Source: a virus
Reading direction: 5' to 3' (one strand)
DNA length: 56,120 nucleotides
Virus record (IMG/VR): IMGVR_UViG_3300021376_000071
Span: 1 to 56,120 of that record
Part shown: positions 1 through 56,120 of the stretch, piece by piece
How positions within the stretch are numbered: the first letter of the stretch is position 1
Layout: every line of letters begins with the position of its first letter
Notes under the pieces: generated by a model
Databases searched by the model: none
Told to the model about the DNA's origin: nothing
What the model saw: the letters and a program-made list of their open reading frames with translations, nothing else
Position numbers and translations under genes: made by a program

Positions 1-118
1 TTGTGTTGGTCAATTCACCAAGTCGGGCAATCGAGGTCTCCACGACCCCATCAGGACTAGATATGAGGGCGAGAGCGACGAGGGTACGGACTTGATGGTG
101 GGTTAGGTCAGTCAGCAT
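1..118 (-). CDS. Partial gene, winged-helix/HTH-like N-terminus
   Basis: The first 39 codons of a gene that runs off the left edge. It starts at an ATG overlapping the 3' end of the preceding gene by 11 bases. The visible protein begins MLTDLTHHQVRTLVALAL and continues with a short loop (SSPDGVV) and a second helix with IARLGELT. This helix-turn-helix-like pattern resembles the N-terminal winged helix of phage replication initiators and regulators. Function is inferred only from this pattern; the rest of the protein is outside the window. Confidence 0.6.
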   Translation of the reverse strand, partial: MLTDLTHHQVRTLVALALISSPDGVVETSIARLGELTNT

Positions 119-578
119 GGGGGCGACGATATTTGAACTTGCCCTCTTGGTTCACTTGGTCCATTACCATCTTATAGACGATGGCTGTGAGACTCTCTAC
201 GAAGTCCTCCAAGACCTCTGAGAGACGTTCTTCTAGCATCTCTGTCTCCGTGTCGATAAGTGCGAGACCATCTGAGATATCCCAAGACTCAATATTCCGC
301 TCTAGCAACGTGAGTACCGCGTCAAATGCTTCTTCTGAATCATCCCAAGCAAATGCTGCTATATCGCCCTTACTAATAGATACGAGAAGTTCGTCTAGTG
401 AACCGCCTTGAGTAACTGCTAATCCTCTTTGAGAGGCTGCAAGTATTACTTGGTCATGAGTTTCGTTTTCTTCCGCGATTGGTAAAACAACTTCTGTAAC
501 TGGTTTTTTGTCAAGAAGCATGCGAAGCCCCATAGTTACTTCTACATCGTCAGACGTTCCGATTACAAGCAGTTTCAT
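108..578 (-). CDS. Conserved-type phage protein of unknown function, Rossmann-like N-terminus
   Basis: A 156-aa acidic protein. It opens with a beta strand (MKLLVIGTSDD) followed by a helix, and later has GDIAAFAWDD, an alternating strand/helix arrangement reminiscent of nucleotide-binding Rossmann or SLOG-like folds, but no diagnostic motif is present. The C-terminal third is a long acidic helix. The start is an ATG overlapping the stop of the upstream membrane protein gene by one base (TAATG), so the two are probably co-translated. No family is confidently recognised. Confidence 0.75.
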   Translation of the reverse strand: MKLLVIGTSDDVEVTMGLRMLLDKKPVTEVVLPIAEENETHDQVILAASQRGLAVTQGGSLDELLVSISKGDIAAFAWDDSEEAFDAVLTLLERNIESWDISDGLALIDTETEMLEERLSEVLEDFVESLTAIVYKMVMDQVNQEGKFKYRRPHAD

Positions 579-829
579 TAAAACCTCCTGATTGGCTGTA
601 TTGTGGTTGGTTTATCAAGCATGGTTGTTACTGCTAACGATACAAATGCAATTGCGGGTGCTACAACCGCTAGGTCGTAATTGTTATACCCGATTAAATA
701 CGCAAGACCTGTAGCAAACGCTAAAGATATAAAACCTTTGACTTTACCTAAGTCAATAAAGGCTTCTATTGCGATTAGAAAGTATGAAGTGCCTAGAGAG
801 GCGATGGCTATGTCTATAAGAGTGGTCAT
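578..829 (-). CDS. Small three-helix membrane protein
   Basis: An 83-aa protein with three hydrophobic stretches (about residues 5-24, 33-47 and 53-70) and a basic C-terminus ending PIRRF, consistent with an inner-membrane protein. It lies downstream of the large tail gene and immediately upstream of the 156-aa gene. Its position outside the lysis cassette argues against a simple holin, though size and topology would allow one. Only weak SD sequence precedes the ATG. Confidence 0.7.
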   Translation of the reverse strand: MTTLIDIAIASLGTSYFLIAIEAFIDLGKVKGFISLAFATGLAYLIGYNNYDLAVVAPAIAFVSLAVTTMLDKPTTIQPIRRF

Positions 830-859
830 GGGCAGAGCCTACTACCACTTAGCCAAAAA

Positions 860-3076
860 CTAAATGACTGTTTCTGAGGTTCCTTCTAGACCCTTGTAGG
901 ACCTGACTCTGTACGGCATGTTGTACGGAATCCAATCTTTGAGCGTTAAAAAGACACGTGGCATCTTCTTTAGACGACTAGGGTAGTTGTAAGAGTAGGA
1001 AGCGTGGGCTGTTCCAGACCAGAAGACACCATAATCGGCTGGCAAAGACCCATCAAAATAATCCGTTGGATAGAACGTTTGTTCGGCTTGAGTGTTATCA
1101 ATCCAAACGCTTTGTCCTGTAAGAGTGGCTGTAAGGGTAAAGGTTAAGGTTATGTTTCCAAGAACAGAGAGTCCTTCTGGAATAAACAACGATACATAAT
1201 ATCTATCCCAATCCGTTGTAACAGATATTTGTTTGTTTACTACTTCTGTATCTGGGCCATCATCATCTGCTGCCGTAAGAGCCATATTCATAGTTGTGTT
1301 AGCAGACGCTTTTAAATAACAAGAGAAGGTGTAGTTATTACCCTCAGTTAGTTTGTACGTAGTTGGTGTTTTATTAAGTATTTTGGAAAGACTAAAGTTG
1401 TTTTGACCTGTCAATAACATTGAAAATGAACCAGGAAGTCCTGGAGGAACAACCCCTACACGAGATACTGAAGAGTTAGTCGTCCATCCAGTTGTGTTTG
1501 TTTCAAATGATGGATTTGAATTGATGTTTACTTTTTCACTGCTTAAGAATATATCTAAACCACGTGCTTCATCAAAGTTAGTAGCAGTTGCTTGTGGAGC
1601 AAACTGAACCATGTCAATGTTATAGGTGTTTTGAGTTGTAAATTTAAATCTAACTGTCGCATAAACTGCAGTAACAGGTGCTGTTAGGTTCATGAAGAAC
1701 CTTTGATAAACGCCTGTAGTTCCGTTGGTGGTTGCTTCTGTAACTACAGAACTAACTTGAGTACCTAAGTAATCATGCCAAGTTACATCGGCAATAACAG
1801 TTCCGTTAGAGGCAGATGCTGCGTAGTAACTGAACCTATATGCGGTTCCACCAACTACTGGAATACCCTTAGTTACAGGGTTATCTTTTCCAAGACTGAT
1901 GTGAGATACGTCAGATATCGTTCCTGTAACAGTTCCTTCGTTTACGTTTGCTCCTGTGTTTGCGTAAGTAAAAGTAGTTGGAGAAGGAACAGAATCAATG
2001 GTGTGAGTGCCATTAAAGTCAGGCACTGAAACGCTTCCTATAGTTACACTATCGTTAGGTATCAATCCATGAGCAGCAGAAGAAGTAATGGTTGCAACGT
2101 TATTTGCTCTTGCAATTTTACTAACGGCTCCAGCAGAAGTTATAAACTTTCCAGACCAAACAGTGTTGACTGCGTTTGTTCCTGTAGGTCCTGGTTTCGT
2201 ACTGTCTGCAGTAAGATTTCCATAAGTATTTGTCCAGCGTCCAATACCTTCAGTGAATGAAGAGTCTTGAACATCAAGCATGAGATTTGGGCTAACAGTT
2301 ACTACAGGGTCATAGTTAGATACGGCTTCAATGTAGTTCTGAATACCAAGCAAAGTGCCTTTGTTTTGATATAAATAGATGGCTTCACGAATTAACTTCT
2401 TTTGATTTCGATATGGGAGACCGCGTTCTGGATACAACCCAATATTGTTTTCTAAAGGGGGCAATAAAGACGGAGGGGTTTTACGTCTTCCAAAATTTGG
2501 TTTTACTAATTCTGCATAGGTAAGAATTTGGTCAAAGGTAAAACTAAAAGGCTTTAGAAAATTATAAACAAAACTGTTTACATCAGGGACACCTGTAGGG
2601 CTTTGTTCTGCACTGGTATAAACTTTAGGCAATATCTCAAATAACTTTTTTTGACTGCCACGGTCAGAAGGCATTAGTGCAGTTGCATATCCAGCAGGGG
2701 TCCACAAATTAGAATTAGTAAATAACCAGATTGTGTAATAAATAAATTGGCCTTGTGCAACTGGTAAATCATTTATCGTATAACTGTCTAAAAAGTTGTC
2801 TTCGCCATCGGTAAAACTATTGCGATTTACTAATCCATTTAAAGAACTAGTAGACGACTGCTCCCAAAGAATAACTCCGTCTTGTTCTGTTTCTGCAAAG
2901 TTGTCGTTGTTTCTAACCAAACGGATTTTGGTAAAGTCACCAGAAGGTGCGTTCCAACTTACGTATATTTTTCCATAGTCAACGGCAGAAGCCTCCATTG
3001 GCTCTGCGTTATAAACAAGGCGAGGAGGATTACCATAAACAGCACCGCGATATACCGCACCTAAATACTTTGCCAC
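860..3076 (-). CDS. Distal tail/baseplate protein with tail-protein-I-like domain and carbohydrate-binding-like modules
   Basis: 738 aa. Residues 1-130 resemble a fibronectin-III-like beta domain. Residues about 135-260 (KLFEILPKVYT through AIYLYQNKGTLLGI and YIEAVSNYDP) look like the P2 gpI-type tail protein domain that joins the baseplate wedge to fibres. The C-terminal two thirds are beta-rich jelly rolls of carbohydrate-binding-module type, the last starting near NPSFETNTTGW at about residue 520. A short fibre module of the type HGLIPNDSVTI is inserted near residue 335. Following the baseplate genes, it probably anchors or is a receptor-binding element at the tail tip. Domain calls are by eye. 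Confidence 0.8.
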   Translation of the reverse strand: MAKYLGAVYRGAVYGNPPRLVYNAEPMEASAVDYGKIYVSWNAPSGDFTKIRLVRNNDNFAETEQDGVILWEQSSTSSLNGLVNRNSFTDGEDNFLDSYTINDLPVAQGQFIYYTIWLFTNSNLWTPAGYATALMPSDRGSQKKLFEILPKVYTSAEQSPTGVPDVNSFVYNFLKPFSFTFDQILTYAELVKPNFGRRKTPPSLLPPLENNIGLYPERGLPYRNQKKLIREAIYLYQNKGTLLGIQNYIEAVSNYDPVVTVSPNLMLDVQDSSFTEGIGRWTNTYGNLTADSTKPGPTGTNAVNTVWSGKFITSAGAVSKIARANNVATITSSAAHGLIPNDSVTIGSVSVPDFNGTHTIDSVPSPTTFTYANTGANVNEGTVTGTISDVSHISLGKDNPVTKGIPVVGGTAYRFSYYAASASNGTVIADVTWHDYLGTQVSSVVTEATTNGTTGVYQRFFMNLTAPVTAVYATVRFKFTTQNTYNIDMVQFAPQATATNFDEARGLDIFLSSEKVNINSNPSFETNTTGWTTNSSVSRVGVVPPGLPGSFSMLLTGQNNFSLSKILNKTPTTYKLTEGNNYTFSCYLKASANTTMNMALTAADDDGPDTEVVNKQISVTTDWDRYYVSLFIPEGLSVLGNITLTFTLTATLTGQSVWIDNTQAEQTFYPTDYFDGSLPADYGVFWSGTAHASYSYNYPSRLKKMPRVFLTLKDWIPYNMPYRVRSYKGLEGTSETVI

Positions 3077-3103
3077 TTATTCACCTCGCTTAACTAATGA
3101 CTG

Positions 3104-3556
3104 TTAAGAAGTCAATTGAAATGCGTAATACGAAATCTTTAGTGGGAACCCTGTGCCTGAGTTACTGTTTGCGACAGCAACGTTCATATCTACTTCATAA
3201 CTAAAAGATGTTGTGCTTGTGCTTTTAATAGATACAAACCCATTAACACCTGTTGTTGGGTAAATAACAGTGGCTATTACGATAGGGATTTGAGTAAAAC
3301 GACCAGCATCAAAGTTCTTAGTTCCAATAATCAGTAGGTCACCTTGTGCAGATGTAGTTAAATTTACAGTCCCAATCTCCATTGCAAGCGGGATTTGAGC
3401 AGGACGAATAATTGGCGCATTAAAAGTATTTGTTCCAGCAAAGGTATTGTCATTTACTATACGGGCATATTGAGACAGGTCAGGATAAGCAACTGAGATA
3501 GATTCCCAGTCGGTTCCGTTCCATACTCGTGCTTCTCTATAAACTGTTGTTGGCAT
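3104..3556 (-). CDS. Short tail-fibre protein, lectin-like C-terminus
   Basis: 150 aa. The N-terminus contains RVWNGTDWESIS, a small module common at the start of phage fibre proteins. The C-terminal half (FTQIPIVIATVIYP then VSIKSTSTTSFSYEV) resembles six-stranded H-type-lectin folds found at phage fibre tips. It lies among tail-tip genes, so a receptor-contacting fibre is likely. The lectin assignment is tentative. Confidence 0.7.
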   Translation of the reverse strand: MPTTVYREARVWNGTDWESISVAYPDLSQYARIVNDNTFAGTNTFNAPIIRPAQIPLAMEIGTVNLTTSAQGDLLIIGTKNFDAGRFTQIPIVIATVIYPTTGVNGFVSIKSTSTTSFSYEVDMNVAVANSNSGTGFPLKISYYAFQLTS

Positions 3557-3558
3557 TT

Positions 3559-3762
3559 TTATCCTCTAGGAAGTCTAATGATTTTTTTGCCATCCCATTT
3601 ATCACCAGTTAGTGGGATATCTCCCATGTCAGGTGTATGTTCAACAATTGTTGGTTCGCTTGTTAATACTGCATTAAACCGTTCGTCAGTTCGTAATACA
3701 AAGACTATTTCTCCGTCAATTACGAAAAAAACAACGTTATTTGTTACGTATTCATCAGCCAT
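3559..3762 (-). CDS. Small tail-region protein, unknown function
   Basis: 67 aa from the ATG at 3762, which has a good ribosome-binding site (GGAG six bases upstream). An earlier in-frame start would add eight residues but lacks an SD. The sequence (NNVVFFVIDGEIVFVLRTDERF) is a compact beta hairpin-like protein typical of small ORFs in tail fibre operons of aquatic phages. Overlaps the upstream gene by 8 bases. Confidence 0.7.
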   Translation of the reverse strand: MADEYVTNNVVFFVIDGEIVFVLRTDERFNAVLTSEPTIVEHTPDMGDIPLTGDKWDGKKIIRLPRG

Positions 3763-4048
3763 TTGATTCTCCTTCGTTAGTTCCAACTGTAACAGCCTCC
3801 CACTTACCTACGGGACATGAAGCGTGAGGTAATTTGCATTTTTCTTTCATAAAACACCCACATTGTTTACAGGTAGTAGTCAACTTGATTAAGTGCTCAC
3901 AGTTAAGGCATAGGTCAAGGCGTTTGTTATACGTCTCATCATCAACACGACCAATTTTTGGATTGATAAGGTCCCAAGGACGTACTGAGTCTCCTGGTTG
4001 TTTCTCTTTCCAAATGTCCCAAGGTCTTTTCTTTGGTTGGCTTGTCAT
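3755..4048 (-). CDS. Small Cys-rich putative zinc-binding phage protein
   Basis: 97 aa. It carries CLNCEH, then CKQCGCFMKEKCKLP, then CPVGKW, a four-to-six cysteine pattern that resembles small zinc-binding phage proteins (DUF6171-like; assignment from memory). The N-terminus is Trp- and Pro-rich (RPWDIW, RPWDLI). Such genes often lie beside tail fibre genes. A structural zinc is likely; the role is unknown. Overlaps its upstream neighbour by 4 bases (ATGA type). Confidence 0.75.
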   Translation of the reverse strand: MTSQPKKRPWDIWKEKQPGDSVRPWDLINPKIGRVDDETYNKRLDLCLNCEHLIKLTTTCKQCGCFMKEKCKLPHASCPVGKWEAVTVGTNEGESNG

Positions 4049-5385
4049 GCTTCGTACACCTTTACCTCTACTGAGCCGATATTGCGACCATCTTCATAGT
4101 TGCTTGGAGCACCAAGTATGCCATAAGCAGTTGCTGCAGAGGTGCTGGCTACAGTTACATTTGTCCCAACTTGTTGTGTGTAAGCGGTGTCTTTAAAGGC
4201 TCTAATAGTTATTGAGTTGGCTGTTTTTGTTGCGGTCAAGGCGTTCCAACGTTCAGTAACCTGGGTATCAGAGATAACAGAAAGGTTACCTCCTTGTTTT
4301 CTAACTACTCGAATGTAAAAGAGGTCGTTGTAAGCGGTTTCTAACCTATCCACTTCGCAAACAAATCGAGTTCCAGACTGGCAGCAACTATAGTAAGGAA
4401 CCTGTTGATATCCAGTAGAGCAGGTAGAAGGGGTTGTTGTACATACTTCTTGGACTGCAGTTCCTGTACATACAGTTTGACATACTCCTGGAATAGTGAT
4501 TGGACATTCGCACACACAAATTGTGCTTCCTGCTGAGGTAGTACATTCGCCTGGAATTGTGCGAGTACAAGTGTCTCTATCGCAGCAAACAGTTGTGTAT
4601 GTAGTAACACAATTTTGTCTTGGAAAACAACGTGTTATACCGTCTTCTCTTACACATTGAGTATCTGTAGTACATGAAACAGTAGGGGTAGAGCATCGTC
4701 TAATACAGCAGTTATAGGACTCTGTTCTATCAGGTGCACAAGTGGTTACTCCTGGAACGTAATAACAGTTAGTACAAAACGGTGCTGAATTACAACCAAC
4801 CGTGGACTCACTACACACTTGACTACATCCAGTTTGAACGGTCTGGTTTACGCATGTTGTTGTTCCTGGTGTTTCAGTTCCAAAACAAACTGTGTTGTAA
4901 CCTGCTGGTTCCGTACAGTTTGCAATGCAGTAACTTTCATTACGACCAGAAACGCAAACAGAGTATTGATAAGAGGTTCGATTGTAATAGGGATACACAG
5001 CCCACCAGTTGTTAGTGTCTGTGTAGTTAAATACAAATCCCATACCTGGAGATAATTCGTTTGCTTTTGCAATAAAATCATAAAACCCAAGGTCTATTAC
5101 TGCTAATGGGTAGTCTGTTTTTGCACCTGTGGTATTAGCAAATCCGTTGTTAATTCGCCATTGACTAGAAATTATGCTCCAGGCTTGTCCTGTTTCAGCA
5201 GTTCCTAAACTGCTTGTAGTATCGGCTCTTGAGAAGGTGTCTTTTAAATCGGCAGCCCAAAACTGTCGCCATTGCCCATCAACTTTTACATAACCAAATG
5301 CGGCTTTTTTCCAACCACCATTAACCTTTGAAAAAAGGCCAGTCCCTGCTTTAAAGTTATTACTTACCTTAGAACCAATAGCCAT
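4045..5385 (-). CDS. Cysteine-rich tail-fibre/adhesin protein
   Basis: 446 aa. Residues 1-50 (SKVNGGWKKAAFGYVKVDG) are a fibre-type lead-in, and residues about 50-140 and 345-446 together resemble a concanavalin/laminin-G jelly roll (DTFSRADTT, GMGFVFNYTDTNNWWAVY, then YIRVVRKQGG). Between them, about residues 143-345 hold about 32 cysteines in short CC, CxC and Cx(3-6)C spacings with many Thr. This insert is very unlike the neighbouring proteins and suggests a disulfide-stapled, extracellular surface knob. Position between baseplate and tail-tip genes suggests a virion adhesin. No signal peptide. Confidence 0.75.
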   Translation of the reverse strand: MAIGSKVSNNFKAGTGLFSKVNGGWKKAAFGYVKVDGQWRQFWAADLKDTFSRADTTSSLGTAETGQAWSIISSQWRINNGFANTTGAKTDYPLAVIDLGFYDFIAKANELSPGMGFVFNYTDTNNWWAVYPYYNRTSYQYSVCVSGRNESYCIANCTEPAGYNTVCFGTETPGTTTCVNQTVQTGCSQVCSESTVGCNSAPFCTNCYYVPGVTTCAPDRTESYNCCIRRCSTPTVSCTTDTQCVREDGITRCFPRQNCVTTYTTVCCDRDTCTRTIPGECTTSAGSTICVCECPITIPGVCQTVCTGTAVQEVCTTTPSTCSTGYQQVPYYSCCQSGTRFVCEVDRLETAYNDLFYIRVVRKQGGNLSVISDTQVTERWNALTATKTANSITIRAFKDTAYTQQVGTNVTVASTSAATAYGILGAPSNYEDGRNIGSVEVKVYEA

Positions 5386-5394
5386 TTAGGTTCC

Positions 5395-6060
5395 TTAAGC
5401 GAGGTACTTAATCCAGATATCTCCGTTATTACCACCCGTTGGGTCTGATGTAGACACCGTGATGTTACGAAGACGAGATGACAATGCTTGGTCGCCTGTA
5501 AGTGTTCCTCCTGTAATTTGGATGGTTGTATCTGCTGAAAGAACTGCTGGAATTGAATCTGAGTCAATCCATACAGTTCCTTGAGGAAGTGCTAAAGCCG
5601 CACCATCTGGCTGAGAGTCAGACCAAATGATTGGTTTAATCTCTTGGTTATTTACGTAAATTCGTCCCTGGTTATCAACTTTAGACATAGTTGTTCCACC
5701 AGAGTTTTTGAACTGAACAAGGTCAGCACTTTGGCTTGTAAAACCTTGCACTACTAAAGGAACGCTTGCTGCGTTTGCTGGTTGAAGGGTTCCGCCTGTG
5801 TACTTGAAGTACTGGTTGTGAACATCTCCCTTGATACCTTTTTCAATATTGGCAATACGAGCAGATAAGGTTGAAAATGTAGTAGTAGTGTCATCAAAAG
5901 AACCAACATATCCACCAGAAACGTTAGGGCTAACACCTACTACTGCTTGTGTAGAAGTTACTTCATCTTGCAGAGAGTTAATGTGTTCGGCAAGAATAAT
6001 ATCGGTGAAGTCCGTCTTATTGACGAACGACTTCACGCCTGAGGGATAAACAGCGGGCAT
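5395..6060 (-). CDS. Tail-fibre/spike protein
   Basis: 221 aa. The N-terminus (VKSFVNKTDFTDIILAEHIN) is a pattern seen at the start of fibre proteins that attach near the baseplate. The middle has a phage-typical intramolecular module (QGFTSQSADLVQFKNSGG) that usually forms trimeric beta helices, and the C-terminus ends with GDIWIKYLA, a small capping motif also present in fibre proteins elsewhere in this window (GDIWIKTD in the 439-aa protein). AGGAG lies before the ATG. Confidence 0.75.
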   Translation of the reverse strand: MPAVYPSGVKSFVNKTDFTDIILAEHINSLQDEVTSTQAVVGVSPNVSGGYVGSFDDTTTTFSTLSARIANIEKGIKGDVHNQYFKYTGGTLQPANAASVPLVVQGFTSQSADLVQFKNSGGTTMSKVDNQGRIYVNNQEIKPIIWSDSQPDGAALALPQGTVWIDSDSIPAVLSADTTIQITGGTLTGDQALSSRLRNITVSTSDPTGGNNGDIWIKYLA

Positions 6061-6131
6061 TTGGGTCTCCTAACTTGGTTCTATTGTCTCTGGTAAATAG
6101 GGGTTTTAGGGGCTTAACAGGGTAGTAATGA

Positions 6132-6617
6132 TTATGGATGGCTATGGCTAATACTTGCTTTTTGAGTTATTTGAGATTCTAAAGCAACAATGCGTGTTTG
6201 GTGGTCTTTTAAAGCAGCAGCCATGGCTAGTAAGGTAGCAATAAGGTCAATTTCTGTAGTTCCATTTACAGTACTTTCTGTTTTAAAATATGGAGTTAAT
6301 CCTGTTAAAGAAACAGAGTCTGACAAAACTTTTACGTTTACACGTTTTCCTTTTTTGGGTTTTCCAAAGACACCTGCCCATACTGGATAAGCGGGGTCTC
6401 CACCCTCAAAAACAATCCAGACACCTTCACCAACGTCAGGAACTTGAGTTTTAAGACTTGACGTTTCTAAAGGCCATGCCCAATTGGTAGTAATGCCATC
6501 ACTGAGCATAGGTATTTGAACTTTAATTCTTCTATGTCCTTCTGGGTCTTTGTTATTTACAACAATGCCTCTATAAGTTCCGTAGAACTTTATAGAGTCG
6601 CTTATATTTAACGGCAT
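6132..6617 (-). CDS. Baseplate protein with gp5/gpV-like OB fold
   Basis: 161 aa. Residues about 8-100 (YRGIVVNNKDPEGHRRIKVQIP, then WVIFEGGDPAYPVWAGVF read as VWIVFEGGDPAYPVWAGV) match the oligonucleotide-binding-fold domain at the base of the central puncturing device (T4 gp5 N-terminus, P2 gpV, VgrG). The C-terminus is a helix plus SHSHP, with no lysozyme or long spike, so a separate tip protein would be expected. It lies directly downstream of baseplate J, with the two genes sharing one base. Confidence 0.85.
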   Translation of the reverse strand: MPLNISDSIKFYGTYRGIVVNNKDPEGHRRIKVQIPMLSDGITTNWAWPLETSSLKTQVPDVGEGVWIVFEGGDPAYPVWAGVFGKPKKGKRVNVKVLSDSVSLTGLTPYFKTESTVNGTTEIDLIATLLAMAAALKDHQTRIVALESQITQKASISHSHP

Positions 6618-8155
6618 TAAATAGCCTCAAGTAAGATATCTGGTTCAGCAAATGTAAGGACTTCATTGTTTAAGGCTTGAATTTGAGAAAGGCTTGGAGT
6701 TCCACCGCTTTTGTATAAGAACTGAATTTTTGCACGTGTAATACCAGGGATATTTTGAATAACAAACTCAACATCTTGAGCAGTAATTAACTCTCCAAAT
6801 TCAACATAGTTATAACTAAAGTTGTTTACTATTGCGGACCTTAAATTATTTTCAGCAACTGCTTGTGTATAAACAGAGTCGCGTGTGTATTGAATGTTCA
6901 TAGTTACTGGAACATAGGTAGGCTGTGTATAAGTAACGGTTACCCCAGCAAGAGTTCTATCAGCCAAAAACGACGTAACGCTGTCTCTCATGCTTGTCCA
7001 TTCAGATGTAGGAGTACCAGAAGATAAGCCTGGTGTTGCATCTCCGTCGTTGTCATCACGCTCTGGTGCAATGTAAAGAGTTACTGAGGTGTAGCCACTA
7101 GAAACAGCCTTTGCTTTACCGCAGTTATCTACAGATAAAGCCAGGTTTTCATAATCGTCTAGGGTTATTGCACGTCCTAATGTTCTTAAGAACTTCGGAG
7201 CATTTCTACGTATTGAATCATCAGACTCTGGGTCTGAACCACCAGTTCCCACAGAAGTATTAGCAACGTCAATAACTCCAGCAATTGCCGTTATTTGAGA
7301 TTCTGATAATCCTGGGATATAGGCTAAGGTATCAATAGTGTTTTGAGAAACATTGCCGAGTAGCCCTCCACCTGCAGTATAGACCGCTTTAACTGTTGCA
7401 TGAATAGTTGGGATGGCTCCTGAAACACCGTCTCCAAATAAAACAAATATTTTATTATCTTTATCAAAACGCGTTGTAAAAACAGCGTCGTTAGGACCGA
7501 AGTCAATTAGGTGTTGAACTTTTGTCCATTTTTTAAAGGTGTTTCCGCTTTCTACGTAAACCTCAATACTGTCAGAAACAACTGGGTCATCATCTAAGTT
7601 AAAGGTTTGGTCAGCCGTTCCATCAGAGTCGCCAAGGTCTACTCCGTAGATGCTTCCTGCTTCAACAGTGTTGTAAGCACCCTCTTCACTAAGAATTAAG
7701 ACCTCTCCCCGTGTACTGCCTACTGCTGCTGGAACAGTGGCATTTGCAAGGGTTGAAAATGTAACGGTTTGAACAGAAGTTTCTCCAATTACTTCTCCAG
7801 TAACACGAGTACCAGCAGGAAGGACTATCTGAGTTCCTGAGTTGTTATAGAAAGTAATAAAGCATGTTGCGTTTTTATAACCAGTTGGGGTGTAACCGTA
7901 AGTCTCTGCTAAAGCCAAAATAGTATCGCGTTGAGTTGCGGTTGCAATAAACTGCTCGTTAGCAACACGGTCAATGTAATAACTAGCAATGTCTCCCATG
8001 TAAGCAAAGGCTTCAATTAACGCTAGACCAAAGTCAGATTGGTCATTACCCGACCACTCAGGGATGTTCTTTTTAACGCGAGCAATTAACTCTTCACGAA
8101 TCGCGAAAAAGTCTCGGTTTGTGTAATCAACCGTTACTGGTGTGTCTTCAGCCAT
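6617..8155 (-). CDS. Baseplate wedge protein, baseplate J family
   Basis: 512 aa. The N-terminus (VDYTNRDFFAIREELIARV, ALIEAFAYMGDIASYYIDR) and the centre (GTGGSDPESDDSIRRNAPKF and GRAITLDDYENLAL) are characteristic of baseplate J/T4 gp6-type wedge proteins; the C-terminus has FVIQNIPGITRAKIQFLY. It forms the baseplate ring that opens on contraction. Its stop and the start of the OB-fold gene share a base, and it is preceded by the gp25 gene, the usual order in contractile tails. Confidence 0.93.
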   Translation of the reverse strand: MAEDTPVTVDYTNRDFFAIREELIARVKKNIPEWSGNDQSDFGLALIEAFAYMGDIASYYIDRVANEQFIATATQRDTILALAETYGYTPTGYKNATCFITFYNNSGTQIVLPAGTRVTGEVIGETSVQTVTFSTLANATVPAAVGSTRGEVLILSEEGAYNTVEAGSIYGVDLGDSDGTADQTFNLDDDPVVSDSIEVYVESGNTFKKWTKVQHLIDFGPNDAVFTTRFDKDNKIFVLFGDGVSGAIPTIHATVKAVYTAGGGLLGNVSQNTIDTLAYIPGLSESQITAIAGVIDVANTSVGTGGSDPESDDSIRRNAPKFLRTLGRAITLDDYENLALSVDNCGKAKAVSSGYTSVTLYIAPERDDNDGDATPGLSSGTPTSEWTSMRDSVTSFLADRTLAGVTVTYTQPTYVPVTMNIQYTRDSVYTQAVAENNLRSAIVNNFSYNYVEFGELITAQDVEFVIQNIPGITRAKIQFLYKSGGTPSLSQIQALNNEVLTFAEPDILLEAI

Positions 8156-8556
8156 TATAAGTTCTCCTGTGCTGGTGGGTTTTTTCCACCAATAGCGGTA
8201 AGTGCTACGGCAGTTTTTTGAACTTCCTTATTAGGCAAACTGTAAACAATATCCACCACGATTGTTCCGTTTTCCACGTTTTCTTCAATTATAGACTCAA
8301 TATAAGTAAGATTTGGCAGTAAATTGATAAATGCTTCCTGTATTTCAACATCTATTTGCTGAAATGCTGAATCTGTGCCTTTAAATAAAGCAGCCGAAAT
8401 GGTTGTTCCATATTCTGGGAACATCACTCTTTCACTCTGCAAGGTCCCAATTGCAGACAAAACTCTGTCGGCCCAAATTTTTGACTGTAATTGAGTGGCT
8501 TGAATAGTCCCGTAAGGACTTAAGGACATAGGTAAACTGATTGCACGTTCTGCCAT
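8155..8556 (-). CDS. Baseplate wedge protein, gp25-like
   Basis: 133 aa from the ATG that overlaps the stop of the hub gene as TAATG; a start four codons earlier is possible. The motif pattern (RVLSAIGTLQSERVMFPEYG, then QIDVEIQEAFINLLP and IVVDIVYSLP) fits the gp25/lysozyme-like wedge family that bridges sheath and baseplate. Its position between the hub and baseplate J is the standard arrangement. Confidence 0.9.
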   Translation of the reverse strand: MAERAISLPMSLSPYGTIQATQLQSKIWADRVLSAIGTLQSERVMFPEYGTTISAALFKGTDSAFQQIDVEIQEAFINLLPNLTYIESIIEENVENGTIVVDIVYSLPNKEVQKTAVALTAIGGKNPPAQENL

Positions 8557-9809
8557 TATGCTTTCCATTTCTTTGATGACAAGGTGTAGCCACTTTTAGT
8601 TTGATTAAAGGTGTTTGTTTTAGTGTTTAATCTTGCTGGTTTAGGACGAGATATAGACGCTTTTCCTACTTTAGACAAGTTTAAAACAGGTTTGTTTACA
8701 GAGTTTCTAGGTTGTTGTTCAACGTTATTCCCTCTTCCGTCGGACAAAACAACTCCATCAGAATGATAAACCCCGTCCCTAGAAAAGGTATGAGTAACTG
8801 AACTAACCATCCAATACCCATCAACAACTTCGTCTACACCCTCTACTTCAACCATGTTATAAGGTTTAATTCGTGGGTCACCTTGAGCAAAAAAGGTTGC
8901 AGGTATTGAAAATCTTGCTCTTTCTGCTTTTGCTTTTGTTGCACTTTCAGCAACAAGTTTGCTGTTAGCAACATCAAGACTAGAGTTATCATCAAAAAGA
9001 ACTTGAGCGGGGTTTTTTCTAACCTTGCCTTTGGGGGTTGCTGTTGCATAAAACGTTCTTGGTTTTACAGGGTCAACAGCACTTATATGCTTTTTACCTC
9101 TAAGCGGTTGGTCTGAGTTTTCAATTAAATCACCGAGAACTGGCTCAAACTTATCTAAAGTTCTTTCTGTCCAAGAGTAAAATGGAGGGATAAACTCTTC
9201 AGTAAAACTTAATAAAGGTATAGAACCAAAGTTACGTTTTATGGTTTCGTCTACTGATAAAAAGTAAATAGTGGCATTTTCTTCCCAACAAAAATAACCA
9301 ACTTTAAAGGCTAGTTCTTGAAGCATTTCCCAATATGACAAACCATACTGAGAGATTTGACTAAATCGTGTTGAATGGGGGGTAGTAACTGCTTTAAGTT
9401 TAGTTTTTTTTGCAATGTCTTTTACAATCTCATCTGCTGTTTTGTTTATCCAAAGGTTTGATTTGATGTCTTTTAAAGGTAACGATGCCCCAATACAGCG
9501 AATTTCAATCTCGTGATTTACTTGTGCAGCACGAGTTCTTTTGTAAGACATTACATATCCTTTAAAATTACCTGTTGCTTTGTTGTTATTTTTCCAAGTA
9601 ACAGAAACAGGAGTTCCAGTTTTTAATGCTTTATGAAAAAAATCCGTTTGTTGAGTATAGCGAAGAATAAGAATGTCATGGCTTCTTTCCTCTTGTTTTA
9701 AGACAACTTGAGACGGAGACAGAGGAAAGTTTGGAAATTCAGGAAAAGAAACGGTGTAGGTTGTGTTAAACCGTGATTGGACTCCTTCTTCTACGTTATT
9801 AAGCAACAT
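8556..9809 (-). CDS. Baseplate hub protein, late control gpD/gp27-like
   Basis: 417 aa. Shows the hub pattern: an N-terminal beta domain, then TADEIVKDIAKKTKLKAV, YGLSYWEMLQELAFKVGY and FCWEENATIYFLS, and the late conserved piece MVEVEGVDEVVDGYWMVSSV, typical of gpD/gp27-type hub proteins that trimerise under the tube and carry the spike. The last 50 residues are basic and low in complexity. It overlaps the upstream LysM gene by 11 bases and is followed by gp25. Confidence 0.88.
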   Translation of the reverse strand: MLLNNVEEGVQSRFNTTYTVSFPEFPNFPLSPSQVVLKQEERSHDILILRYTQQTDFFHKALKTGTPVSVTWKNNNKATGNFKGYVMSYKRTRAAQVNHEIEIRCIGASLPLKDIKSNLWINKTADEIVKDIAKKTKLKAVTTPHSTRFSQISQYGLSYWEMLQELAFKVGYFCWEENATIYFLSVDETIKRNFGSIPLLSFTEEFIPPFYSWTERTLDKFEPVLGDLIENSDQPLRGKKHISAVDPVKPRTFYATATPKGKVRKNPAQVLFDDNSSLDVANSKLVAESATKAKAERARFSIPATFFAQGDPRIKPYNMVEVEGVDEVVDGYWMVSSVTHTFSRDGVYHSDGVVLSDGRGNNVEQQPRNSVNKPVLNLSKVGKASISRPKPARLNTKTNTFNQTKSGYTLSSKKWKA

Positions 9810-10077
9810 TTGGAATCCTTAAAATTGTTCCAGGCTCAATTTCCATTGGGTTTTGAATTTCTGGATTAAAGTCCATAATTTTCCACCAATACGTTGAGTC
9901 TCCAAAAAATCTACTAGCAACTATGTCAATTCGGTCAGTTTCTACCCATTCGTAAAAAGCAACCTCGGAAATAAGTTCAGGAAATTGACGCATTACAGTT
10001 AAGTCGTATTGTTTTTTTAATGGGTTGTAGGCTTTAAAAATGTTGCCATCTGCGTAACGACTATCTAGAAAAATCAC
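9799..10077 (-). CDS. LysM-domain baseplate protein (gpX/gp53-like)
   Basis: 92 aa. Residues about 46-90 (DRIDIVASRFFGDSTYWWK, IMDFNPEI, PGTILRIPN) make a LysM-like fold as found in small hub-associated proteins of contractile tails. Rather than binding cell wall in the lysin sense, such proteins usually clamp the hub to the tube. Overlaps the upstream gene by 4 bases. Confidence 0.85.
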   Translation of the reverse strand: MIFLDSRYADGNIFKAYNPLKKQYDLTVMRQFPELISEVAFYEWVETDRIDIVASRFFGDSTYWWKIMDFNPEIQNPMEIEPGTILRIPNVA

Positions 10078-11336
10078 GATTTCTTTCCTTTCGGAGCAAT
10101 GGCATCAAAGAAACGAGAGCCTTGAACGCTTACAACGGACAAGGTAGGGACCATTCGTTCATTAAATAAAATGTGATTAACGTTGATGTTATTTATAGAC
10201 ACCAAATATCTCAAACCATCGCCTAAATGAACCTCTACAGGAACACGAGCAATCCACCCAATATCTGCAGTTTTCCTTCCGCGAAAATCGCTATCTACGT
10301 CATTCATACCACCATGTATAGACCTAAAGAAATACTCTAGGTCATACATGGTTCCTTTTTTGTAAATTTTAGCAAGTTCACCTGCAGAAACTGTTTCTGG
10401 GTACAAATCTCCAGATGGCAAAGCAGAACGTAAAGAGCCTGTTTGTGAGTTTTTTATTGTTATAGACCCGTCTTTTTGAAGAAAACTTAAGTCTTCAATT
10501 CTGTTTAAATAAAGTTCAAAACTAATTCCGCCAACGTTAAGTGGAGTTACTGGATTAAAATTAGTCATGTCTTCTCTCATTAATTCAGGAGAGTTTCTGT
10601 CCATCGCTCCGTATTGCAAAACAACGCTGGTAGGATTGTAATGGAATCTAAAACCGTAAGAGTTAGTGTCTAAAGTTCCTTTAGAGTTTAGTTTACTTTT
10701 TAAAAACCTTGCTGTTTGGTTATACATCTGTATAACGCCACGATTTGCGTCTTTGCCTGTGAAAGTTTCTTTTAAAGCGTCTGTAATAGAACTAGGTAAA
10801 TGTTTTCCGTGAGTAGTCAAACGAGTTTGAATACCGTTACTAGTAAAGTAAGCGGATTTTGCAGCAGGAGCATTGTAAATATAGTCTTGTAATCGACCTG
10901 CATTAGAAGTAGGGTTAACTACACCAGCGGCTGAAGCCCTTTCCTTTTTATTAAGAAGTACGGTAGAAGTTTGGGCTGTTATGTCAGTTAGTTTAGTAAT
11001 AACAGTTCCTACTGCAGAAGATTCACTTTTAAGTATCGACACGTTTCTTGCTGCTTGATTTTTTTCGTTAGTTAAAGACTTTGCTTTTTCTTCTGCACGT
11101 TTCCAGTTTGATTGTTTAGTGGCATTGGATTGGTCTGCTAGGTAAATGTCAAACTTTCTAGCCATGTCATCGTTTGCCAATTTAAGGTTCTTTTCAGCAA
11201 GAGTCAATCGTTTTGTAGCATCGGTCAACGACTTTTGAAGAGTTTCGCTTCTTTTTTTAAACGCTCTGCGTTGAGACTCAGCATAAGCAAAATCTGTAAG
11301 AGCCTTATCGTAATTAATTTGAATTCTACCTGCCAT
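10074..11336 (-). CDS. Tube-initiator/hub-cap-like baseplate protein with N-terminal coiled coil
   Basis: 420 aa. Residues about 15-135 are a long charged helix or coiled coil rich in Lys, Ala and Glu. The centre has YGFRFHYNPTSVVLQYG, the hallmark of the CIS-tube-like proteins of contractile injection systems and related phages, followed by beta-rich sequence (ISFELYLNRIEDL, VEVHLGDGLRYLVSINNI). Positioned between tape measure and LysM protein, it probably joins hub and tube or starts tube polymerisation. The coiled coil is an unusual addition. Confidence 0.75.
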   Translation of the reverse strand: MAGRIQINYDKALTDFAYAESQRRAFKKRSETLQKSLTDATKRLTLAEKNLKLANDDMARKFDIYLADQSNATKQSNWKRAEEKAKSLTNEKNQAARNVSILKSESSAVGTVITKLTDITAQTSTVLLNKKERASAAGVVNPTSNAGRLQDYIYNAPAAKSAYFTSNGIQTRLTTHGKHLPSSITDALKETFTGKDANRGVIQMYNQTARFLKSKLNSKGTLDTNSYGFRFHYNPTSVVLQYGAMDRNSPELMREDMTNFNPVTPLNVGGISFELYLNRIEDLSFLQKDGSITIKNSQTGSLRSALPSGDLYPETVSAGELAKIYKKGTMYDLEYFFRSIHGGMNDVDSDFRGRKTADIGWIARVPVEVHLGDGLRYLVSINNINVNHILFNERMVPTLSVVSVQGSRFFDAIAPKGKKS

Positions 11337-14068
11337 TACATTCTACCCATCGTTCTCATAGATGCGTCTTTTTCAAGTTCAGCCTTAACTATACGAACCA
11401 GTTGCATTGCTTCTGCTTCTGAAGCCTTTTGAAAAGTAGCGTAAACATTTACAGTTGCTCCACTAGACGAACTTCCAGACATAGAAGGAGTTGCTACCCC
11501 AAGACTTGAAGGACCACCTTGTGGAAACTTGTAAGGATTTGCTCCAGTTTTTCCAGTCATCCAAGCAGAGTTATTAACTGCTGAAAGAATAGAGTCAGTT
11601 GAAGCACCGCTCTTTAACGCATTAACAATTGCTGTGTAACCACGTTGGTCTGCTTGATTTCCAGTAAGGGTTCCAATCGTTGCTGCATATCCGTCTTCCC
11701 ATGAAGCATAAGATTTAACACCAACACTGTTCATGCTAGGGGCATTGTTTAAACTATAAGTTGTGTTTAAAGGGTTATAGTTAGCACTGTTTTTCCAGTG
11801 TCCACCTTCAAATCGTGCCCATGTAGTAAGAGCAGCAATTGCACTCTCTGTAACAGGAGCACCAAGTCTATTTAGTAGACCTGTAGCCCACTCTTTTTCA
11901 CTACCAGTTCCAAGTATTGCCTTGTAAGTTCCAGACTTAGTTGCTTTGTCTGCTGGCATGAAGGTTCCGTTAGGACCTACTAATCCACCTGATTTAATTA
12001 AGGACTCTGTGCTTCCTGAACCATAAACCGAAGAAAGGTTAACTTCTTTACTTGAAAGACCTGAGGTTTGAATTTCTAAAGCAGTTCCACTAAACAGTTG
12101 GCTTAAAACGTTATCGTTCTTAAGAAGTTCTTTTGGATTTACTGGGTTGTTTTTTCCACGACGTACTTCAAAGTGAAGGTGTGGTCCATCTACGTTTCCA
12201 GTGTCACCAGACTTACCAATTATCTGACCTTTTTTAACATTGTCACCAGTACGAACTAAGACCTCTGAAAGGTGACCATAAAGAGTTTGATAGCCATTAC
12301 CGTGGTCAATCTGTACTGTTTTTCCATAAGCCTGACCAGGGTTATCGTTGTAAACAACTCCGTCTAATGCTGCAACAACTGGAGTTCCAATTGCACATGG
12401 GTAGTCATCACCAGTGTGAGAGCCCTTCCACATTTTTCCTTCAGCACCGTAAGGAGTTCCAACAGCACCGCCCATAATTGGAGAAATTGCTCCAGTGCCA
12501 ACAGTCCCGCTTCCAAATGAACCGCCCATTGGAACTTGGTTACCGCCACCAGAACCACCGCCACCTAAAAGATAGCCACCCATATAAGTTGCTCCGCCAA
12601 CAACTCCACCAATAAGTGCTCCAGGAACAGCACCAATTCCATAAGCAGGTGCACCAATTACCGCTCCAGTTGCAGCACCTCCTCCAATAGAAGTTAAAAG
12701 TCCTGCTTTGTTTATTCCACTGCCATCTTTTCTATCAAAGAAACCACTAGCACCACCTAACACAAGACCTAAGCCAGGAATAAAACGACCTGCTCCTTTT
12801 GACATAAACTTTCCAGCAGTAGCAAGTCCTCCTTTACCAAGAATTGCTCTACCAGCAAGTGCTGTAAGTGCAACGTCTTTGATTCCACCAAGAATAGAAC
12901 CTGCAGCAACTCCAAGACCAGAACCAGCACGGCTTTGTCCAAGACCCCCAACAAATCCAGCAAACTTTCCTAGTTCATCTGCTGCTCCTTGCAACATTGA
13001 ATTAAAGTTTTCAACAACAGTAGCAGCACCACTCATGCCTTCTAACATTGGCTTTACGTAAGCGTTTAACGTCTCTACATCAGACTGGACTATTCTTTTC
13101 TGTGCTTCAAGAGGGTTTCCGCTAACTCCTAATTTTGCAAAATCAGATTCTTTGCCACCAGCCTTTTGAATCATGAACTGGAAGAACATTTGTTTTTGGT
13201 CTTCAGACATTCCTAAATCTTCAGCAGTTTGTCTAATAAATCCGCCTTGAATTGAGTTCATAGTTTGTTGCAGATTTGCTTGAGGACGACCCATAGTCAT
13301 ACGTTCGTATAGTTGTTGGAACACTTCGGTTCCACCTCTGAACTGACCAGTGTCGTTGTTGAATGTGCTAATACCTGCAGCGTATAAACGAGCACTCATT
13401 GGTCCTTGTGTAAGACCAGATAACCCTAGTGCTGAGTTTTCATTAGCCATATTCATGTAACGAGCAGCACCGCCAATTTCACCAAGAAGCGTTCTGTACT
13501 GTGCACTTCCTGGCATTACACCACGAGAGGCAAGAATGGCTGCAGTTGCTGCAGGAGATTGTTCTCCTGTAATTCCAAGGCGACCAAGACCCTGCATGGT
13601 CATGTTGGTTATTTGTTGATAGCCCAGACCACTAGCACGAAGCGATGCTCCATAGTAATTGGCAGAACTTGCCATAACAGACTGGATGTTTGGAACACCC
13701 ATGTACATGCCAGCAGCAACTCCTGCTGCTGCACTTAAACCTGCTTGTGCATACCCTAAGGCTTTATCGTTTACTGTAAATTTGCCTAAACCAAGGCGGT
13801 CATAGGTGGCTTGAGTACGACGAACAATGTCGTTATCAACGGTGTCTCCGCCAAATGAAACTTTTTCCATTTGTGGCATCATGCTGGTAGAACCAGAACT
13901 TAGCCCACGGTCTCCGCCACCCTTAGTTGCTCCACGGACAGCACCAGGAACCTTGCCAGCACCAGAGCCGATTGTTTTAATCGACTTTTCAATGCCAGCA
14001 AGTTTTTTTACGATGTCATCTAATTCCTTATTGGTCTTAGATAACGACTCGTTAATCTCACCTGCCAC
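11336..14068 (-). CDS. Tape measure protein with M23 peptidase and lysozyme-like domains
   Basis: 910 aa, starting at GTG with AGGAG six bases upstream. The N-terminal half is helical with hydrophobic Gly/Ala segments (about 110-125 and 380-510) typical of tape measures. Residues about 545-655 are an M23/LytM endopeptidase: HTGDD gives the H-x-G-x-D zinc site, with LYGHL and HLHFEVRRG supplying the remaining histidines. Residues about 720-860 ([32 protein letters not shown]) look like a lysozyme/transglycosylase fold with a candidate catalytic Glu in RFEGG. It sets tail length and may cut peptidoglycan during genome entry. Confidence 0.92.
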
Positions 14069-14076
14069 GTAAACTC

Positions 14077-14253
14077 CTAATAGCCTTCTTTAGCAATTTC
14101 AATCCAGTTACGTCTTTCTCTTACCGAAAGTTCTTTAATCTCAGTAAGAGTCCAACCTGGATGTCTGTCAGATAACGCCATGAACTCAGCCAGTAGCGTT
14201 GAGTAGTCCGTAGTATTAGAAACGAAATAAGGTTCCCAGGTTTGCTGGGACAC
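14077..14253 (-). CDS. Tail assembly chaperone, downstream part (frameshift product or overlapping gene)
   Basis: A frame +1 to the 273-aa chaperone gene is open from just after a TAA at about 14256 to the TAG at 14077. It encodes [12 protein letters not shown], then [11 protein letters not shown], then [21 protein letters not shown]. The last part is the classic C-terminal motif of tape-measure chaperones. An ATG at 14181 would give 34 aa; a GTG at 14253 would give 58 aa; a +1 or -2 programmed frameshift near the end of the upstream gene would give a fusion. It ends 8 bases before the tape measure start, as expected for gpG/gpGT-type systems. Confidence 0.7.
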
Positions 14254-15037
14254 TTACCTCACTTTCGCAGTCGGGACAACTACCTATTACGTCTTCAAAT
14301 AGTGGACCAAAGTTACGTTTATTAATTTGTTCCGCAATCTTGCGACGGTCGGTAATGCCAAGGTTTTGAACCTGTGCTTTACCTATTACGTCCGTATCGT
14401 CAATAGTCAGGACGCAGTTTTCTAACAAGATAGTGGTTAACTCTGCAACGCTTTTATCTACATTGCTTACAAGGTCTTTTTGAGTATGGCCTGTTGGAAG
14501 AACGACCGTGCACTTGCCTACCTTGCAGTCAACATTGAATCGGCGTTCTTTTGGATTGAGCATTGGGCGAACTTTTATGTCTTTATCAATGTCTATCTCA
14601 ATCGTTTTTAACTCAGCACACTTGTTACAGATGCCTTGCAAATTTGCTTTGTTTCCAAAAGTTGCTCTGTAAATAGCAAGCATTAAGAAGTCTCTGTCAC
14701 CAGCAAGGAGAGAATCAAGCATTTCTTCTGTTGCTTTTTCGTCTCCGATTCGAACAACACCACGGTCAAGAATTGAAAGCAATGCTTTGCCTACCGAAGT
14801 AGAACGAGAGATTGCCTCTTCATCTTTGCCGTTTAGTTCTCTAACTTCGACCTCTTTAATGATTTCCCCAGCGGGACTTACGTACCCGCCAGGAATAATC
14901 ACGACAGTGTCAGAAGGAGGCATAATTGTCACTGGCTTTTGCTCAACTTTATCGTTGGCAACAACCTGAGCAATCATGCTGTTAACTAGTTCGGGATTGT
15001 CAGCCGCTTTAACAGTTTGGTCTGTTTTTGTAGTCAA
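14216..15037 (-). CDS. Tail assembly chaperone, upstream part (T4 gp26-like)
   Basis: 273 aa. Mixed helix/beta protein with two cysteine pairs (CNKCAE near residue 138 and CPDCESE near residue 259) suggesting a zinc site, and the ending FEDVIGSCPDC. This resembles T4-like hub-assembly/tail chaperone proteins that sit between tube and tape measure genes. The final 38 bases overlap an alternative reading frame that carries the second chaperone segment. Residues 90-110 (AISRSTSVGKALLSILDRG) are helical. Assignment rests mainly on position and the overlap. Confidence 0.75.
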   Translation of the reverse strand: MTTKTDQTVKAADNPELVNSMIAQVVANDKVEQKPVTIMPPSDTVVIIPGGYVSPAGEIIKEVEVRELNGKDEEAISRSTSVGKALLSILDRGVVRIGDEKATEEMLDSLLAGDRDFLMLAIYRATFGNKANLQGICNKCAELKTIEIDIDKDIKVRPMLNPKERRFNVDCKVGKCTVVLPTGHTQKDLVSNVDKSVAELTTILLENCVLTIDDTDVIGKAQVQNLGITDRRKIAEQINKRNFGPLFEDVIGSCPDCESEVSVPANLGTLFRF

Positions 15038-15056
15038 TTTGTATTCCTATTCTTTG

Positions 15057-15683
15057 TTAGTTTCCGCCTGTAGTACCAATTTCAGGGGCTGCTGTGAAGG
15101 TCTTACCATCACTTGAGAATGAACCCCATGAGCAATCAAAACCTTCATGAACGAGAGTCATTTGCTCTACGAACAATGAATTGTCTCCAGCGTTTAGGTC
15201 AGAGTAAGCAACTGCTGTAGGCCATGCGTTATAAACTTTAAACTGCATTGCTACGTCATTTATTCCAGCCTTCGCTGCAGCATCAAGTTTTGGAATTGGA
15301 TGTGCCAAAATCTTGATTGTTACATCGCAACGGAAACCATCGGTAAGTCCACGTTGTGCACCACCCATGACGGTTGCGAACATATTACGCATCCAGTTCC
15401 ACTTCTCTTTCTTTCCAATTACAACACCATTTTGAAGTGTAATCGGTTGGAACGAGGTTTGACCAGGAATTTGGTGAACAGTGGTATTGAAGCCACCTTC
15501 ACGATAAGGAATCGAGTCTGTTGTTACCGCCAAGCCTGATACAGATGTGAAACCTAGAGTTGCCTTTGCAACTGCAATATCGGTCTTTGTTGTATCGGTT
15601 GCAGCAAACGAGACAAGAAACCGAAAATTACGAATCGGGTCGGTTACAAGGGTCGACCGATTCTTATAGACGATGTCAGCCAT
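15057..15683 (-). CDS. Tail tube protein (T4 gp19-like)
   Basis: 208 aa. Contains the tube signature: DPIRNFRFLVSF near the N-terminus, FTSVSGLAV, EGGFNTTVHQIPGQTSFQPI and LQNGVVIGKK, then MQFKVYNAWPTAVAYSDLNA and VEQMTLVHEGFD. This is the gp19-type tube subunit that stacks in hexameric rings inside the sheath. It lies 20 bases downstream of the sheath gene, the universal order in contractile tails. Confidence 0.95.
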   Translation of the reverse strand: MADIVYKNRSTLVTDPIRNFRFLVSFAATDTTKTDIAVAKATLGFTSVSGLAVTTDSIPYREGGFNTTVHQIPGQTSFQPITLQNGVVIGKKEKWNWMRNMFATVMGGAQRGLTDGFRCDVTIKILAHPIPKLDAAAKAGINDVAMQFKVYNAWPTAVAYSDLNAGDNSLFVEQMTLVHEGFDCSWGSFSSDGKTFTAAPEIGTTGGN

Positions 15684-15702
15684 TTATTTTATGCCTTCTT
15701 TC

Positions 15703-17223
15703 TTAGTTTACTGTTTTCTGGCTTAGAGTGATGACAACAAATTCGGCTGGGTACTGTAGAGCAACACCAACTTCAATGTGTACTTCACCTTGGGCAATCA
15801 GATTGTCAGGGTTGTTTTCAGCATCGCACTTCACGAAGAAGGACTCTGCTGGTGATGCACCACGAAGACCGCCTTGATTTCGGTATTCATTTAAGAACGA
15901 AACTAGGACTCCGTTTATACGTTCCCAGAGTTTTTCGTCGTTGTTCTCAAATAGTGCAAACTGTGTTAAGTCTTCGCACTTTTTGCGAAGATAAATAAGC
16001 GAACGACGCATATTTACATACTTGTTCGCTGTACCGTCTTGCTTCAAAGTACGAGCACCCATTACTGAGATACCTGCACCTGGAAGTTGACGAATTGCGT
16101 TTACTGGAGCAGTTGCTCCGTTCAGGTCATCTAACTCTGTAGGTGTAAAGGTTTTTTCTGTTGAGATAGCACCTTGTACCACAGTACCAATACCTGCTGG
16201 AGCCTTAAAAGGACCAGTAGTTGCATCGGTGTTTAGATAGATACCAGCGATTGCACCAGAAGGTCCAATCTTACGAATTGATGATGCACCACGACCTACT
16301 GGGTCAGTAATGAAGTAGTGTGGGTAATACACAGCAGAGTGGCTATATCCAGAAATTGCAGCAGCGGTTTGAAGTGCTTGAGCAACTGTACGGGCTGCTG
16401 GAGTCTCTACAACAACGAAGTGTTTTCCACTTCCTGCTGCCCAAGGAATTGCTGTTGCATAGATAAGACCAGCAGTGTTAGCACCCATAAGCACATCAAG
16501 TGCTGGGAAGAAAACAACCAATGGTCTGTCGATTTTGTTGAACTCTGCAACGTATCCAGTTGAGTTGTCGTTAAAGTCTGCTTCAACGATTGTTCCACCG
16601 TTTGCTCCACCAGTTAATGGGAATACGGTTGTTGCTGGAGCGTTTACTGCATCAAGTACGGTTACACGGATGTGACCAGAGAGTGTATTGACTACAGTCT
16701 CTGCATAATCGCTTGATGTTACTGGAGTAAGAACGAGATTCTCATAAGATTCTAGAAGAACATCGTTTGTAATATCTGATGCGGTTCCTGTGACTCCCTC
16801 TTTGTAAACAGCGAGGTCATAGTAACCAGAACCAGCAGTTCCTGCGGATAACTTAACACGAAGGTTGTTTCCCTCTGTTCCTTTATCACGAGCATCAACT
16901 TTGATAACGTTTCCAACTCCTGATGCTCTTGTAATGGTAACACCTGCAGTAACTGCATCTGCTGGAAGCATACGCTTCACATAAAGTTCACGTCCTCCAT
17001 TTTGGAAGAACGCAGCAACCTGAAAGGTTGCTGGGTAGAGGGCGTTATACCCTCCAAAGTACTTGGTAAATTCATACCAAGTGTTAACAAGTGTTGCTGT
17101 GGTAGGTCCACTAGCAAAAGTGCCAACTACTGCTCCCGCCGCTGTTGCATTGCCTGTAACAGTAATAGGTGCAGCAAGTAGCCGTTCGCTCAGGTACACA
17201 CCTGGGCGTTTGTATACTGACAT
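15703..17223 (-). CDS. Tail sheath protein
   Basis: 506 aa. N-terminus YKRPGVYLSERLLAAPI is the sheath start motif; then FASGPTTATLVNTWYEF, YFGGYNALYPATFQVAAFFQNGG, and the C-terminal GISVMGARTLKQDGTANKYV, NMRRSLIYLRKKCED and EVHIEVGVALQYPAEFVVI. These are hallmarks of contractile sheaths of the T4 gp18/phage_tail_sheath family. Contraction drives the tube through the envelope. Adjacent to tube and completion proteins. Confidence 0.97.
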   Translation of the reverse strand: MSVYKRPGVYLSERLLAAPITVTGNATAAGAVVGTFASGPTTATLVNTWYEFTKYFGGYNALYPATFQVAAFFQNGGRELYVKRMLPADAVTAGVTITRASGVGNVIKVDARDKGTEGNNLRVKLSAGTAGSGYYDLAVYKEGVTGTASDITNDVLLESYENLVLTPVTSSDYAETVVNTLSGHIRVTVLDAVNAPATTVFPLTGGANGGTIVEADFNDNSTGYVAEFNKIDRPLVVFFPALDVLMGANTAGLIYATAIPWAAGSGKHFVVVETPAARTVAQALQTAAAISGYSHSAVYYPHYFITDPVGRGASSIRKIGPSGAIAGIYLNTDATTGPFKAPAGIGTVVQGAISTEKTFTPTELDDLNGATAPVNAIRQLPGAGISVMGARTLKQDGTANKYVNMRRSLIYLRKKCEDLTQFALFENNDEKLWERINGVLVSFLNEYRNQGGLRGASPAESFFVKCDAENNPDNLIAQGEVHIEVGVALQYPAEFVVITLSQKTVN

Positions 17224-17241
17224 TCTTTTCTCCTAACTAAA

Positions 17242-17907
17242 TTAGTTTTGTCCAGTTTGTTGCGTAATTGTGAAACTACCGAGACCTGCATACTTACTGC
17301 GAGGGGTAAGAGGTCTCCCCGTGTTGTTAATTTTCTGCACCTTATAGAGTTCTTTATGGGCTGCTTGTGAGATTTCGGATGAAACTCTCACAGTTATTGC
17401 GTTAACGAAGAGACGTTTAGATGCCTCAACGGTATCGCGTTTAGCAACATCCAACACATCAAGACGACGAACTGTGTCATCGGCTTCAGGAAGGATGGAG
17501 CCAAACCTGAGCGGGAGTCTTGTAAACAAGAGTTCGCTCAAAATCTGTCGGTCGTGTCGTGGATTACGAGCATAAATCGTAATTTGATAGTCGATATTAA
17601 TTGGAATTGGCATATCAACTTTAAACCCTTTATTACTTGGAACAGAAGTAGGACGTAGATACGCACTTTCTCTTGTTCCATCAAGTACGCCTCGCATAGC
17701 ACGAGCACGGTCTTCTAGAACATCAATCATGTCAATGGTGATGTATGGGTAGTTCTGGTCGCGTAGTTCTTGGTCAGGCATACCAAACCAAACTCCTACA
17801 GGACGTGGAGTTGCTTCTTCGTTTGCTTTCTGGTCAAAGACAGTAATGCCTTTGAGCAAGTCTCTAAGGGCTTTGTCTTCTGCTAAGAACAATGCTCCTA
17901 CGGTCAT
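17242..17907 (-). CDS. Tail terminator/completion protein
   Basis: 221 aa. Composition and order (PYITIDMIDVLEDRARAMRG, NIDYQITIYARNPRHDRQIL, ELLFTRLPLRFG) match tail completion/terminator proteins that cap the tube and sheath at the neck. It overlaps the upstream connector gene by 4 bases and is directly followed by the sheath. The assignment depends on position together with the fold-like pattern. Confidence 0.7.
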   Translation of the reverse strand: MTVGALFLAEDKALRDLLKGITVFDQKANEEATPRPVGVWFGMPDQELRDQNYPYITIDMIDVLEDRARAMRGVLDGTRESAYLRPTSVPSNKGFKVDMPIPINIDYQITIYARNPRHDRQILSELLFTRLPLRFGSILPEADDTVRRLDVLDVAKRDTVEASKRLFVNAITVRVSSEISQAAHKELYKVQKINNTGRPLTPRSKYAGLGSFTITQQTGQN

Positions 17908-18221
17908 ACTGCACCACCTAACAATCCTTTTGCTCTCTTCAACAAGAAACTTTCTGCAGTTTCTGGTCTATTAGCAAAACGACGGATAGCAGCGGTTGGT
18001 TGAGTGTTAGGGGTTCCGTACTCTAGATTTGAAATTTCTTCTTTAATATCCTCTGGGATATTAACTTTGAACTCGTTATTTACATAACGGACAGAGAGAC
18101 GATTAGCCAATGATGGGCTCCAGCCACTTGCTACGCACTCTTTGCGTAACTGGGCAGTCATGACTACTGCTGTGTCTTTTGCTGCCTGACGTGCTACCTG
18201 AGTTAAGTTAGCGGTCTTCAC
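17904..18221 (-). CDS. Head-tail connector/neck protein (HK97 gp10-like)
   Basis: 105 aa. After an N-terminal helix it has LEYGTPNTQPTAAIRRFANR, close in pattern to the HK97 gp10-like connector family (YGT.. then P..FL/I). The family joins the head completion ring to the tail terminator. Shares 4 bases with the terminator gene and 14 with the upstream small gene. Confidence 0.7.
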   Translation of the reverse strand: MKTANLTQVARQAAKDTAVVMTAQLRKECVASGWSPSLANRLSVRYVNNEFKVNIPEDIKEEISNLEYGTPNTQPTAAIRRFANRPETAESFLLKRAKGLLGGAV

Positions 18222-18399
18222 GTCGTGACTTCTTCTTCATCGCTTTAGAAAGGGCTTGCTGACCAAAATAACCAGCGAGTAACCCAATTAAAAAAGTATG
18301 CTGACTGTTCGGTCGTATGCCGTACATACCTTTGATGAATTCGTCACGTTCATGTGCAGAGTGCATATCAGCAACCTGCTCATACCATGGGGTAGACAC
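18208..18399 (-). CDS. Small neck-region protein with a single membrane-like helix
   Basis: 63 aa from a GTG with AGGAGG seven bases upstream; the longer reading to 18429 has no SD and is less likely. Sequence is acidic/His-rich at the N-terminus (YEQVADMHSAHERDEFIKGM), then one hydrophobic stretch (HTFLIGLLAGYFGQQAL) and a Lys/Arg tail. Function unknown. It is the first gene after a strong terminator-like hairpin and so may head a new transcript. Confidence 0.65.
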   Translation of the reverse strand: MSTPWYEQVADMHSAHERDEFIKGMYGIRPNSQHTFLIGLLAGYFGQQALSKAMKKKSRREDR

Positions 18400-18481
18400 G
18401 CAAAAACCTCCTAGAGGTGAGCAAAACAATCAGCAAGTACTACAGTAAAAATCCGCATGACTTTTACTGCTCACAAGAATA

Positions 18482-18508
18482 AAGCCCCCGAAGTTAATTC
18501 GGGGGCTT
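18482..18508. terminator. Bidirectional-looking rho-independent terminator
   Basis: Perfect 11-bp stem AAGCCCCCGAA with a 5-base loop (gttaa). On the minus strand the stem is followed by TTTATTCTT. It separates the run of tiny basic genes (18.57-19.6 kb) from the neck/tail genes, so it probably attenuates transcription into the tail operon. Confidence 0.8.
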
Positions 18509-18566
18509 AACTATCATTTCTTTTTACGCCATTATTACCCTCACGGGCTTGATGGGGGCTTTTCTA

Positions 18567-18716
18567 TTACTTCTTTTTCTTTCCTTTGGACTTAGAGGAC
18601 TTAGAGGACTTGGACTTCTTGCCTTTGCCCTTCTTTGCAAATTTACGGTTTGCAGCAGCAAGAGTCTTCATTCCGTGCTTGTTGTTAGGTTGCATACATC
18701 CACATGTTGCACACAT
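18567..18716 (-). CDS. Tiny Lys-rich protein with N-terminal Cys motif
   Basis: 49 aa, shorter than usual gene-caller limits. Starts MCATCGCMQPNNKHGMK and ends with about 25 residues of almost pure Lys/Ser/Gly. AGGAG lies 7 bases before the ATG. The three-cysteine start may bind metal and the tail could bind nucleic acid, but the function is unknown. Last of six tiny basic genes in a row. Confidence 0.75.
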   Translation of the reverse strand: MCATCGCMQPNNKHGMKTLAAANRKFAKKGKGKKSKSSKSSKSKGKKKK

Positions 18717-18725
18717 GTCTTTCTC

Positions 18726-18962
18726 CTATCTATGTCTTGCCGTTTTTTTGGCAATGTCTTTGGGTTGCTTTACGAACTGCTTTCCTTCTTTGTTACCTTT
18801 GGCTTTGGCACGATTAGTGGCAGCCTTCTCGCCAGGGGTTAAAGAATCCCAGGCTTTTTCTGGAAGGTAACGCTTTTTGCCTTTTGATGGCTTACCGTCA
18901 GAAGTTTTCCACTTCTGTGCAGTCCACTTCTTTAAAGACTCTTGCGACTTTTTTACAGCCAT
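18726..18962 (-). CDS. Small basic phage protein (DUF5872-like)
   Basis: 78 aa, about 30% Lys/Arg. Pattern SLKKWTAQKWKTSDGKPS, GKKRYLPEKAWDSLTPGEKA and GKQFVKQPKDIAKKTARHR matches a small basic family frequent in aquatic phage genomes (I think of it as DUF5872-type; the label is from memory). Probably a nucleic-acid-binding or virion-packaged protein. Shares one base with the upstream gene. Confidence 0.8.
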   Translation of the reverse strand: MAVKKSQESLKKWTAQKWKTSDGKPSKGKKRYLPEKAWDSLTPGEKAATNRAKAKGNKEGKQFVKQPKDIAKKTARHR

Positions 18963-19168
18963 TAGTCTTTGTAACCTCCACCCTTCTTCTTGTATTCAGA
19001 TGCAAGAAGTTGAGCCTTACGTGCAGACCATTCTCCTGGGTCTCCACCTTTTGTACCTGCTTTAATCTTGTTGAACAAAGCCTTACGCATACCAGGCTTG
19101 GTGTAGTTACCTGCCTCGTTTACTTTGGACTTTGATGCTTTTTTAACGGGCTTCTTTTTGGCTGCCAT
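18962..19168 (-). CDS. Small basic phage protein
   Basis: 68 aa. The core AGNYTKPGMRKALFNKIKAG, then GEWSARKAQLLASEYKKKGG, recurs in many tailed phages, often next to the previous family. Strongly basic with a folded-looking core, so a packaged or DNA-binding protein is plausible. Function unknown. Its ATG overlaps the stop of the 41-aa gene upstream as TAATG. Confidence 0.8.
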   Translation of the reverse strand: MAAKKKPVKKASKSKVNEAGNYTKPGMRKALFNKIKAGTKGGDPGEWSARKAQLLASEYKKKGGGYKD

Positions 19169-19293
19169 TATTTACCCTTCTTTGATTTGCGTATTTTTTT
19201 TGTTGCGGGAACGCAGTTGGGAACTTTCTTGCCGTTCTTGTTCTTCCAACCTTTTTGAACGTACCCCTCCCAACAAGGACCTCTTTCTGCCAT
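19168..19293 (-). CDS. Tiny basic protein with paired-Cys core
   Basis: 41 aa, below gene-caller cutoffs. Sequence includes PCWEGYVQKGWKNKNGKK and VPNCVPATKK, a Cys-Trp...Asn-Cys-Val-Pro pattern that recurs in short phage ORFs. It is bounded on both sides by TAATG-type overlaps, so it is very probably translated. Function unknown. Confidence 0.75.
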   Translation of the reverse strand: MAERGPCWEGYVQKGWKNKNGKKVPNCVPATKKIRKSKKGK

Positions 19294-19424
19294 TATCGAC
19301 CTTGCGTTCTGTGAGGGTTTGCTTTGTGCCATTGCTTTACTGCTTTGACACCTTGCTTAATGTTTTTAGACCCACTTTTTTTAGTGAGGTTAATCTTGTC
19401 GTACGACTTTTCGTTTTTTTGCAT
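19293..19424 (-). CDS. Tiny basic protein
   Basis: 43 aa. Contains SYDKINLTKKSG and VKQWHKANPHRTQGR, strongly basic and probably helical. Its stop overlaps the next ATG (TAATG), and it starts two bases after the stop of the 54-aa gene. A weak SD (GAAGAG) precedes it, so translation probably depends on coupling. Function unknown. Confidence 0.65.
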   Translation of the reverse strand: MQKNEKSYDKINLTKKSGSKNIKQGVKAVKQWHKANPHRTQGR

Positions 19425-19426
19425 GA

Positions 19427-19591
19427 TTACTCTTCAGATTCAGCAGACTCTTCTGTTACCTCTAATGCTGCAACTTTTGCAAGTGCTTCTTCTAATCTAA
19501 CAATTAAACGTTCATCATTGTTAGCAGTTTTTGCTGTTTCTAACTCTGCTGTAAGAGTTGCAGTCGCTGCTGCTTTTTGTTCTGCGTTCAT
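19427..19591 (-). CDS. Tiny acidic coiled-coil protein
   Basis: 54 aa with a good SD (GGAAG, 4-5 bases upstream) and an ATGA overlap with the end of the preceding neck gene. Almost entirely Ala/Glu/Leu/Lys heptads (LTAELETAKTA, RLEEALAKVAALE) ending in an acidic tail (EESAESEE). It is acidic where its five downstream neighbours are strongly basic, suggesting a possible partner. Function unknown. Confidence 0.7.
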   Translation of the reverse strand: MNAEQKAAATATLTAELETAKTANNDERLIVRLEEALAKVAALEVTEESAESEE

Positions 19592-20139
19592 TGGACTTCC
19601 TTCGTTGATAGGGCGTACTGTTTAAATTGTGGGTCATTGACCAACTCCTCAGAGTTGACCTCAGTGCAATCAACCGTGACTACTGCCCAGTTGTAACCAA
19701 AGTGACCACGGGGATTTACACGAGTTGGATTAAACACATTACCTCTGTAAAGGATACGGTCTTTAATGTGTTTTTGAGGGTTGACTAACATCTCAGGAAC
19801 AAGTCTTTGAACATCTCCTACGTTCAACACTATTCTAAGAGAGTCGACTACGTAGAAACCGCGTTCGTTCATTTCGTTTCCTCCACGAACCAATTGTACG
19901 GTTACGCAAGGCATATTGAAAGGAAGCATCCAACGACGACCTTCTCCAGGGGTGAAACTAGAGGTGTCGTATACGTCGTCTACGATAGCGGTAACGTTCT
20001 CATCTAGGTAGTACTCACTCCACCTAAACCAGTCAACATCAACACCTACAGGATGCTGTATGTCTTCCTTTATGGATTCATACATTCGCTTTTGTTCAAA
20101 GTCCATGTTGAAACGGCCTTGCATCCTGCTGCCTCGCAT
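19588..20139 (-). CDS. Head completion/neck protein
   Basis: 183 aa from the ATG in a TGATG junction with the glycosyltransferase gene; a TTG one codon earlier is also open. Beta-rich central part (VDWFRWSEYYLDENVTAIVD, WMLPFNMPCVTVQLVRGG, GFYVVDSLRIVLNVGDV) and an acidic end resemble neck proteins that close the portal after packaging. It comes before the connector and terminator genes, as expected. The fibre block separates it from the first neck gene. Confidence 0.6.
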   Translation of the reverse strand: MRGSRMQGRFNMDFEQKRMYESIKEDIQHPVGVDVDWFRWSEYYLDENVTAIVDDVYDTSSFTPGEGRRWMLPFNMPCVTVQLVRGGNEMNERGFYVVDSLRIVLNVGDVQRLVPEMLVNPQKHIKDRILYRGNVFNPTRVNPRGHFGYNWAVVTVDCTEVNSEELVNDPQFKQYALSTKEVQ

Positions 20140-21188
20140 CAAGACTCCTTATAGAACTCTAAGTTCTTCTTTAGACGTTTGTCTGTAGGGTTAAGGTTAA
20201 GGGCTTCTTGACCAAACGTCAGGGCTTCCTCTTTATAACCTAAATTATGAGCAGCAATTGCTGCTATGTCATAGGGAAAATCGCTCCACACTTTAGGGTC
20301 ATTTAGGTATTGAAGAGGCTTTTCTTTAATCTCAATCGCTCTTAAACAAGATGCGTAACACTCTCTCCATAATTCGTTTTCGTAGTAGTACTCTGCTAGT
20401 TCTACCCATGGTTCTCTACCTTCTGGATATTCAAGAGCAGCCTTCTTAAACCATTCTTCTCGTTCCTTACCTTCAGAACATTTAGCAATATACCTCATAG
20501 AGGCAGCACGTTCTGGTTTCCATACGGCTCGTTTTAAAGACAGATGGCGTTGAAGTTCTTCTTTAGCCTTGTCACACATTTGATGAAAAAAGTATTCCCG
20601 TCCTAAATAATGAGAGTTACGGTCATCTTCAGGGTCTTCAGCAACAGCCAGTTCTAACATGGGGAAATATTGACTACGAGATTTTGATTGGTCTGGATGA
20701 TGGTGAATTTGTAGCCCAATCCACTCTTGGACTTCTGGTATTAGGTAACTGTTTAATACTTCGTGTACTGGATGTTTCCAACGATATCCTTGACGAGCAT
20801 GAATTTTATCTCCACCGTAAACAAGTCCTTCTGAACCATCTGCGTTCCAAGACCACACGTATTTATATCGTGGTCTTGTTACAGTGCTTGGTGTTTTTTC
20901 TATATGTTCTCTCCAACCTGGAGCAAGAACTTCGTCAACGTCTAAAGCAATACAATAATCGATGTCTGTAGGAATATGAGAAAGAGAAGCATTGCGAGCA
21001 TCATCAAAACGCCAGGGTTTAATTCGTATATCTACGACGTGTATCCCTAACTCACGGGCTAATTCAACTGTTCCATCAGTAGACCCAGTATCAGCAAGAA
21101 GAAAAAAGTCTGCTTCTTTTGCTGACTCATACCACCTTTGAACAAATTGTTTTTCGTTTAAAGCGATGCTGTAGACCGCTATTTTCAT
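20139..21188 (-). CDS. GT2-family glycosyltransferase with TPR-like C-terminus
   Basis: 349 aa. GT-A fold: MKIAVYSIALNEKQFVQRWY, then LLADTGSTDGTVELARELG and IALDVDEVLAPGW, the DVD being the metal-binding DxD. C-terminal half carries TPR-like helical repeats (YRWKHPVHEVLNS, KAKEELQRHLSLKRA, AIAAHNLGYKEEALTFGQEA). Good SD (GGAG). Placed directly after the collagen-like fibre genes in a neck operon, it may modify the virion fibres; the alternative is modification of the host surface or cell envelope. No membrane anchor. Confidence 0.85.
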   Translation of the reverse strand: MKIAVYSIALNEKQFVQRWYESAKEADFFLLADTGSTDGTVELARELGIHVVDIRIKPWRFDDARNASLSHIPTDIDYCIALDVDEVLAPGWREHIEKTPSTVTRPRYKYVWSWNADGSEGLVYGGDKIHARQGYRWKHPVHEVLNSYLIPEVQEWIGLQIHHHPDQSKSRSQYFPMLELAVAEDPEDDRNSHYLGREYFFHQMCDKAKEELQRHLSLKRAVWKPERAASMRYIAKCSEGKEREEWFKKAALEYPEGREPWVELAEYYYENELWRECYASCLRAIEIKEKPLQYLNDPKVWSDFPYDIAAIAAHNLGYKEEALTFGQEALNLNPTDKRLKKNLEFYKES

Positions 21189-21205
21189 ATTGTACTCCGT
21201 TTAGT

Positions 21206-22024
21206 TTATATTCTTAGCCCTGATGAACCCATTCCTGAATGTATAGCGCAGTTGTAATAAACAGGGCTTGTAAAGTTGTAGGCTATTACGGCAGTTACCT
21301 TTCGGTTAGTAGCACTCGCACTCCAAGCAGCAGAATACGCAGTAAATGTTGTGTAGGTATAAGCGTCTATAGTGTAAGTAACTCCTTGTGCTGAGTTAAG
21401 AGCAGAGGCTGTGTTGTCTTGAGCAGAAGACAGATAGAACGGATGACCGTCAACGGTATCGCTAGATACGTCAAATACATAGGTCATTCCTGGAAGTAAC
21501 TTTAGTTGTGGGGTTTGAACGCCATCAACAAAGTAGTAATTACTTCCAAGGACAGACTGCACAGTAATGATATGAGTGATGACTGCTGTACCAGCAGGTC
21601 CAGCGTTACCTTGAACTCCAGCAGCACCTGTTGGTCCTGTTGGTCCTGTAGGTCCTGCAACGTTTGAATCAGCACCTGTTGGACCAGTTGGTCCAGTTAC
21701 TGTTGATGCTGGTCCAGTAGCACCTGTTGGGCCAACACCGCCTTCTGCACCTGTTGGTCCTGTTGGTCCTCCTACTCCAGTAGCACCTGTTGGTCCTGTA
21801 GGTCCAATAGAGCCAACTGGTCCAGTAGGTCCAGTAGGTCCGTCTGGTCCTGTTGGGCCAGTTGGTCCACCAGAGGGACCTGTTGGTCCTTGTGGTCCAG
21901 TCGGTCCTTCAGGTCCACCAGAAGGTCCTGTTGGTCCTGTAGGACCTGCAGCACCTGCTGGACCTTGAACGCCTTGTTCAATGCTTACCCAAGCGGAACC
22001 ATTCCAATACTTTAACTGTGGCAT
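21206..22024 (-). CDS. Collagen-like fibre protein with C-terminal cupredoxin-like domain
   Basis: 272 aa. Residues 1-20 hold a fibre lead-in ([13 protein letters not shown]), 21-145 are Gly-X-Y repeats dominated by Gly-Pro-Thr, and 146-272 form a beta-sandwich resembling a cupredoxin. His194 (GHPF), Cys259, His262 and Met265 (CAIHSGMG at the C-terminus) line up with the type-1 copper ligand set. Probably a trimeric head/neck fibre with a metal-capable tip. TAATG overlap with the upstream gene. Confidence 0.85.
21600..21965 (-). repeat. Collagen-type codon repeats in the 272-aa fibre gene
   Basis: Nine-base-unit repeats encoding Gly-Pro-Thr and Gly-X-Y, such as GGTCCTGTTGGTCC/GGACCAACAGGA on the two strands. 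Repeats of this sort can recombine and change fibre length. Confidence 0.85.
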
Positions 22025-23343
22025 TATGACAACCTACTCCAATATCGATGCGTCATATTACTAAACGAGTCTCGTGTTGTTGGCAAATCTGACGTAGAAG
22101 AAGCAGAGCCCGCCATTCTTGGAGAAGCAGCAAGAATTGCAGTAGAGGCGGAACCACCAGCCACTGATGCGAGGGTCGGGGGTGTAGAAGCAACTACAAC
22201 CACGGCTACTGCATAACGGCTACCTGCAGTTAGTGTGTAAGAAGTTGGATAACTACCAGTTGAATCTAATGCTCCTGTGTAAATGCTGTTTGAAACAGTA
22301 AATCTTGATGCGTCGTTATTTGTTCTTGCAACTAAAGTAGCGGTTGTTCCATCAAATGTATACAAACCAAAACGCACAAGTGATACACCTGAAGCAACAG
22401 TTGAACCTGAAGAAAACGATATGTTAGAAACTGTTAAATCTTCTGTAGGAGTAAAAAATGAAAAATACGTATTGTTTGAAGCAACTGCTGTAGTTCCATT
22501 CACTAAATCTCTTACTGGAACATCCAATGTTGTTGCAGAGTTATGCAGCGAGTCTCTAAGCCAAGGTTGAGCAACAGAGTTATAAGAAGTTTCATCCGTA
22601 TCAAGCCATAGAACATCTGTTGTAGAAGGAGTACTTGTTTGAGCAACTAGTGCAGTTGGTCCCGTAGGACCAGTTGGTCCAGTTGGTCCTGCATCACCTG
22701 TTGGTCCTGTAGGTCCTCCTGAAGGTCCGATAGGTCCTTGTGGTCCAGTAGGTCCAGTAACTGAGGGACCAAGTGCTCCAGTAGGTCCAGTAGGTCCAGC
22801 AGCACCTGTTGGTCCTGTTGGTCCTCCTGAAGGTCCGATAGGTCCAGTAGGTCCAGTAGGTCCGTTTGGTCCAGCAGAACCTGCAGGACCAGTTGGTCCT
22901 AAAGTTATGGAAGCAATCCACTGAACACCGCTCCAAAAACTAACGGAATTATCTGTTTTAATCCAGATATCGCCAATTTGAGGAAGATTGGGTTCATAAG
23001 CCGAATAAGTTACATACTGTTTACCGTCTACTTCGTAAGCAGCAGTAACTGAATATGAAAGGTCTGCAGTTGTTCCTGTAACTTTTATGGTATCACCAGT
23101 ATTTAATGCAAATCTAAATGTTTCAAATGCTTGACCTTGTGTTATTTCAAGGTCTTTAACTATTACCAAAGTTGTTGGGTCTGTATAAACAGAACCAGTT
23201 GGCACAACATAAACAGTTGTTTTTGCTGTTTGAGTTCCTTTATTAGCAATAATTAAAGAAGCAACGTAACCACGACTTGCGGTTACAAGGTCTGTAAGAG
23301 AATCTCTACCAGGATTGGATACGGCTAGACGTGTTACTGGCAT
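22024..23343 (-). CDS. Collagen-like fibre protein with N-terminal paralogous beta domain
   Basis: 439 aa from the ATG at 23343 (TAATG junction); the track start nine residues earlier has no support. Residues about 1-110 are a beta domain with FETFRFALN, homologous to the 174-aa protein upstream. A short module ending in VQWIAS precedes the Gly-X-Y region (about 145-245, Gly-Pro-Thr rich), and residues about 250-439 form a C-terminal beta-rich adhesin/carbohydrate-binding-like domain. Likely a neck-side fibre. Confidence 0.8.
22655..22893 (-). repeat. Collagen-type codon repeats in the 439-aa fibre gene
   Basis: The same Gly-Pro-Thr codon units as in the other collagen genes, about 26 triplets with short breaks (for example [10 protein letters not shown]). 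Confidence 0.85.
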
Positions 23344-23867
23344 TAGTCTGTTACCGTCACTTTCTTCCAACCATCGTTAGTTTTAACTTCTAACGAATCA
23401 GTATCAGTATTAAATCTTACGTAACCAACTTCAGCAGCAGTTTCTCTAGCAGCAGTTGTGCCTTTATCAAGGTAAATAACGTTGTTAATTCCTCTAATAG
23501 TCTTATTTCTAAAGACTGCTGGCAAATCTGCTGGACTGAAATCGTCTGCTTGTAAAATTCCGTATGCTGAGAAAGAAGTTCCCGCTATTGTAGATTTTAC
23601 AAAAATAGAGTCGTTTGCATTTAATGCAAAACGAAACGTTTCAAAAGACTGGCCTACTCCAACAGTTAGGTTTGATGCAATGTACGCATATTCGTTTGCT
23701 TGTGCTGCTCCAGCAGGAACAACCCAAACGTCTACTTTGCAAACAGGAGTTGCTTGTGCTGAAGTATTAGCAATAACAACTGAAGTTAAATGAGCGTTTA
23801 GTACCGCGGTAAGTTGTTGATTACTATTAGCAGCGGGAGTCGCAACTCCAAGTCGAATAATCGCCAT
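23343..23867 (-). CDS. Fibre-associated beta protein, paralogue of the 439-aa fibre N-terminus
   Basis: 174 aa. Contains [25 protein letters not shown] and [19 protein letters not shown], matching the N-terminal domain of the downstream collagen-like protein ([40 protein letters not shown]). The C-terminus has the module [20 protein letters not shown], a common phage fibre cap. It may be an attachment or adaptor protein for the fibres. SD aggagg before ATG. Confidence 0.75.
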
Positions 23868-23879
23868 GGGTTTTCCTCC

Positions 23880-26800
23880 TTAAGCCTGTGCTTCAGTCCA
23901 CGTTAACTTTGCTGAACAGAGTGTAGTATTACCAGTCAAGCGAGCAGCAGCAATTGTCAAAATGTCTGGTCCATCTGGGAATACTGAGTCTCCACCAAGA
24001 ATTGAGTTTGATAACTCAAACAAATCTCCGATATCCACAGTAGTCGACTGTTCTACACCGTTCTGACCAGCAGCACGGAAGTTATAAATTTGAGTACCGC
24101 CAGAAACTGTGTCGTTACCAGTGTGTTGGATAATTTGAGTCAACGAAGGAGAAGTCACTGCAGAAAAGTTTAAGTTGTTCAAACGAGGGTTAATAAGAAC
24201 CTTTACGTCAACCAACTGTGTTGTTTGAACAGCAAGTTCTACCATTCGCAACTGCATGCGGTTAATAACGTCACGGTCACCAAGTTTTCCAGTCAAACCG
24301 CTTGAAACCGAAGGAGACAGGCGGATTGAAAGAAGTGGTTGATAGTTAGCACCAGAAGAGTTGTTTAAAGAACCCTGTGGGTACAAGAAGAATGTGTATT
24401 GAGCATTACCTTGAGAAGTAAAGTCAATTGTGTTAGTTCCACCACTAGCATTGGCATCCGCTGCTGTTGGGTGAAGCGTTACGTTGTTTGCATCTACTGC
24501 ACGTATAAATAGCAAAGGAGTGCTATTTTGTAAATTAACAAAGTTGTAGGCTGGGTTTTGTGCAACAACTCTTGGGTTTTGTGAATTTGCACCTGTAATT
24601 CCTTGAGCAGTTAAACCAATAAACTGAACAGGTGTTCCTGTTGTAAATCCGTGTGTAGGAATGTTGATTTGGTTTGTTGTAACGTTAATTGCTGTTGAAC
24701 CAAAGGTCTTTGCTGTGGTTCCAGAAATTGTAAGAGTCTGACCAGGTTGTGAGAAGAGGTAGGCTTTATCATCATCAAACTTACCGTCCATGATGACTGA
24801 AGTACCCCAGTGGAATAAGAACGGAATATAAGTTGGGTCAGTGTAGGTAGTTACCTCATAGCGAGTAGGTAAGTTACCTGAGCGGAAATATGATTCTAAC
24901 TGGAAGTTATTGTGAATAAATTCGTGAACATATTGAACTTCGCCCTCTTTAGTCTTAAAGCCGTAACGAATCTTACCCGCACCGTACCAAGAGTAGTCAA
25001 TGTAAGCCATTTGAATCTTGTTTAGGTCAAGGTTATATCCAGTTGGACCTGTGCCATCGCAAGGGTCAATAGACCAGTTTTCTTGAGGAGTACGAGTATC
25101 TACTGTCTTAGTCATGATAATACCGCTCTTTGCTGGAGTGAAAGAGTGTGGTGTTCCTGAACCAGCAGAAGAAATAGCAACAACAACTGTTGCATCTGGT
25201 GATGCTTTTAATTTGAACTGATTATTGTCAATAAAATCAACGTAGTAGACGCGACCGTTAATTAAACCACCAATAGGTGTTCCATCAATTGAATCGTAAA
25301 TAACTGGAAGATTATTAGAGAATCCATGATTTTGTAAAACAAAAGAATCATCTGCAGCACGAACTACGCCTGTATTTCCATCTCCAGGGTTGAACTCTTT
25401 TTCAATACCATTTGAACCTTTGTATTCAGGCTTAATGGTTAAACGTGTATCACTAACGATGCTAGAAATCTTGTAAGACTGACCACGCATAACAATGTAG
25501 TCTCCAACGTTAAGTTGCGTTGTAAATGTTGTCCCAGTACCAAATACGTATTCAGTTCCTTGCAGAGCAGCAGCAGTACCAGCAACTTGTTGAGTTGAAG
25601 AACGACGAACTGCATAAATTTTTTGTCCATCAAACTCAAAAAACATTCCGTTTTGGAAATCAAACATACCAGCACGGATTGCACCATTTTGCCAACTATC
25701 TACGTTAAATTGTGGGAATCCATAAGCAATGTTGTTTGGTGCTGTTGGTACTGTAGAGGACGCAATACAAGTAAAGGTTAACGAATCAATAACTGTTACT
25801 TGGAAAATACCGTTGTAAACAGTGCTTAGTGCACCTAGGTTTGTCCTAGACTCAGAAATTTCAATGTACAAACCATTAATAAGACCATGAGGACGACGAG
25901 TTACACATTGGAATGTGGTATTGCTGACTCGACTTATCTTCTCAATATCAATTGTAGGTTTGAAGTTAATACCAAATGAAGTTTGCAAACCTTTACCAGA
26001 CTGATAACGGAAGTACTTACGAGTCTGACGAATAATCTGAGCATTAGAGGTTCCAACACCAGTCGACATTTCAACTCCACCGTCAAACGGTCTGTGAAGT
26101 GAGTATCCTTGTGGACGTACATAAACAAACGTCTGATATGAGTAAGACACAGAGGAGTAAGATGCTGCGTATGGTCTGTTAAGAGTTATCTGAGTATCAG
26201 AACCAATAGCAGTAATTGTTCTAATAATTGGAGCAGTTGGAATAGTTTCGGTAAAGGTGTGAGTAGTTCCAGAACCCTGAGTAGTTACAACTACTGGGTT
26301 TGTATTGGTATTTGCATCGTTTAAAGTGTTAAATAAACGAATTGTGTTTGCATCTATCCTTCTAACAAAGTAGAAGAAAGTAGAGTTCAAACCTGTAGGA
26401 GCAACGGAACCAGCACCTGTATTGTACTGAACGCAATCTCCTGTCGTAAATCCGTGTCCTGTAAGCGTAAATTGGTTTGTTGGCTGAACCGCAACGTTAG
26501 TACTAGAGAAAGTAGACACAGTAGTTGTGTTTGGTGGGAACAAGCGGAACTTGTCACCAACTTTAAGAATCTTAGCAAATGAAGTGTTTACACCATTTAC
26601 AAGGGTTGAACCTGAAGCCACACTTACGGTTCCAGAACCAGTTACAAACCCATTAATTTGAGCAGTTGTAAGGGTGTGGTCTACACCGCCACCCCATGAA
26701 GTCAAAGTCAAAGCAATACCAGATGCAGCGTTTTCTTCAGAAGAGGCTAACTGAATATAGTCTTTGCTTACGTTGATTACGTAATAGTTACTTTCATTAG

Positions 26801-29471
26801 TTAAACCTCCAACGTTTGTTCCACCAGCATTGCTGTAAGTAACCTTTGTACCAGTAATAAATCCGTGTGAAGGAATACGCAGGTTATTAGCAGCAAGGTC
26901 AATAACAGAACGTGGAGTAAACGTCTTTATGATGAAAGGAACGAATCCATTAGCAGGAACTGTAAAGGTTGTTGTAGAGGGAACCGCATTAACTGTGTAG
27001 GTTCCATCTGGAGACTTAGTCAAAGACAATATTCTATGACGACCAGCACCAGCAGTTGTTAAGTTAACAGGTACTGGGGTAGCAGCAGTAGCATTATCCA
27101 AAGTTGCGGCTAATCTTAGGTTGTCTCCGTCTATTTGGATAATGTAGTACGGATTACCAGAAACTAAACCACCGATAGCAGTCTGACCAACAGAGTCATA
27201 CTGAACAAGTTCTCCGTTAGAGAATCCGTGAGAAGGAATTGAGATGGTATCTGTAACAAAATCAACAGAGTTTGTAGTAATTGAGTGGTTTCCAGTACCT
27301 AACGAAGTCAGGTTAATAATGTTTGTTCCTTCTTTGTTACTTGCTAAACGAAGAATGTTATTATCAACTTTAGAGATAAAGTAAGAACCATTGTTAGTTA
27401 AACCACCGATAACGGTTCCACCACCTGAAGAATAAACAATGCGAGAACCAGTAACTAAATCATGGCCTGGAACGTAAAGGCTATCTTCATCTAGGTTAAC
27501 AACCACGTAGATAAATGAGTGTGTATTTCCAGTTCCTGCAGAAGTAAAGTCAATTACTGGACCATTTAAAGACTGGCTTAACTGAATGTTATTGCTATCG
27601 ACTACTGTCTTTACGTAATAGGTAGCGTTATTTTGAAGAGGAGCAATTGATGTTCCACCACCATTTGAATAACGAATTGGCTGATTTGCCAAGAAACCGT
27701 GAGATGGAATGGTGATGATGTCTGTAGAAGTATTTACAACAACCTTTCCAAATTGTTCGCTACTTGTAGTAGCACTTGGAATTGTAAAGTTTACGTTGGT
27801 AAAATTAGGTGCTGGAGTTGTGCTTAGTTTGTAAGTCCAGTTATTAATACGGTTTACATAATAAGTAGTAGTTGTGTTTAATGGTGTAGCACCAGTTCCA
27901 GTCAAACGATAGACCAGAGCATCTCCATTAGAAAGCCCGTGACCATCAGCAACGTTGATTGTATCTGCATCTAAGTCTAGAGTGATTGGGTGTACTGCGT
28001 GATACTCGCTTCCTGCTGCAACAATATTGATTTGATTTGTTCCATCATTTGCATCTTGAGCAGTTGGATGGAATGTAAACGCACTAGAAGCCGTAGATAA
28101 CAAAGTAACAACAACTTCACCTTCATTATTGCCTGTGTTATAAGCACCGATATTAGTAATTGTTGCTCCGCCAAATGATGATGAACCATTGTATTGACCA
28201 GTAGAAGTAGCAACGTTTGTAGCACCAGTTACGATAAAGGAACCGCCACCACCGCCAGGGGCTGTGCCTTGAGCGTTACCACCAGCACCACCAGAGTAAC
28301 CACCAGCACCACCAGGAGCACCGTAGGCTTGACCGTCAGAACCAGCACCTCCGCCAAAACCACCGTGTCCAGAAGAACTACCAGCACCACTACCACCAAC
28401 AAGACCGTTGTTGAAACCGCCACCACCGCCACCGTATGAAGAGTTACCACCAGCAGTTAGGAAACCACCTCCACCACCACCAGCAGTTGCACCAGGAGCA
28501 CCGTTACCATTAGCACCTGCCGTTGCATTTGCATTATCACCGTTATTGGTTAGAACAGCGTTACGTCCACCAGTTGTATTTGAGGAAGCAGAACCTCCAC
28601 CTGCAACAAAAAGAGGTACGTTTCCTGATTTACGAACAACAAATGTAGCACCTGAAGAAGCGGGCCAAGCATCGTTGTTTCCTGGGTTTTCACCACGTTG
28701 TCCAACAGCAATAGTTATGATTTCGCCACGAGTTAAGTCAACTCGTCCTTGAACGATTGCACCGCCACCACCTGCTGCACGACCTGCTTTACCAGGAGCA
28801 CCCTTTACGTTGAATTCATAGGTTCCATTAACTGGAACAGTCCAATCTTGATAACCCTGATAACTTCCTTGGTTAAAGTAAGCGGTGTTGGTTGCCCATG
28901 TTGCACCAGCCGTATTATAAGCAGAAACTAAAGTAGAAAGAGCAGGGCCATTACGTCCAGTAGTTCCACCTGTTGTGAATGTAAGAGTAGTAAAGTTATA
29001 CAAAGGAGCAGCAGTGTCAGAGAAGGCTGTTGAAGTCTTCTTTAAGTAATAAGTGTTTCCAGAGGTTAATCCAGAAAGAGGAGTGCTGTTTGTGTAGTAC
29101 TTAACTGCTTGATTGGTTGGGTAGTTACTGCTTATATGTAGTTTGTTTCCATAAACAAATGGGAAGTCAAGAGTGATGTTTCCAGTTGTAAGATTAGTAA
29201 TGTCAATTGCAGCACCACCGCTAGTATTCGAAAATGTGATTTTGCGGTCTTCAACAACGTTTGTAAATACTAAGTTTCCAGAAGTAAGACCTGTTAATGC
29301 ACCAGTTCCATCACGATAGATGAAAGGTCGATTTGCTCCAGCAGCAATTGCAGCGGGAGTTACTTCATTAACTGTTTTGTTTACGTAGACAAAGTTATCT
29401 TCAATGTTTACGTTAGTTTTTGACAACGAGTGAGTACCGCTAGTACCAGCCGCAGTTATATTAATGGGCAT
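23880..29471 (-). CDS. Giant fibre/adhesin (1863 aa) with glycine-rich domain and tandem beta repeats
   Basis: Residues about 205-460 form a Gly-rich domain with GEIITIAVGQRG and poly-Gly loops, like the Gly_rich (ALK-type)/polyglycine-sandwich adhesins. Residues about 475-1120 carry at least seven tandem repeats with the signature IPSHGFxxG, YSxxGGTxIGGLxxxxxYYV and DxxxLRLA. Residues about 1130-1400 are a conserved-looking virion domain (FEFDGQKIYAVRRSSTQQ); the end contains a beta-rich assembly-like domain. Probably a long fibre or whisker-like appendage. Encoded between two neck genes. Confidence 0.8.
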   Translation of the reverse strand: MPINITAAGTSGTHSLSKTNVNIEDNFVYVNKTVNEVTPAAIAAGANRPFIYRDGTGALTGLTSGNLVFTNVVEDRKITFSNTSGGAAIDITNLTTGNITLDFPFVYGNKLHISSNYPTNQAVKYYTNSTPLSGLTSGNTYYLKKTSTAFSDTAAPLYNFTTLTFTTGGTTGRNGPALSTLVSAYNTAGATWATNTAYFNQGSYQGYQDWTVPVNGTYEFNVKGAPGKAGRAAGGGGAIVQGRVDLTRGEIITIAVGQRGENPGNNDAWPASSGATFVVRKSGNVPLFVAGGGSASSNTTGGRNAVLTNNGDNANATAGANGNGAPGATAGGGGGGFLTAGGNSSYGGGGGGFNNGLVGGSGAGSSSGHGGFGGGAGSDGQAYGAPGGAGGYSGGAGGNAQGTAPGGGGGSFIVTGATNVATSTGQYNGSSSFGGATITNIGAYNTGNNEGEVVVTLLSTASSAFTFHPTAQDANDGTNQINIVAAGSEYHAVHPITLDLDADTINVADGHGLSNGDALVYRLTGTGATPLNTTTTYYVNRINNWTYKLSTTPAPNFTNVNFTIPSATTSSEQFGKVVVNTSTDIITIPSHGFLANQPIRYSNGGGTSIAPLQNNATYYVKTVVDSNNIQLSQSLNGPVIDFTSAGTGNTHSFIYVVVNLDEDSLYVPGHDLVTGSRIVYSSGGGTVIGGLTNNGSYFISKVDNNILRLASNKEGTNIINLTSLGTGNHSITTNSVDFVTDTISIPSHGFSNGELVQYDSVGQTAIGGLVSGNPYYIIQIDGDNLRLAATLDNATAATPVPVNLTTAGAGRHRILSLTKSPDGTYTVNAVPSTTTFTVPANGFVPFIIKTFTPRSVIDLAANNLRIPSHGFITGTKVTYSNAGGTNVGGLTNESNYYVINVSKDYIQLASSEENAASGIALTLTSWGGGVDHTLTTAQINGFVTGSGTVSVASGSTLVNGVNTSFAKILKVGDKFRLFPPNTTTVSTFSSTNVAVQPTNQFTLTGHGFTTGDCVQYNTGAGSVAPTGLNSTFFYFVRRIDANTIRLFNTLNDANTNTNPVVVTTQGSGTTHTFTETIPTAPIIRTITAIGSDTQITLNRPYAASYSSVSYSYQTFVYVRPQGYSLHRPFDGGVEMSTGVGTSNAQIIRQTRKYFRYQSGKGLQTSFGINFKPTIDIEKISRVSNTTFQCVTRRPHGLINGLYIEISESRTNLGALSTVYNGIFQVTVIDSLTFTCIASSTVPTAPNNIAYGFPQFNVDSWQNGAIRAGMFDFQNGMFFEFDGQKIYAVRRSSTQQVAGTAAALQGTEYVFGTGTTFTTQLNVGDYIVMRGQSYKISSIVSDTRLTIKPEYKGSNGIEKEFNPGDGNTGVVRAADDSFVLQNHGFSNNLPVIYDSIDGTPIGGLINGRVYYVDFIDNNQFKLKASPDATVVVAISSAGSGTPHSFTPAKSGIIMTKTVDTRTPQENWSIDPCDGTGPTGYNLDLNKIQMAYIDYSWYGAGKIRYGFKTKEGEVQYVHEFIHNNFQLESYFRSGNLPTRYEVTTYTDPTYIPFLFHWGTSVIMDGKFDDDKAYLFSQPGQTLTISGTTAKTFGSTAINVTTNQINIPTHGFTTGTPVQFIGLTAQGITGANSQNPRVVAQNPAYNFVNLQNSTPLLFIRAVDANNVTLHPTAADANASGGTNTIDFTSQGNAQYTFFLYPQGSLNNSSGANYQPLLSIRLSPSVSSGLTGKLGDRDVINRMQLRMVELAVQTTQLVDVKVLINPRLNNLNFSAVTSPSLTQIIQHTGNDTVSGGTQIYNFRAAGQNGVEQSTTVDIGDLFELSNSILGGDSVFPDGPDILTIAAARLTGNTTLCSAKLTWTEAQA

Positions 29472-29477
29472 TATTTA

Positions 29478-32057
29478 TCAGCCTTTCCATCTAACAACGA
29501 CAATTCCTGAACCACCATTGCCACCTTTAGTACCCGCCCGATAGTGAGCACCGCCACCACCGCCACCACCAGTGTTTGCACCACCGTTACCACCTGGAGT
29601 GTTGGCCTGTTGGTTAGGACCTCCACCACCACCTGGTTGACCAGCGTTCAATCCAGCACCACCGCTTGTAGAACCAATGGCTCCACCGCCACCGCCTCCG
29701 TTACCACCATTACCACCAGTGGATGAAGAGTAAGCAGCACCTCCTCCTCCACCACCCCAGAAGTAGTTAGTTCCTAAAATGTTGCTTTGAATTCCCACAC
29801 CGCCGTTTGGTTGACTTGATGCGTCAGTACCATTACCACCAGCACCACCACCACCACCTGAGTAATACTGCGGTCCACCATTACCGCCACGGTTTCCGTA
29901 TTGGGTAAAGGAAATTAAACCGTTTTGGGATGCCGATAATTGGTTACCAGTACGCCCACGGCTGCCAGAGTTTCCGTCTGAATAACCAGAACCACCGCCA
30001 CCACTACCGCCAAAGCCAGCATAACCTTGAGAAGGGGAGTACTGCCAATAAGATGAACCACCAAATCCACCACCGTTCGCGACGATACTTACTCCGCCAG
30101 GTCCTGAAATGGTTGAGTTACCACCATTTGTACTGTTTACACTGTACTGGTGATTATCTCCGTTACCGTCTCTATTTGCACCACTACCGTTACCACCAGC
30201 ACCAACAGAAATGTTGTAAGTGCCTGACTGGGCTTGGAAAGTGCCAATAACGACACCTCCACCACCGCCACCACCTCCCATATCAAATCCGCCACCACCG
30301 CCACCTGCAACAACTAGGAATTCCAAAACTCCAGTTCCTGCAACAGTAAAGGTGTTGCTGCCTGTAGAAGTAAATGAAAGAACTTTGTAAGTCTCAGAAC
30401 CGACAGTAATAGATGTCGGACTTATGCTAGAGGTTACTTGCAAACCTGAAGAAGTTTCTAATTGAATATTGCTGTTATCAAGTCTGGTTACAAAATGATA
30501 GTCTTTTGTAAATCCGCTTCTAGTTATGGCTCCACCATTTGGGTAGGTGTATTTAACCATGTCCCCAGTAACTAATCCGTGGTTTTGAATGTGAATTATG
30601 TCTTTATCAATAGATACGCCAATTTTTTTAATAGTGAGTGTTCCAGAGTAAGAACCGTTAGAAAGAACTATATCGCTACCGCCAGGAGTTGCCGCTAACT
30701 TAATTTGAACAAGACCTGGAGCAACATCTACAACTAAGTTAAATGAAGAAATCCAATAGGTTGTGTTATTTGCTAATCCTCCAGGAACTGTTCCAGTAGA
30801 GGAAAGGAATACCATTGCTCCAACATATAGACCAGTAGACTGTGTGCTACCAGCGTTGTTTTGCATTTGGATGATTGCAGAACCCGTTGAAGTTGAGTTA
30901 ACAGTGCTTGTTGCACCTTCAGAGTTTGCTCCATCAAAATTCAATCCAGCACCCGCAGTTAAAGCAATCGTTGTTTGATTTTGGTTGTCGAGGTTATTAC
31001 CAGCAAATTTTTGAGCAAGATTTGCTTTACGGAAGGTTCCAGTCATTGAGACTGTTATATCGATGGCGTTACCATTAGGAGTTGCACTTACTTGGAATAC
31101 CGAAGAAGAAGTTCCAAGAAGATTATTAGTTTTTAAGTAAACTATTCCACGAGGTGCTGTAGCAAAATAGCCAGAAGATGCAGCGATGTTGTAGTAAAGA
31201 GGAGTTCCAATTTGGAGTCCTGAGAAAGTTTCTGCTGCTTGATGAGTTACTGTAAAAGTATCATCACCAGTGTTTACAGATGCGATTGTACTATCTGCAC
31301 CACCACTAGAGAACGATTTATTTGTTAAATCTAATGCGTATGTAGTTAAAGTGTTAGCACCATCAAATGTCTGTGCAGTTGCAGTGTTTGAAGAGTCAAA
31401 AGTTCTAGAACTTGTGTTAGATGCGTCAAACTCTTGTGAGATGGTGGAGTTTAGATTCAAGAAATAGAACGGAGTATTAACACCAAATCCATGAGGAGCA
31501 TCTGTTTTTAAAGTAAGTGTAGATTGTCCTTGAGCATTTGTAACAAGACCTTCAGAGTCTGAAATTTTAATTTGTGAACCTTGGAAGAACTGTCCTGTAA
31601 TAACAGAGGTATAAAGGTCAACAATAGAAGCAGTACTTAACTGATTTTGCTTGCTAAGGTAGGTAAGAGTTGTGCTATCTGGAATTGAGTTAATGATATA
31701 TGAGCCATCAGCAGTTAAGGACTTAGTTCCAGAAACGTTAATGGGGATACCAACAGCAAGACCATGAGGAAGAGAAGTTGTAATTTTTATTTCACGAGAA
31801 CCTGCAGTAGTAATCATGTCCACAAGGTTTGGAATTGTGGTGTCACCAGAAGCAGAAAAGAACGATGGAGTGTTGTTGATTAACTCAACTGTTTCCCACT
31901 TGGTTGGCTGCAGACCGTATTCAAAGTCCGTGTCGATGAGCGTCTGCGGCTCACTGACACGCAGTTTCGTTACGGGGTCAAGAAATTCAGCGGGGAAACG
32001 GATTTCTCCACCAACGCCACCACTGCTGCCTGTGCTACCGCCGAGAAAACCTGGCAT
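29478..32057 (-). CDS. Fibre/adhesin with beta repeats and C-terminal polyglycine receptor-binding-like domain
   Basis: 859 aa. N-terminal (about 20-570) beta repeats share the HGLxxG and TTYWI modules of the 1863-aa protein. From about residue 575 (LEFLVVAGGGGGG) to the C-terminus there are dense GGGG runs separated by short loops, ending IVVVRWKG. This matches the polyglycine-sandwich layout of phage receptor-binding tips such as S16 gp38-type adhesins. Variable loops between glycine runs probably set specificity. An AAAGGT SD precedes ATG. Confidence 0.8.
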   Translation of the reverse strand: MPGFLGGSTGSSGGVGGEIRFPAEFLDPVTKLRVSEPQTLIDTDFEYGLQPTKWETVELINNTPSFFSASGDTTIPNLVDMITTAGSREIKITTSLPHGLAVGIPINVSGTKSLTADGSYIINSIPDSTTLTYLSKQNQLSTASIVDLYTSVITGQFFQGSQIKISDSEGLVTNAQGQSTLTLKTDAPHGFGVNTPFYFLNLNSTISQEFDASNTSSRTFDSSNTATAQTFDGANTLTTYALDLTNKSFSSGGADSTIASVNTGDDTFTVTHQAAETFSGLQIGTPLYYNIAASSGYFATAPRGIVYLKTNNLLGTSSSVFQVSATPNGNAIDITVSMTGTFRKANLAQKFAGNNLDNQNQTTIALTAGAGLNFDGANSEGATSTVNSTSTGSAIIQMQNNAGSTQSTGLYVGAMVFLSSTGTVPGGLANNTTYWISSFNLVVDVAPGLVQIKLAATPGGSDIVLSNGSYSGTLTIKKIGVSIDKDIIHIQNHGLVTGDMVKYTYPNGGAITRSGFTKDYHFVTRLDNSNIQLETSSGLQVTSSISPTSITVGSETYKVLSFTSTGSNTFTVAGTGVLEFLVVAGGGGGGFDMGGGGGGGGVVIGTFQAQSGTYNISVGAGGNGSGANRDGNGDNHQYSVNSTNGGNSTISGPGGVSIVANGGGFGGSSYWQYSPSQGYAGFGGSGGGGSGYSDGNSGSRGRTGNQLSASQNGLISFTQYGNRGGNGGPQYYSGGGGGAGGNGTDASSQPNGGVGIQSNILGTNYFWGGGGGGAAYSSSTGGNGGNGGGGGGAIGSTSGGAGLNAGQPGGGGGPNQQANTPGGNGGANTGGGGGGGAHYRAGTKGGNGGSGIVVVRWKG

Positions 32058-32077
32058 CAGTTTTTACCTTTCATTCA

Positions 32078-34051
32078 TTACGCTCCAAGCCACCATGATG
32101 TTGAAATCGCAAGCGTTCCTACTGTGCCTTGAGGACCAGTTGGACCAGCATTTCCTGATGCAACTTCTATCCATGCACCTTGAAAGAATACATAAGTTTT
32201 TGCGTTTTGAGTGTTAAACCAGCCGTCACCTGCATCTGCAGTTGCAGTAGATGGAGCGGTTGGACCTGTAGCAGTGAATTTACCAACAGGACCTGTTGGA
32301 CCAGTAGGACCTAACGGACCAGTAGGACCCGTGACTTGTGACTGTGGGCCAATAGGACCAGTAGGGCCAGTAGGTCCTGTAGGACCAGTCTCGCCTTTCT
32401 TGTCATAAATAGCGATAACACCAAGTTGTGCACCATCAGTTGAACTTTGATAAACAATATTTGCTGGTGCGTTTAGAGGAACAACATAAGTGATTATGTT
32501 TGGTGAAGAAGCACTGTACACACCAACAGCAGCATTGTTGCCTGTTGTTCCAGGAACTGTTGCACCGTTGTTTTCTGATAAACGAAGTGCAAATGGGTCG
32601 TTAACAACTAGACCACTGCAATCAAAGTAATAAGTTTCACCACGAACTAAAGTAAGGGTTGGGTTATCACCCTCAACGTCTGCAACTAAATATGCTGTAT
32701 TTCCTGAATTATTTGTAATTACAAACGTTGTTCCATTACGTGGACCCATAGGACCAGTAGGACCTGTAACTGATGGACCAGTCGAACCTGTTGGACCTGT
32801 AGGACCAACGAACGGACCTCCGCTTACCCAATCAGAGCCATTCCAAATATAAATGTTGCTATCTGCAGAAACTACGTATGCGTCACCAGAAGTATTTCCA
32901 GTTGAAGGAAGATTTCCAGTTGCTGAAACAACGCCTTTAACATTGATAGATGTTCCTTGTGCACCAGTTGGACCAGTCGGACCTTGCGAACCTGTAGGAC
33001 CAGTTACAGTTGAAGCAGGACCAGTAGCACCAGTTGGTCCAAGTGGACCAGTTGGACCAGTTACATCAGAAGCAGGACCAGTAGGTCCTGTTGGACCTTC
33101 AGGACCGATAGGACCAGTTGGTCCTGTTACGTTAGAAGCAGGTCCTGTTGCACCTGTTGGTCCTTGCAAACCTTGTGGACCAGTAACACCTTGAATATTA
33201 CCGACGTTTTGCCAACCACCTGCACCGCCATTTAATGACGGATTCCACACAACTAAATCGCCATTTGTTAAAAGGTAAGCATCACCAATTTGTCCTGTTG
33301 GTCTTGCTGCTACTAGTGTTTCAAAATCTGCGTACTCGCCTTTAATAACTGTTGCTGCACCAGCAGGACCAGTAGCACCTGTAGGTCCAGTTGGTCCTAC
33401 AACGTTTGAATCAGCACCAGTTGAACCTGTTGGACCTGTTGGGCCAACATTGCCTTGTGCACCTGTAGGTCCTGTAGGTCCTTGATTACCTTGTTGACCT
33501 TGAGACCCTGTTGGTCCTGTTGGTCCTTCAATACCTTGAATACCTTGCGGACCAGTTGGGCCAGTTGGTCCTATAGGACCAGTAGGGCCAGTTACATTTG
33601 AAGGAAGTCCTTGAATACCTTCTGGACCTGTTGGACCAGTCGGTCCCAATGGACCTTGTGGGCCAGTTGCACCATCAACACCAATAACACCATCAAAACC
33701 ACGTGGACCAGTAGGACCAGTAGGACCTAAACCACCTTCAGGACCAGTAGGTCCTGCTGCACCTGTTTCACCTAACGGACCACGAGGACCAGTTGCACCA
33801 GTTGGTCCAGTTACACCTTCAAAACCACGAGGACCAGTTGGTCCTGTTGGTCCAGTTACAGCAGGACCTGTAGGACCTGTTGCACCAATTGGACCTGTTG
33901 CACCAGTTGCTGATGCAGAACCTGCAGGACCCGTTGGTCCAGTTGGACCTGAAGGACCAGTAAAGCCACGAGGACCTCGTTGATTAGGAACACCAGGAAG
34001 TAACGATGGGTCAATCTCTGGATACTTAGGACTGTTCGGATTAATTGGCAT
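32078..34051 (-). CDS. Large interrupted collagen-like fibre protein
   Basis: 657 aa. Gly-X-Y tracts at about 28-233, 289-367, 415-440 and 553-592, rich in Gly-Pro-Thr, are split by two small knobs of fibre type ([17 protein letters not shown] near 255 and [20 protein letters not shown] near 395) and by a cupredoxin-like domain (about 442-550) that lacks the copper ligands. The C-terminal piece has [14 protein letters not shown]. Likely a trimeric neck or head fibre. It starts directly at the stop of the neck gene upstream. Confidence 0.85.
32280..34000 (-). repeat. Interrupted collagen-type repeats in the 657-aa fibre gene
   Basis: Four Gly-X-Y blocks separated by three non-collagenous domains. 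Interruptions often read S(N/T/D)V(T)GPTG, a recurring break within the helix. Confidence 0.85.
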
Positions 34052-35103
34052 TATGTAGTCACCTCACGAACAGTAAAGAATTTGCCAGCCTTGTAGGTTT
34101 CTTTACGACCATCTGAGTCATATACACACTGGACATCCCAATACATTCTTTGTGCAAGCCTTCTCGTTTGTTCCTGCGTCAAACTTAAGGTAATAGTATG
34201 ACTTGTATTTGACGTTGATGTGACCGTAACTGTGAACGGCATGTGGGACTGTTCTACCCCAGCCTTCCACCTAATGTTTGCAATAACGCCTTTATTGGTG
34301 AGGTTTCCTGTATACGGAATGGAGTAGGAGAACGCCACGTCTTGATATGCGGTAAGTTCCACAGAGTCATAAGGGTGCTCTGATGGTTGGTCTCCGTAAC
34401 TTGGTCTTGGAACTTCAACTCGTTCTGGGTATGAGTAATCGTCCACCTCCTGTGGTCGGTAAATTGGTACATAGTGATTTGTTTTTTTAGAAATTCTGCG
34501 GAATGTAAATACTTCGATGCGGTACATGCCAATACCAAGCAAGATGCAGAGTTCACGGTACTGGTCTTTACGAGCCTGAATCATGTCCATGATTTGGCGA
34601 TAGCGTTCAGAACGCGGAATTGTTACTCCGTCTGGAGCAAAGACGTTAATATCGAATGAAGCATCTGTGGCTAGTGTGTAGAGAGCCAACGTAGATGCAA
34701 GAAGTGCTACAGGATAAACTTCAACGGCTGGAAGGTTATCTATTGTCTGAATACGACCAAGAGAATCGGTACGGTTATTAGAGTGCTGTAGTAAAGCAGT
34801 CTCTACAAATCTTTGAATTTCCGCTGTTGTGTAATAGCGGAAATAGTTTCCTGAAACAGTAATCTCAACGCCATCAACAGGAACGTTGTCAGAAACAAGA
34901 ACACCTGTGTGTTCTTCTATAGAACATTGGTTTGAAACATCAACGCCATCAAAAGCAACATAAACGCCAGAAGCATCTAAAGGCGAATAATGAAGTGTAA
35001 ATCTGTTGGTAGTTCCGTCTGCTGTAAACTGCATGACGAACGACTTAGAAAGGTCGCCAATCTCGGACCGTACTAAATCGGTTAGACTTTGTACGGTAGC
35101 CAC
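34051..35103 (-). CDS. Head-tail connector/neck protein
   Basis: 350 aa. N-terminus [20 protein letters not shown] with helices ([18 protein letters not shown]) resembles gp6/adaptor-type connectors that dock on the portal; the middle has [16 protein letters not shown] and a C-terminal beta domain ([29 protein letters not shown]). It follows the capsid genes behind a terminator. The first gene of the neck/fibre operon; the next neck gene is 14 kb further on. Confidence 0.7.
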
Positions 35104-35167
35104 TTATCCTCCATGCAGTTGAATCCTCATCGCTTATAATCTCTAACTAATTGAATTTAGTCAGCCC

Positions 35168-35222
35168 AAAAAAGGGTACTCCTCACTCTGGGAGGAGGGC
35201 GGAAACCAGAAGTGAGGAGTAC
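35168..35222 (-). terminator. Rho-independent terminator downstream of capsid genes
   Basis: A stem of about 16 bp with one bulge (GTACTCCTCACTTCTGG pairing with CCAGAGTGAGGAGTAC, 35176-35222), then CCCTTTTTTGGG on the minus strand. It lies just after the 123-aa gene that ends at 35236 and before the neck/fibre operon, so it likely limits read-through from the abundant capsid message. Confidence 0.85.
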
Positions 35223-35235
35223 GACTGTTGACGGC

Positions 35236-35607
35236 TTAGTTGGGCCGCCAGATGTAACCTAGACCTTCAAGATAATCTGCGAGGTCACGAGAGACTGAGT
35301 ACTTAACTCCAGCCTTAAATGAGTAAGTGTTTCCTACACCGTAAGTCATCTCATCAATGTCTGTAATGGTGCGAATGATTACCTTGTCATTTGCAAGTGA
35401 TACGCCAACTTCTTGAATCTCGTCTAGAACAATCGGTGCGTCTGGTTTCTTAGGGTCAAATACGTCCCGTTCCAGACTTTCTCTTTCAATCTCCGCTGCT
35501 ACAGAAATTTCTTCCTGACGCTTACGGAGGGCTTCCGCGTTCTTTTTTGTTGCTGTCTCTGCTGCACGTCCTGTTGCATCCAGAGGTGATGTTGGTTTGT
35601 TTGCCAC
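35236..35607 (-). CDS. Small head-region protein with coiled coil
   Basis: 123 aa from a GTG (MANKPTSPLDATG); AGGAG lies about 10 bases upstream. The track's longer start crosses the hairpin at 35639-35677 and is unlikely. Residues about 12-55 are an Ala/Glu/Lys helix (AAETATKKNAEALRKRQEE); the C-terminus is a beta domain with GVKYSVSRDLADYLEGLGYIW, which resembles small capsid/neck or decoration-associated proteins. It directly follows the major capsid gene. Confidence 0.65.
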   Translation of the reverse strand: MANKPTSPLDATGRAAETATKKNAEALRKRQEEISVAAEIERESLERDVFDPKKPDAPIVLDEIQEVGVSLANDKVIIRTITDIDEMTYGVGNTYSFKAGVKYSVSRDLADYLEGLGYIWRPN

Positions 35608-35638
35608 GATGTTCGTTCTCCTAACTATATTTTTTGTT

Positions 35639-35677
35639 GCGGATGAGTCCCAAAGAAGGAGTATGGGACTCATCCGC
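35639..35677 (-). promoter_or_regulatory. 14-bp perfect hairpin after the capsid gene
   Basis: GCGGATGAGTCCCA pairs perfectly with TGGGACTCATCCGC around an 11-base loop, starting 15 bases after the capsid stop. On the minus strand it is followed by A-rich, not T-rich, sequence, so it may protect the capsid mRNA 3' end from decay, act as a processing site, or attenuate. Not a classic terminator. Confidence 0.7.
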
Positions 35678-35691
35678 TTGCTTAACAATTA

Positions 35692-36804
35692 TTAAGCAGT
35701 GTAGACCTTGCAGATAGCCTGGTCTGTGATAACGCCAAGTCCCCAAATTGCGTACCAAGCAAGGGCATGCTCACGACCGAAGTCAAGAACGCCACCATCG
35801 CGTAGTTCAACTGGAAGAGAAATTGCGTGACCAAATGCGTTGTCACCAATCATGAGTGATTCGTAGACATCAACTGCAGTTGTACCTGCTGGAGCAGACT
35901 GTCCTGGGTTTTCTGGGTTTCCACCAGTACCAGGAGCGGTGTTTGCCTTTACAGGAACTTCACCCTGGTCAGCAGGTGCACCAATGATGCTGCTGTAGTT
36001 AACAGCAGTTCCTGATGCAATCTTCTTGACCTGAGTTGTCTCAATGAAGACTACGTCGTAGAGACGACCAATCTCACCAAGCATGAAGTTACCAGGAGCA
36101 GCATACTTCGTGACTTCAATGAACTCTGGGTTCGAACGGATGTCACGTGACTGCTTTGGATGAATGAACTGTACATAAGTTTCACCCAACCTTGGAATGT
36201 TCTTTGATGCAAGAGTCAACGCTGCGTCCTTAACGGCTGCGGTTGTCAACTTGTCATTTGCTCCGATGTCAGCAATACCTGTTGCAGGTGTTCCTTCATC
36301 GTAGTTTGTGAAGGCTCCACCAGTGATGCCTGAGCGGTCGTAACCGAATACTGCAGAAGTTGCAGCACCGAGTGTGTTACGTGCTTGTACATCTAGGTAT
36401 TGAGCCATGTGGCGACCAAGAAGACGTGAAGCAGATGCCATTACGTCATCGAAGGAAGCGTTGAGAAGTAGTTCAGAAACTGCTACTGCGTAGCCGTGCT
36501 CTGCAACTGTAATTGCGATTTGGTCCGCTGTAAGAGCATTAGTGGTTAGACGAACACCTTCAGTAAGAGGTGTTGGGTCTACGCTAAAGTTCTTGTAACG
36601 GAGGAAGTTAACGCGAAGACCTGGTGCTACACCAAGTTCGGTCTTCTTTACTGCAAACTGTTCGAAGCGAAGAATCGGCATCGCTTGGAACAGGATTTCC
36701 TTAGACCAGATGGTCTGAATGGCTTGTGAGAGGGAGGTGTTGCTACCTGAATACGCGGTAGGTGCACCTGCTAGTTCACTTGAGCCAGTAATTGCTGATG
36801 CCAT
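35692..36804 (-). CDS. Major capsid protein (N4 gp56/P22 coat-like)
   Basis: 370 aa. Has the pattern of the N4-gp56/P22-type coat: IQTIWSKEILFQAMPILRF, PTPLTEGVRLTTNALTADQI, AEHGYAVAVSELLL, QYLDVQARNTLGAA, and VQFIHPKQSRDIRSNPEF, ending with VITDQAICKVYTA. HK97-fold capsid subunit. Sits right after the coiled-coil scaffold, and a strong hairpin follows the gene. AAAGGA precedes the ATG. Confidence 0.93.
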   Translation of the reverse strand: MASAITGSSELAGAPTAYSGSNTSLSQAIQTIWSKEILFQAMPILRFEQFAVKKTELGVAPGLRVNFLRYKNFSVDPTPLTEGVRLTTNALTADQIAITVAEHGYAVAVSELLLNASFDDVMASASRLLGRHMAQYLDVQARNTLGAATSAVFGYDRSGITGGAFTNYDEGTPATGIADIGANDKLTTAAVKDAALTLASKNIPRLGETYVQFIHPKQSRDIRSNPEFIEVTKYAAPGNFMLGEIGRLYDVVFIETTQVKKIASGTAVNYSSIIGAPADQGEVPVKANTAPGTGGNPENPGQSAPAGTTAVDVYESLMIGDNAFGHAISLPVELRDGGVLDFGREHALAWYAIWGLGVITDQAICKVYTA

Positions 36805-36847
36805 TTTGGAATCAGTCCTTTCCTGTTAGATGGTTAGTTGTTTGGGC

Positions 36848-37600
36848 TTACCCGAACAGTCCCCGACCGCGATTGTTTGATGCTTCGCCAAGTAATTTGG
36901 CTCTGTTCTTCGCATAGTCTGCCAAAGACATTTCCCGAATTGAATCGGGAGTGTACATTTTTGAATCCGAATTGGTGTCCAGAGGTCCTGACGCAGGAGC
37001 AGTAATACGTGCTCCCGCCATTTCTCTGCGAGCACTGGACATAGCCTGTGCTGCTGAGTCGAGAATACGAGCAGATTTGTCTTTCAAACTTGCGATGCTC
37101 TGCTCTACTTCATCGCGGTTACTACCTTCAATCAAATCTATGAGTTCAGGAATGATGTTGTCGCGTTCCTGCTCAAGTCTCTGTTGACGGTACTGCATTA
37201 GTTCTTGGAACGTGCGTTCCTGCTCCAACAATGCAAAAGCACGTTCTCTTTCGAGACGCTCTGCTTCCAACTGTTGCTGGAACTCTTGCTCTTTTTTAGT
37301 AAGAAGAGCACGGATGTCCATATCTTCTTCTAACTTCTTTTGATGTTCAGCCTCAGCGAGTTGACGTTGCCGTTCTTCCTCTGCTGCTCTGTCGTCACGC
37401 TCCTTCTTCAAGGTTGCGAGTTCTTCTTTCAACTTTTCGAGTTGAGGATAGAGTTTTGCCTTTTCTTGTTCACGAGCACGAACGATGTCGTCCTGCGTGA
37501 AGTTCAAGTTAGGCTCCTCTACCTTTTGAGACACGCTTTCCATGACTGGAGTCGCAGCCTCTGGTATTGCTGAATCAACTAATACTTCTTGGTTATCCAT
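36848..37600 (-). CDS. Capsid scaffolding protein
   Basis: 250 aa, a long charged coiled coil (about residues 35-150, Glu/Lys/Gln/Arg-rich) with an unstructured N-terminus and a C-terminus ending NNRGRGLFG. Order portal, scaffold, capsid is the usual arrangement; the short basic C-terminus probably contacts the capsid. No protease motif is visible in it or nearby. Confidence 0.88.
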   Translation of the reverse strand: MDNQEVLVDSAIPEAATPVMESVSQKVEEPNLNFTQDDIVRAREQEKAKLYPQLEKLKEELATLKKERDDRAAEEERQRQLAEAEHQKKLEEDMDIRALLTKKEQEFQQQLEAERLERERAFALLEQERTFQELMQYRQQRLEQERDNIIPELIDLIEGSNRDEVEQSIASLKDKSARILDSAAQAMSSARREMAGARITAPASGPLDTNSDSKMYTPDSIREMSLADYAKNRAKLLGEASNNRGRGLFG

Positions 37601-37727
37601 AATTGCACATCTCTTTTCTTTGTCGTTGTCCGAGTGTGGATTTCTCCACGTGCCACGCTTATTAGCAGATAATTACACAGTGTTAACTGATAATTGTCTG
37701 CATAAATCAAATTTTTTCATTTGATTT
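37601..37727 (-). promoter_or_regulatory. Structured portal-scaffold intergenic leader, three stem-loops
   Basis: Reading in the transcribed direction there is AAATCAAA/TTTGATTT (37704-37727, covering the portal stop), then a nested dyad at 37665-37701 (arms GCAGATAATTA and TAATTGTCTGC with one G-U pair, inner CAGT..ACTG), then GTGGA/TCCAC (37636-37649). This is among the longest gaps in the head operon and just precedes scaffold and capsid genes, so it may control their expression; an internal promoter is possible but no clear -35/-10 pair was found. Confidence 0.55.
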
Positions 37728-39468
37728 AGGAGTTGTCTCTGTCAACTGCCCTTCGCTGTGGAATTTTGGTTCCATAGGCTTCGGTGACTAGTTTCTCTCT
37801 CAAACCAGCCTCTGTCTGTGCCTCCATAGCGGCAGCAGCCTGAGTCTCAGGGTCTTGAAGGTTGTCAGGAGTTGGTGCTCCATCAATCTTGTCACCCATA
37901 ATGTCCCCATCAGCCAACTGTGTTGGTTGTAGAGGAATAGCACTATTTCCATCAGGACCTGGCATCATGCCAGTCATGTCTTGGATTTCTTTCTGAATTT
38001 GAACCTTCATAAGTTGCAACGCACCATCAGAAACAGCGTCATCACGCAATTCTGAACGAATCTCTGCCAACTTCTCTTCTGGGAACTCTTCTCCCAAACT
38101 ACGTAGAGCACCTTCTTTAGACTCAAGACCCATACCAAGTTTGGTTTGAATCTCATTAAGAATGATTAGTTTGTCTAGTGGAAGTGGGGGTGGGAATTGA
38201 ACATAATTCTGATAAGTCAAAGGGTCATTTGGGTCAAGACGAGTTAGTTGACCTTGTTTAATTGGGCCATCTTCTTCAGGGTTGTAACCCAAAGAATCAG
38301 GCTCCTTAAGAGCAAGGTGAAGAATAATTAATTCGTTAATCTTTTCAATACCCGCTCCGTATTGAGCAACTTTTTGAGAATAACGATTCATCAAAGGCTG
38401 ATACTGAATGGAAAGAGCAACACCTGATGTATTTGAAATTGGCTGAACTTGTCCCAAAGCAGTCTCTGGAATGTTCATCATTTCGTGCATAGAACGCTTT
38501 AGAAGTTCAAGGTACTTCAGTGCACCGTCGATACCAGATGCTCCGCCTTCAAGGTTAAACACCTGACTATCTTTTGGAAGACCTCCCCAAACTTTCTTTG
38601 GACCCTTTTCAAGGTTAGAAGCCTTTGCTCCAACGATAACTGTTACAGGTGCAGCGTGATAGTTAATGATGTCTGCAATATCTGTTGAAATTTCGTTGTA
38701 AGAACGATTAATTGTAATAATGTCATGGCAGTCAGAAAGTCCCCAAGGTGAACCAGCGACAGGGATATTTGGAATGTGAACGATTGGGATTACACCTAGT
38801 GGATTTGGACGTGAATCAATCAACTCATCGTTAATGTATTCCTCAATAACATCGTCAGTAAGAATTTCAGTATATGTAAATACCTGACGAGTACCTTCTA
38901 AAGAAGTTCCCCAGAAACGGTACTTTTGCTTAAAACGCAGTAAACGAGTTCTGTCATGTGGGTGGAACTCTGGAAAACAAAAAGCGGAGTTCATAGGAAG
39001 GATGCGAACACGTCCTGGATGATTTCTACCTGCTGAATCTTGCCAAGGCTCTTCGTATGCAACCTTTACAAAACAATCTCCTGTAATACCACCGCTTTGT
39101 GCCATTTCAAATAGCACACGCATTTTGTCGTTATCAACTTCCCAAACACGTTGTAATCTGTCTGGAATGATTGCTTCTGTTGCTTTAGGGCTACGGTAGT
39201 GGATGCCCTTACCAAAAGTAAATCTTGCTAAAAAGTCATTAAACGCTCTGTAATAATTTACTGCAATTTGCATTTCGCCTTGTTCACGACGATAACCCCA
39301 GTGATGTCCTAAATACATCGCCCAGTTAAGTGAGTAGCGATTTAAACGAGGACCATGGACTTCAAACTCTTCATCTGCTAACTCCACAAGTCCAAGTGGA
39401 GAGATTGAAATTGTTAAATCAGAAGACGCTGCACGATACGACGGCGGGGAGAAGTCAATGAAACTCAT
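37726..39468 (-). CDS. Portal protein
   Basis: 580 aa. Portal pattern: early helical region (NWAMYLGHHWGY, YYRAFNDFLARFTFGKGI), then GGITGDCFVKVAYEEPW, VIPIVHIPNIPVAGSPWG, INRSYNEISTDIADIINYH, and the channel-loop/stem region LLKRSMHEMMNIPETALG with SGVALSIQYQPLMNRYSQKV. C-terminal acidic/Pro-rich tail. It forms the dodecamer through which DNA enters; follows terminase and precedes scaffold, as expected. Confidence 0.93.
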   Translation of the reverse strand: MSFIDFSPPSYRAASSDLTISISPLGLVELADEEFEVHGPRLNRYSLNWAMYLGHHWGYRREQGEMQIAVNYYRAFNDFLARFTFGKGIHYRSPKATEAIIPDRLQRVWEVDNDKMRVLFEMAQSGGITGDCFVKVAYEEPWQDSAGRNHPGRVRILPMNSAFCFPEFHPHDRTRLLRFKQKYRFWGTSLEGTRQVFTYTEILTDDVIEEYINDELIDSRPNPLGVIPIVHIPNIPVAGSPWGLSDCHDIITINRSYNEISTDIADIINYHAAPVTVIVGAKASNLEKGPKKVWGGLPKDSQVFNLEGGASGIDGALKYLELLKRSMHEMMNIPETALGQVQPISNTSGVALSIQYQPLMNRYSQKVAQYGAGIEKINELIILHLALKEPDSLGYNPEEDGPIKQGQLTRLDPNDPLTYQNYVQFPPPLPLDKLIILNEIQTKLGMGLESKEGALRSLGEEFPEEKLAEIRSELRDDAVSDGALQLMKVQIQKEIQDMTGMMPGPDGNSAIPLQPTQLADGDIMGDKIDGAPTPDNLQDPETQAAAAMEAQTEAGLREKLVTEAYGTKIPQRRAVDRDNS

Positions 39469-39471
39469 CTG

Positions 39472-39735
39472 TTACTTCTTGTCCTTGTCACGTTTGCTGC
39501 CCTTTTTCTTTTTAAAGTCTAATCCTCTGGCTTTTTTCTGTTTAGTGAACTGTTTCTCTGACAACTTCTGTTGCTTGTAAACAGGGTCACTAGTGTTGAT
39601 AAACTTACCACCAGATTGTTCATATTTTTGGTGAACCCAGTGACTTGCAGCAGGATTTGGGTACGTAGAAAACTTCGCTCTGGCTTGAGCAATAATCATT
39701 TGCCAAAGTTTTAAGTTCGCAGGTTTCTCAGCCAC
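39472..39735 (-). CDS. Small basic head-operon protein
   Basis: 87 aa. Core KPANLKLWQMIIAQARAKF, then STYPNPAASHWVHQKYEQ, and a very Lys-rich tail. The core recurs next to portal genes in many aquatic phages. A packaging-associated or DNA-binding role is plausible; it could also be a missing small terminase partner, but no such motif is evident. Starts 3 bases before the portal gene in transcription order. Confidence 0.8.
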   Translation of the reverse strand: MAEKPANLKLWQMIIAQARAKFSTYPNPAASHWVHQKYEQSGGKFINTSDPVYKQQKLSEKQFTKQKKARGLDFKKKKGSKRDKDKK

Positions 39736-39750
39736 CGTAATCCTCTATAC

Positions 39751-39787
39751 CTTTAGGCCCCCTAGCCTAATGCCAGGGGGACCAAAG
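39751..39787. other. Imperfect hairpin between small head genes
   Basis: CTTT-A-GGCCCCCT pairs with AGGGGG-A-CCAAAG around the loop agcctaatgcc, with single-base bulges. No T-run follows on the minus strand, so termination is doubtful; mRNA stability or processing is the alternative. Confidence 0.45.
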
Positions 39788-39800
39788 TTCTACTATCTAA

Positions 39801-40196
39801 TTAGTCGTTTACGACTGTTGGAGCAACGCGTTGTGTGCGTCCTCCTGACCGAGCAACAACTTCAACCTTCTGCTCTGCATAGTCAGTGAATGACCCATGT
39901 GAGAACTCAGAAAGAAATGTTGGTGCTTCAGTCCATGCAGCAGAGCCAACGTGGGCACGTGCTTGCATTGTTTCTGCAGCAGTTTTTGTGTGAACTGGTG
40001 CATTGCGATTTGGACGACCAGGTGCTGCAGCGTAGCCATTTGCAATACCAGTCTGGAAATCGTTTGGAACATCGGTATCAGTTGCAATACCTTCTTCGAA
40101 GCGAAGTGGTCCACGGCGTTCTGGATTACCCCACTGCTTTACTTCGTAAACATTGTCTCCCTTTTCAGGAAACTGTGGATTTGGTGCTAGTGTCAT
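39801..40196 (-). CDS. Head-operon protein of unknown function
   Basis: 131 aa, acidic and low in hydrophobic residues: FPEKGDNVYEVKQWGNPE, GIATDTDVPNDFQTGIANG, then TEAPTFLSEFSHGSFTDY and a C-terminal VVARSGGRTQRVAP. The composition suggests an extended or scaffold-associated virion protein. It sits between terminase and portal genes. No family recognised. Confidence 0.65.
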   Translation of the reverse strand: MTLAPNPQFPEKGDNVYEVKQWGNPERRGPLRFEEGIATDTDVPNDFQTGIANGYAAAPGRPNRNAPVHTKTAAETMQARAHVGSAAWTEAPTFLSEFSHGSFTDYAEQKVEVVARSGGRTQRVAPTVVND

Positions 40197-40291
40197 TTAA
40201 GACTCCTAAACTCTAGAGTTGTTTATCGGAACGGCCTATTCCAGGTATGAGTTTGACGGATTTCAACGATTTAGTAATGTCAAACTAAGAA

Positions 40292-41887
40292 CTAATTGTT
40301 TACAAAGAAGGGGCTAGAGGTTAGGACGACTTCAGGCATTACCAGGTCCTTGGTCAAGGAACAGGCAATAGCCAAAGAATCAACATAGTCATCATGGGCA
40401 TAAGATTCGTCTGGTGCTTTAACTATGAAGTTAGGTCCTTTGAAATGAACCTCTGCGTCCACCATCTGTTGATAAAAACGCTTCCAACTACGTAAACGAC
40501 GTGTTTTTGCATGTGCTGGGAATCCCAACATACGGCGTTGAATTAAGGCTTGCAGATGCTTCCATCTTGTAGATTGTTCAGACTGGCTGGAAGTAATAGG
40601 TGCTACTTCTGCTCTTGGAATCAACACCTTTAATCTTTGAGCAACAGCGTCACCAACACCGTTGGCATCTACTCCAATAGCAAGTACGTCGTAATTACTT
40701 AAGAAGTTGACTATCTGGAAGTACTGCTCTTCCCAATCCTCGTTTTGTAGTTCTAACCAGTTTAAAACTCGATGTTCAAAATAACCAAACTCATCTGGTC
40801 TATCCCAATCAACCCAAACAACCGTTACGACTGTAGAGTCCATCTTACGTGCAGGGTCAATACCTACCACTACAGGAGTCTTGTGCCATACCTTTACAAC
40901 TTCTTGAGACGTATCTCCAAGTTCATCCATAATTCCAGAGGTAACAAACATTCCACGTTCTAACAACCATTTACAGTTGTAAGACATCTGAAACTCGTCT
41001 GAGTCTTCACCAATACGGAGCATTTCTTTCTTAATAAATTTTTGATAGTTCTCGTTAAATTTTGATACGTCTTTCCAGTCCCATTGGAAATGATTTTGAC
41101 GAGAACTACGTCCTGTCTGTCGACGTTTGTTTAATTGAATACTTCTATAGAAGTTGTTTTTATTAGTTGTAGGAGTTCCTGCTTTAACCATGGTTCCTGC
41201 GTAATATGCAAGCATCGGGCTGATGGATTTAGAGACTACAAAGTCGTCTGCTTCTTGACACTCATCAATAACTATTAAGTGGAAGGACTTAGACTCAATC
41301 TTTGCACGAGGGTTTGCAGTCATCATCGTCAAAGTAGAGCCAGAATTCTTTAACTTAACCATGCGTGTTACTCCGCCAATTCTTGCAGCGGAATCGTCAA
41401 TTTCTGGGTCACCTAAAACCTCAAGTGCACGGTTAGACGTTAGTCGCGTAACTGTTCTACCAAATAGTGTTTCAGCCTGTGACTCAGTTGGAGCAAACAA
41501 TCCAACCCATAATCCATCTTTAAATTTACTTAGTAGGTCTGGATACAACTTTGCAAGACGTGGAAGAAGAATCATCAACGTAGCAACAGTGTCTGCAACA
41601 GTTTCTGATTTACCTGACTGACGTGCAGCAAGTGCTGTTATTTCTTCACCATCGTTTATAAGAACAGACTCAATCATTCTTTTTGCTAATGGTTTTTGAT
41701 ATGCGTGAAGGTCATGACCAACAAGAACAACTAAAAACTGAAGTATCTTTTCAATGAGTTTATTTACAAACTCTTGAGACAGTTCATCTAACTGTTCAAA
41801 CTCTTCGTCAATAGAAACATCATCTTCTTCTGCATAAAACTCAGGAGTGATTTCCTCGAATTGTTTATCATTAAAATCTATTGGCAT
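40292..41887 (-). CDS. terL: Terminase large subunit
   Basis: 531 aa. ATPase: Walker A-like ARQSGKS (88-94), Walker B LIVIDE (204-209) and coupling motif GTPTT (about 237-241). RNase H-like nuclease: GIDPARKMDSTVV (D344), GVDANGVGDA (D407) and the C-terminal HDDYVDSLA (D499/500/503). It powers DNA packaging into the head and cuts the concatemer. Upstream hairpin at 41906-41926 precedes the AGGAAC ribosome-binding site. No small subunit was recognised in the window. Confidence 0.96.
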   Translation of the reverse strand: MPIDFNDKQFEEITPEFYAEEDDVSIDEEFEQLDELSQEFVNKLIEKILQFLVVLVGHDLHAYQKPLAKRMIESVLINDGEEITALAARQSGKSETVADTVATLMILLPRLAKLYPDLLSKFKDGLWVGLFAPTESQAETLFGRTVTRLTSNRALEVLGDPEIDDSAARIGGVTRMVKLKNSGSTLTMMTANPRAKIESKSFHLIVIDECQEADDFVVSKSISPMLAYYAGTMVKAGTPTTNKNNFYRSIQLNKRRQTGRSSRQNHFQWDWKDVSKFNENYQKFIKKEMLRIGEDSDEFQMSYNCKWLLERGMFVTSGIMDELGDTSQEVVKVWHKTPVVVGIDPARKMDSTVVTVVWVDWDRPDEFGYFEHRVLNWLELQNEDWEEQYFQIVNFLSNYDVLAIGVDANGVGDAVAQRLKVLIPRAEVAPITSSQSEQSTRWKHLQALIQRRMLGFPAHAKTRRLRSWKRFYQQMVDAEVHFKGPNFIVKAPDESYAHDDYVDSLAIACSLTKDLVMPEVVLTSSPFFVNN

Positions 41888-41905
41888 TTGTTCCTAAACA
41901 GAGTA

Positions 41906-41926
41906 GCCCAACGATTTACGTTGGGC
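41906..41926. other. Hairpin in the terminase leader
   Basis: GCCCAACG / CGTTGGGC with an ATTTA loop (8-bp stem) in the 94-bp gap before terL. No T-run follows on the minus strand. Possibly a leader structure that affects terminase translation; its function is unknown. Confidence 0.5.
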
Positions 41927-41981
41927 AACCCCGCGTCTGAGAGAGGGAGACAGGATAATCATAACAAACACAATAACAAAT

Positions 41982-42212
41982 TCAACGTCGTTTTAGTTCT
42001 TTAATAATTTCGTGTAGAACTTCTGCACCCATTTCGGCATCGTTTAGCAATGCCTTTTCATTAGTACGCATCCATGTGGTTACTTCTTTACCAATTACAA
42101 ACAGAGCATTTTCTGCCCATGTAATTAACTCTGGTGTAGGTAGTTTAGAGATACGTTTCTGAATCTTGGTCTGGGGCTGGTTTCCATCCCGCTTCTTCCG
42201 TAAAATCATCAT
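41982..42212 (-). CDS. Small helical protein, unknown function
   Basis: 76 aa, with an internal core LPTPELITWAENALFVIGKE, then TWMRTNEKALLNDAEMGAEV. The core resembles small proteins upstream of terminase genes in actinophages. It overlaps the preceding gene by 68 bases; the double-ATG start has GGAGG about 12 bases upstream, so the true start could be internal. Candidate for a terminase partner, without motif support. Confidence 0.6.
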   Translation of the reverse strand: MMILRKKRDGNQPQTKIQKRISKLPTPELITWAENALFVIGKEVTTWMRTNEKALLNDAEMGAEVLHEIIKELKRR

Positions 42213-42453
42213 AAGTTAGGTCCCTCCTAGATACGGCTAAGTTTAACGCTTCTTCTTCCTCTTTTGTACCCTCCCACTTACCCACTACTAAAATTTTGTT
42301 GCGGAACAGTTTTATAAGGGTTGGGGAAGCGTATCTATAAGGCGGGTTTATTTCTTGAGTCCAGCCTTTTGAAGTTCGTTTACCTTCCCATTTCAACGGT
42401 TGGTTGATGAGTTGAACAAATCTGTGTGGTCCGAGTGGTAGTAGTTTTGGCAT
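42145..42453 (-). CDS. Hypothetical protein with ASPTLIKLFRNKILVVGKW core
   Basis: 102 aa. N-terminal half is basic and proline-rich (KLLPLGPHRFVQLINQPLKW), then NPPYRYASPTLIKLF and VVGKWEGTKEEEEAL. No family recognised. Starts 2 bases after the preceding gene's stop and overlaps the next by 68 bases. Confidence 0.7.
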   Translation of the reverse strand: MPKLLPLGPHRFVQLINQPLKWEGKRTSKGWTQEINPPYRYASPTLIKLFRNKILVVGKWEGTKEEEEALNLAVSRRDLTYDDFTEEAGWKPAPDQDSETYL

Positions 42454-42455
42454 AC

Positions 42456-43265
42456 CTATCTGCTTCTCTTGCGATTTCCTTTACCAGACTTTAGTGCAGA
42501 ACGATTTGGTTTGCTTGCTTTAGTTTTAGGTAGTTTTTTTGCCTGAGCGTTTCTTTGCCCTCTGTAAAGACGAGACTCATCCATAGCGGACTGTTTGCCC
42601 TGGAAGTAAATCTGGGTAGTACGAACGACACGGTACAAAGTCTCACGAGCAAGAGGTGTGAAACTTCCTATGTCTGCAGAACCACGAGGCTTGCCATCTA
42701 AGACCTCACGGATATAGCAACCCTTACAGGTACGGGCTTTAAATGCTGCCCACTCAGATGGGCTAACTTCGTAATAGTTATAAAACAGTCCGTCTCTAAA
42801 CACGACGGTAAGAACGCCACGTGACTTCTCATAACCAGCAGCAACTGTGCGTGGTCTTTGATAATTAGTTGTAGATGTTGGGACTACAGAAAGCGGAGCA
42901 GGAGCGTCGTAATCATCACGTGCTTCATCTGCATAGTTTGGATAGTAATAAGGTTCGTAGTAATCACCAGATGTTAAATCTTCACTTAGGTACTCTGACT
43001 CATCATCATCGTCGTAAATTGCAAGGGCTTCAAATGTTCCAGAACCAATTGCTACTGGAAGACCTTGGAATGGGTTTACAGAGCGATTTTTTAGTTCTCC
43101 AGAGTCGTAAGTTCCAAGTAGTCGACGGAAATCAGATTGTTCACGGTCATTAAGACCAATGCCGTAAGTAGAAGTGGCGGGGTCCAAGAAACCATAGAGT
43201 TCCTCAGAGGAAGGCAACACAGGTGCTGCTTTCTTCTTCGGTCCTTGGTTCATGGACCTCGCCAC
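42456..43265 (-). CDS. KTSC-domain-like protein
   Basis: 269 aa. Residues about 140-190 (GYEKSRGVLTVVFRDGLFYN, then YYEVSPSEWAAFKARTCKG) match the KTSC-type domain, whose members carry a beta-hairpin reading Y.. G.L.V.F..G..Y.Y. Flanked by an acidic Tyr-rich middle (DDDDESEYLSEDLTSGDYYE) and a Lys/Arg-rich C-terminal tail. KTSC domains often occur beside nucleic-acid-acting proteins; the role here is unknown. Confidence 0.75.
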   Translation of the reverse strand: MARSMNQGPKKKAAPVLPSSEELYGFLDPATSTYGIGLNDREQSDFRRLLGTYDSGELKNRSVNPFQGLPVAIGSGTFEALAIYDDDDESEYLSEDLTSGDYYEPYYYPNYADEARDDYDAPAPLSVVPTSTTNYQRPRTVAAGYEKSRGVLTVVFRDGLFYNYYEVSPSEWAAFKARTCKGCYIREVLDGKPRGSADIGSFTPLARETLYRVVRTTQIYFQGKQSAMDESRLYRGQRNAQAKKLPKTKASKPNRSALKSGKGNRKRSR

Positions 43266-43279
43266 CGTAACTCCTTAAA

Positions 43280-43975
43280 TTAAGACGCTGTTGCGTATGG
43301 AGTAATTGTAACTGCTGCGGCAGGAGCGATGTTGTTTGCTCCAGCAGCAAGTGACTGTGTTTTGATTGTTGCACCTTTACCAGCAAGAGTTCCAGTTGCG
43401 TTGATACCTGTTGTATCAGCGACTGTAAATCCTGAACCAGAAATGGTGATTTGATTTGCTGTTGAAGCGGATGTAACTGTGAAAGTACCAACAAGAGCAG
43501 TAGGGACGTTTACAGGTGATTCTCCTGCAGCAGTTCCTGCAAAGATTTCAACCTTAGTTCCTACTGGATAATTGGTGTTTGCACTGGTTGCAAAAACTAC
43601 TGCAACTGTTGCACTTGTAGCATTAATACGAGTGATGTCTGTCTTGGCATTTGCTGCAGCAGAGGCTGTAGTTACTGTCAAGGAAGCATCCTTCATTGCA
43701 TCTTGTGCAAGAGCAGTTGTAAGACCAAGTACGCTTGGTACGAGTACGTAGTTAGTTGGTCCTGCTACGTCTTCACCAGGGGTATTGGCTACAAATTGTG
43801 GATACCCTCCCCATCCTGAAAGAGCGATGATGTGGTTATCAAGTGCTGGGTCTAGACGGTTAGCCAACGCGTCTGGACGAGCATCATTTGGCTGCATCGG
43901 CATGTTACCCCAAACGAAGTCGATTGCGACCTCACCTGCGGTATCAAGAAGATTGCCGTTATTGTTTACTGCCAT
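43280..43975 (-). CDS. Putative virion/decoration protein with PASTA-like segment
   Basis: 231 aa, Ala/Thr-rich. Residues about 75-105 (VLVPSVLGLTTALAQDAMKD) look like a PASTA repeat, followed by beta-rich repeats (VAVVFATSANTNYPVGTKVEIFAG, GTFTVTSASTANQITISGSG) ending in TPYATAS. Such proteins are found as decoration or minor capsid proteins; position just upstream of the terminase region fits, but a cell-surface role cannot be excluded. A clean TAAC intergenic with SD precedes it. Confidence 0.65.
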   Translation of the reverse strand: MAVNNNGNLLDTAGEVAIDFVWGNMPMQPNDARPDALANRLDPALDNHIIALSGWGGYPQFVANTPGEDVAGPTNYVLVPSVLGLTTALAQDAMKDASLTVTTASAAANAKTDITRINATSATVAVVFATSANTNYPVGTKVEIFAGTAAGESPVNVPTALVGTFTVTSASTANQITISGSGFTVADTTGINATGTLAGKGATIKTQSLAAGANNIAPAAAVTITPYATAS

Positions 43976-44211
43976 TCTTTTATTTCCTCACATTCATGAA
44001 TGTCAAGTCCTGCTCTGTATAACACCTCGCCACAGTCGCGACATCTGAAGAGGCGAACATCATCAAGTGCTTCGTGTAAGGAGTCCGAATGTTCGATGCT
44101 GCTTTCCATCTCAGGTTGTTTTAAAACCTCAGGAGGAAAGGGTCCTACAGGGTGGTGGGACTTAGCAGGGACGGGATGTCCTTGCACTGCAAATTTTCTA
44201 ATAAGTTTCAT
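43966..44211 (-). CDS. Small C2HC zinc-finger-like protein
   Basis: 81 aa. C-terminal FRCRDCGEVLYRAGLDIHEC gives a Cys-x2-Cys ... His-x-Cys metal site. N-terminus is proline-rich (HPVGPFPPEVLKQPEM). Possibly a nucleic-acid-binding accessory protein. Overlaps both neighbours (10 bases downstream, 4 bases upstream). Confidence 0.75.
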   Translation of the reverse strand: MKLIRKFAVQGHPVPAKSHHPVGPFPPEVLKQPEMESSIEHSDSLHEALDDVRLFRCRDCGEVLYRAGLDIHECEEIKEWQ

Positions 44212-44492
44212 TTTGCATCAGGCTCAACTGCTGACGCTTTTTTTACTGCTTTCTTAGCAGGAGCCTTTTCTACAGATGGCTCAGGTTCAGGAGTTGCTTC
44301 TGATGCTTTTGGAAGAAGGTCCATCGCTTCTTTAACTGATTTGGCTTTAGAAGCAGCAACCGTCAAATGTCCAGCCTTCATAACTGGAATTAAAAATGAC
44401 GGCAAACAACGTACACAATAAGGAATTGATGTACTTTCTGATGGTTGGTAAATATATGCAGCGTCGTTTGAACAGTTTGCACACTTGTTCAT
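44208..44492 (-). CDS. Small zinc-ribbon protein with Lys/Ala tail
   Basis: 94 aa. CANCSNDAAYIY and YCVRCLP form a four-Cys zinc ribbon in the first 30 residues; the rest is helical (SVKEAMDLLPKAS) and ends with a Lys/Ala-rich tail (APAKKAVKKASAVEPDAK). Nucleic-acid binding is plausible. Shares 4 bases with the C2HC gene. Confidence 0.75.
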   Translation of the reverse strand: MNKCANCSNDAAYIYQPSESTSIPYCVRCLPSFLIPVMKAGHLTVAASKAKSVKEAMDLLPKASEATPEPEPSVEKAPAKKAVKKASAVEPDAK

Positions 44493-44502
44493 TTAGTACT
44501 CC

Positions 44503-44787
44503 TTAACAATCCCATTTGCGTAATGCTAATGCTTTACGTGTTGGTTTTCCGTTCTTCTCCATTGGTCCTGGCATGCCACCCATACGTGCACAAAACGATT
44601 TGCGACGATTAGCAGACTTTTTTGATTTCTTTGCTTGAGCAGCAGAAACTGGTGGCTTTAAATTAGAGCCAGGGTTCTGACGTTCATAGGACTTACGTCC
44701 CTTTTCATTTAAACCGCCTTTTGAATTCTTGCCCTCTTTACGAGTCCAAGCAGCAGTTTTATGAGAAGACTTTTTCTTATTTGCCAC
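44503..44787 (-). CDS. Small basic DUF6321-like protein
   Basis: 94 aa from a GTG (VANKKKSS) in the overlap with the upstream gene; the longer start is unsupported. Contains AAWTRKEGKNSKGGLNEKGR, then ANRRKSFCARMGGMPG and ends LALRKWDC. This fits a family of small basic phage proteins (DUF6321-type, from memory). Role unknown. Confidence 0.75.
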   Translation of the reverse strand: MANKKKSSHKTAAWTRKEGKNSKGGLNEKGRKSYERQNPGSNLKPPVSAAQAKKSKKSANRRKSFCARMGGMPGPMEKNGKPTRKALALRKWDC

Positions 44788-44908
44788 TTGTCTTCTTCTT
44801 GCCTTTACGAAGGGCTTTGAAGTCAGCAGCGTCAATTGCTTTCTTGTTACCTGCAACTGATGCAATTTTCATTTGCTTTGCTGTAAGTGGTTTTTTCTTA
44901 GTTGCCAT
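44777..44908 (-). CDS. Tiny basic protein
   Basis: 43 aa, below usual cutoffs. LTAKQMKIASVAGNKKAIDA followed by DFKALRKGKKK is a pattern of short phage ORFs I recognise from other aquatic phages. TAATG overlap upstream and an 11-base overlap downstream. Basic and helical; function unknown. Confidence 0.75.
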   Translation of the reverse strand: MATKKKPLTAKQMKIASVAGNKKAIDAADFKALRKGKKKTSGK

Positions 44909-45561
44909 TATTTGCTCCTAGGTTTACGGGCTGCTTTAGGTGTTGCCTTTGCAGCGGGGGTTGATGTAGGTGTGTAAGCGGGATTACGTTTCGCACGTCC
45001 TGTCTTAGGGTCACGAATTACTGGTGCAACTTTAGTTGTTCCACTTGGAACCTCTGGAGTTTTAGTAGAACGTTGCGGAGTTGTAGGTGCTACTTGAGTA
45101 GGCTGACCTGGTGTTGCTGAAGAACGACGACGAGTAGTTGGTTTGTTGTATGCAATTTTCATACCGCCTTGACCATCAGTTTCAAAAGTGCTTACACGTT
45201 TTCCTTTGCCAAGACGTTCAACACCAGCAAATGCCGTATTTGCTTTTAGTACGTCACCAGCAATACCAAGACGTTGAGTAGCAAGTTCATGCTTACGTTT
45301 TGCTCGTCCTTCACTCTTTGCATGCTTCATGCCTTGTTGAGCCATAGTCATTGCATGACCTTGTTTTGACTCTAACATACCTCGTTCATGACCGAACTTA
45401 CGTTCGTCACGTATGCTCTGTAGTTCATGACCAACAACCATGGTACGTAGTTCTTGGTTTCTCTTAATTCTTTTATCAAATACTCCAGAAACTGCACCCT
45501 GCAATGGAGCAAGAATATTTGGATTACCTGAAGGTGCGCCAAACTGTTGTTGATTAATCAT
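44908..45561 (-). CDS. Basic, low-complexity protein of unknown function
   Basis: 217 aa. N-terminal half helical and Gln/His-rich (FDKRIKRNQELRTMVVGHEL), then a Pro/Thr/Lys/Arg-rich C-terminus (TPGQPTQVAPTTPQRSTK). It resembles virion or DNA-associated proteins; no family. Ends as a TAATG with the 43-aa gene. Confidence 0.65.
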   Translation of the reverse strand: MINQQQFGAPSGNPNILAPLQGAVSGVFDKRIKRNQELRTMVVGHELQSIRDERKFGHERGMLESKQGHAMTMAQQGMKHAKSEGRAKRKHELATQRLGIAGDVLKANTAFAGVERLGKGKRVSTFETDGQGGMKIAYNKPTTRRRSSATPGQPTQVAPTTPQRSTKTPEVPSGTTKVAPVIRDPKTGRAKRNPAYTPTSTPAAKATPKAARKPRSK

Positions 45562-45566
45562 GGGCC

Positions 45567-45941
45567 CTATTCTCCCCTGCTTTTAGTTTTTTTGGTGCTA
45601 AGTGCTTTTATAGCCTCAAGAATAATTACGTGGTTCTGTTGGCGGGCTACCTCTGCCTCTTCCAACTTCTGTTCTAGCCTGTTCTGACGCTTTTCAATAC
45701 GTTGGACAGTATCTTTTAGGGACTTACCCCCGTTATTGGATAGTTCCCCATCCAGTTTATTTAAACGCTCCATAACGCCTGGAGTAGCGTCTCTACCTAT
45801 TGCTGCTTCTTCCCCTTCCCAATCTCTCATGAAACTATGCCATGTACCAAACAAGATATTCAACTTTCTAATAAACCAACCCAAGATGGCTCCTCCACCA
45901 AGAACGATGCCAATAATTATCGACGTAGTTTCTAGAGCCAT
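45567..45941 (-). CDS. Membrane-anchored coiled-coil protein, holin/accessory candidate
   Basis: 124 aa. One N-terminal membrane helix (about 7-26, SIIIGIVLGGGAILGWFI), then a short loop and a long charged coiled coil (about 65-120: QRIEKRQNRLEQKLEEAEVA). This architecture is found in phage lysis accessory proteins. It follows a two-TM holin-like gene. Confidence 0.6.
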   Translation of the reverse strand: MALETTSIIIGIVLGGGAILGWFIRKLNILFGTWHSFMRDWEGEEAAIGRDATPGVMERLNKLDGELSNNGGKSLKDTVQRIEKRQNRLEQKLEEAEVARQQNHVIILEAIKALSTKKTKSRGE

Positions 45942-45953
45942 CTTGTGTAGACC

Positions 45954-46244
45954 TTACTTAACTGATTTTTTTGCTGGTGCTTTTTTAGCGGCAGATGAAA
46001 GTTTCTTCTCCGCTTCTTTTGCTACGGCTGTTGCTACGCGACCAAATGCTGGGTCTTTTTTATTTGCCCAACGAAGTGCTGTTGGAATTATTGAACCCCA
46101 CAATGCGTTTGCTACAAGTAGCCACTCTCCTGAACCAAAATCAAGTGGACTTGAAATTCCGCTTGTTTGGGTAACAATCATCACTGCTGCAATTACTTGG
46201 CCTAGCAAGTTGCGAGCATACGATTCAATTGCTGATTTGTTCAT
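45954..46244 (-). CDS. Holin-like two-helix membrane protein
   Basis: 96 aa. Two hydrophobic stretches (about residues 13-31 and 40-57) and a basic C-terminus (KKLSSAAKKAPAKKSVK), the layout of class II-like phage holins. Located among other small membrane genes and the endolysin region. Holin function inferred from topology only. Confidence 0.6.
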   Translation of the reverse strand: MNKSAIESYARNLLGQVIAAVMIVTQTSGISSPLDFGSGEWLLVANALWGSIIPTALRWANKKDPAFGRVATAVAKEAEKKLSSAAKKAPAKKSVK

Positions 46245-46284
46245 TTATATCTCCTAAATGTGTCAGTTAGACACAGATGAAAGT

Positions 46285-46452
46285 CTAATCCTCTTCTTTA
46301 TTTCTCAATGGGTAAGTAATTCCCCAAAGAACAATTGTTCCCAAAGTTGCCCAGCCAACAACGGTCTTTGCAGACCCATCAAGCACAACCCAGGCAATAA
46401 ACATTCCTAGAAGTGTCCAGGACTGTTCAAGAAAGTCTTTCAGTATTTTCAA
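46285..46452 (-). CDS. Tiny two-helix membrane protein, holin candidate
   Basis: 55 aa, TTG start with GGAG eight bases upstream, overlapping the TGA of the 902-aa gene (CCTTGA). Hydrophobic segments [15 protein letters not shown] and [19 protein letters not shown], ending in a short charged tail (RNKEED). Fits holin-size proteins. The region to 46244 is otherwise non-coding. Missed by length-filtered gene callers. Confidence 0.65.
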
Positions 46453-49157
46453 GGTTTGCGTCTCCTAACGCCCTTCAACTCGCCAGTGGGCCCACCGCCA
46501 CCAGAACTTCCTCCACCTGAAGGTGCAGATAGAGCACTACCACCAGTTGCTAGTCCGACTGCGTTTAGTGCTGCACCTGTAGCAACGACAGTGGCAACAA
46601 CCATTTTGGTTGCCTCTTCACGTTCTTCTGGTGACATATCTGCGCCAATGCTTCCAAGTGCAAGAAGAACTTGACCTGGGTCTTCAAATATTGCGCCTAA
46701 TAGTTCTGCGGGGTTTTGTAACACCTCTAATGCTGCAGCAACTTCTGCAGTAATTATGACAGCATTTCCATTTTCGTCAGTGCGAACATCTACTGGCGTA
46801 GCAGGTGGCAAGTCTTCGTATGTAATTCCTGCTTCTTTAATTGCTTCTGAAGACAACGCTTCGCCTGGTGCTAAAGAAGATACAAGTGCCTCAACCACAG
46901 CAGCCTTTTCTTCAGCCGTTAAATTTCCGTCAGCCAATGCTTCACTTATTACAGTTTCGAGTGTAGTCTCAGAGGATGATTCTTCGGACTGACTTTCTTG
47001 CACTGGGGCTTCTGTCTCTGGTTTTTCTGGTTCTACTGGTTGTTGTTCTTCCTCAGTGGAAGACTCTTCATCGGACGTTCCGTCGTCTTCTGTTGGGGTT
47101 GTCTCTGACGATTCCTCTTCTGTGGGTGTCGATGGTTCTTCTGTTTCAGGCTCAGTAGGTTCTGATGGTTGTTCTTCCTCTGTTTGACCTGAATCAGAAG
47201 GCTCTTCTTCATTATCAGAAGGTGACTCCTCAGGTTGCTCAGGCTGCTCAGGCTCTGGCTCTGTCTCAGGGTCGACAGAAGGTGGCTCTTCAGGATTTAC
47301 TTCAGGTTCAGGCTCAGGAGTAGGTTCTGGTGAAGAAGGTTCTGGCGTTGGCTCTGGTTGTGGTGTTGGCTCTGGTTGCGGCTGTGGTTGTGGTTCGGGA
47401 GTTGGCTCAGGCGTTGGAGTCGTTGGAGTTTGAGGAGGAATAGGTGTCGGAGTTGGTTCTGGGTTTGGTGTTGGGTTTGGTGTTGGGGTTGGCTCTGGCT
47501 GTGGTTGTGGGGTTGGTTGTGGGGTTGGCTCTGGTGAGGGCGTGGGAGCAGGATTGGGCGGAACGACTTGGGATTGCTGAACAGAAGCAATTACGGCAAT
47601 GGCTGAAGAAACTGTGGAAGTAGCCTCATCCGCTTTTTGAACTGCTGTGTTTGCTGCTGCATCTGCAGTTGCTAATGCGGTTGTTGCTGCTGCATCTGCT
47701 TGTGTTTTTTCTGTTTGAGCATTTGTTAAATTTGTTTGAGCAGTAGTTAACGTAGATTGGAGGGTATTTAGTGTTTGAGTTTCTGTTGTTAATGTGGTCT
47801 GAGATGTTGCAAGTGCTGTCTCTGCTGCTGTTTTCTCTCCCTCTTTAACTGCTAACACTGCGGTTTCTGTAGTAACTGTTGCTTCTGCTGCTTGTAATGT
47901 GGCTACTTGTTGTGGCGTAGCAGAACTTTGAGAAAACTCAGACCCTGGAATTATTTCCCACCCACTTCCTGTATAACGCATTAAAGCAACGTGAGCACCA
48001 CCGCCATTTTCGTAATACCAAAAAACAAACTCTTTTTTAGTGCCAGCAGTAGTTGCTACATCTGCGGTGGAGCCTCCTCCACCCTTGTCAACCCAATCGT
48101 TAATAACTAACTGACCATCTAGATATAAGCGAACACCATCATCTGCGGGGGCATGTAAGTATTGAGTACCTGTAGTCTGCGGAGTCCATTGACCAGAGTA
48201 CTTAACAATTACATCCTCTGACCTATTAGAACCAGCAACGTTACCGAGTCCCCATTGTTCATTTATTCCATTGGTATCGGTTGTAGTGTGAATAGGAGAT
48301 GCTCCTGCAGGGAGAACTGGAGAAGCGTTTTGCCCTAATACGTTGTACACCTCAACCTTTAGACCTGGTTGAGTAGCAGCGTCTACCACGGCTTGTGCTG
48401 CTGCTTCTGTAACTACTGCTTGAGTTACTACGGCTTGTTGAGTTGAAACAGCAACTGTTGCTACATTTACATCTTCTTGACGAGCAGCGACTACTGCTGT
48501 TGCTGATGCGACTACTGGAACCTGTGTGTCTACCGCACTTTGAGCAACAGCCACTACTTGAGTTTTGTCTGCAACAACTGCTGTAGCAGTTTCTGCAATT
48601 GCTACCGCAACAGACGCTGAGTCAGATGCAGCCACTGCTGCAACAATGGCAGTCTGTGCTTCTTCAATTCTTGCTTGAGCAGTTGCTACCGCTGCTACAA
48701 CCGTTGTATCGGAAGATACTGGAGTTGGAAGATTAGTTGTGGCAGTATTTAGGTCTTGTTGGGCTTGTGTAGTTGTTACATTTGCAGACTCAATTTTATT
48801 TTCAACGGAGGTGACTGATGGACTTTCAGACGTGGCAGGAGTGGGCGTGGACTGCGTTGTGCTTGGGGACGGGGATTGTTCTGGGGACGGTGTGGACACG
48901 GGAGCCGTTGAAGTCGAAGGTGAAGGCTCTGCAGTCACTGTTGGCTCAGGAGCGGGTGAAGAACTTGGACTTGGTTCAGGAGTTGAAGTTTGCGAAGGCG
49001 AAGGTGTTGGCTCAGGACTCTGACTTGGAGCGGATGAGGTCGAAGTGGTTGTGGAGGGAGTAACTTCCTCTGCATACGTCGTCTCTGTTCGCATAATCGT
49101 GTAAACGAAAGCAAGTAAGAGAACAGCAAAAAATTGTTTAATTGCTTTCGGTAGCAA
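46449..49157 (-). CDS. Large secreted PA14-domain surface/virion protein
   Basis: 902 aa, TTG start (AGGTG 8 bases upstream) with signal peptide-like [14 protein letters not shown]. Layout: Ser/Pro/Thr-rich 30-120; Val/Ala/Thr coiled coil 120-255; PA14 carbohydrate-binding domain about 265-405 ([30 protein letters not shown]); coiled coil 410-530; (PEPTP)-type stalk about 540-620; Glu/Ser/Pro-rich 620-740; C-terminal helical domain; hydrophobic [20 protein letters not shown] and RRRKP end, as a membrane anchor. Probably exported to the host surface or carried as an adhesin. Confidence 0.75.
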
Positions 49158-49174
49158 TTAGAGACACCTCGTGG

Positions 49175-49339
49175 TCAGTTTTTTTGAGGAACCCAGTTAC
49201 GATTAATAATCATTGGGAAAGATTTTCCACTGTTAATGGATTCCCCACGTACACCTTTGCCAGGACTTGACCACGAGATAATAGACGGCTTTTCGACCGA
49301 TTTCATTTGAACGCTTGATAGGTTGGCGTTCGGATTCAT
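49175..49339 (-). CDS. Possible tiny protein, 54 aa
   Basis: 54 aa ORF filling the gap upstream of the PA14 gene: ATG, SSVQMKSVEKPSIISWSSPG, then FPMIINRNWVPQKN. No good SD and no family; kept because the interval would otherwise hold nothing and the ORF is open with normal codon use. Could be non-coding leader. Confidence 0.4.
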   Translation of the reverse strand: MNPNANLSSVQMKSVEKPSIISWSSPGKGVRGESINSGKSFPMIINRNWVPQKN

Positions 49340-49359
49340 GTCGTAATTATTACAACACT

Positions 49360-49656
49360 TTACGTATTTGGTGTGCTAAGTGGCGTTGGTTCTATATTTA
49401 AGTTTGGGGCAACATCATCTGCACCCCAAGGTTTTGGTAAATCTTGTTTTGCATTTGGGTCAACATTTGCAAGTGGATTACTTGGTATTGGCATTGGATT
49501 AGGAACTGAGTTTTTCCAATCAGGAGTATTAACAGTCATGTTTGGAATCTCCACGTAGTTATCGTGGATGTCATTAGTAACAGGTGCATTGACTGAGCAA
49601 GCACTGAGTAAAACGGTTATAAGTGGTAGTCCCACTAACATTCGGGTGTTAGTCAT
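49360..49656 (-). CDS. Lipoprotein
   Basis: 98 aa. Signal peptide MTNTRMLVGLPLITVLLSAC with lipobox LLSAC (lipidated Cys20), then a Pro/Asn-rich extracellular region (NPMPIPSNPLANVDP). A phage-encoded lipoprotein of this kind can act in lysis (spanin-like) or superinfection exclusion. A canonical promoter (49665-49695) lies right before it, apparently leaderless. Confidence 0.75.
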   Translation of the reverse strand: MTNTRMLVGLPLITVLLSACSVNAPVTNDIHDNYVEIPNMTVNTPDWKNSVPNPMPIPSNPLANVDPNAKQDLPKPWGADDVAPNLNIEPTPLSTPNT

Positions 49657-49664
49657 AATGCTAG

Positions 49665-49695
49665 ATTATAAACCCACTGTTATCAGATAGGTCAA
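49665..49695 (-). promoter_or_regulatory. Sigma70-type promoter, apparently leaderless
   Basis: On the minus strand TTGACC (49695-49690) and a perfect TATAAT (49670-49665) with 19-base spacing. The start codon of the lipoprotein gene lies 8 bases beyond the -10, so transcription would start at or next to the ATG. Immediately downstream of a strong terminator (49768-49820), consistent with a transcription unit boundary. Confidence 0.7.
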
Positions 49696-49767
49696 GTCGA
49701 CACGAACAAATGTTTGATATGTCTAAAGTTAGGGTATAGACTTCTTTTGCTTCTTCTAAAGAAGTTT

Positions 49768-49820
49768 AAGACCTTAGGCTGTCGGTACAAATGTACCTTT
49801 CGGGGACGGCCTAAGGTCTT
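49768..49820. terminator. Strong terminator hairpin
   Basis: 12-bp perfect stem AAGACCTTAGGC / GCCTAAGGTCTT, with a nested GGTACAAATGTACC hairpin in the loop. On the minus strand it is followed by AAACTTCTTT. It ends the unit carrying the endolysin and small genes and is followed by a new promoter. Confidence 0.75.
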
Positions 49821-49822
49821 AT

Positions 49823-50080
49823 TTAATCAGATGCCATTCCTCCAACAGCACTTACCCCATGACCATCGGCTGCTGAGGCTGTTTCCCCTGAATCTTGGTT
49901 TACTGCTTGTGGTTGAGATGCGGTCATGTATCCGCCGTAACCACTTTGTGCAGAAACGTATGTTGGGTACATCCCCCACCAATACCCGTTACCAACAAAG
50001 CCTTTATTTGGATTTACCAGACCCTTTTTACGAATCTCTTCTTCCGTTGTAGCAAACTGACTATTACTTAAGTTTCTCAT
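49823..50080 (-). CDS. Small Gly/Tyr-rich protein, unknown function
   Basis: 85 aa. Helical N-terminus (NSQFATTEEEIRKKGLVNPN), then a Gly/Tyr/Trp-rich stretch (GNGYWWGMYPTYVSAQSGYG) and a Gly-rich end. No family. Overlaps the DUF7455-like gene by 4 bases. Possibly a virion tail or head protein; not testable here. Confidence 0.6.
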   Translation of the reverse strand: MRNLSNSQFATTEEEIRKKGLVNPNKGFVGNGYWWGMYPTYVSAQSGYGGYMTASQPQAVNQDSGETASAADGHGVSAVGGMASD

Positions 50081-50259
50081 GTAGTTACCAATGATGGATG
50101 AATAACAAACTCAGGGTCTTCAACACTTAGTGAGACTTCTTTAATTTTAATCGCGTATTTCTTAGCGTGGTGTCCACAGAAGAAGAGTTCTCCATTCAGC
50201 ATTACGGCCCGTACCTTTGCCACAGCAGAACAACGGTCACAACGGTCGTTAACGTTCAT
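50077..50259 (-). CDS. DUF7455-like zinc-binding protein
   Basis: 60 aa. RCDRCSAVAKVRAVML, then LFFCGHHAKKYAIK: Cys-x2-Cys and Cys-x-His-His make a zinc site characteristic of the small family I associate with DUF7455, found in actinobacteria and their phages. Supports an actinobacterial host. Role unknown. Confidence 0.75.
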   Translation of the reverse strand: MNVNDRCDRCSAVAKVRAVMLNGELFFCGHHAKKYAIKIKEVSLSVEDPEFVIHPSLVTT

Positions 50260-50265
50260 GGCTAT

Positions 50266-50541
50266 CTACCTGTTCTTGTTTCCTTTACCAATGTTCTTCT
50301 TGGCTGACATTACCTTAAGGTTAGACGAAGACTCATTACTTTTGTTGTTATCCTTATGGTCAACGTGTTCTTTCTTAGATAAATTCCTGCCTAATGACTT
50401 TTCTTTTTTGTGGCGGGCTGAATTAGTGCTAGTGGTTTTTTGAGACTTAGGGTCATACTCAACCATAATCTTGCGACCACCATTTTGCTTTGAGCCTTTG
50501 TAAGGTCCGTAAACCTTTTTCTTTTTGCTAGGCAGAGTCAT
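50266..50541 (-). CDS. Small HNH-like protein
   Basis: 91 aa. KKEHVDHKDNNKSNESSSNL followed by KVMSAKKNIGKGNKNR resembles the His-Asn-His nuclease core (VDHxDxxKxNN...NL..ms...N). The N-terminus is Lys-rich. Probably a small HNH endonuclease or a homing-type relict; could assist packaging. No full metal-binding His at the end was verified. Confidence 0.6.
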   Translation of the reverse strand: MTLPSKKKKVYGPYKGSKQNGGRKIMVEYDPKSQKTTSTNSARHKKEKSLGRNLSKKEHVDHKDNNKSNESSSNLKVMSAKKNIGKGNKNR

Positions 50542-50543
50542 AA

Positions 50544-51152
50544 TTACTTAGTAACTGTGTAACCGTGTGAGCGTAATAGATTTATGGCTGCTTCAATGTC
50601 AGCAGATGGGCCTGTTGCTGCTGGTGCTTCTGCTGCTGCTTTACCTGCACCCTTAAACTTTGGTCTACCAAAACCAACAATAGAGATTTGAACTCCTGCT
50701 TTGTTCTTTTTGTAAGCACGAAGTTTCTTACAAGCCTCTCCACCATTACGTTGAGAGCCTCTCTTTCCATCTCCAGTAGTGTTGCCTTCAATACACCAAA
50801 CAGTTCCGTCTTCATTGTCTTTGATAACAATGCCTACGTGAGAAATCCTATCGACACCGTCTGCGGGAAAATCAAAATAGGCAATATCTCCTGGTTCTGG
50901 GTCTGCAAGGTCGCCATCAATCCAAGCACCTTTTTTCTTAAAGGCTGCTGCACCACCAGGTGTGTAAACAGTGTTAGGTACTTTTACTCCTGCTTCATTT
51001 GCACACCACATAACAAAGGAGCCACACCAAGGCTGGAAGTTAGCCTTGGTGAAAGCACCATACTTTGTTTCGTTGTCTTTTGGACCTTCAATATAACCAA
51101 CTTCGGCTTTAGCAACCTCAATAAGACGTGCTGCTGTTCCTTGCTCTGCCAT
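50544..51152 (-). CDS. Endolysin, CHAP amidase/endopeptidase
   Basis: 202 aa. CHAP pattern: GYIEGPKDNETKYGAFTKAN, catalytic Cys in QPWCGSFVMWC, catalytic His in DRISHVGIVIKD, and acidic partner in VWCIEGNTTGDG. A Gly/Ala-rich linker is followed by IEAAINLLRSHGYTVTK, a short C-terminal helix possibly for wall binding. No signal peptide, so a holin is needed. It is followed by HNH and DUF7455-like genes and preceded by small membrane genes. Confidence 0.92.
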   Translation of the reverse strand: MAEQGTAARLIEVAKAEVGYIEGPKDNETKYGAFTKANFQPWCGSFVMWCANEAGVKVPNTVYTPGGAAAFKKKGAWIDGDLADPEPGDIAYFDFPADGVDRISHVGIVIKDNEDGTVWCIEGNTTGDGKRGSQRNGGEACKKLRAYKKNKAGVQISIVGFGRPKFKGAGKAAAEAPAATGPSADIEAAINLLRSHGYTVTK

Positions 51153-51316
51153 TACTTTTTCTCCTTCTTACAAAAACACTCAACCTTGTTACTTAACTTA
51201 TTGTGCTGCCAAGCCATGTATAAATTCCATCCAAACATAACAACCATTAAAAACCACATAATCTCCATTTCAGTAATTGAAGACCCTGCTGTTATTACAG
51301 GATGGTCATGGTTCAC
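51152..51316 (-). CDS. Tiny single-helix membrane protein
   Basis: 54 aa, GTG start overlapping the upstream stop as GTGA and TAATG with the endolysin. N-out type segment, then a hydrophobic helix (MWFLMVVMFGWNLYMAW) and a Cys-x-Cys basic tail (KVECFCKKEKK). Lysis accessory (holin, spanin-like or antiholin) by position. Missed by length-filtered callers. Confidence 0.7.
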   Translation of the reverse strand: MNHDHPVITAGSSITEMEIMWFLMVVMFGWNLYMAWQHNKLSNKVECFCKKEKK

Positions 51317-51723
51317 TCTTTATCCCAATCTAGGTCTACTGGTTGTTCTGCTGGCATAGCACCTTCTGGCTTTGCCTCAAGACGTGCACGGGTTGCATCA
51401 ATCTCTGCTTCAAGTTTCTTATCTGCCAATGTGTTTTTGGCATCCATCTCTTTGTTGGCTAGTTGTGCTGACATGATGTCTTTAGCACCAGACTGACCAA
51501 TCAAGAGACCTGCAAGAGTTCCCGTAATAAATGTTGCAACGCTGCCTAATACATTGAAGAACATCTTGTCATTCTCTGACTGTGCTCCGATTGGCTGCGA
51601 TACGAAAAGAAGTCCGTAAAGAATTCCCAATGCTGTGAATAGGAGAATCGCTCCTAATGTGATGCCCAAGATAAACTTTAAACGAGCATCTAAGTCTGCT
51701 GGTGACAATCTGTCTTTAGCCAT
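51313..51723 (-). CDS. Two-helix membrane protein with coiled-coil tail, holin candidate
   Basis: 136 aa. Two membrane helices (about 17-40, ILGITLGAILLFTALGILYG, and about 57-76, VLGSVATFITGTLAGLLIG), then a Lys/Glu-rich coiled coil (AKDIMSAQLANKEMDAKNTL) and an acidic end. Typical of actinophage holin-like proteins next to lysins. Overlaps neighbours by 4-8 bases. Confidence 0.65.
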   Translation of the reverse strand: MAKDRLSPADLDARLKFILGITLGAILLFTALGILYGLLFVSQPIGAQSENDKMFFNVLGSVATFITGTLAGLLIGQSGAKDIMSAQLANKEMDAKNTLADKKLEAEIDATRARLEAKPEGAMPAEQPVDLDWDKE

Positions 51724-51961
51724 TTGGTTGACCGCTTTCTGTGGTTACTGTGTTTTCATCTGTTGTTAGGTTCTTCAGTATATCTGAAGTACATGTAAGG
51801 CTTGCTTCACAAATAGGAGGATTGCACTCTGCGTTTTTCCAATTTGCTGGGTCTTGGCATGGATAACGATAACGCTCTAGGTTTTCGCATCCTGTAAGTG
51901 AAAACAAGAGGACACTAGCCATGCCAGCAACTAATAACTTCTTAACGTTTTTCACTTTCAA
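51716..51961 (-). CDS. Cys-rich lipoprotein
   Basis: 81 aa, TTG start (GGAG six bases upstream; a GTG two codons later is possible). Signal peptide ending VLLFSLTGC (lipobox), then YRYPCQDPANWKNAEC, NPPICEASLTCTSDI. The motif YPCQDP..W...C..P.C is recurrent in phage lipoproteins of aquatic phages. Probably a lysis or exclusion accessory. Overlaps the 53-aa gene by 20 bases. Confidence 0.75.
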   Translation of the reverse strand: MKVKNVKKLLVAGMASVLLFSLTGCENLERYRYPCQDPANWKNAECNPPICEASLTCTSDILKNLTTDENTVTTESGQPNG

Positions 51962-52103
51962 ATGACTCCTTAATTGCTAATCGTTGTGCTGTACTTTTAT
52001 CTCTCATTCGATTTGTGCGACGGTCATTAAATACTGCGATTTTTTGATTCAGTTTGTAATTGCCTGGAGCACCCTTGCCTAAGGACTTGTCTTTCTTAGG
52101 CAC
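51942..52103 (-). CDS. Tiny basic protein
   Basis: 53 aa, GTG start overlapping the upstream gene by 8 bases with no strong SD. GKGAPGNYKLNQKIAVFNDR, then TNRMRDKSTAQRLAIKES. Basic and helical. Fills an otherwise empty gap and is in an unbroken frame with coupling to both neighbours. Function unknown. Confidence 0.6.
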   Translation of the reverse strand: MPKKDKSLGKGAPGNYKLNQKIAVFNDRRTNRMRDKSTAQRLAIKESFESEKR

Positions 52104-52446
52104 TTGGCTTTGGTCCAGGTGCTTTGGTTACTGGACGACCAGATGCTTGTGCTCCTCTTCGTGTGTAGTTTTGATGCTTGGATGTGGTGGAAGAATATTT
52201 AACGTCTGGAATTACCCATCCGTGTTCTGCACTGTGTACTCCAATTGGTGTGCCGTAAGAATGAACAACGTAATCAATGTCTTTTAAAGGTTGAATAGTT
52301 GCACGAGCAGCCTCTGGCATACGACCAAAGATTAAATGGTCGCCAGGGCCTGTGTGTCCACGTGCATGAATCGCACCGTGGCTAACAAAAGCCTCACGTC
52401 GTGAGATTTTTTCAATTGCTTCTCTGGAGTTAACTCTTTTAGGCAT
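52096..52446 (-). CDS. Hypothetical phage protein with His-rich core
   Basis: 116 aa from the ATG at 52446. IEKISRREAFVSHGAIHARG, then DHLIFGRMPEAARATIQPLK, DIDYVVHSYGTPIGVHSAEH, and a basic C-terminus. It resembles small conserved phage proteins of unknown function. No nuclease or protease motif is clear, despite several His. Confidence 0.7.
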   Translation of the reverse strand: MPKRVNSREAIEKISRREAFVSHGAIHARGHTGPGDHLIFGRMPEAARATIQPLKDIDYVVHSYGTPIGVHSAEHGWVIPDVKYSSTTSKHQNYTRRGAQASGRPVTKAPGPKPSA

Positions 52447-52464
52447 GGTCAAATAGTAAAGTAC

Positions 52465-53010
52465 TTATTCGTACTTGTACTGCTCTTTCTTAGTAAAAGG
52501 TGCAGAAGTCCAAGCATCTTGAGACTCGGCTATCTTCATAGCCTTCAGAGGGGCTGCACCAGCCAAAATAGCCCCTACAGCATACTTTGCACCGTTTCCT
52601 ACTCCATAAATGCCATCGGCTCTTATACCGACCGACAGGTCGTCTTCAATGGCAAATAGAGTTCCACCAACAGCAACTAAAAACTGAAAACGGTATTCGC
52701 CATCAATGCCCTCTTCTTTAAAGTCAAATCCGTTATTAATTAAACATTGGCGAAGAGAAGGCACTACTTTTGCAATCATGAAGTGATAGAGGTCTTTGAT
52801 GTCTTTTTCGGTAGGTGCTGGTGGATTCCAGATGTGTTGTGCTACATCGCAAGGGAAGGCTTCTCCTGCTCCAGCAATTAAAAAATCCCCACGTCTTGAA
52901 ATTTTAGACATGTGGGGATGATGGAACTTACGTCCTTGACCATCTGTTGTTTGATTATCGCAATAGATAACGCATTTATCTTTCTGCTGGATTCCAATAA
53001 TCGTCGTCAC
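52465..53010 (-). CDS. Proteasome beta-subunit/HslV-like N-terminal threonine peptidase
   Basis: 181 aa, GTG start with GAGGA seven bases upstream. The N-terminus MTTIIGIQQKDKCVIYCDNQ matches HslV (MTTI-) and proteasome beta subunits: Thr2 would be exposed by Met removal, Asp18 (D17 after Met loss) and Lys36 fit the catalytic Asp17 and Lys33, and GAGEAF fits the glycine loop. Later FQFLVAVGGTLFAIEDD, YGVGNGAKYAVGAILAG, AMKIAESQDAW follow the Ntn fold. Predicted Ntn peptidase of phage origin; no partner ATPase in the window. Confidence 0.85.
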   Translation of the reverse strand: MTTIIGIQQKDKCVIYCDNQTTDGQGRKFHHPHMSKISRRGDFLIAGAGEAFPCDVAQHIWNPPAPTEKDIKDLYHFMIAKVVPSLRQCLINNGFDFKEEGIDGEYRFQFLVAVGGTLFAIEDDLSVGIRADGIYGVGNGAKYAVGAILAGAAPLKAMKIAESQDAWTSAPFTKKEQYKYE

Positions 53011-53022
53011 AGTAGGTCCTCA

Positions 53023-53065
53023 AAGTCGGGGGGGATGAGTAATTCTACTTCTCACCCCCCGACTT
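53023..53065. terminator. Terminator-like hairpin
   Basis: AAGTCGGGGGG pairs with CCCCCCGACTT (11 bp) around a 20-base loop, between the 93-aa gene and the peptidase gene. Minus-strand tail GACTTTGAGG is only weakly T-rich, so it may attenuate rather than stop. Confidence 0.6.
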
Positions 53066-53074
53066 AGAAAGTGT

Positions 53075-53356
53075 CTACTTAGGGTCTCTGTATGTGAAAG
53101 ACCCGTAGAAACGGGCTGTTTTGCCCTTATCGTCTGTTTCTGGACCTGCTACCAATTTAACGCTCTTACGAGGTGTCTTGGCTGCTGCTTGGGCTTTAAG
53201 CCACTTCTTGGCAGCAGAGGCGTTTTTCCAAGCGGTAACTGAGGCGGTCTCGTTATCGTCTTGGTCGTTCTTAAGAATAATTGTGGCTAACCAACCGCCA
53301 CCTTTCTCTTTGTTAAGAACTGCTTTTGCTTCAAACGTGAAGATTTTTCTTGGCAC
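53075..53356 (-). CDS. Small conserved-type protein, unknown function
   Basis: 93 aa from a GTG six bases after AAGGAG; the ATG two codons earlier abuts the SD directly and is less likely. Beta-alpha pattern: FTFEAKAVLNKEKGGGWLAT, TASVTAWKNASAAKKWLKAQ, RKSVKLVAGPETDDKGKTAR. No family. Gene pointing away from the plus-strand zinc-ribbon gene across a 71-bp divergent region. Confidence 0.65.
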   Translation of the reverse strand: MPRKIFTFEAKAVLNKEKGGGWLATIILKNDQDDNETASVTAWKNASAAKKWLKAQAAAKTPRKSVKLVAGPETDDKGKTARFYGSFTYRDPK

Positions 53357-53385
53357 GTTCATCTCCTTTGTTCAAATAGGGTGAG

Positions 53386-53421
53386 TTGACAATAACACGG
53401 ATGGGTGGGTGGGTCTAGTAT
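53386..53421 (+). promoter_or_regulatory. Candidate rightward promoter, leaderless
   Basis: TTGACA (53386-53391) and TAGTAT (53416-53421). The -10 lies six bases before the ATG, which would give a leaderless transcript as common in Actinobacteria. The spacing (24) between the two is too long for a normal pair, so the -35 may belong to something else. Between divergent genes. Confidence 0.4.
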
Positions 53422-53427
53422 CGCACC

Positions 53428-53628
53428 ATGGAAGGTTTAGAAAAAATTGACTTTCGTGGCATACCCACGCATGAGTGCCCCGTGTGTGGAAGCACGTCCT
53501 TCCGTATAGTAGCGGGGTTTATTGACTACAACATAGCCTGGTGGGGAACAGACGCTGAGTGCTACGAGTGCGGAACTAAACTGACTGTTCCAACTCCCGT
53601 GGATGACCCTGAGAGGTCTGAATCGTAG
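53428..53628 (+). CDS. Plus-strand zinc-ribbon protein
   Basis: 66 aa and the only supported plus-strand gene. ECPVCGSTSFRIVAGFIDYN, then DAECYECGTKL gives a four-Cys zinc ribbon. 3' end overlaps the GT25 gene by 53 bases, convergently. It may be a small transcription or nucleic-acid accessory. The short promoter region is apparently leaderless. Confidence 0.7.
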   Translation: MEGLEKIDFRGIPTHECPVCGSTSFRIVAGFIDYNIAWWGTDAECYECGTKLTVPTPVDDPERSES

Positions 53629-54229
53629 TTTCAAACCCTGCGATATTGCAGAACATAGCCACATTTGGTTTTAGAGTATAGACATCCCACTCACGAGTCA
53701 TACCGCGTTTTAATATGTACCAATCAACCGCTTCATCTATTGGTTGATTGGTTATTGCCTCAAGTAAACGTTCTGCACCTTTTTTGGAAACCCAATAACA
53801 TGCGTTAGACCAAACTTGGTATGAACGACAAATCCTAGAGTCACCGATATCAAATGATTGCTTGTAGTTGTTTTCGCCTTGCCACTGATGCACATATTGA
53901 TAGAAAAAGTCCCACATCATCGGTAATCGGTTTAGATACATCTTGCTGTAGTACAGAAATTCGGGGTCCAACAGAATGTCATCTTCCAGTAGTAGAAGAG
54001 CGTCGTAATCAGATGAGGCGAACTCCCGCAACGCCAAGACCGTTGAGTGCCATAGTCCTACTTCACCTGGTTTAAGCATCTTTGAAAAGTGAAGTGGGCA
54101 TGCGTCAGATGCAGTCATCGTGGGGCTAAATAACTTTGGAAGTTCTAAAGAACTTTCTATTTGGGACTTGTTGCGGTCCCTTTCTTCGTTGATGCCAGGA
54201 ATGTTAAATATTTGATAGACGAGATTCAT
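53576..54229 (-). CDS. GT25-family glycosyltransferase
   Basis: 217 aa from the ATG (a GTG one codon earlier is open). GT25 hallmarks: LKPGEVGLWHSTVLALREF (like EiGC..SH..vw), LLLEDDILLDPEF with the acidic EDD, and CYWVSKKGAERLLEAITNQP, IDEAVDWYI. The family includes LPS galactosyltransferases and the collagen beta-galactosyltransferases of animals; mimivirus L230 combines a related domain with a lysyl hydroxylase. Soluble. Candidate for glycosylating the phage's own collagen-like fibres; alternatives are the cell wall polysaccharides of the host. Confidence 0.85.
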   Translation of the reverse strand: MNLVYQIFNIPGINEERDRNKSQIESSLELPKLFSPTMTASDACPLHFSKMLKPGEVGLWHSTVLALREFASSDYDALLLLEDDILLDPEFLYYSKMYLNRLPMMWDFFYQYVHQWQGENNYKQSFDIGDSRICRSYQVWSNACYWVSKKGAERLLEAITNQPIDEAVDWYILKRGMTREWDVYTLKPNVAMFCNIAGFETTIQTSQGHPRELEQSV

Positions 54230-54238
54230 CACACCAGT

Positions 54239-54349
54239 TTAGCGGGTAACCTCACAGATACAAGTACACGAGTCAATCTCGCAAACGCCAAACAGGATGA
54301 AATGACCACATTTGCGACACTTCTTGGGTTGACGTACATCTTCACTCAC
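54239..54349 (-). CDS. Tiny Cys-rich protein (36 aa) or second half of a split gene
   Basis: From a GTG: VSEDVRQPKKCRKCGHFILFG, then CEIDSCTCICEVTR, with seven cysteines. The same frame continues upstream without interruption except a single TAG at 54365, joining it to the 48-aa ORF. It could be a separate zinc-binding peptide or the C-terminal half of a protein broken by an amber codon or read through it. No strong SD. Confidence 0.5.
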   Translation of the reverse strand: MSEDVRQPKKCRKCGHFILFGVCEIDSCTCICEVTR

Positions 54350-54364
54350 AGCCCAATTATCGGA

Positions 54365-54511
54365 CTAGGAATTCCAGAGTTCGTCCTCAATACGAAGAAT
54401 CTCTTCTAACTTTTCTTCTGCGACATGTGATGATTTTTGGTTGGGGTAATACTCGTAGTCATCAAACGTTTTGAGTTGTAACGGGTATTCAAACTGTTTC
54501 TTCTTCAACAT
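54365..54511 (-). CDS. Tiny charged protein (48 aa) or first half of a split gene
   Basis: M-LKKKQFEYPLQLKTFDDYEY, then SSHVAEEKLEEILRIEDELW, then NS and TAG. Overlaps the SpeD gene 3' end by 23 bases. Charged and helical. The frame is open beyond the TAG into the Cys-rich 36-aa ORF, so the two may be one gene. Function unknown. Confidence 0.5.
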   Translation of the reverse strand: MLKKKQFEYPLQLKTFDDYEYYPNQKSSHVAEEKLEEILRIEDELWNS

Positions 54512-54953
54512 TTTTAAAACCGTTCTCTCTATCTAGGTTGAGGTAATCCAACTCTACAACTTGGAAGGTTTCGTTGAAAAGAGCCAACACTTGGTCCACA
54601 TTGAGAGAACCGCAGGTGTACAGGTCGAACTGGACTAATGCTGGGTCCTTCTCATCCCAGATGTGGAAAGCGATGTGGCTGGTCTCAATCATCACAATTG
54701 CAGTTAGACCACGGTTACCTGGCTTATCTACATAACTAGCAAATGGCCCCTTGATAATCTTCATGTCGATGTTCTCAACTAAACGTATCAAGAAGCCGAC
54801 GGCCTCTTCCTCGCTCCGCATCGGGGAGGTTACTTTTGCGTTAATCAACAAGTGTTTATGGAAAAGGGGCTTTACCTCGTCTCGCCCGCAAGTACAGTCA
54901 GCACAACCACTGGACTGCTCGTTTGCTAAAGGTAGTTCATTTATACTGGTCAT
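54489..54953 (-). CDS. speD: S-adenosylmethionine decarboxylase (SpeD)
   Basis: 154 aa. After an N-terminal CADCTCGRD, HLLINAKVTSP, then VMIETSHIAFHIWDE and FDLYTCGSLN match AdoMetDC: Ser92 would become the pyruvoyl group, with His97 and Cys114 in their usual spacing. The residue before the Ser is Thr where Glu is common (ESH), so self-cleavage should be checked. Makes decarboxylated SAM for polyamine synthesis, an auxiliary gene also seen in cyanophages. The N-terminal Cys-rich stretch is extra. TAGCCT lies eight bases before the ATG, possibly a leaderless -10. Confidence 0.88.
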   Translation of the reverse strand: MTSINELPLANEQSSGCADCTCGRDEVKPLFHKHLLINAKVTSPMRSEEEAVGFLIRLVENIDMKIIKGPFASYVDKPGNRGLTAIVMIETSHIAFHIWDEKDPALVQFDLYTCGSLNVDQVLALFNETFQVVELDYLNLDRENGFKNVEEETV

Positions 54954-55079
54954 AGACGCAAAGGCTACTGCCTAACAATGCTTATGTAACGCTAGTCGCG
55001 GATTGCTCAATGGCTACGGTGGCTGGTGCGACGCTACCGACCCCCTGACCCCCCTGGCTCTTGAGTATCCCTGCCGTGT

Positions 55080-55115
55080 TTTGTACGTACATTGTGTATA
55101 CATTGTGCGTACAAA
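55080..55115. repeat. Imperfect 36-bp palindrome
   Basis: Reads TTTGTACG...CGTACAAA with about 30 of 36 positions symmetrical; also contains a direct TACATTGTG pair 11 bases apart. A dimeric or iterated regulator-binding site, or an origin element, is plausible. Confidence 0.6.
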
Positions 55116-55374
55116 TTTAATCACCTGGCTCTTTGGCTACTGCCTCCAAATTGACCTTCGACCTGGGTATCTCATCTGGCGGTGGTTTTTACAGCGATTT
55201 TCTAATGGTGGGGGGGTCACTTGTATTGTTCTTTAGCAATCTGTTTATGAAACAACTTGTACGTGTTCTATCTATGTTTATTTACTTATGTTTTTTAGTT
55301 GTTGATAGCAACGTTGATAGCAAGTTTGGCTACTGTGTTTTTTATTTATTGACTTGTGTGAATACCACCAGAAA

Positions 55375-55394
55375 ATCAAGCACTATCAAGCACT
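55375..55394. repeat. Tandem decamer repeat
   Basis: ATCAAGCACT twice in direct succession in the non-coding right arm. Confidence 0.6.
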
Positions 55395-55480
55395 ATTATC
55401 AGATAGTTATTTAGTTATTTATTTACTAACTACCTAACGTGATTACTTAGTGTCACACAATCAAAATCACTTGCTAATCA

Positions 55481-55527
55481 CTATCTATTACTTCTCTATC
55501 TATCTATGTATTACTTCTATCTATTCA
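55481..55527. repeat. CTAT-rich short repeats
   Basis: CTAT units and two TATTACTTCT copies in about 45 bases. Iteron-like or simple low-complexity sequence. Confidence 0.5.
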
Positions 55528-56120
55528 ATAACAACAAGTGTTCCCCGACTTTTTTTACGTTTCGTGCGTTGCGAGATACACGTTGTGTATTAGTGATTAC
55601 TTGACGTTGTTGTTGATTATGATATGAATAAACTTCTATAGATAGATTACATCTATGCTCTGGTTCTTCAGTATTTAACACCGCCACCACCTCCGCCACC
55701 TCAATAACAACGTTAAATAACTTTCTAAATACCTTTCAATCTTCTATAACTAAATAAATAAACTTCTTATTGTTATATCTTGAACAACTTACGCATCTAC
55801 GCTCTTCACAAAAACTCTTGCGTTGAAACCTTTACAAAATAATCGCCAACAGAGAGTACGTATAAATGACGGCGAAAACTCTCACTATTTAGGCGTAAAA
55901 CACGCGAGTTGCGTGGGGGGGGTGGGGTCGTGTATTCTCTACCTCAGGTAGTTAGCCCAACGGAAGTTGTTGAGGCAGGTGAAAGAAAACTTCTATTGAA
56001 GTTATACAAATAGTTTTCACGCAATCTTGTGTAAGTCGTGAAACAAAATCGTGTAACTAACTTCTTTAGTAAATAGTTTTCGGTATTCACTAAATCGAAA
56101 CTTGTAGTGACAAACAACTT

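What the first reader, a model, noticed from the sequence alone, without database searches (positions are those of the whole stretch)
20139..34051. Collagen-like Gly-Pro-Thr fibres with two phage glycosyltransferases: a possible sugar-stabilised phage collagen
Three fibre genes (21206-22024, 22024-23343, 32078-34051) are dominated by Gly-Pro-Thr, not Gly-Pro-Hyp. Bacteria lack prolyl hydroxylase. Published work on the Riftia cuticle collagen shows Gly-Pro-Thr helices become stable when Thr is galactosylated. This phage encodes a GT2 enzyme directly after the fibre genes (20139-21188) and a GT25 enzyme (53576-54229), the family containing the collagen galactosyltransferases. The inference is that the fibre Thr residues are glycosylated by phage enzymes. 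Seen: repeats and enzyme motifs. Known: family functions. Inferred: the link.
Basis: partly seen in the sequence, partly recalled or inferred. Interest (0 to 1): 0.82.

Follow-up and report, generated by a model that had tools for sequence, protein, structure and literature searches.

The report
Phage enzyme that sugar-coats collagen fibres
This phage makes collagen-like tail fibres rich in Gly-Pro-Thr and, in the next gene, carries an enzyme of the same kind as one that attaches a sugar to threonine in the collagen coat of Clostridioides difficile spores, so its fibres are very probably sugar-coated; the same gene pair recurs across dozens of diverse phages and several bacterial phyla.

Summary
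Three minus-strand genes carry Gly-X-Y repeats (172 triplets, 67 GPT, Thr in Y in 83, Lys in Y in none), and a 349-aa GT2 gene starts 17 bp after the last. The enzyme is a GT2 domain plus C-terminal TPR repeats. Its predicted fold (pLDDT 95) best matches the peptide glycosyltransferases SunS and ThuS, and its best PDB sequence hit is the flagellin enzyme GmaR. In 58 of 84 dereplicated relatives, from phages and at least six bacterial phyla, a collagen-like gene lies within 3 kb. Starting from collagens instead, the GT2 occurs in 8 of 27 Thr-rich phage collagen contigs and 0 of 35 Thr-poor ones. The closest characterised enzyme is C. difficile SgtA, which puts beta-O-GlcNAc on Thr of BclA3 collagen peptides. 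The GT25 half is not supported for this phage: the gene lies 19.5 kb from any collagen, the collagens lack Lys at Y, and only close relatives share it. Another phage group does have collagen, GT25 and GT2 in a row (GT2 next to GT25 in 33/33), with Thr-rich, Lys-free collagen. Marine phages with lysyl-hydroxylase-like GT25 enzymes have Lys-containing collagens instead.

The parts
32078..34051 (-). largest collagen-like tail fibre gene (657 aa; 109 Gly-X-Y triplets, 40 GPT)
   Evidence: PHROG tail/tail fibre families
29478..32057 (-). fibre/adhesin-like gene with Gly-rich C-terminus (859 aa; Pfam Gly_rich_2)
23880..29471 (-). 1863-aa fibre/structural protein with Gly-rich segment, between the collagen genes
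23343..23867 (-). 174-aa tail-fibre-type protein, overlaps the next ORF by one base
22024..23343 (-). collagen-like fibre gene (439 aa; 26 triplets, 12 GPT)
21206..22024 (-). collagen-like fibre gene (272 aa; 37 triplets, 15 GPT), directly upstream of the GT2
20139..21188 (-). GT2 + TPR glycosyltransferase (349 aa; DTGSxDxT and DxDE motifs invariant in relatives), proposed collagen Thr O-glycosyltransferase
53576..54229 (-). divergent GT25 glycosyltransferase (217 aa from the ATG); role unresolved, perhaps glycan extension or host surface

Best explanation
The gene at 20139-21188 encodes a phage version of the SgtA-type collagen O-glycosyltransferase. Encoded in the same late gene cluster as the collagen-like tail fibres, it transfers a sugar (most likely beta-GlcNAc from UDP-GlcNAc) to Thr in the Y position of the Gly-Pro-Thr and Gly-Ala-Thr repeats of the fibre chains, with the C-terminal TPR repeats holding the extended substrate. 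The glycans stabilise and shield the triple helices in place of hydroxyproline. Shown: the repeats, the enzyme family, the fold (model), and the conserved linkage to Thr-rich collagens in phages and bacteria. Inferred: the substrate in this phage, the sugar, and the effect on the virion. The GT25 at 53576-54229 is not needed for this; if it takes part it would extend the first sugar.
For: GT2-first: 80 IMG/VR loci; at least 38 of 48 with enough flank have a collagen within 3 kb, nearly all upstream on the same strand. Bacterial relatives: 21 of 43 with enough flank; 27 of 50 genomes against 1.2 expected from whole-genome collagen counts, though these 50 leaned towards positives. Dereplicated tree: 58 of 84, with Actinomycetota, Bacillota, Mycoplasmatota, Planctomycetota, Pseudomonadota and Verrucomicrobiota among the bacterial positives. 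Collagen-first: GT2 in 8/27 Thr-rich and 0/35 Thr-poor contigs, Fisher p 6.6e-4. Phages sharing a tail gene: those with GT2 and enough upstream sequence have the collagen; the seven without GT2 show none in the sequence held. Y=T median 0.68 in GT2 phages against 0.26 in a collagen-first sample, p 3e-10. Fold: SunS/ThuS peptide glycosyltransferases, E 3e-14; sequence: GmaR, E 5e-4. Family profile matches collagen-adjacent clostridial enzymes over full length at about 1e-36. SgtA: 358 aa, GT plus C-terminal TPR, gene next to bclA3, beta-O-GlcNAc on Thr in vitro (PMC7157674).
Against: Five GT2 contigs of 43-128 kb have no collagen match; in one kind (L008, L010) GT2 sits beside Gly-rich proteins instead, so the substrate can differ. 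Jumbo phages carry distant relatives whose collagens are remote and Thr-poor. Not every Thr-rich collagen phage has the GT2 (19 of 27 lack a strong match; many contigs are fragments). No biochemical or virion data exist for this phage.
Confidence: 0.8

Rival explanations
1. The GT2 glycosylates another part of the fibre cluster, such as the Gly-rich adhesin domains, and sits near collagens because fibre genes travel together.
For: Some GT2 loci have Gly-rich proteins and no collagen (L008, L010); the window has such domains at 29478-32057 and 23880-29471.
Against: Bacterial relatives sit next to Thr-rich collagens in several phyla, although some of these loci could be prophages, which was not checked; GT2 tracks the Thr content of collagens.
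Confidence: 0.1
2. The GT2 modifies the host surface (teichoic acid or other wall glycan) to block superinfection, as usually assumed for phage glycosyltransferases.
For: PHROG name 'beta-1,4-glycosyltransferase', class moron; such roles are the usual suggestion for freshwater actinophages and pelagiphages (PMC10202952, PMC7029224).
Against: Embedded in the virion gene cluster next to collagens in many lineages; nearest folds are peptide glycosyltransferases, with the wall enzymes TarS/TarP ranking lower; bacterial relatives sit beside collagens.
Confidence: 0.08
3. Add-on rather than alternative: GT25 and GT2 together build a disaccharide on fibre Thr; GT2 adds the first sugar and GT25 extends it.
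For: In another phage group collagen, GT25 and GT2 lie in a row: GT2 is the next gene in 33/33 loci and the collagens are about 85% Thr in Y with almost no Lys. The window GT25 model matches bacterial beta-1,4-galactosyltransferases best.
Against: The window GT25 is only distantly related to that GT25 (phmmer E 5e-4 in a 3-sequence set), lies 19.5 kb from any collagen, and among 37 GT2/GT25 records occurs only in the window's close relatives.
Confidence: 0.25

Closest known systems
SgtA-BclA3 of Clostridioides difficile (SgtA: GT plus TPR, 358 aa; BclA3: GPT collagen of the spore surface)
   Same: Size, GT then TPR architecture, gene beside a Thr-rich collagen-like gene; clostridial relatives with this arrangement match the window family over full length.
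   Different: Phage tail fibre instead of spore coat; enzyme gene downstream rather than upstream of the collagen; sugar and acceptor not measured.
SunS/ThuS glycocin glycosyltransferases
   Same: Best fold match to the model; act on polypeptides.
   Different: Their substrates are small glycocin peptides; about 16% identity.
GmaR of Listeria (flagellin O-GlcNAc transferase, from general knowledge)
   Same: Best PDB sequence match over the GT2 domain; modifies Ser/Thr of a surface filament protein.
   Different: Different substrate; also an antirepressor.
Mimivirus L230 and animal PLOD/COLGALT collagen enzymes
   Same: Virus-encoded collagen glycosylation is known for L230 (PMC9614988); GT25 fold.
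   Different: They act on hydroxylysine; the window collagens have no Lys in Y and the record has no PF13640 oxygenase.
Riftia cuticle collagen (galactosylated Gly-Pro-Thr)
   Same: GPT repeats; Thr glycosylation as a way of stabilising collagen is cited in PMC3368898 (Bann et al. 2000).
   Different: Animal collagen; sugar is galactose; no sequence link tested.

Membership tests
SgtA-type collagen O-GlcNAc transferase | GT-A/GT2 domain followed by C-terminal TPR repeats, about 350 aa | tested here: met
   Pfam PF00535; model with GT-A part then helical repeats, TPR structures matched
SgtA-type collagen O-GlcNAc transferase | Homology to SgtA itself | not tested
   SgtA sequence not held in the collections used; collagen-adjacent clostridial enzymes match full length at about 1e-36
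SgtA-type collagen O-GlcNAc transferase | Gene next to a collagen-like substrate gene rich in GPT | tested here: met
   17 bp downstream of 21206-22024; pattern conserved
SgtA-type collagen O-GlcNAc transferase | Transfers GlcNAc to Thr of collagen repeats | not testable with these tools
   needs enzyme assay or virion mass spectrometry
GT25 collagen galactosyltransferase (COLGALT type), for 53576-54229 | GT25 domain with acidic metal-binding motif | tested here: inconclusive
   Pfam 23.7 bits, cut-off 24; EDD invariant; fold matches bacterial beta-1,4-GalT and COLGALT1, model pLDDT 68
GT25 collagen galactosyltransferase (COLGALT type), for 53576-54229 | Acceptor (hydroxy)lysine in Y of the collagen | tested here: not met
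   0 of 172 triplets have Lys in Y
GT25 collagen galactosyltransferase (COLGALT type), for 53576-54229 | Lysyl hydroxylase partner | tested here: not met
   no PF13640 match in the record, which may be incomplete
   only the window's relatives among 37 records; a different GT25 subfamily does co-occur

The most novel reading that the evidence does not exclude
Tailed phages run at least two separate collagen-modifying systems matched to the repeat: GT2 (alone or with a GT25) for Thr-rich, Lys-free fibres, and PLOD/GT25/2OG-oxygenase enzymes for Lys-containing fibres. Virion collagen glycosylation would then be widespread in phages and shared with bacterial surface collagens.
Probability: 0.6. 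Interest if true: 0.85.

Novelty: new variant of a known kind. Interest (0 to 1): 0.7.

Why it matters
Thr-rich collagen is common in bacteria and phages, and how it is kept stable without hydroxyproline is an open point. A small phage enzyme tied to Thr-rich collagen across phages and several bacterial phyla gives a direct handle: co-express enzyme and repeat, measure sugar and melting point. It would also recast some phage 'LPS glycosyltransferases' as virion-modifying enzymes, relevant to how fibres stay stable, bind hosts and are recognised.

Tried and rejected
tblastn of a collagen stretch against phage records found nothing at E 1e-5, so the collagen-first sample was made with a DNA pattern instead. 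GT25 as a general partner of GT2 collagens was tested and rejected for the window subfamily. PF01755 alone does not clearly separate Thr-rich from Thr-poor collagen contigs (5 of 31 against 2 of 31). NCBIfam gave no name. Apparent negatives L046 and L064 are probably due to my ORF picker dropping collagen ORFs that one search lists; L076 has a short collagen below the threshold. The label 'beta-1,4-glycosyltransferase' is a database name, not evidence of a wall substrate.

Full report
What is there. The window is one 56,120-base IMG/VR virus record from a phage with a contractile tail (sheath at 15703-17223). On the minus strand a tightly packed block runs from 34051 to 19588. It holds three collagen-like genes, two long fibre genes with Gly-rich parts, a 174-aa fibre-type gene, the GT2 and a 184-aa gene. 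Several neighbours overlap by one base, and the GT2 starts 17 bp after the last collagen gene. The repeats hold 172 Gly-X-Y triplets in runs of at least four; 67 are GPT, 83 have Thr in Y, 4 have Thr in X, none has Lys in Y, and protein shuffles give only a few triplets.

The GT2. It is a GT2 domain followed by TPR-like repeats. Invariant motifs across 43 relatives include DTGSxDxT and DxDE. The AlphaFold model has mean pLDDT 94.9. Foldseek against the PDB ranks the peptide glycosyltransferases SunS and ThuS first (E 3e-14), then TPR proteins, the OGT TPR domain, GmaR, and the wall enzymes TarS and TarP at weaker scores. By sequence the best PDB hit is GmaR.

Linkage, starting from the enzyme. 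Of 80 related IMG/VR loci, at least 38 of 48 with enough flank have a collagen gene within 3 kb, almost always upstream on the same strand; the figure is a lower bound because of ORF-picking losses. The closest isolate, Actinomycetia phage DSL-LC01, has two collagen genes, a hypothetical gene, a tryptophan halogenase and then the GT2. In bacterial genomes the relatives lie beside Thr-rich collagens in 21 of 43 loci with enough flank, mostly as the directly adjacent gene. Whole-genome counts show collagens are rare enough that about 1 in 50 is expected by chance; those 50 genomes were not an unbiased draw, and whether some loci are prophages was not checked. A tree of 84 members under 75% identity has 58 with collagen nearby, spread over phages and at least six bacterial phyla.

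Linkage, starting from the collagen. A DNA pattern for GP-rich repeats gave 62 phage contigs with real collagens. Strong GT2 matches occur in 8 of 27 with Thr in at least 40% of Y positions and in 0 of 35 with less (Fisher p 6.6e-4; 7/16 against 0/24 in contigs of 15 kb or more). In phages sharing one tail gene, those with GT2 and enough upstream sequence have the collagen, and the seven without GT2 show none in the 1-7 kb held.

Known relative. C. difficile SgtA is a 358-aa GT with C-terminal TPR repeats, encoded next to bclA3. Recombinant SgtA puts beta-O-GlcNAc on Thr (and can use Ser) in BclA3 peptides; the collagen-like region of BclA3 has multiple GPT repeats (PMC7157674). Clostridial enzymes with the same arrangement match the window family's profile along its whole length at about 1e-36. 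I could not compare SgtA itself. A review states that bacterial collagens favour Thr in Y and that BclA is glycosylated (PMC8968730); one phage-type collagen of E. coli O157 is stable without sugar (PMC3368898), so sugar is not a universal need.

The GT25. It is a divergent GT25 whose moderate model best matches bacterial beta-1,4-galactosyltransferases and also COLGALT1. It has close relatives in three contigs, is not near collagen, and among 37 further records occurs only in the window's relatives. In a different phage group (L267 type), however, collagen, GT25 and GT2 lie in a row: GT2 is next to GT25 in 33 of 33 loci and most of them show a collagen, with Thr in about 85% of Y and almost no Lys. 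The query for that set was chosen because of this arrangement, but the arrangement holds down to 49% identity.

A contrast in the same data. Fifty-nine phage contigs carry relatives of a 600-aa protein with GT25, PLOD-GT (E 4e-49) and 2OG-oxygenase domains. Where a collagen is visible nearby it carries Lys in Y (pooled 22%, against 0.1% in GT2 phages; p 6e-18). Enzyme type and repeat letter go together, which is what substrate matching predicts.

Limits. Contigs are fragments, rows are related, database scans were capped, and collagen detection used thresholds. Five GT2 contigs of 43-128 kb lack any collagen match. No published account of phage collagen glycosylation by this family was found in the papers library, which lacks most subscription journals.

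Noticed in passing
L223 2798-4621 (minus) and relatives L325-L383: Phage contigs encode a protein with GT25, PLOD-GT and 2OG-oxygenase domains, like a virus-encoded collagen lysyl hydroxylase/glycosyltransferase, near collagens with Lys in Y; 59 contigs found.
   Followed up: partly
L223 4618-5178, L260 5634-6236, L229 257-799: 2OG-Fe(II) oxygenases (PF13640, E about 1e-15) near Thr-rich phage collagen genes (directly adjacent in L223) and next to a GT25: possible prolyl or lysyl hydroxylation of phage collagen.
   Followed up: partly
L267 2994-8441 (minus) and L384-L416: Collagen, GT25 and GT2 in a row in one phage group; GT2 is the next gene after GT25 in 33 of 33 loci.
   Followed up: yes
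L001 18433-20004: A tryptophan halogenase gene lies between the collagen cluster and the GT2 in phage DSL-LC01; substrate unknown.
   Followed up: no
window 54489-54953: S-adenosylmethionine decarboxylase (PF02675), conserved next to the GT25 in the relatives L083 and L084.
   Followed up: no
window 46449-49157: 902-aa Ser/Thr/Pro-rich protein with a PA14 domain and a signal-like N-terminus; conserved in L083 and L085.
   Followed up: no
window 860-3076: 738-aa tail-region protein with a carbohydrate-binding domain (PF02018), a candidate receptor-binding protein.
   Followed up: no
L008/L010: GT2 with an extra C-terminal domain (589 aa) beside Gly-rich proteins in phage contigs without a collagen match: the family may have other substrates.
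   Followed up: partly

Follow-up and report, generated by a model that had tools for sequence, protein, structure and literature searches.

The window, a stretch of viral DNA of 56,120 nucleotides, carries near one end an open reading frame that a first-pass annotation had described as a phage-encoded, HslV/proteasome-like N-terminal threonine peptidase. The locus raises the question of whether the product is a genuine member of the proteasome family and, if so, to which branch it belongs and what a phage might use it for. To our knowledge, none of the phage proteasome homologues has a known function. The gene has precedents, as phage group I proteasome homologues, designated PPH (proteasome homologue of phages and their hosts), AAH and CPH, were reported in 2021 (PMC8665760). 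That survey (Fuchs et al., PMC8665760) found no actinophage with AAH and no gene contexts that indicated a function. A Salmonella jumbo phage with HslV and without HslU was noted in 2020 (PMC7823757).

The gene and its translation signals

The gene for the proteasome-type N-terminal threonine hydrolase, identified from the open reading frame, PHROG 1040 and AlphaFold/Foldseek, occupies 52465..53010 on the minus strand and encodes 181 residues from a GTG start. These coordinates agree with the first-pass annotation, which had left the strand unstated; the plus-strand reading of the same interval is riddled with stop codons. The amino terminus MTTIIGIQQ, Asp18, Lys36 and the Gly loop (IAGAGEA) were all found in the translation as the annotation had described them. 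Its statement that there is no propeptide was also borne out, because there is no in-frame start further upstream from which an extension could be read.

A Shine-Dalgarno sequence, GAGG (53018..53021, minus strand), lies 7 nt before the GTG codon, and a strong hairpin (53021..53070, minus strand) is located just 5' of the ribosome-binding site. Folding of the 86 nt surrounding the hairpin gave a free energy of -35.6 kcal/mol (z=-4.3). A comparable hairpin occurred in the same place in most relatives with at least 57% identity, and four of the ten pairs in the consensus were changed on both sides. The nearest relatives from another clade (L069-L072) had a terminator-like hairpin at this position, and further intergenic hairpins were found elsewhere in the window. 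The upstream hairpin could be the terminator of the upstream gene or an element of translational control. Its outer stem is predicted, in some of the relatives, to base-pair with the Shine-Dalgarno region.

Fold and active site

The protein matched PHROG 1040, 'peptidase HslV family', over nearly its whole length (E=1.5e-22), while the Pfam Proteasome score was below threshold (13.4 vs 22.4 bits) and a PDB search with the single sequence gave weak matches. The matches to excinuclease UvrA, being weak and short, were dismissed as chance. When a profile of 18 relatives was searched against the PDB, BPH was matched at 2.5e-7 and HslV at 3e-6 to 5e-4. The AlphaFold model, built with 18 homologues, had a pLDDT of 88.5 and a pTM of 0.85, and the top Foldseek matches in the PDB were BPH (5ovs, E=5e-11; 5ovu, TM 0.72), followed by HslV and 20S beta subunits. 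The structure prediction against HslV and beta subunits that had been proposed at the outset thus gave a confident proteasome-type fold, with BPH ranked first. The top viral structure matches were phage proteins, one of them already named HslV.

In the AlphaFold model, helices were predicted at residues 51-59, 68-71/74-92, 141-149 and 154-164, with the last strand at 173-178. The architecture is that of group I (AlphaFold, Foldseek), a beta-sheet core with flanking helix pairs and no S12/H5, and the equivalents of the group I residues, the N-terminal Thr, Asp17, Lys33 and Gly47, were present in all 97 aligned family members and in the alignment with E. coli HslV.

The putative nucleophile, Thr2 (codon 53005..53007), which would become Thr1 after removal of the methionine, was invariant in the 97 sequences, the most distant of which is 41% identical to the window protein. 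The same was true of Asp18 (52957..52959), which corresponds to proteasome Asp17 and aligned with Asp17 of E. coli HslV, and of Lys36 (52903..52905), which corresponds to proteasome Lys33 and aligned with the lysine of E. coli HslV. Within the Gly47-Ala48-Gly49 loop of the oxyanion-hole region (52864..52872), both glycines were invariant in 97/97; all of these codons are on the minus strand. Every aligned member began with M-T-T, one of them with ATT as the first codon of the matched frame. The lysine that the first-pass annotation had taken to be spaced as in the proteasome is present, but two residues inserted with respect to E. coli HslV shift it from position 33 to position 35 of the Met-free chain. 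Among the pairs with a computable dS, dN was 0.02-0.15 and dS 0.33-2.25, with dN/dS of about 0.03-0.11. The enzyme gene is real and under strong constraint.

Position among the proteasome homologues

The protein belongs to the group I proteasome homologues, appears to fall nearest to the AAH/BPH part of the family and is a remote relative of bacterial HslV. The original designation as an HslV/proteasome-like peptidase holds for the fold and the N-terminal threonine and fails for HslV itself, since the scores against NCBIfam TIGR03692 and NF003964 were 14.3 vs 157.75 and 15.1 vs 137 bits, far below the cut-offs. HslV shares the fold, the TT amino terminus, the Asp, the Lys and the Gly loop, but its basic pore residues are not retained in the phage family and HslU was not found in the viral records. 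PPH is likewise a phage-borne group I homologue, but it has about 140 residues and lacks helix H2, and the window protein was judged not to be PPH because, at 181 residues, it is too long and has a long second helix (74-92) in the AlphaFold model.

BPH (betaproteobacterial proteasome homologue; PDB 5ovs/5ovt/5ovu) is the closest solved relative. E. coli HslV is more distant than the AAH-like plasmid proteins. Like the phage protein, BPH has neither a propeptide nor a known unfoldase, and the pore-facing loop is acidic in both, although structural alignment gave only 19% identity and the acidic loop is shorter in the phage family. The loop is acidic in most members, with a median of 5 D/E and a median net charge of -2 over the roughly 14 residues of the stretch compared; the net charge was higher than -2 in 40% of members.

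By sequence comparison, the protein appears closest to AAH-like proteins encoded on rhizobial and Streptomyces plasmids, whose AAH status is itself deduced from a taxonomic spread that matches that of AAH in PMC8665760. The plasmid proteins are also about 180 residues long, have the M-T start, D18 and the Lys, and gave a full-length hhalign match (Prob 99.7, E=1.5e-25). They differ in carrying GFTSS at the position of the GAGE/GSGD loop of the phage family and CGCG at that of GVGNG, and they are only about 30% identical to the window protein. In the tree, the family was sister to the AAH-like plasmid proteins together with other phages (support 89/80); the branches were long, and only some parts of the tree were well supported. 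In one of the rhizobial plasmids, that of Sinorhizobium fredii GR64 (L105), the AAH-like gene lies between nifQ and nifU/nifS, while in three other rhizobial plasmids that were inspected it is located elsewhere.

No match was obtained when the region was compared with GenBank phages by megablast. The PHROG 1040 proteins of phages DSL-LC01, Pumpernickel, Hum25 and D'Alembert belong to the same profile family and have the same active-site residues, but they are 28-31% identical to the window protein and have different neighbourhoods.

The proteasome-like family also includes a monomeric ligase, connectase (PMC8665760), and BPH, a 14-mer that binds epoxomicin and has no known unfoldase, was inactive on standard substrates (PMC5777263). 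Both observations are compatible with a highly specific Ntn enzyme, a site-specific protease or connectase-like ligase, rather than a degradative ring. This reading is improbable, as the AlphaFold model has compact group I helices without a connectase-like insertion and the family groups with ring-forming relatives.

Distribution and host

Relatives numbered 267 in one profile scan of IMG/VR and 155 in another, and the two sets overlap. The scan of GTDB genomes returned a single match (L026, CAINGU010000031.1), on a contig binned as 'cyanobacterium'. A WhiB gene lies about 1 kb upstream on this contig and the gene order is that of the phages; for these two reasons it was read as a misbinned actinophage contig and rejected as a host copy. 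The protease family is viral.

Relatives annotated 'protease' are carried by GenBank actinophages (Arthrobacter, Microbacterium and Actinomycetia phages), which, with the IMG/VR records, supply actinophages with an AAH-like protein. WhiB was found in 18 of the 27 viral records with the protease gene, one of which encodes a protein 84% identical to that of the window, and among 14 control genomes it was found in Corynebacterium only. The window itself contains no WhiB gene. The actinobacterial host assumed in the first-pass annotation is therefore supported through the relatives rather than through the window. Since WhiB has been taken as an actinophage marker in papers on freshwater phages (PMC10202952, PMC6802176), the host of the window phage is probably a freshwater actinobacterium.

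Gene neighbourhood

The order of genes in the window, all on the minus strand, is S-adenosylmethionine decarboxylase, glycosyltransferase, small protein, protease, small protein, Rz-like lipoprotein, membrane protein and CHAP endolysin. The decarboxylase is a SpeD-like polyamine gene (54489-54953), and the window, a fragment, ends 3.1 kb upstream of the protease gene, so that the gene for a partner may be located beyond its end. The small protein that follows the protease (52096..52452, minus strand) has 118 residues, matched phrog_32689 (E=3e-9) and had no Pfam match. The lysis cassette (50544..51961, minus strand) consists of the Rz-like lipoprotein, the small membrane protein, possibly a holin, and the CHAP endolysin (E=3e-11); the PHROG matches were strong for the endolysin (E=1e-24) and weak for the Rz-like protein (E=0.005). 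A 902-residue PA14-domain protein with long Pro/Ser/Thr/Glu-rich stretches is encoded further along the same strand (46449-49157), and related long proteins were found in 56 loci.

The location among lysis genes given in the first-pass annotation is true of the window phage and of some clades only. A CHAP endolysin gene was nearby in 50 loci. It lies 3' of the protease gene in the clade of the window and about 80 nt 5' of it in the next clade. About 13 of 21 loci in a third clade have a histone-deacetylase-family gene that ends some 18 nt 5' of the protease gene. In 13 of the 15 loci of a clade with about 44% identity, the protease start is overlapped by the thioredoxin stop codon; WhiB lies some 1 kb upstream in this clade, and a gene for Cpn10 (GroES-like) is no more than about 2.4 kb away. 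In the more distant phages, the protease gene is followed by WhiB (DSL-LC01), is preceded by ThyX and lies near tRNAs (Pumpernickel), or is located in the right arm, well away from the genes for scaffold and capsid (Hum25). Because the neighbourhood changes in this way between relatives, the gene is seen to behave as an accessory gene whose genomic location shifts. The histone deacetylase family gene itself (PF00850, E=1e-53; 7077-7982 in L075) was present in 20 other loci.

These arrangements bear on the idea that the enzyme has an accessory part in lysis and processes holin, spanin or endolysin. This role is favoured by the position beside the lysis genes of the window and by the nearby CHAP gene in 50 loci, but the CHAP gene flips from downstream in one clade to directly upstream in another, and elsewhere the immediate neighbour is thioredoxin or the histone-deacetylase-family gene or, in Pumpernickel, ThyX and tRNAs. 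A lysis function is accordingly rated as having only a slight chance of being correct.

Relation to head maturation

The first-pass annotation had argued that the enzyme is not simply the head-maturation protease, and the relatives bear this out. An S78-type prohead protease profile was matched in three IMG/VR records (G007, G009 and G011) and in DSL-LC01, all of which have the protease gene, and in D'Alembert a head maturation protease is annotated alongside it. In these five phages, the co-occurrence indicates that the enzyme is not the head protease. The exclusion is weaker for the clade of the window, because neither an S78- nor a ClpP-type protease was found there.

The alternative that the enzyme matures the prohead, scaffold or capsid, in this clade draws further on the failure to recognise a protease among the small proteins tested around the portal and capsid genes and on the location of the protease gene and the late genes on the same strand. 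Against it, some 14 kb separate the protease gene of the window from the portal gene, the relatives carry the gene alongside an S78-type or annotated head protease, and Hum25 has it in the right arm away from scaffold and capsid and likewise has no annotated head protease. Given the Hum25 layout, the window is more simply read as having an SPP1-like scaffold that needs no protease, and a prohead function is considered very unlikely.

Search for a partner ATPase

The first-pass annotation had suggested a search for a partner ATPase elsewhere in the genome. No HslU/ClpX-type AAA_2 domain was found in any of the 27 viral records, some of which are possibly fragments, and the only matches were in a 5.4-Mb cellular MAG (G012). 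Good AAA_5 matches were obtained in eight IMG/VR records, DSL-LC01 and Pumpernickel. In the two loci that were read, the AAA_5 gene is adjacent to a VWA gene in a CobST/MoxR-like pair (L109, 12455-15886; L112, 4918-8389). No AAA+ partner is constant among the viral records, and the host may still supply an HslU. The ATPase near close relatives was considered as the partner and rejected, as it is an AAA_5 protein with a VWA neighbour in a divergent module that is missing from other clades.

Bacterial proteasomal ATPases dock on the alpha-subunit ring. The earlier suggestion that the phage enzyme competes for host ATPases found no support, because a partner is not consistently encoded and an alpha subunit is absent.

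A less specific version, in which the protease works with an AAA+ partner, either the phage MoxR/CobST-like AAA_5/VWA pair where it is present or a host unfoldase, gains from the AAA_5 matches and from the adjacent VWA gene in both loci. It is unlikely, since other clades include several long records that lack the pair (G007, G009, G011, G021-G025), although partial records weaken the argument on both sides, and in the loci read it is about 6-8 kb away from the protease gene.

Possible role in infection

Host takeover or protein quality control fits best with the neighbours. Taken together, it is fairly probable that the product is an accessory threonine hydrolase, likely a self-compartmentalising ring without a dedicated phage unfoldase, that acts in one of these two processes. 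Host methionine aminopeptidase would remove Met1 and expose Thr1. The fold and the invariance of the residues suggest that Thr1 would serve as the nucleophile with Asp17 and Lys35, assisted by the Gly loop. Homology to BPH and HslV makes ring formation plausible, and the subunits would probably form a closed double ring that encloses the active sites. Because the phages have no HslU and no constant AAA+ ATPase, entry would have to occur without a dedicated unfoldase; the substrates would probably be unfolded or delivered by chaperones, or a host unfoldase might be borrowed. In infection, its most likely role would be to remove or process proteins of the host or misfolded ones of the phage. The active site by itself need not imply general proteolysis, because BPH showed no activity on standard substrates (PMC5777263).

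A more specific proposal, that an actinophage proteasome-type ring without a dedicated unfoldase forms a module with thioredoxin, a GroES-like co-chaperonin and WhiB and degrades chosen host proteins, is tentative and rather unlikely. The thioredoxin/Cpn10 context, which speaks for a role in protein quality control, belongs to a clade whose identity to the window protein is just about 44%.

Hundreds of environmental phage sequences, probably from phages of actinobacteria, are available for the family, and its clades have informative neighbours. The cultured actinophages Hum25 and Pitbull, of Arthrobacter, and Pumpernickel, of Microbacterium, carry relatives that are open to deletion.

Elsewhere in the window, collagen-like proteins with Gly-Pro-Thr repeats are encoded at 21206-23370 and 32078-34051 on the minus strand. 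A relative phage (L109) encodes a member of the flavin-dependent tryptophan halogenase family (6778-8385, minus strand; PF04820, E=7e-102) beside DUF6065-like genes.
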